Assembly: GCA_013792055.1 (NCBI GenBank)
Contig: VMSQ01000061.1
Location: 1 to 33,450 of the forward strand
Source of the DNA: Desulfobacteraceae bacterium
Lineage (GTDB): Bacteria; Desulfobacterota; Desulfobacteria; Desulfobacterales; ETH-SRB1
Direction: 5' to 3'
Length of the DNA stretch: 33,450 bases
A program made the position numbers and the translations under genes. Below are positions 1-33,450 of the stretch, one piece after another; position 1 is the stretch's first letter, and each line of letters opens with the position of its first letter. The notes under the pieces are model-generated. The model worked only from the letters and a program-made list of their open reading frames with translations. It ran no database searches and was not told the origin of the DNA.

Positions 1-159
1 CTTTTGCTTGGTAGGCTCCAGAACACAGTCAAGCCTTCGCAAAACTGTAAAAGGGAGTATGATCTTTCCATAATCGGATTGTTTGTAATCACCTCTCAAC
101 AGATCCGCAATACTCCAGATAAAATTGGCAAGCTCTTTTATTTTTCCGTTATTCGCCAT
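1..159 (-). CDS. hsdM: Type I restriction-modification methyltransferase subunit M, N-terminal part (runs off window)
   Basis: The 53 codons visible read from ATG at 159 down to base 1. The peptide contains [20 protein letters not shown] followed by a [20 protein letters not shown]-type segment, which is the characteristic N-terminal helical domain of HsdM (N6-adenine DNA methyltransferase subunit of type I systems). A G-rich ribosome binding site (GGGGGA) lies about 8-10 bases upstream. The SAM-binding NPPF region would lie outside the window, so integrity cannot be judged. The neighbouring ORF6N genes and a possible hsdS tail fit a decayed type I locus. The family call is firm; function is unknown because the gene is cut. 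Confidence 0.85.
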
Positions 160-284
160 TAAAAAAATCCCCCAATCGCCTCTTGCCGTGGTTTCAGAAA
201 TGCGGAGTAGCCCATTGAAAGCCTTTCACAAAAAAATGAAGAATTAACACTATGAATAGGATCATACAGATTGTAATCTATAAT

Positions 285-314
285 ATTAAAGCATAGATAG
301 CGGTTTTGTGTCAA
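285..314 (-). promoter_or_regulatory. Candidate sigma-70 promoter for hsdM
   Basis: On the minus strand TTGACA (309-314) is followed after 18 bases by TTTAAT (285-290), matching 6/6 and 5/6 of the consensus. It would give a leader of roughly 120 nt before the hsdM start at 159. This is a pattern match only. Confidence 0.5.
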
Positions 315-339
315 TTTGTTCTATTTTCATGCCTTTTCC

Positions 340-507
340 ATTCAGAACCCACGAGACGGAATCTACGATTTGCTCCGACAACCTGCAGGGGGTCTTCGAC
401 CATAAAGTTTGCTATTTTTAGATTCGCTCGCTAACGCAGCAGCCCAGTATAAGCGAGATTTTCACTTCCGCTTCGACAAGCTACGTGGAATGCGCTCGCT
501 TTTGCGG
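340..507 (+). repeat. Dispersed repeat, copy A
   Basis: About 168 bp that is highly similar to copy B (1399-1562) and, in shortened form, to copy C (27186-27296). Shared landmarks in order are ACAACCTGCAGGG, TTCGACCATAAAG, ATTTTTAGATTCGCTCGCTA, CCAGTATAAGCGAGATTTTC, CTTCGACAAGCTACG and GGAATGCGCTCGCTTTTGCG. Its right end abuts the point at which an ORF6N reading frame stops being recognisable (508). It contains no credible coding potential. Its nature (a non-autonomous element or a REP-like sequence) is unknown. Confidence 0.8.
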
Positions 508-814
508 TTCAATATTCACCTTAACAGCCCTCGGACTGTTCAATACGCAGGAAAGCGGCGATACCTTATTCCGTAAAGACATAAGGCAAATAACGGCGCC
601 CACCACGCCCAGGCTTTGAGATGCCAGTTTGGCATCTCAAAACTTCTGCCTCCTCGCCGGTAACCTGAAACATGAAATCTTCAGTGAAACGTTCAGTGTT
701 TCGTTTAACCGCTCGATTCAGCGCACCGGTTTCTACGCCATAAAGCTCCGCAAGATCCCGATCCAGCATAACTTTTTCATCGCGAAGATACGCATTCCTT
801 CCGTTATCAAGCAT
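508..814 (-). pseudogene. ORF6N-domain protein, broken remnant
   Basis: The open part (566-814) encodes 82 residues with the ORF6N signature VMLDRDLAELYGVETGALNR, then AVKRN and a YLPYVFTE segment. A TAA falls where intact members read Q (FTEQG). The homologous continuation VLNSPRAVKVNIE is found in another frame down to base 508, where repeat copy A begins. So there is a nonsense change, a frameshift and a 3' truncation at the repeat. The start at 814 lies two bases past the stop of the intact ORF6N gene, so the two would be co-transcribed. The N-terminal lead is also short for the family. ORF6N domains are found in phage proteins and near type I restriction genes; their biochemical role is not established. 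Confidence 0.8.
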
Positions 815-816
815 GT

Positions 817-1386
817 TTAGCCTTTTTTGCGTTTTACACCTCGACGGCCATAGGCAGCCTGTTTTTCCTTTACCCCAAACCCAATCTTCTTGCGTGGTTT
901 CGCGGGTGGCGTCATGAGTTGACGGATAGCCTCAAAAATGCCCTGAATCTGTTCATCATGACCTTCAAGTCGATCCTCCAGCTCTCCAACTTTTTGTAAT
1001 AATTCAGTGTGTGTTTCCACCATTTTGCGGAGTCTGACAAATGCGCGTACTACAAAGATACTAACCTCTATGGCTCGTGGTGAATTAATGACGCTGGCTG
1101 CCATAATTGCTCCATGTTCTGTAAATGCATAGGGAAGTGACGGTGAAAATTTGACTGTAGACAGGTGGTCGCAATTTGCGACCACCTTTGCTTTTTCTTT
1201 AGCTGTAAGCCGGAAGATAAAATCGTCTGGGAAACGACTGCGATTGCGCCTTACTTGTTCATTAAGCCGTTTCGTAGTTACATTATAAAGCTGTGCCAGA
1301 TCTCGATCCAATATTACCTTCTGTCCTCGTATGACAAGGATAATATTTTCAATCTGATCAACCGGAACAACTTCATTTTCACTCAT
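817..1386 (-). CDS. ORF6N-domain protein (intact)
   Basis: I place the start at ATG 1386 (189 residues, MSENEVVPVDQ...) because AAGGAG stands 5 bases upstream. The longer open frame to 1458 runs into repeat copy B and is not credible. The ORF6N domain covers about residues 10-105: VILDRDLAQLYNVTTKRLNE, RFPDDFIFRLT, and SLPYAFTEHGAIMAASVINS. A helical, probably coiled-coil segment follows (about 115-150, THTELLQKVGELEDRLEGHD), then a lysine/arginine-rich tail. This suggests nucleic-acid binding, but that is inference. It is the only complete member of the four-copy group here and is probably the functional one. In other genomes such proteins sit beside hsdM/hsdS, which agrees with its neighbours. 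Confidence 0.85.
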   Translation of the reverse strand: MSENEVVPVDQIENIILVIRGQKVILDRDLAQLYNVTTKRLNEQVRRNRSRFPDDFIFRLTAKEKAKVVANCDHLSTVKFSPSLPYAFTEHGAIMAASVINSPRAIEVSIFVVRAFVRLRKMVETHTELLQKVGELEDRLEGHDEQIQGIFEAIRQLMTPPAKPRKKIGFGVKEKQAAYGRRGVKRKKG

Positions 1387-1398
1387 GAATGCTCCTTT

Positions 1399-1562
1399 CA
1401 TTCCCACAAGACGGAATCTGCGCTTTGCTCCGACAACCTGCAGGGAATCTTCGATCATAAAGTTTGCTATTTTTAGATTCGCTCACTAACGCCGCAGTCC
1501 AGTATAAGCGAGATTTTCACTTCCGCTTCGACAAGCTACGGGGAATGCGCTCACTTTTGCGG
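1399..1562 (+). repeat. Dispersed repeat, copy B
   Basis: About 164 bp closely matching copy A over its whole length in the same orientation. One end lies 13 bases upstream of the intact ORF6N gene's start codon. The other end is exactly where the next ORF6N gene upstream (1486-1785) loses homology: its last 24 codons are repeat sequence. On the minus strand the repeat carries an open stretch that artificially lengthens the downstream gene. Confidence 0.8.
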
Positions 1563-1785
1563 ATGTCACAATTTGTGATATCCTCATAATCTCATCTCGG
1601 GTCAAAGCAAACATAAAATCATCAGGAAAACGTTTTATGTTTCTCCGTACTGCTTGTTTCAAAATCTTTGTTTCTACGCCATAAAGTTCTGCAAGATCCC
1701 GATCCAACATAACTTTCTGACCGCGGATGAACACAATCGACTGCTTAATTCTCTCAACAGGAATCATAATCCCTTTTTCATCCAT
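1486..1785 (-). pseudogene. ORF6N-domain protein truncated by repeat
   Basis: 99 residues from ATG 1785, with a good GGAGG site 7 bases upstream. Residues 1 to about 75 are a normal ORF6N N-terminus (RGQKVMLDRDLAELYGVETK, RRNIKRFPDDFMFALTRDE, ISQIVTS). The remaining ~24 residues are translated from repeat copy B and are unrelated to the family, and the YLPYAFTEQG core is missing. The gene may still be translated as a fusion peptide, but it is very likely non-functional. Confidence 0.75.
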
Positions 1786-1819
1786 CAGTTAGCCTCCATT
1801 TATTCTAAACTCTAGAAAG

Positions 1820-1942
1820 TCATATATCTGATCTTTGGAGCATTGCAAGCCCTTGCTCTGTAAAAGCGTAAGGCAAATATTTTGAATGTTGGCCCTTCTC
1901 TAAGATTCCATTTTGGAATCTTAGAGACTTATATTCTGACTC
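1820..1942 (-). pseudogene. ORF6N-domain gene fragment (central part only)
   Basis: The minus strand reads SLRFQNGILEKGQHSKYLPY then AFTEQGLAML before homology ends at a stop (1820-1822). This is the middle of an ORF6N gene and has neither its N-terminal LDRDLAELYGV block nor its C-terminus. Two consecutive in-frame stops (1943-1948) lie just upstream. It is a separate relic from the gene at 1486-1785, because that gene carries its own N-terminus. Confidence 0.7.
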
Positions 1943-1948
1943 TCATCA

Positions 1949-2209
1949 ACCCATTGAGCCCGCCAAACCTGTTTATCATTTCTCTCGCAAAGGCTTATGC
2001 CATTTTTCCCCTGCCAGCCCAAAGAGCCCCTTGCCTTTCCGATGTCATCTATAACCTCGTAAAGTAAAAATCAATAAATCTATTAAGTTCTGCATGACCG
2101 TCGGGGAACTATGGGGTATGACCATTTGTAAATTAGTTGACGGCTTAGTATATTGATGCGGCTTTGGTGCAAATCAGTCATTTTTAACCGATCGGAAAAA
2201 CTCAGCATC
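1949..2209. other. Intergenic stretch without recognised gene
   Basis: A stop-bounded minus-strand frame of about 48 codons (reading ...EVIDDIGKARGSLGWQGKNG...) crosses about 1930-2080 but has no start codon and no family I recognise. It may be a further relic. No RNA gene or terminator is visible. Confidence 0.4.
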
Positions 2210-2428
2210 TTATGTTCTTATACAGCTCTTTTGCATGAAAAGAACTCCTGACAAAGGGCCCGCTGGCAACTTCGGAAAAACCTGTCTCAAGAGCAGTATT
2301 TCTCCAGTCATCAAATTCCTCAGGAGAGACAAAACGATCGACCTATTATCTTCAAGTTCTCGCAATTCTCTTTCTGCTGAATTTATTCTTTGATCAATTT
2401 CCATTAGTTCTTTCAAGAGCAACCTCAC
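2210..2428 (-). pseudogene. Possible C-terminal remnant of a type I specificity subunit (hsdS-like)
   Basis: 72 codons open from GTG 2428. Residues 8-42 (ELMEIDQRINSAERELRELE then LRNLMTGEI) resemble the C-terminal conserved helix of HsdS subunits, which usually ends in a LMTG(K/R/E)I motif. Homology fails after that motif and the tail is arbitrary. An in-frame TGA precedes the GTG. The DNA-recognition domains are absent. Proximity to hsdM and ORF6N supports the idea, but a short coiled coil can mimic it, so the call is tentative. Confidence 0.4.
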
Positions 2429-2461
2429 TCACATGGTAATCAATGGATTAACCACTTGAGT

Positions 2462-3775
2462 TTATGTGCCGCTACTTCCCCGTATAGCCGAAAAGGCAAA
2501 ATACAACGGCATAAACACTATATTCTTTTCTGCCGGTTCAGCATAAGGGCGCATTGAAAACACGATACCTCTTGGAGAGTTTTTATACTTTTCCAGGAAG
2601 AGATGCAGGCTTTTCAGCCTGCCGGAAGCTCCGCTTTTTACCTCTACAGGATGTATCCTGCCGTCAATAACTGCCACGTAATCCACTTCTGCAGAACTGC
2701 TCTTTGCCTGTCTCGACCAGTAGTAAAGATCATCTTTCTGAGATAATATCATCTCCTGGCCGACAAACTGTTCCGCCATAGCTCCGCGGTATATGTTGAG
2801 CAAATCCGCCTTCCCGTATTCAACATCTACCGGCATGCCCGTAAGATGTCTCATGAGACCGATGTCAACCATCAACGCCTTAAAGATATTTGCAGCGGCA
2901 GTAGCCCCCAGGGGAAGTCCGGACGGATCAACCGAAGGCACTTTCCTGATAACGTTTGCAAGGCTTAGCAAGTTAAAGGCTTTTTTCAGAGTTGGATTTG
3001 AGTAACCATCGGCAAGCCTGGAATACTTTATCTGTTGCCCAACACTTTGCGCCACAGTTGTAAGCACGGCATTTAGACAATGCTTGTCGGCATGCGGGCT
3101 ATATTTCGAAAAGTCCAACCGATAGGTATCACAGATCTCCGCCTGCACCTCGAAAGATTCCCGCATTGACCCGGTTTCGACATAGGCGAGTACGCTTTCG
3201 GGCATCCCTCCTACAAAAAAATACCGGCGGAGTTCTTCACAAAGAAATTCATGGATTGTTTGCGAAACAGTTTGTGGAGAGCCAAGAACGATATTTGCTG
3301 CTTCATCATTGCCGGTTGCCTGAAGGTATTCGGCAAAACAGAGGGGATGAAGGCGGGAAAATTGCACTCTGCCCACCGGAAAAGAAATATTCTTCATGGC
3401 AAATTCAAGGAGCGAACCGGCTGCAACCACATGCAGATCAGGCAATTCTTCATAAAAATAGCGAAGGGCCGTAATTGCCCTTGGACAAGCCTGGATTTCG
3501 TCGATAAAAAGGAGTGTTTTGCCTGGGACTATCTTCTGCCGTAGCAAGATTTCCAAATCCGCACAGATGCGTTTCGGCTGTAGATTGCCGTCAAAAACGC
3601 GGTGCCAGTCCGGATTACGTTCCAGATTCACAACCGCAAGAGTATCAAAGCAACTTTCCCCGAACTGCCTCACAGAATAGGTCTTCCCGACCTGCCTGAC
3701 CCCACGGACAATGAGAGGTTTTCGACGCCTGGCTTCCTTCCATTTTCTGAGTTCCTGATCAATAAATCGTTTCAC
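2462..3775 (-). CDS. AAA_14/DUF4143 ATPase
   Basis: 437 residues. The N-terminal P-loop is GVRQVGKT (residues 25-32) and the Walker B stretch is LLFIDEIQACP (around residues 90-100); both are typical of the AAA_14 family. A DUF4143 region follows, with the C-terminal block VDYVAVIDGRIHPVEVKSG, whose spacing of D and E-V-K resembles a PD-(D/E)XK nuclease-like fold. Members are widespread, often horizontally acquired and multi-copy; cellular role and substrate are unknown, though links to toxin/antitoxin-like or defence islands have been suggested. Its place next to the decayed restriction locus fits an accessory origin. Length is normal for the family and no lesions are seen. Confidence 0.85.
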   Translation of the reverse strand: MKRFIDQELRKWKEARRRKPLIVRGVRQVGKTYSVRQFGESCFDTLAVVNLERNPDWHRVFDGNLQPKRICADLEILLRQKIVPGKTLLFIDEIQACPRAITALRYFYEELPDLHVVAAGSLLEFAMKNISFPVGRVQFSRLHPLCFAEYLQATGNDEAANIVLGSPQTVSQTIHEFLCEELRRYFFVGGMPESVLAYVETGSMRESFEVQAEICDTYRLDFSKYSPHADKHCLNAVLTTVAQSVGQQIKYSRLADGYSNPTLKKAFNLLSLANVIRKVPSVDPSGLPLGATAAANIFKALMVDIGLMRHLTGMPVDVEYGKADLLNIYRGAMAEQFVGQEMILSQKDDLYYWSRQAKSSSAEVDYVAVIDGRIHPVEVKSGASGRLKSLHLFLEKYKNSPRGIVFSMRPYAEPAEKNIVFMPLYFAFSAIRGSSGT

Positions 3776-3862
3776 AATTCAATACCAACAGATATCTATT
3801 TAGATTTTTTTCAAAACACAGGGTTAAATTAAATCACATCCTTTAAAAAAGCAAGGGTTTTG

Positions 3863-6403
3863 TTAAAATGGTGGAGCTATCATAGGCAAAACTTCAAGAG
3901 ACTGCCCATCGGTTGATATTGTGACAGCTCCGTGGCTGTCGGTGCGTAATATACGGCATCCTCGTTCTCTATATTTTTTTAAAACCGATGGATGCGGGAA
4001 TCTATAACTGTTTCCCCACCCTGATGAAAAAATTACAATTTCTGGTTCAACTTTATAAATAAAAAGCTCGCTGTTCGATGTTTTGCTGCCGTGATGAGGA
4101 GCTATAAGAACATCGCTTGTTAAATCATCTCCAGCAATTGTAACCAGTTCATTTTCTGCCATGGTCATAATATCGCCCGGAAAAAGAAATGATTTTGATC
4201 CGAATTTAACCTTTATGACCAGAGAATTGTTATTAAAATCAGACCACGTCCTCTTATTATTATCCATGTAATCAATGGGCGGATAAAGAAGATCTAATTG
4301 AGCCCCATTTATAAAGTGTGTTCTTGATATATCTTTGAATTCAGGCATATGAATTGACTTTTTTTTAATAATTTCCATGAATTTTCGATATCCAACAGTA
4401 TCTGCTGTATCATAGTTAGCCCACACCTTTTTTACATTGAAATTTTCTGCAATATACAAAAGTCCGTTCAAGTGATCGCTGTTTGGATGGGAAAGAATAA
4501 GGGTATCAATTGTTTTAATTTTTTTACGCCATAATAACGGCGCAACTACTCTTTCGCCAGCATCAAAGGTCGAGTTATCAGGGAACCCGCCGCCATCTAT
4601 AAGCAGATTAAAGCCCTTCGGCATTTCCAGAAGAGCAGAGCTGCCCTGCCCGACATCAATGACTGTAATTCTCAGATCATCATGCCAGAATCTGTTATAT
4701 AACCAGTAGCAAGTATCGGCAACACCGGCAATTATTACTATTATTATAACAGTTAATACTTTTCTCTTTCTGGAAGCAGTCGATTGCTTCTTCAATTCTA
4801 TTTTATTGTTTATCAGATCTGCTTTCGCCGGAAGTTTATTCTTTTTATCAGCATTTTCATAATAAATACCAAACAAGTTCAACACCGACCAGCCCAGGAT
4901 ATAATAACAACAAATCTCAAAATAAGTTGGAGTGATTGTCTTTATTGAAGCAAAAGGCAAATTGGAAAACCACATCACAATGTCAAGAGCTTTAGCCAGC
5001 AATTCAGAGTTTGCATTTATGCACCATGTAGCCCCGTAAGTGGTTGCCGGATAAAGCAGTACCGAAAATAACCCCAAAGGAACTACGATAAAACCAATAA
5101 TAGGTATAATTAACAAGTTTGCCAGGAAACCAACTAAAGAGATCTGATTGAAGTAAAGCATTACAAGCGGAAGTGTTCCCAGGATCGCGAAAAGCGAGGT
5201 CAATAAAAAGAGATATACTTTTTTCTGAACCTGGAAGTATCCTTCTTTTCTGATCACGCTCTTTACATGAATTCTGGAAAGGCCATATATTATTGCAAGA
5301 ACAGCTATAAACGAAAGCTGAAAAGAAATCGAAAAAAGAGACGGAGGATGAACAATAAGAATTATCATTGCAGCTACGGCCAGGGTATTTATTGGGTCAT
5401 GTTCTCTTTCAAAAAGAAATGTCATCAAAAAAACAGTAACCATAATTACTGCTCTTTGTGTAGAAGGGGACATCCCTGAAAGTAAGCCATAGATAACTAC
5501 GGGGAAAAGCGATAGAATAGCTGCAACCTTTAGAGTCAATGCATTCCAGAGAAGAAATTTAAAATATGAAAATATCCATTTAAAAAAGAAAAATGCTACT
5601 GTTGCCACAATTCCTATATGAAGTCCTGAAATTGCAAGAATATGACCTACACCGGCCCGGTTAAATGCCTCCTGTAAGTTTTTTGAAATACTATTTCTGT
5701 CTCCAATTATAAGGGCTTTTAATACACCTTTTTTATCGTCCTTCCCTGTATTGTCGATAAGATCTGAGATTTTACTGCGGAAATCTTCTATTGCCCCGCC
5801 CATACCAGTTTTTGAATGTTTTTTTATAACAACAAGATCTTCCCCCTGGACATATGAAGTCCCCCAGATCTTTTTAAATGCCATGTATTTTTTATAGTCA
5901 AATCCTCCAGGATTTTTGAAATTCCTGATAGATCTAATCTTGCCTGTAAAGGATACCTTGTCACCAACTGCGATTTCTGGAAAATTTCCTCTTGCTGTTA
6001 CAAGGATTTTCCCTGTAACCGGAAAATTATTACCCTTATCTTCTCCAAGAGTCCTGGTCTGTATAACGAATTTCAGCCTATTTTTGTATATTATAGGATT
6101 TTCGTCGATTAAACCGACAATTTTCCTTTTTTGCGAATCTAAAAAATTGATAATATGATTTGAGGGAAATTTAGGAGCGATCCATGACTGTAAGGAAAGA
6201 TAGCCGAAAGCAAAAAACAAAATTACAGGTAAAATTAATGCGGTTTTTCTCTGAAGAATGAAATATATTATCAAGCCTGTACATATAAGAATGATAAAAT
6301 AAGCACAGACTTCATAACCCGGCAGCCATGAACCAAAGGCTAACCCCAGTATCATAGATGCCAGGACAGGGATAACGGGGCGAGAATAAATCCTGCTTGT
6401 CAT
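3863..6403 (-). CDS. comEC: DNA internalisation competence protein ComEC/Rec2
   Basis: 846 residues, the usual size of full-length ComEC. Order: two or three N-terminal membrane helices (about residues 10-70), a soluble OB-fold-like DUF4131 region (about 85-200, with GDKVSFTGKIR), the polytopic Competence domain (about 220-530, beginning GVGHILAISGLHIGI), and a C-terminal metallo-beta-lactamase-like domain (last ~270 residues). That last domain starts at VIDVGQGSSALLE and carries HPNSDH and APHHGSKTSNS metal-binding motifs. In naturally competent bacteria the protein forms the inner-membrane channel for single-stranded DNA. It lies downstream of murA on the same strand, separated by a palindromic element. 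No other competence genes are visible here, so whether the organism is competent cannot be judged. Confidence 0.95.
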   Translation of the reverse strand: MTSRIYSRPVIPVLASMILGLAFGSWLPGYEVCAYFIILICTGLIIYFILQRKTALILPVILFFAFGYLSLQSWIAPKFPSNHIINFLDSQKRKIVGLIDENPIIYKNRLKFVIQTRTLGEDKGNNFPVTGKILVTARGNFPEIAVGDKVSFTGKIRSIRNFKNPGGFDYKKYMAFKKIWGTSYVQGEDLVVIKKHSKTGMGGAIEDFRSKISDLIDNTGKDDKKGVLKALIIGDRNSISKNLQEAFNRAGVGHILAISGLHIGIVATVAFFFFKWIFSYFKFLLWNALTLKVAAILSLFPVVIYGLLSGMSPSTQRAVIMVTVFLMTFLFEREHDPINTLAVAAMIILIVHPPSLFSISFQLSFIAVLAIIYGLSRIHVKSVIRKEGYFQVQKKVYLFLLTSLFAILGTLPLVMLYFNQISLVGFLANLLIIPIIGFIVVPLGLFSVLLYPATTYGATWCINANSELLAKALDIVMWFSNLPFASIKTITPTYFEICCYYILGWSVLNLFGIYYENADKKNKLPAKADLINNKIELKKQSTASRKRKVLTVIIIVIIAGVADTCYWLYNRFWHDDLRITVIDVGQGSSALLEMPKGFNLLIDGGGFPDNSTFDAGERVVAPLLWRKKIKTIDTLILSHPNSDHLNGLLYIAENFNVKKVWANYDTADTVGYRKFMEIIKKKSIHMPEFKDISRTHFINGAQLDLLYPPIDYMDNNKRTWSDFNNNSLVIKVKFGSKSFLFPGDIMTMAENELVTIAGDDLTSDVLIAPHHGSKTSNSELFIYKVEPEIVIFSSGWGNSYRFPHPSVLKKYRERGCRILRTDSHGAVTISTDGQSLEVLPMIAPPF

Positions 6404-6427
6404 TGGTTATTCAATTTTGATGAATTT

Positions 6428-6553
6428 TGACGGCTTCGTAACAAGTTCATATGCAAGGCGTGCGAATCTTGAGGAGAGAGACGTACTGATAGTACGTCGC
6501 AATGACGAAAGATGAAACACAACACAGCAGATGGACTTGTTACGAAGCCGTCA
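6428..6553. repeat. 126-bp palindromic element with 19-bp terminal inverted repeats
   Basis: The ends TGACGGCTTCGTAACAAGT (6428-6446) and ACTTGTTACGAAGCCGTCA (6535-6553) are perfect inverse complements. Inside is a second perfect palindrome, GACGTAC-TGATA-GTACGTC (6480-6498), so the whole could fold into a long hairpin. It begins 2 bases after the murA stop and ends 24 bases before the comEC start, and may act as terminator or processing site. No coding capacity is present, which fits a MITE- or REP-like element. Confidence 0.85.
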
Positions 6554-6554
6554 A

Positions 6555-7808
6555 TTATTCTTTTACACGCTTTATAGCTGCTCCCAGACCGGCAAATTTC
6601 TTTTCAAGCGATTCATACCCACGATCCAGGTGATAGATACGATTTACCTCGGTTTTGCCCCTGGCAACAAGACCAGCCAGTATAAGCGAAGCGCTGGCTC
6701 TAAGATCAGTCGCCATAACCGGCGCGCCTGAAAGCATTTTAACTCCTTTTACCATTGCAGAATTACCGGCTATAGTAATATCAGCTCCCATTCTTTTTAA
6801 CTCGCTTACATGGATAAAACGGTTTTCAAATACTGTTTCAGATATCAGGCTTAGTCCCCCAGCAACAGACATCAGTACCATGAACTGTGCCTGCATATCA
6901 GTAGGAAAACCTGGATATGGGAGCGTTTTTAAATCAACACTTGCTATATCATCTATTCCCTGAACTCTAATATTCTTTCCATCAATTTTTATTATTGTCC
7001 CCGTTAAACCCAATTTGTGTATAACGGCTTCAAGATGACCGGGTTCACAACCTGAAATCTTTATATCTCCGCCAGTCAAAGCCGCTGCAATCATAAATGT
7101 TCCAGTTTCTATACGGTCGGGAATTATTGAAACCGATACAGGATTTAGAGAAGAAACTCCTATTATAGTGATTGTGGAGGTGCCTGCACCACGGATATCA
7201 GCACCCATTTTGTTTAAAACATCAGATAGAGCTACTATTTCGGGTTCACGGGCTGCATTATGAATAACTGTTCTTCCTTCCGCTAAAACAGCCGTCATCA
7301 TAATATTTTCGGTACCAGTTACTGTAGCTATATCTAAATAAATTTCGCTCCCTTCTAATTTATCGGCATAAGCTTCAACATAGCCGTGCTTTAATTCAAT
7401 GGACGCACCAAGGCATGCCAGAGCTTTAAGATGCAGATTAATTGGCCTGGCACCTATAGCACACCCTCCTGGCAATGATACCCTGGCTTTTTTCAGCCTG
7501 GCGACAAGAGGACCAAGAACCAATATGGAGGCACGCATTTTCCTCACCAGATCATAGGGAGCTTCATGATTTAAAATATTGCCCGCATCTATCTTAACAA
7601 CATCGCCATCTGTCTCAATTTTTGCGCCAAGATGTGAAAGAAGCAGTTTTATGCTCTCAATATCTTTTAGATTTGGAACATTTGAAAAAGTACACAATCC
7701 ATCAGTAAGTAGAGATGAAACCAGAATCGGAAGCGCAGCGTTCTTCGCTCCACTGATACTGACCTCACCCATAAGGGGTCGTCCTCCTTCAACTATAATC
7801 TTATCCAT
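6555..7808 (-). CDS. murA: UDP-N-acetylglucosamine 1-carboxyvinyltransferase
   Basis: 417 residues, normal for MurA. It catalyses the first committed step of peptidoglycan synthesis, transfer of enolpyruvate from PEP to UDP-GlcNAc, in the cytoplasm. Visible landmarks: SGAKNAALP with the substrate-binding Lys22, and the active-site loop [11 protein letters not shown] with Cys116, the PEP-binding cysteine that fosfomycin modifies. The C-terminal half has [14 protein letters not shown] and [13 protein letters not shown], also diagnostic. The start has only a modest AAGG upstream. It follows the terminator that closes the qrc operon, and its own promoter is not obvious in the 25 bases between the terminator and the start codon. 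Confidence 0.97.
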
Positions 7809-7833
7809 CTTAAACCTTCAAAAACCTTCAAAC

Positions 7834-7880
7834 AAAAAAGCGCTTTACCACATTTTAACAATGAGATAAGCGCTTTTTTT
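7834..7880. terminator. Symmetrical intrinsic terminator after the qrc operon
   Basis: AAAAAAGCGCTT (7834-7845) and AAGCGCTTTTTT (7868-7879) are inverse complements flanking a 22-base loop. On the minus strand the hairpin ends in a T run, as expected for termination of the transcript ending with the small qrc gene. The loop is rather long, so efficiency is uncertain. Confidence 0.65.
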
Positions 7881-7907
7881 ATATTATATTGTGAATTATA
7901 GCCTGAT

Positions 7908-8066
7908 TTAGTGGTGATGGCCGCCTTTACCTTGTTTTGTATCAACAACAGCTTTTAAAATACAATAAGCCATCCCAAGACTAATTATAGTAAGGGCATA
8001 GTGCAAACCACCCATAAATACAATATGACTAAGATCCCAAACCCATTCAAATGAAAACGGTAACAT
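7908..8066 (-). CDS. Small membrane protein of the qrc operon (52 residues, undescribed)
   Basis: A short frame read directly from the minus strand: MLPFSFEWVWDLSHIVFMGG at the start, one hydrophobic helix (about residues 16-38), then a Lys/Gly segment and the C-terminus GKGGHHH. A strong AGGAGG lies 7 bases before the ATG, and the gene starts 11 bases after the qrcD stop, so it is translated as the fifth gene of the qrc operon. I know of no described Qrc subunit matching it. Small single-helix subunits accompany related complexes (for example HmcD of the Hmc complex), so an accessory or assembly subunit is a reasonable inference. It is conceivable that the tri-histidine tail binds metal. Confidence 0.8.
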   Translation of the reverse strand: MLPFSFEWVWDLSHIVFMGGLHYALTIISLGMAYCILKAVVDTKQGKGGHHH

Positions 8067-8077
8067 ATTTTAACCTC

Positions 8078-9310
8078 CTATGGATTTAATTCCTTTTCCT
8101 GAGGAAAAATTGGCAAATAACGGTATGACAATGCTATTACAATAATGCCGCCTGCAACCGGAAGAATAGTTGTTGCCACTTCCTGCCAGCTGGGGACATA
8201 CAAAAACCAGTTTTCAAATGTCATAACCGGATGGGCCATTACTTGCAGAACCATTACCCAGCGATTAATTAAAACACCAATACAGGCCAGCGATACAGCT
8301 GTAAACAACGCAGTAGAATTACTGCGCCCTTTTGGTGAAAGAAGTATTAGCGCTGGAATAATACCGCCGACAACAATCTCAGCTATAAGGATCCAAATTC
8401 CATAAAATGAATTGTCGGAGTAAAAATCCATAAATGTAAATCCTTTAGAAGGCGCCGTAACTGTAGCCCAGTACCAGGTATCAATAATTTTTGCAATAAT
8501 GTATGTTCCCATCATCCAGCCGGCTATCTTGGCCAGAAGATCTATAACATTTTGTTTGACAAGCTTCTTGCCTGTTATCTTCTCGGTAAGCCTTGTCACA
8601 AAAAGTGTAAAACAAGGTCCAAAGGCTGCCGCCGACCAGGTAAAGAGAAAGAAAGTCCATGGCCAGATAAACAATCCCTCTCTCACTGCAAAAGGACGAC
8701 CGTAAAGTACCCCGGCAACTCCACCAAGCGATCCCTGATGGAAAAAGGAAAGAAAAGCACCAGTCGCTGCAAAAATCGCCATAATTTCATGCATATTATG
8801 GCCTAGATTATGAAAGAATGGAACCTTGTCAATCTGTCGGTTTTCAAGAAGCAGTGGAATATACTCGATAACAAGAACACCAAAATAACATGTAAGACAG
8901 AATGCAACTTCGGTCAGCATAGAATGAACATTTGCATGCCAGAAAATAAACCATCCTCTTAAAGGCTGCCCAACATCAATTCCAAGTATCAACTGTGCTG
9001 AAGCATAGCATACAAACCCTATTACAACCGCGTAATTGATAATATTTTTCAGTTCATCTTTACCGATAATATATCTTAAAAACCCGGTAAAAAAAGCTCC
9101 ACCGCCCAGGGCAATAATCCCAAGGTCAGCCCAGATCCATAGGGCAAACCCATAGGAATCATTCATGTTTGTCTGGTTAAGTCCCTTTATCCAAACAAGT
9201 AACATGGCATAAACACCCCAAAGCACCACAGCACCGACTAAAGCGATCCCTAAGTAAAATTTGCCAATTGAACAGCGTTTAAGCCCCTTGGGTATTAATG
9301 CTGAATCCAT
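8078..9310 (-). CDS. qrcD: Quinone reductase complex, NrfD/PsrC-type membrane subunit QrcD
   Basis: 410 residues, almost all in about ten hydrophobic helices, in the NrfD/PsrC family. Such subunits bind (mena)quinone in the membrane. In Qrc it receives electrons from the periplasmic haem and iron-sulfur subunits and reduces menaquinone. Supporting features are the long helix string beginning about residue 20 (YLGIALVGAVVLWGVYAMLL) and the conserved family stretch FLSFFHQGSLGGVAGVLYG around residues 185-205. It is followed within 12 bases by the small protein gene and preceded by qrcC at 67 bases. Assignment to Qrc rather than another NrfD-type complex rests on the A-B-C-D gene order. Confidence 0.9.
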   Translation of the reverse strand: MDSALIPKGLKRCSIGKFYLGIALVGAVVLWGVYAMLLVWIKGLNQTNMNDSYGFALWIWADLGIIALGGGAFFTGFLRYIIGKDELKNIINYAVVIGFVCYASAQLILGIDVGQPLRGWFIFWHANVHSMLTEVAFCLTCYFGVLVIEYIPLLLENRQIDKVPFFHNLGHNMHEIMAIFAATGAFLSFFHQGSLGGVAGVLYGRPFAVREGLFIWPWTFFLFTWSAAAFGPCFTLFVTRLTEKITGKKLVKQNVIDLLAKIAGWMMGTYIIAKIIDTWYWATVTAPSKGFTFMDFYSDNSFYGIWILIAEIVVGGIIPALILLSPKGRSNSTALFTAVSLACIGVLINRWVMVLQVMAHPVMTFENWFLYVPSWQEVATTILPVAGGIIVIALSYRYLPIFPQEKELNP

Positions 9311-9377
9311 AAGCTATATACTCCTCAAAATTTGCTGTTATTTGTTATTAAAAAATCTTTATATTTCTTAATATATG

Positions 9378-10202
9378 TTAATGCTGCTGGACTGTTCTGT
9401 CTTCGTTTGCAAGATAATTGTCGCCAGCCCGTCGTACCCATTCCTTACTTGAAATATAGTAGACTTTGGGATTTGTACCAAGTCTCTCAAGTAAACGGAA
9501 TGCATTGGGATCACCTGGCCGCCCCCCATGCTTGTTATCAGGCTTAACCATTTGATTAACCTTATGATGAGGATTGTTCAGATCACCGAATGTAATAGCG
9601 CCGGCTGGACATGCCTGAGTACAAGAAGTCTGGTATTCATTCTCTTCGAGCTCTGTTCGCCCTTCCAGGAATGCCTTGTCCATTGCTAATTGATGTCTGT
9701 GGAAACAAAAACTGCATTTCTCTACAATACCTCTCATGCGTGCTGAAACATTCGGGCTCAGATATTTAGTCATTCCTTCCGGCCATACCGGATCCCACCA
9801 GTTAAAATAACGGGCATGATACGGGCATGCTCCCATACAATACCTGCATCCAAAGCACCGGGTATAAATCTGGCTTACAATCCCGGTATCATGGTTATAG
9901 TCTGTTGCGACTGCCGGACAAACAGATACACATGGCGAATGACCATGATATCCCTCACAGTGCATACATGGCCTGGGAAGATAGCAGATATCAGCATCAG
10001 GATAGGATTCCCCGTTTGCCAGCTTATAGACACGCATCCATGTAATGCTGTCAAGCTTGTCTGATTCATCTTCCTTGAAGGGCACATTATTCTCAGCCAT
10101 ACAGGCAACCATGCAGGCCCCACAACCAGTACAATTGTCCAGATTTATGACCATTCCATACTTTTTGGCTTTCTTGTTGTGTTTGCCTTCTTCTTTCATC
10201 AA
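9378..10202 (-). CDS. qrcC: Quinone reductase complex, periplasmic iron-sulfur subunit QrcC
   Basis: 274 residues with several ferredoxin-type clusters: CTGCGACMVAC (about residues 24-34), CMHC...CVSVC (about 79-94), CFGCRYCMGAC (about 115-125) and CSFC...CTQAC further on. This is the four-cluster arrangement of the DmsB/PsrB/NrfC family. In Qrc it carries electrons between the catalytic-type subunit and the membrane subunit. It has no evident signal peptide and is presumably exported with the Tat-signalled QrcB. The gene starts 15 bases after qrcB. Confidence 0.92.
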   Translation of the reverse strand: MMKEEGKHNKKAKKYGMVINLDNCTGCGACMVACMAENNVPFKEDESDKLDSITWMRVYKLANGESYPDADICYLPRPCMHCEGYHGHSPCVSVCPAVATDYNHDTGIVSQIYTRCFGCRYCMGACPYHARYFNWWDPVWPEGMTKYLSPNVSARMRGIVEKCSFCFHRHQLAMDKAFLEGRTELEENEYQTSCTQACPAGAITFGDLNNPHHKVNQMVKPDNKHGGRPGDPNAFRLLERLGTNPKVYYISSKEWVRRAGDNYLANEDRTVQQH

Positions 10203-10217
10203 AACCTCATATTCAAG

Positions 10218-12404
10218 TTATACTTTGGTCAGCCTAGCCCTTATTCCCCAAGCTGCATCAAGACCGGATACTGGATCTTCTGCCGGACCGATGAGTTCGT
10301 TAAAATTACATCCCTTACCAGCAAGGTATTTATCGTAGGCAGTATGGCCCAGTCCCCTTGGCAAAGCTATTATACCGGGCATAATTCCTTCATAAAGATG
10401 TACTTTAACCTTTGCCTTACCTCTTGGAGTATGTAAAGATGCATACCTGCCTTCAGTCAGACCCAACTCTTTACCTGTCTTTGGATTCACCTCAACGCAT
10501 GCAGCTTTGCCATTAAGAACTGTATCCTCTACAGCTTTTATTACAAAGGGCGGATCGCCAATATATCCATTCGCGAGTCTAATGGAGTCATATGGTATGA
10601 GTACAAGAGGATATGATGCTGTGCTGCCTTCAAGACTTACTGGACTAAAGTTGGAAAGTGATTCCATTGCCTTGGGATAAAAATTGAATTCGCCTGAAAC
10701 CGTTTTTGAATTCGAATCCGACCAAAAACCATTTTCCACCAATACATCCCATTTGGCGCCTAATGTTTCCTTAAGGCAGGCTTCATAGCTGTCCCAAGGA
10801 AATGCTTCTGCTATACTACCTCCCAGTGCTTTTGCTATGAGCATTATAGTATCTCCAACATTCTTTGTGCTAAACTGGGGTTTTACGACCGGCCTTGTCA
10901 GACCGATAATGTTTTTTTGCAACCCAGCTGTTGTTGGAACATCCTCATAGCGTTCGAGGCAAACATGATTAGGCAGGATTAAATCGGAATTGCTGGCAGT
11001 TTCATCCATGTATGATGAAAAACTTACAACAAACGGTATGCTATCAAATGCCTTCTTCATTGCTTTACTATCAGGCATTGAATATAAAGGATTTGCACCC
11101 GTAACAAAAAGTGCCTCAAGTGACCCATCTCCAGAATTAACAACCTCAGCCAGGCGGTTTAACAGAGATTTAGCATGGGGATATTCGCTGCCAGCTCCAT
11201 CTACACGTTCTTTTTGCACGCCATTTGTTGCAGTTTCATCCAAATTTACTTCAGGCCATTTAATATAATCAACCTCAGGGACAGCCCAAACACCACCTTG
11301 TTCATTTATATTGCCTACAAGAGCATTTAATGCATGCACTGCCATAAATTCATTAAGGCTGCCCGGTGTGCTTCCCTGCCCTCGGCCACAGATTGCCAAT
11401 GGTTTTGAGGCACTGGCGAATGTCTTAGCCAGTGAAACTATGGAAGCACTATCTATCCCTGTTATTTGTGAAACCTTATCGGTGCTGTACTCGTTTTGTA
11501 CTAACTTCTTGAATGATTCAAAACCAGATGACTGGCTAATCTTTTGGGAATGTTGCGAGTTAGTTATAATTACATTTGCAAGACCTAATGCTAAGGCTGC
11601 TTCAGTGCCGGGCTTTATTGGAATCCATTTATCGGATTTTGCTGCTGTATTTGACAGGCGAGGTTCAATCTGAACGACTTTTTTGCCATTGGCTTTCCAA
11701 GTACTGTTGGCTTTAAACATACGCACCGGCGAGCCCCATCCATCAATTATCCCGCTTCCAAAGCTTAATATAAAATCAGCATTCTCGGCATCAAATCCGG
11801 CCTGAGCATTTACTCCCTGCATAAGTTGCAGTGTCATCTTGTATGAGTCTTGCATGGAGGGCATAGTCATAAAATTGGGTGAACCATATGCTGTCAGAAA
11901 TCTTTTAAAAAGATTGGGTATAGTCCCGCTATCTGCATTAACAATAGAGCCGACTGAATGAGATTCGCCTTTTGATCTTATCTCAGAAAGCTTTTTTGCA
12001 ACCTCAGAGATAGCTTCATCCCAGGATATTTTTTCCCATTTTCCTTCGCCTCTTTTCCCCACTCTTTTTAATGGAGACTTTACACGTGTTGGGCTATAAA
12101 GTAACTGATGTCCCGATAAACCCAGCACACATATCCCGCCGGCGTTTACCGGATATCCTTTCATGCCCTCTATCTTAACAACGCGGTCATCAACTTTGCG
12201 AACACTAATACCGCAACCACCTGGGCAGAGAGTGCAGACCGAATTAACATAACTGTATTCACCATCCGGCGGAACAGGAGTCCACGGCCAATTCTGCGAC
12301 CATATAGATGCATCATCCATAAGTTTCCAGGGCAATGGCGTAATAGCTGTACCCGCCGCACCACCAATTATAAATGACAAGAAACTTCTTCTGCCTACTT
12401 TCAT
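10218..12404 (-). CDS. qrcB: Quinone reductase complex, molybdopterin-oxidoreductase-like subunit QrcB
   Basis: 728 residues. It begins with a twin-arginine signal (GRRSFLSFIIGGAAG), so it is exported folded to the periplasm. A [4Fe-4S] motif CTLCPGGCG...GGICVLG lies near residues 57-95, followed by the molybdopterin-oxidoreductase fold (for example LSFGSGIIDGWGSPVRMFKA and CGRGQGSTPG). In characterised Qrc this subunit belongs to the molybdopterin family but contains no molybdenum, serving as scaffold for electron transfer; whether that holds here cannot be seen. The start codon has an AGGGG site. It sits between qrcA and qrcC with gaps of 52 and 15 bases. Confidence 0.92.
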   Translation of the reverse strand: MKVGRRSFLSFIIGGAAGTAITPLPWKLMDDASIWSQNWPWTPVPPDGEYSYVNSVCTLCPGGCGISVRKVDDRVVKIEGMKGYPVNAGGICVLGLSGHQLLYSPTRVKSPLKRVGKRGEGKWEKISWDEAISEVAKKLSEIRSKGESHSVGSIVNADSGTIPNLFKRFLTAYGSPNFMTMPSMQDSYKMTLQLMQGVNAQAGFDAENADFILSFGSGIIDGWGSPVRMFKANSTWKANGKKVVQIEPRLSNTAAKSDKWIPIKPGTEAALALGLANVIITNSQHSQKISQSSGFESFKKLVQNEYSTDKVSQITGIDSASIVSLAKTFASASKPLAICGRGQGSTPGSLNEFMAVHALNALVGNINEQGGVWAVPEVDYIKWPEVNLDETATNGVQKERVDGAGSEYPHAKSLLNRLAEVVNSGDGSLEALFVTGANPLYSMPDSKAMKKAFDSIPFVVSFSSYMDETASNSDLILPNHVCLERYEDVPTTAGLQKNIIGLTRPVVKPQFSTKNVGDTIMLIAKALGGSIAEAFPWDSYEACLKETLGAKWDVLVENGFWSDSNSKTVSGEFNFYPKAMESLSNFSPVSLEGSTASYPLVLIPYDSIRLANGYIGDPPFVIKAVEDTVLNGKAACVEVNPKTGKELGLTEGRYASLHTPRGKAKVKVHLYEGIMPGIIALPRGLGHTAYDKYLAGKGCNFNELIGPAEDPVSGLDAAWGIRARLTKV

Positions 12405-12456
12405 AGATTCTACCCCTTACAATGTGTAGCTCTTAAACTAATCGGCTTTAAAGTTT

Positions 12457-13179
12457 TTACTTATGGCATACAAAACACGCCTCTTTAACTGTCTTAATAC
12501 TTGCTTGATTGCCGGTCTGTTTCTCATAAGGTAATGGAGCCCAGTTTAATGGCCATGGGAGTGTCTCAACATCTGTTTTGATTTCCTTTGTAGCATGACA
12601 TTCAGCACAATCATCCATCTTCATACGGTCCCATGTATTACTCTTTAAACCAGAAATGTTTTTCCCCCAGATATCCCGGCTGTAACCTGTAATTCTGTTT
12701 TCTTCATAAACTCTTGAATGTTCGGATTCGCCAATGTGTTCATGGCATGTACTGCACTCCATCTCCGCCTTTTTGACATGGGCTGCATGTGAAAAGAATA
12801 CGCAGTCCGGCTGTCTTGCATATACCAGCCATGGAACCTCTCTGCCATTTGCCACATAGTCATTAACAAATTTTATTTCGTTAGGATTTTCTCCCTGAAC
12901 ATCCCCATGACATTCAACGCACTGCGCAAGTTTTGGAACTCCAGAAAAACTTCCATCCTCACGGAAGAAATGGCAGCTTTCACATCCCTCATCCACAGCT
13001 TCAACATGAAGTACATGGTTAAAATCTATGGGCTGTTTTTTCTGGGAATAGAGAAGCTTAGGGAATATCACCCATCCTAAAACAAGACTTGCAGCAAGCC
13101 CAAGAATGAAAAAAAGGATAATTGGCCCGGCAGCCCCGTCAGCGGAAACTTCTTTAGCTTTATCATCTTGTGTACTCAT
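12457..13179 (-). CDS. qrcA: Quinone reductase complex, multihaem cytochrome c subunit QrcA
   Basis: 240 residues. An N-terminal membrane anchor (about residues 18-42, GPIILFFILGLAASLVLGWV) precedes a periplasmic domain with five canonical haem-binding motifs: CESCH, CVECH, CSTCH, CAECH and CFVCH. A sixth cysteine-histidine pair, CVFFSH, occurs at the place where another haem might sit. Family members are described as hexahaem, so this sixth site may be non-standard or lost. In the complex QrcA takes electrons from periplasmic cytochrome c3. It is the first qrc gene, with GGAG five bases before the ATG, and follows the ccsBA haem-attachment genes, which its product requires. Confidence 0.92.
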   Translation of the reverse strand: MSTQDDKAKEVSADGAAGPIILFFILGLAASLVLGWVIFPKLLYSQKKQPIDFNHVLHVEAVDEGCESCHFFREDGSFSGVPKLAQCVECHGDVQGENPNEIKFVNDYVANGREVPWLVYARQPDCVFFSHAAHVKKAEMECSTCHEHIGESEHSRVYEENRITGYSRDIWGKNISGLKSNTWDRMKMDDCAECHATKEIKTDVETLPWPLNWAPLPYEKQTGNQASIKTVKEACFVCHK

Positions 13180-13324
13180 GAAAACTCCGTCAAGCTTGGT
13201 TGATGTTTGAACAGAATCTAAAACTCCAATACCCTTAACATATAAACAACAAAAAATATTCTTTACTAAAATGCGGTAGAAAATAAACTGCTAAAGATAT
13301 TTAAGTAGGAAAATAATTTTAATT

Positions 13325-13353
13325 TCATTACCTTTAGATTTCATTTTTGTCAA
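13325..13353 (-). promoter_or_regulatory. Weak candidate promoter for the qrc operon
   Basis: On the minus strand a perfect TTGACA (13348-13353) is followed after 17 bases by TAATGA (13325-13330), a poor -10. It lies about 145 bases upstream of qrcA in an AT-rich gap. Read-through from ccsBA is an alternative. Confidence 0.3.
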
Positions 13354-13433
13354 GTAAAATTATTGCATTTGGAAATAGTTAAAGAAGATTTAAAATGTTT
13401 TCGATGCTGTTATTCCTGGATATAACTATAAAT

Positions 13434-13454
13434 CATGAACCATGAACCTTGAAC
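13434..13454. repeat. Short 7-bp tandem repeat
   Basis: Three head-to-tail heptamers (CATGAAC, CATGAAC, CTTGAAC) lie in the ccsA-qrcA gap, 18 bases past the ccsA stop. A different heptamer array occurs at 32114-32137. Confidence 0.75.
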
Positions 13455-13471
13455 CTTTATTATTTATTTTT

Positions 13472-14308
13472 TCACTGAGCATAACTGTGCAAACCCGGCA
13501 GAAGATTCACACCAAAATATGTAAACATAACAGCCAAAAAACCTATAATAGAAACATATGCAATCCTTTTACCATGCCAACCCCGCATCATTCTGGCATG
13601 TAATAATGTTGCATAAATAAACCAGGTAATTAATGACCATGTTTCTTTAGGATCCCATGACCAGTAGCTCCCCCAGGCGGAGTTAGCCCAAACAGCTCCT
13701 GTTATTATTCCAATAGACAAAAATAAAAAACCAAATGTCACCATTTGATGTGTCAGATTATCCAGGACCGACAGCTCGGGGAAATGTGAAAGCAAATAGC
13801 TTTCCCCGTCCTTATCCCTCTGCTTAAAAAGATACATCAAGCTTATGCCAAAAGCTATAGCAAAAGCAGCATAGCCAAGGAAACAAGCCATAACATGAGC
13901 AATAAGCCAGTTGCTTTTTAATGCAGGGATTAAAGGCTGTATCTGATCTCTTATATTGGGAGAAAGGGAAGCATAAGCTATGGAAAGAAATACAATAGGC
14001 ATAGCAAAAGCCCCTATTATTCTATTTTTATAAGTTCGCTCAATTACAAGGTAAATAACAGCTATGGTGCAGGAAAAAAAGACCAGGGATTCATACATAT
14101 TTGATAAGGGTGCATGCCCGATGCCAAGCTTATAAGACTCAACCCATCGCATAATAATACCGGCAGCATTGCCCATGGCGCCCAAAAAAGCTGTCCAGGT
14201 CGCCAGCAAGCCGGGAAGCGTTTTTTTGAAGATCCACGAAGAAATATATAATATTGCCGCCAGCCCGTAAACAAATGTTACAACCGATAACAAATTTGAA
14301 CTATCCAT
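13472..14308 (-). CDS. ccsA: Cytochrome c biogenesis protein CcsA (system II haem handling)
   Basis: 278 residues with about eight membrane helices. The tryptophan-rich WWD haem-handling motif is present as WGSYWSWDPKETW near residues 210-222. Histidines HAPLSNMYESL (about 64-75) and LLHARMMRGWHG (about 237-248) correspond to the conserved haem-ligand positions of the family. With CcsB/ResB it transports haem and attaches it to CxxCH motifs on the outer face of the membrane. An AAGGA site lies about 9 bases before the ATG. It follows ccsB after an 84-base gap filled by a repeat, and precedes qrcA. Confidence 0.95.
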   Translation of the reverse strand: MDSSNLLSVVTFVYGLAAILYISSWIFKKTLPGLLATWTAFLGAMGNAAGIIMRWVESYKLGIGHAPLSNMYESLVFFSCTIAVIYLVIERTYKNRIIGAFAMPIVFLSIAYASLSPNIRDQIQPLIPALKSNWLIAHVMACFLGYAAFAIAFGISLMYLFKQRDKDGESYLLSHFPELSVLDNLTHQMVTFGFLFLSIGIITGAVWANSAWGSYWSWDPKETWSLITWFIYATLLHARMMRGWHGKRIAYVSIIGFLAVMFTYFGVNLLPGLHSYAQ

Positions 14309-14324
14309 GTTTTATGTCCTTTTT

Positions 14325-14392
14325 AGCTTCGCTCCGCAATTGGTCGAGTGGTCGAGTATTTTCCCACTCGACTAATTTCCTGCTCGACTATG
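14325..14392. repeat. GTCGAGT-type repeat between ccsB and ccsA
   Basis: AGCTTCGCTCCGCAATTGG is followed by two GGTCGAGT units (14342-14357), then CCACTCGACTA and GCTCGACTA, giving inverted GTCGAG/CTCGAC pairs that can fold. The left part matches, in inverse orientation, the repeat at 33273-33374 (CAATTG, GCGAAGCG and GGTCGAGT/CTCGACC units). It fills almost the whole gap. Confidence 0.75.
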
Positions 14393-15760
14393 CTACAGCC
14401 TGGCAAGGTTCTGTGAAAGCCTTTTTACCCTGGCCTGCATTCCCAGTTTATTCTTATTTGCGGTACCTGCCACAATTACCTTATAGTTATTTCCACTTTT
14501 CGCAATCTCAATACAAAGCCTCTGATGTGACATGAAAAAAGTACCAAAACAGCCGATAATCATCACTATGAATCCTGAGTAAACAACCAGGACGCCAGGA
14601 TCGCTTGTAACCTGAAGCCCGGTATAATGTCTATTATCGTACTCAGTTACTGAAAAAATAAAATCTCCTTTTCTCATCTTATCAAAGCTATCAAAATGCA
14701 AAGGCAGTATTATGTTAATAGAATTTCCGTCTTTTTTGTTAAGAATTCCGATAAAAGTTTCACCAAGACTAAGGCTTTTGTAATTAAATGAATCCCTATA
14801 ATCCTTAATAACAAGAGTCCCCATTCCCTCAGGAATTTCAATAGGCTGCCCTATTTTTGCCGTTTTCTTATATGCCATACCGGTTTCCCGGCTCACGATA
14901 TTTAATGTAATTTTCTCTGGAGGAAGCATTCCATAACTTGACTGGAATAAATTTATCCCTTTATAACGAAGAGGATCATTAACAATAATATCCTCCTTTA
15001 AAACAGATTTTCCATCTTCTATAATAGATAAGGTTGAGCGGAATTCTTTTGGTGCTCCTGTTTCATAAAAGCTCACACTGAAATCATCACACCGTATTCC
15101 AAAATCCAAATTATGTATTTGTCCGGTTTTTCTTAATTCAATACTATTTACTGTCTCCCCTTCTGGAATGTTAACAAACCCTTCAAACCCAAAGATGGAA
15201 CCTGTAAGAGCACCTATCAAAAGTAGAATGATGCTGAAATGTACAGCGTAAACGCCAAGACGAGTCCAGCGTCCTTTTTCGGCAAAAATAAAAAATCCCT
15301 TATCTGTCTGCTCTACTCTGCAATAACTAAATTTTTTAGAAGCAATATCCTCACATTTCTTCTTGAGTTCCTTAATGGGACGTTTGGATGTGAATTCCTC
15401 TTTAGTAGAAAGGCTTCTGAACTTTGCGACACTAAATGGCGGGATTTTGACGAATACTATCTTCCATGTAGTAGAAAACCTGTTTAAAGAACAAATAATA
15501 ACATTAATGGTCAGCATAAGAAGTAAAAGCTGAAACCACCATGAATGGTACATATCAAAAATGTTTAAAACTGAAAGAATTTTGTAAAAAAATTCTCCAT
15601 ACTCATGAAAGTAAGCGGCAGGGCTTTGATTCTGGGGAATAAACGTTCCAACCATAGAAGTTACAGCTAATGACAGCAAAAGAACAACTGTAAGTCTAAT
15701 GGACGCAAAAAAATTCCATAATCTGCTAAAAAAATCTGCAGATTCATTCTCTTTCTTCAT
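14393..15760 (-). CDS. ccsB: Cytochrome c biogenesis protein CcsB/Ccs1 (ResB family)
   Basis: 455 residues in the ResB family. Three N-terminal helices (about 20-40, 70-95 and 165-190) are followed by a large periplasmic domain (about 195-405, with DPLRYKGINLFQSSYG, typical of the family), and a final helix near 410-430 (VLVVYSGFIVMIIGCFGTFF). It is the partner of CcsA in system II cytochrome c maturation. The gene starts 10 bases after the acidic hypothetical gene, so the two are probably in one transcript. Confidence 0.93.
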   Translation of the reverse strand: MKKENESADFFSRLWNFFASIRLTVVLLLSLAVTSMVGTFIPQNQSPAAYFHEYGEFFYKILSVLNIFDMYHSWWFQLLLLMLTINVIICSLNRFSTTWKIVFVKIPPFSVAKFRSLSTKEEFTSKRPIKELKKKCEDIASKKFSYCRVEQTDKGFFIFAEKGRWTRLGVYAVHFSIILLLIGALTGSIFGFEGFVNIPEGETVNSIELRKTGQIHNLDFGIRCDDFSVSFYETGAPKEFRSTLSIIEDGKSVLKEDIIVNDPLRYKGINLFQSSYGMLPPEKITLNIVSRETGMAYKKTAKIGQPIEIPEGMGTLVIKDYRDSFNYKSLSLGETFIGILNKKDGNSINIILPLHFDSFDKMRKGDFIFSVTEYDNRHYTGLQVTSDPGVLVVYSGFIVMIIGCFGTFFMSHQRLCIEIAKSGNNYKVIVAGTANKNKLGMQARVKRLSQNLARL

Positions 15761-15770
15761 TATTTATCCT

Positions 15771-16250
15771 TTATTCATCAATATCAAAGGACTCATCATC
15801 CTCTGCAATTAATGGAGTTCCTTTAACTAAATCCACGTCATCAAATTCTTCCTCAAAATCATCTTCAAGCAATTCATCAATCTCTTTAGATTCTTTAATC
15901 TCTTTAGATTCTTTTTTTATATCTTTAAAAGACTCCGGCTCTTTTTTCTTCTTTGTTAATAAATCAAGATCATCAAACAAAAGTTCTATGGATTGCTTTT
16001 TTTCTTCGGACATTGTAATAACCGACTCAGCTATTTTATCGGCATATAAACTTGGAGGATATAATTTTTCGGTTCTTAATACAGAAATTAGTGCTTTCTT
16101 TCCTTTTTTTATAGCGGATTTAATAGACTCAACATCATATTTTTCCTCTCTGAGCAACAATAAGACTTTTGTATCATCTAATTCTGCAAATTCTTTGATT
16201 ATCAACTCTCTTTGATCATCGTTGTTAAAAATAAGATATTTTTGTTTCAT
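15771..16250 (-). CDS. Conserved-looking acidic hypothetical protein upstream of ccsBA
   Basis: 159 residues; I do not recognise the family. The first ~95 residues look folded, with alternating helices (MKQKYLIFNNDDQRELIIKE, REEKYDVESIKSAIKKGKKA). A short repetitive lysine/glutamate segment follows (IKKESKEIKESKEIDEL), then a very acidic tail rich in D and E (about 125-159). There is no signal peptide or membrane helix, so it is probably cytoplasmic. It is the first gene of the transcript leading to ccsB (10-base gap). A role linked to haem attachment is possible from position only. Confidence 0.7.
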   Translation of the reverse strand: MKQKYLIFNNDDQRELIIKEFAELDDTKVLLLLREEKYDVESIKSAIKKGKKALISVLRTEKLYPPSLYADKIAESVITMSEEKKQSIELLFDDLDLLTKKKKEPESFKDIKKESKEIKESKEIDELLEDDFEEEFDDVDLVKGTPLIAEDDESFDIDE

Positions 16251-16392
16251 GACTTGTTTCCCTCAATACCTTAAATATAAGAAATTTATTTTTAAAAACC
16301 CTTTAAGCTTTTTACTAAATCTCAAATTTTTCTGGAAATCACAATACAACAAAGAAGTCAATATCTATGGTTAATAATAACAATAAAAAATA

Positions 16393-16421
16393 TTGACCTG
16401 AATTCTGCAAAATGATATTTA
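16393..16421 (+). promoter_or_regulatory. Promoter of the tRNA-Ser genes
   Basis: TTGACC (16393-16398), a 17-base spacer and TATTTA (16416-16421), ending 13 bases before the first tRNA. Position and spacing are right for a sigma-70 promoter. Confidence 0.6.
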
Positions 16422-16434
16422 GAATTTTTTATTT

Positions 16435-16522
16435 GGAGGGATGGCCGAGTGGCTTAAGGCGGCGGTCTTGAAAACCGTTGAGTGTCAAAGCTCCGTGGGT
16501 TCAAATCCTACTCCCTCCGCCA
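16435..16522 (+). tRNA. tRNA-Ser, anticodon TGA
   Basis: The acceptor stem GGAGGGA (16435-16441) pairs with TCCCTCC (16512-16518), followed by G and an encoded CCA. The anticodon stem-loop CGGTCTTGAAAACCG shows anticodon TGA (reads UCN codons). A long variable arm and the TTCAAATCC T-loop confirm a class II serine tRNA of 88 nt. Confidence 0.95.
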
Positions 16523-16537
16523 ATTTAAACTGATTTG

Positions 16538-16704
16538 AAGACACCTTTGAAAAATGTTTCCCGCTTGCAGCGGGATTCAAGTTCAAGGAAGGCGATCCCG
16601 CTGCAAGCGGGATTAAATGCAGGAATACATTGAGTATTTCGAGGCTTAAAATTTGAGCCTGACGCCTAAATTGGACAAAAGGGGACGTTTTGCAAAGGTG
16701 TCTT
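16538..16704. mobile_element. TIR-bounded element (MITE-like) between two tRNA-Ser genes
   Basis: Perfect 12-bp inverted ends AAGACACCTTTG (16538-16549) and CAAAGGTGTCTT (16693-16704) extend imperfectly inward for about 12 more bases (ATGTTTCCC against GGGGACGTTTTG). Inside are two strong palindromes, CCCGCT-TGC-AGCGGG (16560-16574) and ATCCCGC-TGCAA-GCGGGAT (16595-16613). The 167-bp unit has no coding capacity. Its right end touches the first base of the second tRNA. No clear target duplication is seen, so a folded spacer in a tRNA precursor is an alternative. Confidence 0.6.
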
Positions 16705-16797
16705 GGAGAGATGGCCGAGCTGGCTGAAGGCGCTCGCCTGCTAAGCGAGTGTGGGGTGAAAACTCCACCGAGGGTTCGAATCCCTCTCTCTCCGCCA
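16705..16797 (+). tRNA. tRNA-Ser, anticodon GCT
   Basis: The acceptor stem GGAGAGA (16705-16711) pairs with TCTCTCC (16787-16793), followed by G and an encoded CCA. The anticodon loop CTCGCCTGCTAAGCGAG gives GCT (reads AGC/AGU). The long variable arm (GTGGGGTGAAAACTCCAC) and GGTTCGAATCC T-arm are typical. Length is 93 nt. Confidence 0.96.
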
Positions 16798-16815
16798 ATT
16801 TTATTATACAGGAAT

Positions 16816-16850
16816 AAAAAAAGGAGACAGCAATCGCTGTCTCCTTTTTT
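16816..16850. terminator. Bidirectional terminator between tRNA-Ser and sat
   Basis: AAAAAAAGGAGACAGC (16816-16831), loop AATC, and GCTGTCTCCTTTTTT (16836-16850) form a perfect 15-bp stem with A and T runs on either side. It can serve the plus-strand tRNA transcript and the minus-strand sat transcript, which converge here. Confidence 0.9.
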
Positions 16851-16867
16851 GTTAGGGATATACACTA

Positions 16868-18151
16868 TTATTTCATTGAAGTAGCCTCAGCATGACTCTG
16901 CATCTTGATCTCAACCTTCTCAGTCAGGCCTGCATAGTACTCGCGGAGGATATCCAGTACCTCATTGCGGCCGAAGTGATCGGGAATTTCACTACCATCA
17001 GAGAGCATCTTGCGCAGCTTTGTTCCGGAAAGGACAACACGATCTTCCTTGCCGTGCGGGCAGGTTCTGAGCGATGCCATTCCGTCACACTTGAAGCAGT
17101 AGAATGTCCAGTCGATCTTTAACGGTTGACACAGAAGTCTTTTTGCTGGATCATCCGGCATGGGAATCTCATCAAAGATATCCTGTGCATCAAACAGTCC
17201 ATAAAAGTCACCAACACCAGCGTGATCGCGACCGATGATCATCCGGTTGACGCCGTAGTTCTGACGGAAAGTAGCATGAAGCAGGGCTTCTCTCGGGCCT
17301 GCATAGCGCATGTCAAGGGGATATCCGCCCTGAAGGATATGATCTTTAACAAAGTAACCGTCAATAAGCTTATTGATGCATTTGATACGGGTTTCAGCCG
17401 GAATATCGCCAGGTTTCAGGGACCCGACCAGGGAGTGAATGAACACACCGTCGCATACCTCGCAGGCAATCTTGGCCAGAAATTCATGTGACCTGTGCAT
17501 CGGATTCCTGAGCTGAAGCGCTGCGACCTTGCTCCATCCTCTTTCATCAAAATGAGCGCGTGATTGGGTGGGCGTCATATAGGTGCCGGCAAACTTTTTG
17601 GGAAAATCACCTTCACTCAATACCTTAACAGGACCGGCCAGATTGTATCCTTTCTGATTCATAACCATGATAACGCCGGGATGATCTTTAGGAGCAATTT
17701 TCCAGAAATTATCGCCCTGGGATTCTTCGCCTTTGCCCTTGTAAACCTTTTCGCATTCCCATTTTTTATCAGCCTCGGTCATCTCATACTTCTCGGTGAT
17801 CTTCATGGTTGCCATGATTTCTCCGGAAGCATTCTGAAGGGCGATTTCATCACCCTTATGGATGCTGTCTGCATCTTCTTTAGAAACAGACAAAGTTACA
17901 GGTACCGGCCAGAATGTACCGTCACTCAGCAGAAATTTCTCGCAAACACCCTTCCAGTCAGCCTTGGGCATAAAACCTTTTAACGGGCTGAATCCTCCGA
18001 TACCCATCATAATAAGATCGCCGTTCTCACGACCCGAAATGGGAATGGTTTTCAAAGTTTTTGCCTTTTCCTTCTCTGCTACCAGTTCTTTTCCATGCAG
18101 TAAGCAACAAACTAACCCTTTTCCTCCATGTGGTGGTACTAATTTTGACAT
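16868..18151 (-). CDS. sat: Dissimilatory sulfate adenylyltransferase (ATP sulfurylase)
   Basis: I choose the ATG at 18151 (427 residues, [10 protein letters not shown]) over that at 18160, because AAAGGAG stands about 10 bases before the former but touches the latter. The enzyme makes APS from sulfate and ATP in the cytoplasm, the activating step of sulfate respiration. Seen: [12 protein letters not shown] with the QxRNPxHxxH nucleotide-binding motif, [11 protein letters not shown] with GRDHAG, and a cysteine set CFKC...CPHG near residues 350-365 that binds zinc or cobalt in characterised prokaryotic enzymes. There is no kinase domain. It lies 90 bases past qmoC on the same strand, so it probably shares the apr-qmo transcript, and ends at a strong terminator. 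Confidence 0.97.
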
Positions 18152-18240
18152 TAGTTTCATCTCCTTTTTTTATTTTTCATTTACTACATTAAAGTTTAAT
18201 TAATCTCTATCTTTTCACATTAACCATAAGCTTTATATAT

Positions 18241-19371
18241 TTATCTGTTCGCATACTCTGCATACGCCATAGCAACTGTCCTGTAAACAAGATGAGCAAG
18301 TTTGGAAAACGGCAGGAAAGCAAACAGGTTGAATACAAATACAAGATGAGCAAAATACATAAAGTATGAAAGACCGGCAGCACCTGCAAGCCTTGTCATT
18401 TCAGTAAGCATTCCAGTCAAACCAAGACCCAGGACGAGTCCTAAAAGGTACCAGTCTTTATAGCTGGTTGACTGATCAGTTCTGGCTAACCGGTTTTTTA
18501 TCATCAGGATACTACCGATAACCAGGGCTACACCACTAACATTGGCAAGCCATTTAACCGGGTTTAATTGTGAATAAGGGCCATGTATCTGGAAAACATA
18601 TAATACAACAAAAAAGATATTTGTTACAATAAAAAGTCCTATAAATGAATAAAATACCATAAGATGGGCTGTAGCGCGGTCTTTGTTCTCTTCACACTCT
18701 GAAAACTTGCTGTGTTTTAATATTGTAGGTAAAATGCGAACAAGTGCCTGAATAAAAGCAACGGCTTCCACTCTATCTTTATTGGTCTTCCCTTCACGCA
18801 CCGCACTCTCATGTATGTCTTTTACAAATCTTTTAATTCCCATCGCAAAGATAGCTATCACCCAGACAGTAAGCGGTACAAAAATCATATCAACCAGCCA
18901 TGAGGAAAAGAAATTAGCATGACTAATCTCTTCACCGCCGGGACTAAAATTCATTAGACCGGTAATATAACCCAGAACCAGAAAAATAACTACCGGAATA
19001 AGCAAAAGAACAGGCAGCTTTTCCGGTTCATTAACTGCTTTAGCCAGCCATTTAGGTACAGCATACTCTGAAATAGCATAAGAACGAATAGCTCCCAATA
19101 CATCACCTGGTTTTGCACCGCGGGGACATTTTGTTGAACAGTCTCCACACTGATGACAAAGCCATATATCCAGGTTGCTTACAAGTTTATCCTTCAAACC
19201 CCATTGTGCAGCTATCATCTCTTTTCTTGGAAAAGGTTTATTATCCGGAGAAATAGGACAAACCACCGAACAGGTAGCGCACTGGAAGCATTTCTTCACA
19301 TCATCGCCCCCAAGCCTGATAATTTCTTTAACAAAATTTACATCAGGCTCAACCAGGTATTTGTCAGCCAT
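18241..19371 (-). CDS. qmoC: Quinone-interacting membrane-bound oxidoreductase subunit QmoC
   Basis: 376 residues, an HdrC-HdrE type fusion. The N-terminal soluble part has two [4Fe-4S] motifs: CFQCATCSVVCP (Cys 28, 31, 34, 38) and CHQCGDCSTKCP (Cys 72, 75, 78, 82). A membrane part from about residue 120 has about six helices of cytochrome b/NarI type, expected to hold haem b and the quinone site. It links menaquinol oxidation to QmoAB and AprBA. The gene follows qmoB after an 80-base gap that contains a 14-bp hairpin. Confidence 0.95.
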   Translation of the reverse strand: MADKYLVEPDVNFVKEIIRLGGDDVKKCFQCATCSVVCPISPDNKPFPRKEMIAAQWGLKDKLVSNLDIWLCHQCGDCSTKCPRGAKPGDVLGAIRSYAISEYAVPKWLAKAVNEPEKLPVLLLIPVVIFLVLGYITGLMNFSPGGEEISHANFFSSWLVDMIFVPLTVWVIAIFAMGIKRFVKDIHESAVREGKTNKDRVEAVAFIQALVRILPTILKHSKFSECEENKDRATAHLMVFYSFIGLFIVTNIFFVVLYVFQIHGPYSQLNPVKWLANVSGVALVIGSILMIKNRLARTDQSTSYKDWYLLGLVLGLGLTGMLTEMTRLAGAAGLSYFMYFAHLVFVFNLFAFLPFSKLAHLVYRTVAMAYAEYANR

Positions 19372-19398
19372 ATTAATACCTCCTATCGACTACTGATT

Positions 19399-19435
19399 AT
19401 TGAAGACAGGCTATTATAAACAGCCTGTCTTCAAT
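19399..19435 (-). promoter_or_regulatory. Intercistronic hairpin between qmoB and qmoC
   Basis: ATTGAAGACAGGCT (19399-19412) and AGCCTGTCTTCAAT (19422-19435) form a perfect 14-bp stem with a 9-base loop. No T run follows on the minus strand, so it is not an intrinsic terminator; an mRNA processing or stability element is the likely reading. It lies 27 bases upstream of the qmoC start. Confidence 0.7.
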
Positions 19436-19451
19436 TGAATTTCCAAATTAT

Positions 19452-21788
19452 TTAGAATCCTTTGAATGGGTTCGGGCCCAGCTCCACAACCTGCTTTACA
19501 AAGGCATTAATCATCTCAGGCAGCTTGTCATATTCATCAATTGCAATCTCGAACTGCGTTACCCTCTCTTTTTCAAGTGCCAGACTTTCCAGCGCATCAC
19601 CTATTTTTTCCATTCTGATGGACGCGAGTTCACTCCCTTTAACAAAGTGGCACTGATAGTCATCACCATGCCTGCAACCAAGCAGAAAAGCTCCGTCCAT
19701 ACCCTGAGAGAGCGCATCTTTAATCCAGATCACATTCACGGACCCAAGGCATCGAACCGGAATAAAACGAACCTGTGAAGAATACGATAGTCTGTTCATG
19801 CCGGCTATATCCAGGGCAGGGTATGCATCATTTTCGCAAACCAGACCGAGAATCCTGAAGGGCGGTTCCTCGTAATCATCTGCAGAAGGAACTCCTATTG
19901 ATTTTACCATTGAACCAATGCTGTCAACATTGTAATCCGCAAATCCTATAATACGCTCAGGGCATGCACCCATGCAGGTACCGCAGCGTCTGCACCTTGT
20001 CGGATTCGGTTTTGGGGTTCCTTTTTCATCATCATCAAGAGCGCCAAATGGGCATTCTTCTGTACAGCGCTTGCACTGCGTACATCTCTGAAAGAAAAAG
20101 TCAGGAAATGTCATATCGCCCGACCTTGGATGTACTGCAACACCCCTGTTCACTGATTCAATGCACTGAATAGCTTTAAGAGCGGCACCTGCTGCATCTT
20201 CAACTGTTTCTTCAATCGTCATGCTCCGGCGAACGCCTCCGGCAGCATAAATGCCTGTTCTCTGTGTTTCATATGGAAAGCATATAAAATTTGAGTCACA
20301 ATATCCGTTAAACAGACCGATTTCTCGGAAAGCAGGCCCCTGTCTGTATGCCAGGTTTACCACCGGATCATCAGCAGTTGCCGGAACCATACCTGTTGCA
20401 AGCACAACCATATCAGCTTTAAGCTGAATCTTCTCACCAAGAAGGGTGTTGTCAGCATCAACGGTAAGCCCTCCGCCGCTTTGACCTACACTGACCACAT
20501 CGCCTTTAGTCAAAAAGATTCCCTCATCCTGCTGTATGCTCTTGTAAAAATTCTCCCACAGGCCGGGCGTCCTCATGTGCTGATAAATGATCTGTGCCTT
20601 GCCATCCGGATAATCTTCACGCACATACTTTGCCTGTTTTAATGCTACTAAACTTGTAACAGAACCGGCAAAGTCAAAGTCACTGTCATCACCCTTCCCA
20701 GGGCCCTGAATAAACACGACAGATTTGGCTTCCTTTCCATCCGACGGTCTTACAATCTTACCTTTAGCGGCGATCTGCTCAAACTGATGGTTGGTTACAA
20801 CATCGGCAATTTTGCCAAGGCCGAGATATCCGAGCTCATCGCCTTCAGGAGTATATGGCCGCCAGCCTGCGGCAAGTATTACTGCCCCGAATTTTTCGCC
20901 GTTTGGATCAATTTGTAAAATATCAACCTTACCCTTGTTGTATTCCTGGTATAGCTCAAACTGTTTGTCCTTATCAAGCTCCTTACCGCTCTCGTCAAAC
21001 TTCATCTCCTGAGGAAGAGGAAAAGGAACGTCAAACTCAATTTTTTCTCCGGGTTTCTTCAATGTCACAACAAACTCGCCCGGCTGGCCGGCAATACGAG
21101 CAACTACCGTTTCAGTCTTGATTGTTATATTTGGGTTGGCCTCAGCCTCCTTAATTTTTCCATCAATTATCGGGGGAATCAGGCTGTCATACGGGTTTTT
21201 CATAGGAAGCTGCTTGCGGAGTTTGGATGCATAGCCTCCAAGAACGGTTTCTTTCTCTACTATGGTTACATCATAGCCTGCCTTGGCAGCATCCAAAGCC
21301 GCAGATATGCCGGCAATACCACCACCGATAACAAGGATTTTCCTTGTAAAAGTCTCCACCTTATAGGGTTCAGGCAGAGCTATTTTCTTTACCTTAACCA
21401 TTCCCATCTTAAGGTAATCTTCAGCCAGCATCTGAAGGCTGTCAAAATGTATGCCGTCATCTTTCTGTTCCTCTGTTACAACCGGATACTTTGACCTTGG
21501 ATGTGACCAGACCACCTGTTCCCTCAGGTTAACCCTGTCAATTATACAGCCGTCAAACTTGAAGATATCATAGTTGACCCTGCGTGAACATGCTCCAATA
21601 ACGATTGTGTTAACGCCTTCATCTGCTATATCTTTTTTTATAACCTCGACGCCTTCCTTTCCGCAGAGAAAGGAATGCGTTTTTACTGGGACTTTCTCCC
21701 CTTCGGGCACACCGCACAAACCCTTTATATCAAGTGCATCCCCGATTCCACAACCTGTGCAGATATATACACCGTACTTTTTGTCCAT
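19452..21788 (-). CDS. qmoB: Quinone-interacting membrane-bound oxidoreductase subunit QmoB
   Basis: 778 residues, HdrA-like with an MvhD-like tail. Order: an N-terminal HdrA-type region with CTGCGIGDAL (about residues 11-20), a FAD-binding Rossmann fold starting ILVIGGGIAGISAALDAAKA (about 150-170), two ferredoxin motifs CTQCKRCTEECP and CRRCGTCMGACP (roughly 585-635), and a C-terminal MvhD-type domain with RCLGSVN and LLGCRHGDDYQC. In Qmo it bridges the flavin-based part and AprBA, and flavin-based electron confurcation has been proposed for the family. It starts 10 bases after qmoA. Confidence 0.95.
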   Translation of the reverse strand: MDKKYGVYICTGCGIGDALDIKGLCGVPEGEKVPVKTHSFLCGKEGVEVIKKDIADEGVNTIVIGACSRRVNYDIFKFDGCIIDRVNLREQVVWSHPRSKYPVVTEEQKDDGIHFDSLQMLAEDYLKMGMVKVKKIALPEPYKVETFTRKILVIGGGIAGISAALDAAKAGYDVTIVEKETVLGGYASKLRKQLPMKNPYDSLIPPIIDGKIKEAEANPNITIKTETVVARIAGQPGEFVVTLKKPGEKIEFDVPFPLPQEMKFDESGKELDKDKQFELYQEYNKGKVDILQIDPNGEKFGAVILAAGWRPYTPEGDELGYLGLGKIADVVTNHQFEQIAAKGKIVRPSDGKEAKSVVFIQGPGKGDDSDFDFAGSVTSLVALKQAKYVREDYPDGKAQIIYQHMRTPGLWENFYKSIQQDEGIFLTKGDVVSVGQSGGGLTVDADNTLLGEKIQLKADMVVLATGMVPATADDPVVNLAYRQGPAFREIGLFNGYCDSNFICFPYETQRTGIYAAGGVRRSMTIEETVEDAAGAALKAIQCIESVNRGVAVHPRSGDMTFPDFFFQRCTQCKRCTEECPFGALDDDEKGTPKPNPTRCRRCGTCMGACPERIIGFADYNVDSIGSMVKSIGVPSADDYEEPPFRILGLVCENDAYPALDIAGMNRLSYSSQVRFIPVRCLGSVNVIWIKDALSQGMDGAFLLGCRHGDDYQCHFVKGSELASIRMEKIGDALESLALEKERVTQFEIAIDEYDKLPEMINAFVKQVVELGPNPFKGF

Positions 21789-21798
21789 GTATAACCTC

Positions 21799-23079
21799 CT
21801 ACCTCTTCACCATGGTTTGAATAGCCTTAAGAGCCATACCGGTAGCATTCTGGTTTGATGTTATAACGTCTGCCGGTTTGTTGGCACAACCAGCAGCAAA
21901 CATACCACCTTTTTCAAAATCATTAACAATAAAGCCTTCCTCACTGTATTGCAGGTCACCGGTCGGAAGCTTTGTATCTAAAGCTGTCGGCTGCATGCCG
22001 GTAGCTAAGACAACCATATCCACCTCTTGCTTTATCTTTTCTCCTGTCACAGCATTCTCTGCAACCACGGTGATATTTTTGGAGCCCGGATCTTCACTGA
22101 CTTCTGCCACCTTGCCTTTAATAAAAAAGACATTTTCATCCTCTTTTATCTTCTTATAAAATTTTTCATATCTCTGACCCGGAGCCCTAACATCGATATA
22201 AAAGATATAAACCTTGGCATCGGGAAACCGTTCCCTGACATATGTGGCCTGTTTCAAAGAAGCCATACAGCATATATAGGAACAATAGGGAAGATGATTC
22301 TCATCTCTTGATCCTGCGCACTGAACAAAAGCAATGCTCTCAGGCTCTTTATTGTCTGACGGCCTAAGGATCTTTCCTTTGGTAGGCCCATTTGGAGCTG
22401 CAAGCCTTTCCATCATCATATTGGTAATGATGTTGTCGTACTTTCCGAATCCGAGATTATCTATCTTGGTAGCATCATATGGAACCCATCCAGTAGCCCA
22501 TACAATGGCTCCGACTTTCAGATTTATGGTTTTAGCTCCCATGTTAAGGTCAATTGCGCTGTATTTGCATGCTTCAACACATTTACCGCATTCCGCGCCC
22601 TTGCATACAGATGCATCTATCACATAACGCATGGGGAAAGACATCTCATTGGGCCTAAAGATGGCTTTTGTTTTGTCCATATTAAAGTTGAACTCGTTAT
22701 TCCTGTCAACAGGACATACCCCAACGCACTCATCGCAAGCTACACAATTTTCATTAACAAATCTTGAATTCAATTTTATTGAAACATTATAACTGCCTGA
22801 TATTCCATCAACTTTTTCTACTTCCGCCAGTGTGAAGACTTTTATTCTTGGATTGTCCTTTATCCTCCTGAAGTTGATCTCAAGACCACAGGTAGGAGGA
22901 CAAAGCTTTGGGAAATACTGGTTCAACTGTGCAACTCTTCCACCCAAGTAAGGATTTTTTTCGACCAGGAATACTTCGTAACCTACTTCGGCAGCTTCAA
23001 GAGCAGTAGTTAACCCGCTTATCCCTCCGCCAACAACCAAAATACTTCCGCTAGCAGGGGCTGCTTTCTCTTCTGTCAT
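21799..23079 (-). CDS. qmoA: Quinone-interacting membrane-bound oxidoreductase subunit QmoA
   Basis: 426 residues, HdrA-like flavoprotein. A FAD-binding fold begins ILVVGGGISGLTTALEAAEV (about residues 13-32), followed by CPPTCGLEINFRRIKDN (about 60-75), then ferredoxin-type cysteines CVACDECVGVCP and CKGAECGKCVEAC (about 110-175), and a second nucleotide-binding half ending ATGMQPTALD...GMFAAGCANKPAD. It is cytoplasmic and partners QmoB. The GGAGGG site precedes the ATG. The gene is separated from aprA by 278 bases holding a terminator and a 25-bp inverted repeat, so it may have its own expression level. Confidence 0.95.
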   Translation of the reverse strand: MTEEKAAPASGSILVVGGGISGLTTALEAAEVGYEVFLVEKNPYLGGRVAQLNQYFPKLCPPTCGLEINFRRIKDNPRIKVFTLAEVEKVDGISGSYNVSIKLNSRFVNENCVACDECVGVCPVDRNNEFNFNMDKTKAIFRPNEMSFPMRYVIDASVCKGAECGKCVEACKYSAIDLNMGAKTINLKVGAIVWATGWVPYDATKIDNLGFGKYDNIITNMMMERLAAPNGPTKGKILRPSDNKEPESIAFVQCAGSRDENHLPYCSYICCMASLKQATYVRERFPDAKVYIFYIDVRAPGQRYEKFYKKIKEDENVFFIKGKVAEVSEDPGSKNITVVAENAVTGEKIKQEVDMVVLATGMQPTALDTKLPTGDLQYSEEGFIVNDFEKGGMFAAGCANKPADVITSNQNATGMALKAIQTMVKR

Positions 23080-23141
23080 GCTATCCCTCCATGCTTTTAA
23101 TTTTTCGATTTGGTTAAAAACTGATAATCATCTGTATTAGC

Positions 23142-23209
23142 TCAATTAGTTTGATTGTACTGATTAAACAAAAAGCCGATCCAATAATCAGAACAATCAA
23201 ACCAATTGA
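23142..23209 (-). promoter_or_regulatory. Large inverted repeat in the qmoA leader
   Basis: Arms 23142-23166 and 23185-23209 (25 bases each, 18-base loop) match as inverse complements except at two positions, one of which becomes a G-U pair in the minus-strand RNA. It starts 62 bases upstream of the qmoA ATG and 71 bases after the aprA terminator. No T run follows, so it is probably not a terminator; an operator, RNA stability or processing element is more likely. Confidence 0.75.
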
Positions 23210-23274
23210 ACATATCGAAATAAAAAGGGAACAGACTATTTGGCAAATATTAAATCTTATAGAAAATAAATTAA

Positions 23275-23308
23275 TAAAAACCTCCAGGCATCTTGCGATG
23301 CCTGGAGG
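23275..23308 (-). terminator. Intrinsic terminator/attenuator after aprA
   Basis: On the minus strand CCTCCAGGCATC-GCAA-GATGCCTGGAGG forms a perfect 12-bp stem followed by TTTTTATTAA. It begins 49 bases after the aprA stop. It can end the aprBA transcript or let part of it continue to qmo. Confidence 0.9.
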
Positions 23309-23357
23309 CGAATAATATTCGACTATTTAATAAATAATTAATAATCTAGTCGATCTT

Positions 23358-25331
23358 CTATGCATCAGGAATGATCTTGACGTAATCTTTCTTGATCATT
23401 TGCCAGGTCTTGGCTTTTACATCATACTTTGAGTTAACAAAGCAGAACCAGTTCGCATCATCCTGTCCAGGATGATCAGCCTGATAGTAGAAACCAGGAT
23501 AACGGGTTTCTTTACGGAACTGGATATGACGCAGATGTGCCTCAACTGTCCAGATACGATGCTCAATCTCCCAGCATCTCATCAGTTCATGGAGGTCACC
23601 GGCAGCCAGTTTCTCGACGTCTTCATGCATCGTCTTGAGAAGGTCCATTACGATCTCAAGCGATTTGTTGCTGAGCTGATAATATGTGGCTGTTCCACCG
23701 CCATACTCATGGGTGGCTTTCATCAGACGGAAAGCCATGCCTGAAGGCTTGACATAGTTGGGGTTAATGTCTGTGGCTGTTGTGTAGTTACAATGATCAA
23801 GATATGTCCTGACCGGTTTATAAACTATATCCACCAGTTCTTTGGTTGACTTAGCAATGGTCGGAGTAAAGCCTGCATTATCACGGACAAACCTTGCCAT
23901 GGATTTAGCAACAATACGACCTTCTGCATGTGAACCTGATGAGAACTTATGGCCTGAAGCGCCAATACCGTCACCGGATGTAAACAGACCGTTAACTGTG
24001 GTCATGCGGTTATATACTTTGTCTTTGTATTTAATCTTGTATGAATCAGGCACCCAGCCAAAATCAGGTCCTGATACCCAGATGCCGCAGCAGCCTGAAT
24101 GTGATCCAAGCAGATAGGGCTCGGTCGGCATAAGCTCGGAATTCTTCTTTTCAGGCTCGCAGTTCTGCGCACACCACAGGTTCGCCTGCCCGCATGTCAT
24201 GTCGAGGAAGTCTTCCCATGCCTCTGACTCAAGATGCTTTAGATCTTTCTTGCTCATGGTTGCGGCGATCGTTGCCAGTGCAGTAACGGTATCCATCATG
24301 ATGGGACCGCGGCCTTCTTTCATTTCAAACAGCATCAAATGGTTACGCAGACAGGTAGGTGTAATAGCTGCTGTTCCATAAGGAGCAAATTTTGCAAGTT
24401 CTGCTTTAGCTGCATCGCCTGCTGCAAAGTTTTCTCCAAGACCATTTAGAGTTTTGGCCTTGAACAGGAGGAACCATGCACCAACAGGTCCATAACCATC
24501 TTTAAAACGCGCTGGGGTGAAACGGTTTTCCATCATGGTAAGCTCTGCCCCAACTTTCATGGCCATGGTGTATGTGGAACCTGCATTCCACACTGGATAC
24601 CATGCACGGCCCATACCTTCACCAACGGAACGTGGCTGATAAATGTTAACCGCGCCACCGCATGCTACCATCATGGTTTTGCACTTGATGATATATACTT
24701 TGTTTTCACGTACGGAAAAACCTACAGCGCCTGCAATACGGTTTTCTTCCTTAGCATCAAGAAGAAGCTCAACTATAAAACAACGCTCGATAATATTTTC
24801 TTCACCAAGAGCCTTTTTGGCAGCTTCTGCAACAATTCTCTTGTAAGATTCACCGTTAATCATGATCTGCCATTTACCTGTACGAACAGGTGTAGCACCT
24901 GCCTTCAATGTGCCCATCTTCTGGCCTGCTTTACCGTCCAGGGTTTTTCCATCTTCTGATTTCTTCCACATCGGAAGACCCCATTCCTCAAACAGATTGA
25001 CTGAATCATCAACGTGGCAGCCGAGATCATAAATAAGGTCTTCGCGTACAATACCCATAAGGTCGTTGCGGACCATACGGACATAGTCTTCTATTTTGTT
25101 TGTGCCAATGTAAGTGTTAATAGCTGAAAGGCCCTGTGCAACAGCTCCACTACGTTCCATAGCGGCCTTATCGCACAACAGAACCGAAGCGTCGGTCCAT
25201 TTTTTAATCTCAAAAGCAGTACCGCAGGCAGCCATACCGCCGCCCACGATCAGGATATCAACTTCTTTCTCGACTACTTCAGGATCCCTTACGGCCTTAA
25301 TTTCACCCAAAGGTTTATTTGGTAATGCCAT
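23358..25331 (-). CDS. aprA: Adenylylsulfate (APS) reductase, alpha subunit
   Basis: 657 residues, normal for dissimilatory AprA. It reduces APS to sulfite and AMP in the cytoplasm with FAD. The fumarate-reductase-type FAD fold begins ILIVGGGMAACGTAFEIKKW (residues about 26-45). Other segments typical of AprA are NGESYKRIVAEAAKK, ENRFTPARFKDGYGPVGAW and GLFTSGDGIGASGHKFSSGS, the last being the second FAD-contact block. It follows aprB by 74 bases. Base use is somewhat more GC-rich than the flanks, as expected for a highly expressed gene. Forward (reductive) direction is inferred from the qmo and qrc neighbours. Confidence 0.98.
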   Translation of the reverse strand: MALPNKPLGEIKAVRDPEVVEKEVDILIVGGGMAACGTAFEIKKWTDASVLLCDKAAMERSGAVAQGLSAINTYIGTNKIEDYVRMVRNDLMGIVREDLIYDLGCHVDDSVNLFEEWGLPMWKKSEDGKTLDGKAGQKMGTLKAGATPVRTGKWQIMINGESYKRIVAEAAKKALGEENIIERCFIVELLLDAKEENRIAGAVGFSVRENKVYIIKCKTMMVACGGAVNIYQPRSVGEGMGRAWYPVWNAGSTYTMAMKVGAELTMMENRFTPARFKDGYGPVGAWFLLFKAKTLNGLGENFAAGDAAKAELAKFAPYGTAAITPTCLRNHLMLFEMKEGRGPIMMDTVTALATIAATMSKKDLKHLESEAWEDFLDMTCGQANLWCAQNCEPEKKNSELMPTEPYLLGSHSGCCGIWVSGPDFGWVPDSYKIKYKDKVYNRMTTVNGLFTSGDGIGASGHKFSSGSHAEGRIVAKSMARFVRDNAGFTPTIAKSTKELVDIVYKPVRTYLDHCNYTTATDINPNYVKPSGMAFRLMKATHEYGGGTATYYQLSNKSLEIVMDLLKTMHEDVEKLAAGDLHELMRCWEIEHRIWTVEAHLRHIQFRKETRYPGFYYQADHPGQDDANWFCFVNSKYDVKAKTWQMIKKDYVKIIPDA

Positions 25332-25405
25332 ATTTTATCCTCCTTAAAAAAATATAATTCTTAAAATTATTTTATTTTAATAAATCTTAACAAACTTCAG
25401 CCTGC

Positions 25406-25837
25406 TTAAGCATTAGGTGCTTTGAGTGTGTAACCATCTGCCTCTTCTGTAGAAAGCAGTTCGCTGTCAAGGTCTTTTCCTTTGAGGTCATTATAGGCGT
25501 TGGCGGCTCCTTCAGCAGTGGTCCGGATAGGGAATTTAAAACGTTTGATGAGGCCATTCCTGAACTTACAGGTCCACATAACATCCTCTGTTCCAAGCAT
25601 CGGCATAATACTGCTTCCAAGAGGAACAAAGTCAGAGTAACCTCTTACTTCGATTGCCTGTGTGGGACAAATCTTTACACAAGAGAAACATTCCCAGCAC
25701 TGATTGGGCTCCTGGTTGTAAGCCTTCATTGCGTTCGGATCCAGAACCATAAGGTCGTTAGGACAAATGTACATACAAGCGGTTTTATCCCCGCCCTTAC
25801 AGCCGTCACATTTTTCCTGAATAACATAACTTGGCAT
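25406..25837 (-). CDS. aprB: Adenylylsulfate (APS) reductase, beta (iron-sulfur) subunit
   Basis: 143 residues. Two [4Fe-4S] clusters are visible: CDGCKGGDKTACMYICP (residues 10-27, with the family's characteristic insert) and CWECFSCVKICP (about 47-58). The C-terminal tail wraps around AprA in known structures. It passes electrons from QmoABC to the AprA flavin. A perfect AGGAGG is 7 bases upstream of the ATG. First gene of the aprBA(-qmoABC-sat) unit. Confidence 0.97.
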   Translation of the reverse strand: MPSYVIQEKCDGCKGGDKTACMYICPNDLMVLDPNAMKAYNQEPNQCWECFSCVKICPTQAIEVRGYSDFVPLGSSIMPMLGTEDVMWTCKFRNGLIKRFKFPIRTTAEGAANAYNDLKGKDLDSELLSTEEADGYTLKAPNA

Positions 25838-26083
25838 TAATATACCTCCTAATTTTGCTTTATTTTTGTAAGTATTTTAGTTGTTAAACAACCATTAAAT
25901 TTCCTTACTATTAACACAATCTAAGCTCGTTGCACCTCCCTTCTTTAATATATTCACAAAAAATCCAATTCTCATCTATCATCTATATCAAATCAATTAA
26001 GAACTTGCTCAAAACACAGAGCAATAAATATTAATAAATATCTTTTAAAATCAACAAGATAGCTCTTAAGTAAATGAATGTAT

Positions 26084-26112
26084 TTAATATCATCCATGTT
26101 TTTGATTGTCAA
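26084..26112 (-). promoter_or_regulatory. Candidate promoter of the aprBA operon
   Basis: On the minus strand TTGACA (26107-26112), 17-base spacer, TATTAA (26084-26089). It would start transcription near 26077, giving an unusually long leader of about 240 nt before aprB. It is the best sigma-70 match in the region. Confidence 0.55.
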
Positions 26113-26343
26113 GAACTTTTGGCTGTTCAAATACCAAAATATATTTCAAACAAAACAAATATATCATTCAATAACTAAATATGGATAGCACAATACAATT
26201 TAGCCCCATATGTAGTATTATATATGTTATTCGGCTTTATTAATCTGAAGTTAATTCAGTTGGACTGTTAATAATTTATCGTTTATTATGCCAATGGGAA
26301 ATATTTAAAACTCCATAAGAATTTATATAGCTTGAATTTTTTG

Positions 26344-26371
26344 TTGACATGACAGCGAAAAATGCTACCTC
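26344..26371 (+). promoter_or_regulatory. Candidate promoter for the YkgJ-type gene at 26404
   Basis: TTGACA (26344-26349), 16-base spacer, TACCTC (26366-26371) with an upstream TG (extended -10). AGAGGA before the ATG at 26404 provides the ribosome binding site. The -10 is poor. Confidence 0.4.
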
Positions 26372-26403
26372 TTTCAAAAAACTAAGGAAGAGGAATAAAT
26401 TTT

Positions 26404-27132
26404 ATGAGTGAAAACTTTGTACCCCTATCATTAAACGATAGTTTTAGATTTAAATGCTCAGCAAGCGTGCCCTGTTTCAATGAATGCTGCAGAGACCTCA
26501 ACCAGTTTCTAACTCCTTACGACATACTGCGGCTCAAAAACAACCTTGGCATACCTTCTAATCTTTTTCTAGAAAGCTATGCCACCCAGCACACAGGCCC
26601 TGAATCAGGGCTTCCCATAATTACCCTTAAACCTGCTTACACTTCTGAATTAAAATGCCCATTTGTCTCTACTTCTGGTTGCACTGTTTACAAAGATCGG
26701 CCATCATCATGCCGCACCTACCCTCTTGCCCGCGTTTTAACGCGCTCCAGAGAAACAGGTCAAAATGTTGAACAGTATCTGTTGATTAAAGAGCCGCACT
26801 GCCAGGGATTTAAACAGGGACAAATTAATACAGTCAGGGAGTGGATAAAAGAACAGGGTATTGAAATCTATAATAATATGAATGACCTGTTAATGGAAAT
26901 CATCAGCCTTAAAAACCGTTTTATGCCCGGTCAACTATCTATTAAATCGGAAAGATTTTTTCACATGGCATGTTATGACCTTGATACGTTCAGGTCTCAT
27001 ATATTTGATAAAGGAATACTGGATGATCTTGCTCTTGACTCAAAAACACTGGATATTATCAAAAAAGACGATGTCGAACTTTTAAAACTGAGCCTTAAGA
27101 GTATAAAAATCAAAATGTTTGGCATAAAATAA
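26404..27132 (+). CDS. YkgJ-type cysteine-cluster protein (paralogue 1)
   Basis: 242 residues. The cysteine-cluster domain (PF03692-type, predicted to bind zinc or iron) is visible: CSASVPCFNECC (residues about 19-30), CPF...GCTVYKDRPSSCRTYPL (about 86-108) and a later CQGF. Its C-terminal part ends DDVELLKLSLKSIKIKMFGI. It is closely similar along its length to the gene at 28133-28915. No membrane segment is seen. Function in this family is unproven; a role in metal handling or protein modification is only inference. It is transcribed away from aprBA. Confidence 0.85.
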   Translation: MSENFVPLSLNDSFRFKCSASVPCFNECCRDLNQFLTPYDILRLKNNLGIPSNLFLESYATQHTGPESGLPIITLKPAYTSELKCPFVSTSGCTVYKDRPSSCRTYPLARVLTRSRETGQNVEQYLLIKEPHCQGFKQGQINTVREWIKEQGIEIYNNMNDLLMEIISLKNRFMPGQLSIKSERFFHMACYDLDTFRSHIFDKGILDDLALDSKTLDIIKKDDVELLKLSLKSIKIKMFGIK

Positions 27133-27185
27133 TTTGTAACGGCCTTATAAAATATATCCGCTTCAGGCATAATTAAATTGAAGAA

Positions 27186-27296
27186 CCCTGTACAAGCTAC
27201 AGGGAATCTTCGACCGTAAGGAAATTGGCCATTTTTAGATTCGCTCGCTAACCCCGCAGCAAGCTACAGGGAATGCGCTCGCTATTGCGGTTCAAC
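27186..27296 (+). repeat. Dispersed repeat, copy C (short form)
   Basis: About 111 bp sharing with copies A and B the blocks GGGAATCTTCGACC, ATTTTTAGATTCGCTCGCTA, CCGCAG and GGAATGCGCTCGCT, but lacking ~35 bp of the middle (the AGTATAAGCGAGATTTTCAC part). It carries an internal direct repeat AAGCTACAGGGAAT (27194 and 27261) and a hairpin CCCTGTA-CAAGC-TACAGGG (27186-27204). It ends 15 bases upstream of the SDR start. Confidence 0.8.
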
Positions 27297-27311
27297 TACA
27301 GGTTTTACATT

Positions 27312-28127
27312 ATGGATATTAAAGATAAAGTAGCTTTGGTTCTTGGAGCTATTAAAGGCATAGGAAAAGGCGTAGGGCTTGCCCTGGCAAGAGAGGGGGT
27401 TAAAGTTGCCTTAAATTATTTTGACTGGGAAGAAAATCTTGATGAATTGAAAAATGATTTCGCTAAAACAGATGTTGAACACCTTATTATAAAGACAAAC
27501 TTGCTTGAGACTGAAAAAGTTCAAGGATTAATAAGAAAAGTTATTGATCGCTTCGGCCGCCTCGACATCCTTATAAATAACATAGAACGCGGAGGCTGGC
27601 CTGTAGTCCATGGAAAATATATCCAAGAGCAGTGGGATCTTGAAATGGCTACGACTCTTCGGGCCAAATGGTGGGTTTTTGATTCAGCTCTCCCCTATCT
27701 TAAAGCTTCAGGAAATGGTGCGGTAATAAACTTTTCCTCTATTGCCGGCATTACCGGCAGATCAGGGCCAGCAAGCTTTATCTTTAATGATGGATTTGCA
27801 GCGGCTAACCGGGGGATATCTCTCCTCACAGAAACATGGGCACGTATCGGAGCACCTCAGGTCCGTGTAAATGAAATAATGCTGGGAATCGTTGAGACCA
27901 GACATGGTGAAAAAACAAGAGGGTGGGGGCTGTTAGACCAAGAACAGCGCAAATCGCTAATTAATCACACACTGCTCGGACGAACGGGTACTATTGAGGA
28001 TGTAGTTAATGCCGTTCTATTTGTTGTTAAGGATGCGCCATTTATGACTGGAAGTGTAATTAAGATTGATGGAGGCTATACACTTGGCGGAGAAAAAGTT
28101 CAACCCATGCCAAAAGGAGTTTTATGA
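27312..28127 (+). CDS. SDR-family protein with degenerate catalytic motif
   Basis: 271 residues from ATG 27312 (MDIKDKVALVLG). The frame upstream is repeat copy C, so the longer start is rejected. The nucleotide-binding motif is LGAIKGIGKG (Gly 12, 16, 18) and the NNAG block reads NNIERGG (89-95). Ser142/143 are in place. The catalytic YxxxK is replaced: the aligned stretch PASFIFNDGFAAANRG has Phe158 and Phe162 where Tyr and Lys are expected. The C-terminal GSVIKIDGGYTLGG is normal. It may bind NAD(P)H without standard dehydrogenase chemistry. The stop lies 5 bases from the convergent gene. Confidence 0.85.
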   Translation: MDIKDKVALVLGAIKGIGKGVGLALAREGVKVALNYFDWEENLDELKNDFAKTDVEHLIIKTNLLETEKVQGLIRKVIDRFGRLDILINNIERGGWPVVHGKYIQEQWDLEMATTLRAKWWVFDSALPYLKASGNGAVINFSSIAGITGRSGPASFIFNDGFAAANRGISLLTETWARIGAPQVRVNEIMLGIVETRHGEKTRGWGLLDQEQRKSLINHTLLGRTGTIEDVVNAVLFVVKDAPFMTGSVIKIDGGYTLGGEKVQPMPKGVL

Positions 28128-28132
28128 GAAAA

Positions 28133-28915
28133 CTACCTGTGCCTTATGGATTTAGTCTTAATACCCCATAGAAAATACTTGACCCATTCAAAACCTAACT
28201 TCATCAATTCCACATCATCTTTTCTTACCTTTTTTAAAACTTCATTTTTTATCTTGTATCTTTTCAAAAAGCTGCTGTTAAACAAAAAATCGCGAAAAAG
28301 ATCTATGTTGTATATCGCCATAAAAGCCATTTTTCCCTTTGGACCGGTTGCCCCTTCCATGCCCCATGGATCAACCTGGAATAAACTCTTTAACTCAGAC
28401 CATTTTATAGTCATTTTGTTATATATTGCTGCATCCTGGTCATTTGCCCAAGATTCCGTAGTCCACTGTTCGCTTTCGTACTGCCCAAGGCAAAACTCAG
28501 GAGGTCTGAAAAAATGAACCAGACTTGTTTTTTTTGTCCCTGCATCATAAATGACGCCCTGTTCTACAGGAAACGTACGGCAAGTATCTGGGCGGTCCGG
28601 ATAAACCGAACAGCCTGATTCGCTTAAGAAAGGGCATGTCCTTTCTTCATCCTGTGACATGCGAAGGAGTACATCGGGGAAAAAACTGGAATCACGCATA
28701 ACGATATCTGCATGTCTGTCAATAAACTTATCCGAAGTGATTCCAAGTCTATTTTTTAGTCTTACGACATCATATGGATATAAAAAAAGGTTTAGATTTC
28801 GGCAGCACTTATTGAAACAAGAAAGCCCTGGGTGGCATTGAAATGAAAAAGTATCATTTTTTTCGAGCCTTCTACCGGCTATCTTATCAAGAGCATCTAT
28901 ATCTAAATATTTCAT
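28133..28915 (-). CDS. YkgJ-type cysteine-cluster protein (paralogue 2)
   Basis: 260 residues with the same arrangement as the protein at 26404: CHPGLSCFNKCC (about residues 27-38), CPFLSESGCSVYPDRPDTCR (about 94-113) and CLGQY further on. The LN.FL.PYD..RLKN.LGI segment and the C-terminal KDDVELMKLGFEWVKYFLWG also match. The two are clear paralogues on opposite strands either side of the SDR. Convergent with the SDR, and probably the last gene of the dgt transcript. Metal binding is predicted from the cysteines; function is unknown. Confidence 0.85.
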   Translation of the reverse strand: MKYLDIDALDKIAGRRLEKNDTFSFQCHPGLSCFNKCCRNLNLFLYPYDVVRLKNRLGITSDKFIDRHADIVMRDSSFFPDVLLRMSQDEERTCPFLSESGCSVYPDRPDTCRTFPVEQGVIYDAGTKKTSLVHFFRPPEFCLGQYESEQWTTESWANDQDAAIYNKMTIKWSELKSLFQVDPWGMEGATGPKGKMAFMAIYNIDLFRDFLFNSSFLKRYKIKNEVLKKVRKDDVELMKLGFEWVKYFLWGIKTKSIRHR

Positions 28916-28965
28916 AATTCAAAAAACTAAAGTATTATGATTTTTTAAATTTCTGAGAATGCGCT

Positions 28966-29562
28966 TCAAGAAATCAACATCTGTGCCACTGTCATTTTAA
29001 ACTTCTGCGTAAAACCGGCTACTTCTCTTAACTCCCTTTCAAGGTTAGCCATTTCAACATAAAAAGGTGTTCTGTCAAATTTAATATATTTTTTCCCTTC
29101 ACACTGTTTTTCAAAGGCCTCGCACCCAGGGCTATACATTATGCCCTGGCCGGGTCTTTGAAGCTGATGCGGGATACCATGCAGTCTGCATATCATAGGA
29201 CGATATTCATATAATATGCACAAACCGTCAAAATTCAGAGGGCACAACAATCGCACGGTTTTTCCTGCTTTATCATACTCTATGGTTTCAGCGCATACTT
29301 CTATAGCTCTTTCTGATACCCGATTCTGTATCTCATGTTCAAGAGTGCTGTATCCCTGCCTGATAAAAAGATATTCTAAAAGTGTATGATGATAGAAACG
29401 CGTATAACAGCAATTATCCTCGCATCCATTACAGAAAAAACCATAATAATCAGCCGCCTCTTGATATTTTTTCCCCATATCCTCCCATATTGTTCTCAGC
29501 CTTTGCAAAAAAGACAAATACTTATCTTGATTAGGTATAATTTGTTCAAGATTTAAAGGCAT
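28966..29562 (-). CDS. YkgJ-type cysteine-cluster protein (divergent third member)
   Basis: 198 residues. The cluster is CNGCEDNCC (about residues 45-53), then CPLNFDGLCILYEYRPMICR (about 107-126), then CEAF...C. The general plan is that of the YkgJ family, but it lacks the LNxFLxPYD segment and C-terminal region of the other two, so it belongs to a different subgroup. It starts 12 bases after dgt, so co-expression is likely. No evident promoter or strong ribosome site is seen between them. Function unknown. Confidence 0.8.
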   Translation of the reverse strand: MPLNLEQIIPNQDKYLSFLQRLRTIWEDMGKKYQEAADYYGFFCNGCEDNCCYTRFYHHTLLEYLFIRQGYSTLEHEIQNRVSERAIEVCAETIEYDKAGKTVRLLCPLNFDGLCILYEYRPMICRLHGIPHQLQRPGQGIMYSPGCEAFEKQCEGKKYIKFDRTPFYVEMANLERELREVAGFTQKFKMTVAQMLIS

Positions 29563-29574
29563 CTAACATCCGAT

Positions 29575-30630
29575 TCAAACAAGCGGGGAAGGAAAAAAGA
29601 TTTTCTCATAAAGATCAAGAGCATATCTGTCTGTTATACTGGCAATTAAATCACAAACAGTCCTCTCTCTGGATTGGCTGTTATTCATGCAATCTGCCAT
29701 TTCCATATTTTCGAGTTCTCTTTGAAGGTCATCTTTATTATTTAAAAAAAAGGAATATAGTTCGGAAAGAATTTTTTTTGCCTTTACAAACTCATTGTGC
29801 ACTTGAGGCGAGCGATATACATTTTCATAAAGAAACTCTCTTAAAGTCTTCATCGCGGAATATACTTTATCACTAATGCGCAGGCACAATTCATCATCTA
29901 TAACTTCACTGGACGAAATAACATCAGCAATCATTGTCCTGGCTCGCTCCGAATGCGAACGCCCAATTATCTTCAAGCAGGATTCAGGCACCTGGTCGGA
30001 ACTTATAACGCCACTCCTGATCGCATCATCAAGATCGTGGTTCAGGTATGCAATTATATCGGCAACACGCAGTATTCTGCCCTCAATGGTATATGCCTGT
30101 TCTGATGGATCGCTCGGCATAATGTTTCCATATCCTTTTGAATGTTTTAAAATCCCATCACGCACCTCATAAGTAAGGTTAAGTCCTTTTCCATTATTGC
30201 TTAAAACATCTACAACGCGCAGGCTCTGCTCATTATGCGAAAAGCTCTCTGAATATATTTCTTTGAGAGCTGTTTCTCCGCCATGACCAAATGGTGTATG
30301 TCCAAGATCATGGCCGAGAGCAATGGCTTCAACCAAATCTTCGTTTAAACGCATTGCTCTGGCGATTGTTCTTGCTATTTCCGACACTTCCAGAGTATGG
30401 GTCAGTCGTGTTCGATAATGATCACCTAAAGGAGATAAAAAAACCTGGGTTTTGTGTTTCAACCGCCTGAAGGCATTGGAATAAACAATTCTATCTCTAT
30501 CTCTCTGAAAAGCAGTGCGGATGGGGCAAGGTTCTTCCTCTCTCATTCGACCCCTTGTTTCCGAACTAAGACAACCAAATGGAGAAATAAATGTCTTCTC
30601 ACGCTTTTCAAAATCTTCTCGTATCGACAT
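29575..30630 (-). CDS. dgt: Deoxyguanosinetriphosphate triphosphohydrolase-like protein
   Basis: 351 residues, the usual length of the type 2 dGTPase-like group. HD-domain residues are visible: R75-L-T-H78 in YRTRLTHTLEV, then GHDLGHTPFGHGGE with His107-Asp108, and a later distal Asp in ILRVADIIAYLNHDLDDAI. The N-terminal RDRDRIVYSNAFRRLKHKTQ is a family hallmark. It hydrolyses dNTPs to nucleosides and triphosphate, affecting dNTP pools. Divergent from the gene at 30834 across a 203-base AT-rich gap. The start has only GGAATAAAG upstream. Confidence 0.93.
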   Translation of the reverse strand: MSIREDFEKREKTFISPFGCLSSETRGRMREEEPCPIRTAFQRDRDRIVYSNAFRRLKHKTQVFLSPLGDHYRTRLTHTLEVSEIARTIARAMRLNEDLVEAIALGHDLGHTPFGHGGETALKEIYSESFSHNEQSLRVVDVLSNNGKGLNLTYEVRDGILKHSKGYGNIMPSDPSEQAYTIEGRILRVADIIAYLNHDLDDAIRSGVISSDQVPESCLKIIGRSHSERARTMIADVISSSEVIDDELCLRISDKVYSAMKTLREFLYENVYRSPQVHNEFVKAKKILSELYSFFLNNKDDLQRELENMEMADCMNNSQSRERTVCDLIASITDRYALDLYEKIFFPSPLV

Positions 30631-30833
30631 AATCTTTATTCCAATCCTATTTGGGGTTTATAAAAAATTTATTTTGATAATTTTCCAACCCGTTTGTCAA
30701 AAAAAGCTTTCTATTAAACAAACTAAAGTGTAAAAATAACTTTAATATTAATTATTCACAGGCATAAATAATTGTAAAGCAATAATTCACTATTTTATTT
30801 ATACAACAATTATTATGTATTGGATGCTATAAA

Positions 30834-31391
30834 ATGAATAATCATCATCTAATACTTGGCGAACTTGTTGATTTTATAACCGGTGAAACCATAACAGATA
30901 CCCATGACGAACGGTATAGACAAAAATTAGCTAAAATACTTGTAACGACTAAAGGATATCATAAATATAATATTAAACCACGCTGTAACCTTCTTGTAAA
31001 GGCAGCAGATAAAAGCGCTATTGTTACAGTTGATTTCAAGGTTATCTTAAATGAAAAAGTTTGCATGATAGTGAAATATGCCCCAGGTTCTTTGGTAACC
31101 AGGCATCGTCCTGCATTGGCTGCCTCAAGGCTTATAGCGCCATACCAAGTCCCAGTCGTTGTTGTAACAAATGGCGAAGATACGAATATCCTGGATGGCT
31201 CAACAGGGAATATAACCGGCTATGGCTTTGAATCTATACCTTCAAAAGCTGAACTAAATGATATAGTAGCTAAAAAGCATTTTGATCCGGTTCCGATAAA
31301 TAAGGCGGAAATTGAATCAAGAATTATGTATGCTTATGAAGTTGACGGGAGTTGTCCTTGCGATAACACTATATGCAGAATTAAAAGCTAA
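30834..31391 (+). CDS. Orphan HsdR N-terminal-like (HSDR_N_2) protein
   Basis: 185 residues. The body (DERYRQKLAKILVTTKGYHK, then VTVDFKVILNEKVCMIVKYA and VPVVVVTNGEDTNILDGSTG) resembles the type I restriction enzyme R-subunit N-terminal domain, a PD-(D/E)XK-like fold. Here the nuclease triad is not clear: D followed by V-D-F-K-V in place of a canonical ExK. There is no helicase part. The C-terminus carries a cysteine cluster CPCDNTIC. Such stand-alone proteins are frequent in Desulfobacterota; function is unknown. No sign of linkage with a methylase here. Confidence 0.65.
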   Translation: MNNHHLILGELVDFITGETITDTHDERYRQKLAKILVTTKGYHKYNIKPRCNLLVKAADKSAIVTVDFKVILNEKVCMIVKYAPGSLVTRHRPALAASRLIAPYQVPVVVVTNGEDTNILDGSTGNITGYGFESIPSKAELNDIVAKKHFDPVPINKAEIESRIMYAYEVDGSCPCDNTICRIKS

Positions 31392-31587
31392 CAAAAAACA
31401 ATTTTACTGGATGCTACTTTTTATTGATTTTGACCAGCATTTCACATAAGTAGATACCCAAGGGCTTACGCCCGTAGTCTTCAGCGTAATTTTTGATAAC
31501 GCATAAAATAATGTTTAAGATAGTTGTATTATTGAAAGTTATAATTATCTTTGTCTTCTAAGTTGGTTAGCGCGTTGTATAAGGCCG

Positions 31588-32088
31588 ATGGATTATAAAT
31601 ACTTTATGGGAAAGGCAATTGAGAGGGCGGAAAAAGCGTTATATGCTGGTGAATTCCCGGTCGGCTGCGTGATCGCATATAATAATAACATTATAGCCGC
31701 CGGCTCCCGAACCGGCACTGCTGGAAATTTTATAAATGAAATTGATCATGCTGAAATAGTTACATTAAGAATTCTTGCTGAATTCAAAGAAAATGTGGAT
31801 CGAAGTAAAATAGTGCTCTTTTGTACTTTAGAACCATGCCTTATGTGTTATAGTGCTATTCTTTTGAGCGGCATCGGCAAAATTGTTTATGCTTACGAAG
31901 ATATTATGGGCGGCTGCACTAGATGTAATTTGACAAAGATAGCCCCTTTTTATAAAGAGCACCGGATCGAAATTGTACATAATATTTTGCGAGATAAAAG
32001 CATGAAACTTTTTAAGGTCTATTTTGAAAATCAAAAAAACACTTACTGGAAAGACAGCCTTTTAGCCAGATATACGCTCAGGCAATAA
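31588..32088 (+). CDS. Nucleoside/tRNA-adenosine deaminase family protein
   Basis: 166 residues of the cytidine deaminase-like fold. Zinc site: HAE (His54, Glu56) and PCLMC (Cys84, Cys87). The general sequence is that of the TadA/guanine deaminase-like group (AGEFPVGCVIAYNNNIIAAG, LEPCLMCYSAILLSGIGKIV). It could be tRNA adenosine deaminase or a nucleoside deaminase. The usual TadA anticodon-loop residues are hard to judge, and the HAEIVTLR follow-up is not the HAEIxAL of TadA, so I leave it unnamed. The ribosome site (AAGG at -5) is weak. It precedes infC by 250 bases. Confidence 0.8.
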   Translation: MDYKYFMGKAIERAEKALYAGEFPVGCVIAYNNNIIAAGSRTGTAGNFINEIDHAEIVTLRILAEFKENVDRSKIVLFCTLEPCLMCYSAILLSGIGKIVYAYEDIMGGCTRCNLTKIAPFYKEHRIEIVHNILRDKSMKLFKVYFENQKNTYWKDSLLARYTLRQ

Positions 32089-32113
32089 TACCCTAACCGG
32101 GACAAACCGGAAA

Positions 32114-32137
32114 CCCGTAACTCGTAACCCGTAACCC
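32114..32137. repeat. Short 7-bp tandem repeat
   Basis: CCCGTAA, CTCGTAA, CCCGTAA and a partial CCC lie head to tail 25 bases past the deaminase stop. The same 7-bp period but another unit is seen at 13434-13454. Confidence 0.75.
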
Positions 32138-32338
32138 TTGATACTGACAACCTGAGTAGTTACATTTTTTTGTTGCATTTTTTTGTTGCATTTCTTTATG
32201 TTGTTATATATGCACTAAATTTATATTAATTAAAGCAGGTTAACAAGTAAGCAATAACAAAATCAGCGTGTTATAAATACAACTTGATATTAACCCCAAA
32301 TCAATCAATAAATATCGCTGCCTTAGGAGGTAAAAAGT

Positions 32339-32878
32339 ATAGCTATATCGAAGAAAACACACAGGTCGGACAAATTTGACGAAACAAATATTAATAACAA
32401 TATAAGAGCAAAAGAGGTGAGAGTTATTGATCCTGACGGCAATCAGGTGGGTATTATACCAACTTATAAAGCACTTGCGACAGCCGGTGATTTCGGTCTT
32501 GATCTTGTAGAAATTTCTCCTAATGCCAACCCGCCTGTATGCAAAATAATGGATTACGGCAGATACAAATATGAGCAGACCAAAAAGAAACAGGACGCCA
32601 AAAAGAAACAAAGCACATTTCAGGTCAAAGAGATAAAAATACGTCCCAAGACCGGAGAACATGATCTGAACATCAAGATTGGCCATATTAAAAAGTTTAT
32701 AGGCAAAAAGGACAAGGTTAAAGTTACAGTTATGTTCAGAGGACTAGAAATAGCGCTTTCAGAGCTTGGCAGGGATTTGCTCAAAAAAATTGCTGAAGAA
32801 ACTGATGATATTGCAGTAGTAGAGCAATATCCTAAATTTGAAGGCCGTACAATGATGATGATCCTATCACCAAAGTAA
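32339..32878 (+). CDS. infC: Translation initiation factor IF-3, with non-AUG start
   Basis: I extend the frame to ATA at 32339 (179 residues; E. coli IF-3 has 180). AGGAGG (32325-32330) is 8 bases upstream; the first possible ATG/GTG is at 32417 and would cut off the essential INNNIRAKEVRVIDPDGNQV N-domain start. In E. coli infC begins with AUU, and IF-3 represses its own rare-start mRNA; an AUA start would fit the same control. N-domain to about residue 80, lysine-rich linker (KYEQTKKKQDAKKKQ), C-domain with VKEIKIRPKTGEHDLNIKIG. IF-3 binds the 30S subunit and checks initiator tRNA and start codon. Confidence 0.93.
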   Translation: MAISKKTHRSDKFDETNINNNIRAKEVRVIDPDGNQVGIIPTYKALATAGDFGLDLVEISPNANPPVCKIMDYGRYKYEQTKKKQDAKKKQSTFQVKEIKIRPKTGEHDLNIKIGHIKKFIGKKDKVKVTVMFRGLEIALSELGRDLLKKIAEETDDIAVVEQYPKFEGRTMMMILSPK

Positions 32879-32965
32879 TTACTGTAATAAATTTTTGATA
32901 TATTACGCTCCTACAAGCGACATAATTATTAGAATATAAGACAATAAATTTATATGGAATTTTCA

Positions 32966-33009
32966 ATAGATGGCGTGAGCCGCTATTTGCAGTTGCTCGC
33001 GCCATCTAT
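32966..33009 (+). promoter_or_regulatory. Hairpin leader between infC and rpmI
   Basis: ATAGATGGCG-T-GAGC (32966-32980) pairs with GCTC-G-CGCCATCTAT (32995-33009) around a 14-base loop, giving a 14-bp stem with one mismatch. It lies 25 bases before the rpmI start and is followed by TGTTTTAAATA. An attenuator or autoregulatory leader is plausible because rpmI-rplT operons are controlled by L20 binding in other bacteria; a terminator is an alternative. Confidence 0.6.
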
Positions 33010-33034
33010 GTTTTAAATAGGGAGAATAAAAACA

Positions 33035-33232
33035 ATGCCAAAAATTAAGACAAATAGATCTGCAGCAAAGCGTTTCAAAAAAACAGGTACAGGTAAATTC
33101 GTATTTTCGAAAGCAAACGCAAGTCATATTTTGACTAAAAAAACATCCAAGCGAAAGAGGTCTTTAAGGAAGCGCCAGCTTATTAGCAAACCAGATAGAA
33201 AAGAGATAAAACTACTTCTGCCCAATGGTTAA
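33035..33232 (+). CDS. rpmI: 50S ribosomal protein L35
   Basis: 65 residues, the normal length. [20 protein letters not shown] and a strongly basic C-terminal half ([15 protein letters not shown]) are diagnostic. The GGGAGAA site lies about 8 bases before the ATG. Component of the large ribosomal subunit; second gene of infC-rpmI-rplT. Confidence 0.97.
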
Positions 33233-33245
33233 TTAAACACGTCTC

Positions 33246-33376
33246 GGAATTTCTACAACCTATTGAAATTCCTTCGACTTTAGTCGAGTAGTTAAATAGT
33301 CGAGTCGTCGAGTTGTAAGAGTCCTTGAACCACTTGACTACTCGACCACTTGACCAATTGTGAGCGAAGCGAACTA
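33246..33376. repeat. GTCGAGT-type repeat and hairpin between rpmI and rplT
   Basis: A hairpin GGAATTTC (33246-33253) with GAAATTCC (33265-33272) is followed by TTCGACTTTAGTCGAGTAG, AGTCGAGTCGTCGAGTTG, then CACTTGACTACTCGACCACT and CAATTGTGAGCGAAGCGAAC. The right part is the inverse match of the ccsB-ccsA repeat at 14325-14392. It fills the 190-base gap between two genes usually close together. Confidence 0.75.
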
Positions 33377-33422
33377 AGTTCAACCTGGGTTTATAAGTAG
33401 TTCGATTATAAGGAGTAATACT

Positions 33423-33450
33423 ATGCGAGTAAAAAGAGGTTTTAAAGCAA
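33423..33450 (+). CDS. rplT: 50S ribosomal protein L20 (start only; runs off window)
   Basis: ATG 33423 with AAGGAG 7 bases upstream. The nine visible residues MRVKRGFKA match the invariant L20 N-terminus, and the position after rpmI agrees. In other bacteria L20 autoregulates the operon. Confidence 0.93.

What the first reader, a model, noticed from the sequence alone, without database searches (positions are those of the whole stretch)
7908..8066. A 52-residue membrane protein as fifth gene of the qrc operon
It is translated from a strong AGGAGG site 11 bases after qrcD, has one hydrophobic helix and a GKGGHHH tail, and ends the operon just before a terminator. I know of no described Qrc subunit of this kind. 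Small helices such as HmcD accompany related redox complexes, so it may be a missed subunit; genes this short are often left out of annotations.
Basis: partly seen in the sequence, partly recalled or inferred. Interest (0 to 1): 0.6.

Follow-up and report, generated by a model that had tools for sequence, protein, structure and literature searches.

The report
A fifth, overlooked gene of Qrc
Next to the four known genes of a membrane machine that feeds electrons into sulfate respiration lies a tiny, unannotated gene for a one-helix membrane protein that is found in practically every sampled genome that has this machine and in none that lacks it, so it is very probably a missed part of the machine.

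Summary
On the minus strand (7908..8066), 11 nt after qrcD, with an AGGAGG that overlaps the qrcD stop, lies a 52-codon ORF with one membrane helix, followed by a strong terminator. It is a real, conserved gene: 78 of 80 named qrcD loci carry it directly downstream (77 with a Shine-Dalgarno), with median dN/dS about 0.12. The strongest result is co-occurrence. In 395 genomes of the phylum, 79 of 80 with QrcD have it (the exception is 66% complete) and none of 315 without QrcD has a convincing match, including 174 that have DsrP. In about half of the Qrc lineages the gene is not beside qrcD. There a divergent homologue (profile-profile 99.2%) stands alone elsewhere in the genome and still tracks QrcD. 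It has no Pfam, NCBIfam, PHROG or PDB relative, and the Qrc papers I could read describe four subunits. Best reading: a small single-helix (N-out/C-in) subunit of the Qrc membrane module, provisionally 'QrcE'. Assembly factor is the main rival. Physical membership is not shown. AlphaFold gives a confident helix, but I could extract no interface. Small one-helix accessory subunits are a known kind; this family is new.

The parts
7908..8066 (-). Small gene, provisional name qrcE: 52-aa single-helix membrane protein, motif M[FL]PFxFEWxWDxxHxxFxGGLxYALxxxGxGxxYCxxKxxxDT...HH
8074..8079 (-). Shine-Dalgarno AGGAGG, 7 nt before the ATG, overlapping the qrcD stop codon
   Evidence: a similar site before 77 of 78 homologues
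8078..9310 (-). qrcD, NrfD-like integral membrane subunit
   Evidence: NF041784, 679.5 bits against cut-off 570
9378..10202 (-). qrcC, iron-sulfur subunit (true start probably a little inside this longest ORF)
   Evidence: NF041782, 438 bits against cut-off 400; model starts at residue 15
10218..12404 (-). qrcB, molybdopterin-oxidoreductase-like subunit
   Evidence: NF041783, 579 bits against cut-off 440
12457..13179 (-). qrcA candidate, membrane-anchored multihaem cytochrome c
   Evidence: sequence shows an N-terminal hydrophobic segment and several CxxCH motifs; assigned by position and motif, not by a family search
7834..7879 (-). Intrinsic terminator-like hairpin closing the operon before murA (6555..7808, minus strand)
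   Evidence: -19.8 kcal/mol, z -6.17, 0 of 200 shuffles as stable

Best explanation
The gene encodes a small stoichiometric subunit of the Qrc menaquinone reductase ('QrcE'). Its single transmembrane helix sits with the short acidic, aromatic N-terminus (P, EW.WD..H) on the periplasmic side and the Lys/His tail in the cytoplasm. The helix packs beside QrcD, and the conserved aromatic N-terminal segment lies at the periplasmic membrane surface. There it helps hold QrcD and QrcC (and perhaps the QrcA anchor) together around the quinone site. It carries no cofactor motif, so its role is structural or tuning rather than electron transfer. Shown: gene, conservation, co-occurrence, predicted helix. 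Inferred from sequence: topology. Inferred by analogy only: binding to QrcD and its position there.
For: Co-occurrence: 79 of 80 QrcD+ and 0 convincing of 315 QrcD- genomes. Not explained by sulfite respiration, since 246 of 395 genomes have DsrP and 174 of those lack both QrcD and this protein. Adjacency in 78 of 80 named loci, with overlaps of the qrcD end in nine. Unlinked homologues in unrelated neighbourhoods still track QrcD and belong to the same family (99.2%, E 9e-20). Linkage changed at least 3 times on the QrcD tree while co-occurrence held. Invariant P3, E7, W8, W10, F17, G19, H14 as well within Desulfobacterales. N-out/C-in: no Lys/Arg on the N side against 151 on the C side in 78 homologues. 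One long helix. QrcD's fold matches ActC of ACIII, a complex with small cofactor-free membrane subunits (PMC5928083).
Against: Purified native and recombinant Qrc of N. vulgaris are described with four subunits on gels and are active in liposomes (PMC13059093), though a 6-kDa band is easily missed and the unlinked gene, if present there, would not have been deleted. No interface evidence: the in-frame QrcD+QrcE AlphaFold model had pTM 0.68 and gave no coordinates or PAE. Obligate co-occurrence alone does not separate subunit from assembly factor. G147 and L200 have QrcD without the gene found (G147 is incomplete; L200 was checked only near qrcD).
Confidence: 0.68

Rival explanations
1. It is a Qrc-dedicated assembly, insertion or stability factor that helps QrcD/QrcC mature but is not kept in the finished complex.
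For: Same obligate co-occurrence and same adjacency; four subunits described in purified Qrc; free relocation to other loci in half of the lineages.
Against: Very strong constraint along most of a 50-aa helix and translational coupling at the end of the operon fit a stoichiometric partner at least as well; no chaperone-like or export motif was found.
Confidence: 0.2
2. It is a regulator or supercomplex linker that modulates Qrc or ties it to another partner (for example Qmo, a periplasmic hydrogenase or formate dehydrogenase) rather than a core part.
For: Small single-helix proteins often regulate membrane complexes (general knowledge); the cytoplasmic tail is His/Lys-rich and variable.
Against: Presence in essentially all Qrc genomes across diverse lineages is more than expected for a condition-specific regulator; the constraint lies in the N-terminal segment and helix, not in the tail.
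Confidence: 0.09
3. It is an ordinary neighbouring gene, or a non-coding ORF, unrelated to Qrc.
For: Genes this short are often spurious; no family model matches it.
Against: dN/dS about 0.12; 78 of 80 adjacency; co-occurrence persists when unlinked.
Confidence: 0.01

Closest known systems
QrcABCD menaquinone reductase of sulfate reducers (NF041782, NF041783, NF041784)
   Same: The window's operon is qrcABCD; QrcB, C and D pass the equivalog cut-offs.
   Different: The described complex has four subunits; here a fifth conserved gene follows qrcD, and is found unlinked in other lineages.
HmcD position in the Hmc complex
   Same: A small one-helix ORF directly after an NrfD-family gene.
   Different: The small ORFs near hmcC in four relatives (for example LHDFMLHTxSITY...) lack PxxxEWxW, and those genomes give no match to this family.
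ActG and ActD of alternative complex III
   Same: Cofactor-free small membrane subunits of a complex whose NrfD-like subunit ActC is the best structural match of QrcD. ActG is predicted to have one helix and was seen by mass fingerprinting only (PMC5928083).
   Different: No sequence match in the PDB with the profile; ActD has two helices; ActG is not in all act clusters, whereas this gene is in practically all Qrc genomes.
ActH of Rhodothermus ACIII
   Same: Precedent for a subunit missed from gene-cluster reading and found by mass spectrometry (PMC5928083).
   Different: Periplasmic protein, not a membrane helix; no relation in sequence.

Membership tests
Qrc-associated gene family (new, 'QrcE') | Encoded directly after qrcD or present in the same genome as QrcD | tested here: met
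   79 of 80 QrcD+ genomes; 78 of 80 loci adjacent
Qrc-associated gene family (new, 'QrcE') | Absent from genomes without QrcD | tested here: met
   none below E 1e-3 in 315 QrcD- genomes (one marginal at 0.007), 174 of them DsrP+
Qrc complex subunit | Physically present in the purified complex | not testable with these tools
   no proteomic data; published gels describe four subunits
Qrc complex subunit | Predicted contact with QrcD | tested here: inconclusive
   in-frame read-through model pTM 0.68, helix pLDDT about 66-77, no coordinates or PAE available
HmcD | Sequence relation to the small ORF after hmcC | tested here: not met
   different motif; no profile match in genomes with HmcC-like but no QrcD
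ActG / ActD | Sequence relation to chains of ACIII in the PDB | tested here: not met
   no significant match with the profile
Any Pfam, NCBIfam or PHROG family | Match to a curated model | tested here: not met
   only isolated chance hits (E 0.05 or worse)

The most novel reading that the evidence does not exclude
Qrc is a five-subunit enzyme in all sulfate reducers that have it. The fifth subunit is an essential single-helix protein needed for the coupling step (quinone site or proton path), and it escaped notice in the model desulfovibrios because its gene lies far from the operon there.
Probability: 0.35. Interest if true: 0.78.

Novelty: new variant of a known kind. Interest (0 to 1): 0.66.

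Why it matters
Qrc is a central, electrogenic entry point for H2 and formate electrons in sulfate respiration, and its mechanism is being dissected with a four-gene construct. A universally co-occurring fifth gene means that the complex may be incompletely described. Heterologous four-gene expression could fail or give a destabilised enzyme. The unlinked copy predicted in model desulfovibrios makes the idea directly testable with existing tagged strains and mutant fitness data.

Tried and rejected
Chance or spurious ORF: rejected. A marker of sulfate/sulfite respiration rather than of Qrc: rejected by the DsrP control. HmcD homology: rejected. ACIII subunit homology by sequence: not found. Two separate families for the linked and unlinked genes: rejected by profile-profile comparison. 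Using AlphaFold on a natural in-frame QrcD+small-ORF read-through to see the interface led nowhere beyond a helix, because neither coordinates nor PAE could be obtained. Searching papers for a named fifth subunit or for fitness data on it found nothing; the founding 2010 Qrc paper is not held.

Full report
What is there. The ORF at 7908..8066 is on the minus strand and encodes MLPFSFEWVWDLSHIVFMGGLHYALTIISLGMAYCILKAVVDTKQGKGGHHH. It follows qrcD (8078..9310) after 11 nt. The AGGAGG at 8074-8079 overlaps the qrcD stop codon and stands 7 nt before the ATG. qrcB, qrcC and qrcD pass the NCBIfam equivalog cut-offs; qrcA (12457..13179) is assigned by position and CxxCH motifs. A hairpin between the ORF and murA folds at -19.8 kcal/mol, z -6.2, which fits the operon ending here.

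Is it a gene? Yes. tblastn finds it in 133 of 146 genomes of the order, mostly over its full length. Of the 13 without it, 12 have no QrcD and the last (G118, 73% complete) has a truncated QrcD match. In 80 named genome loci fetched with QrcD as query, 78 have the ORF directly after qrcD, 77 of them with a Shine-Dalgarno-like site. Five overlap the qrcD stop by one base and four overlap qrcD by 20. Of the other two, L219 ends at the contig end and L200 has no such ORF beside qrcD. Codon comparison gives median dN/dS of about 0.12 over 787 unsaturated pairs. Over 27 diverse sequences P3, E7, W8, W10, F17 and G19 are invariant. Within Desulfobacterales H14 is invariant too, and D11, G29, G31, C35 and K38 are nearly so.

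The decisive result is the phylogenetic profile. The same 395 genomes of the phylum were searched with the small-protein profile and with the QrcD model. QrcD is in 80. The small protein is in 79 of these 80; the exception, G147, is 66% complete and its qrcD lies near a contig end. None of the 315 genomes without QrcD has a convincing match (one marginal hit, G414, E 0.007). DsrP, a marker of dissimilatory sulfite reduction, is in 246 of the 395. By comparison of the lists 174 of these lack QrcD, and none of them has the protein. The protein therefore tracks Qrc, not sulfate respiration.

It tracks Qrc even when unlinked. In roughly half of the QrcD lineages nothing similar follows qrcD, but a divergent homologue stands elsewhere in the genome, in different neighbourhoods (beside rpsU/ksgA-like, tatC-like, sugar-nucleotide or ruvB-like genes; neighbours named by eye). 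These have the form LPW(D)xPW.DxxHxxFFxxxYxxLxxxGxG.....KT..DLKKG..HH. Profile-profile comparison with the linked set gives 99.2% and E 9e-20, so they are one family. On a QrcD tree linkage changes at least three times (L063 was scored unlinked by a 400-nt limit but lies about 440 nt away, so one of the four raw changes is not real).

Topology and structure. There is no Lys or Arg before the helix in any of 78 homologues against 151 after it, which by the positive-inside rule means N-out/C-in. AlphaFold on 36 sequences gives one helix, residues 3-44, mean pLDDT 83. A natural in-frame read-through of qrcD into the small ORF (L224, stop read as Gly, used only as a linker) gave pTM 0.68, with the small helix at pLDDT about 66-77. 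The QrcD part matches ActC of alternative complex III best. No coordinates or PAE were available, so no contact can be claimed.

What it most likely does. A cofactor-free, strongly constrained single helix that is obligate with one complex is most simply a small subunit of the membrane module, probably beside QrcD, with its conserved aromatic N-terminus at the periplasmic face where QrcC docks and quinone binds. The last clause is inference. A dedicated assembly factor would give the same genomic pattern and is the main rival.

Comparison with what is known. The Qrc papers I could read describe four subunits (PMC6303296, PMC13059093, PMC8076601). The 2010 founding paper is not in the library. 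The 2026 study deletes and complements only qrcABCD in N. vulgaris and purifies by a tag on QrcD. If N. vulgaris carries the unlinked gene, as its probable relatives here do, that design would not have revealed it. Alternative complex III offers precedents: the small subunits ActD and ActG, and ActH found only by mass spectrometry (PMC5928083). The small ORF after hmcC is similar in position and size but not in sequence. No Pfam, NCBIfam, PHROG or PDB relative was found.

Limits. E-values for a 50-residue profile are modest in the unlinked set (about 1e-6 to 1e-12). The co-occurrence table counts related genomes, so the number of independent events is smaller than 79, though it spans many families. 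No protein-level evidence was available.

Noticed in passing
window 16485-16865 (-): The 126-aa ORF (GERGIRTLGG... GVGFEPTEL) is not a gene: it runs antisense across tRNA-Ser(gct) at 16705-16797 and into tRNA-Ser(tga) at 16435-16522.
   Followed up: yes
window 7908-25837 (-): Genes that by eye are aprB, aprA, qmoA, qmoB, qmoC, sat, two cytochrome c biogenesis genes (ResB- and CcsB-like) and qrcABCD plus the small gene lie on one strand within 18 kb: APS reduction, its quinol donor complex and Qrc side by side.
   Followed up: no
L183, L205, L224, L232 (end of qrcD): Some QrcD proteins carry an extra C-terminal tail of about 25-30 residues ending in a recurring (E/D/K)L(S/K)PA(E/Q/G)x motif just before the small gene; meaning unknown.
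   Followed up: no
window about 409-576, 1464-1589 and 27273-27300: A near-identical stretch (...QYKRDFHFRFDKLRGMRSLLR in one frame; MRSLLRFN at the third place) recurs, next to tandem paralogous ORFs at 566-814, 817-1458 and 1486-1785 (VMLDRDLAELYGVET); looks like a repeated element.
   Followed up: no
L200 (JAUVTO010000034.1): qrcD without the small ORF in the next 400 nt, although nearly all sampled close relatives have it; relocation, loss or a binning break was not tested.
   Followed up: partly
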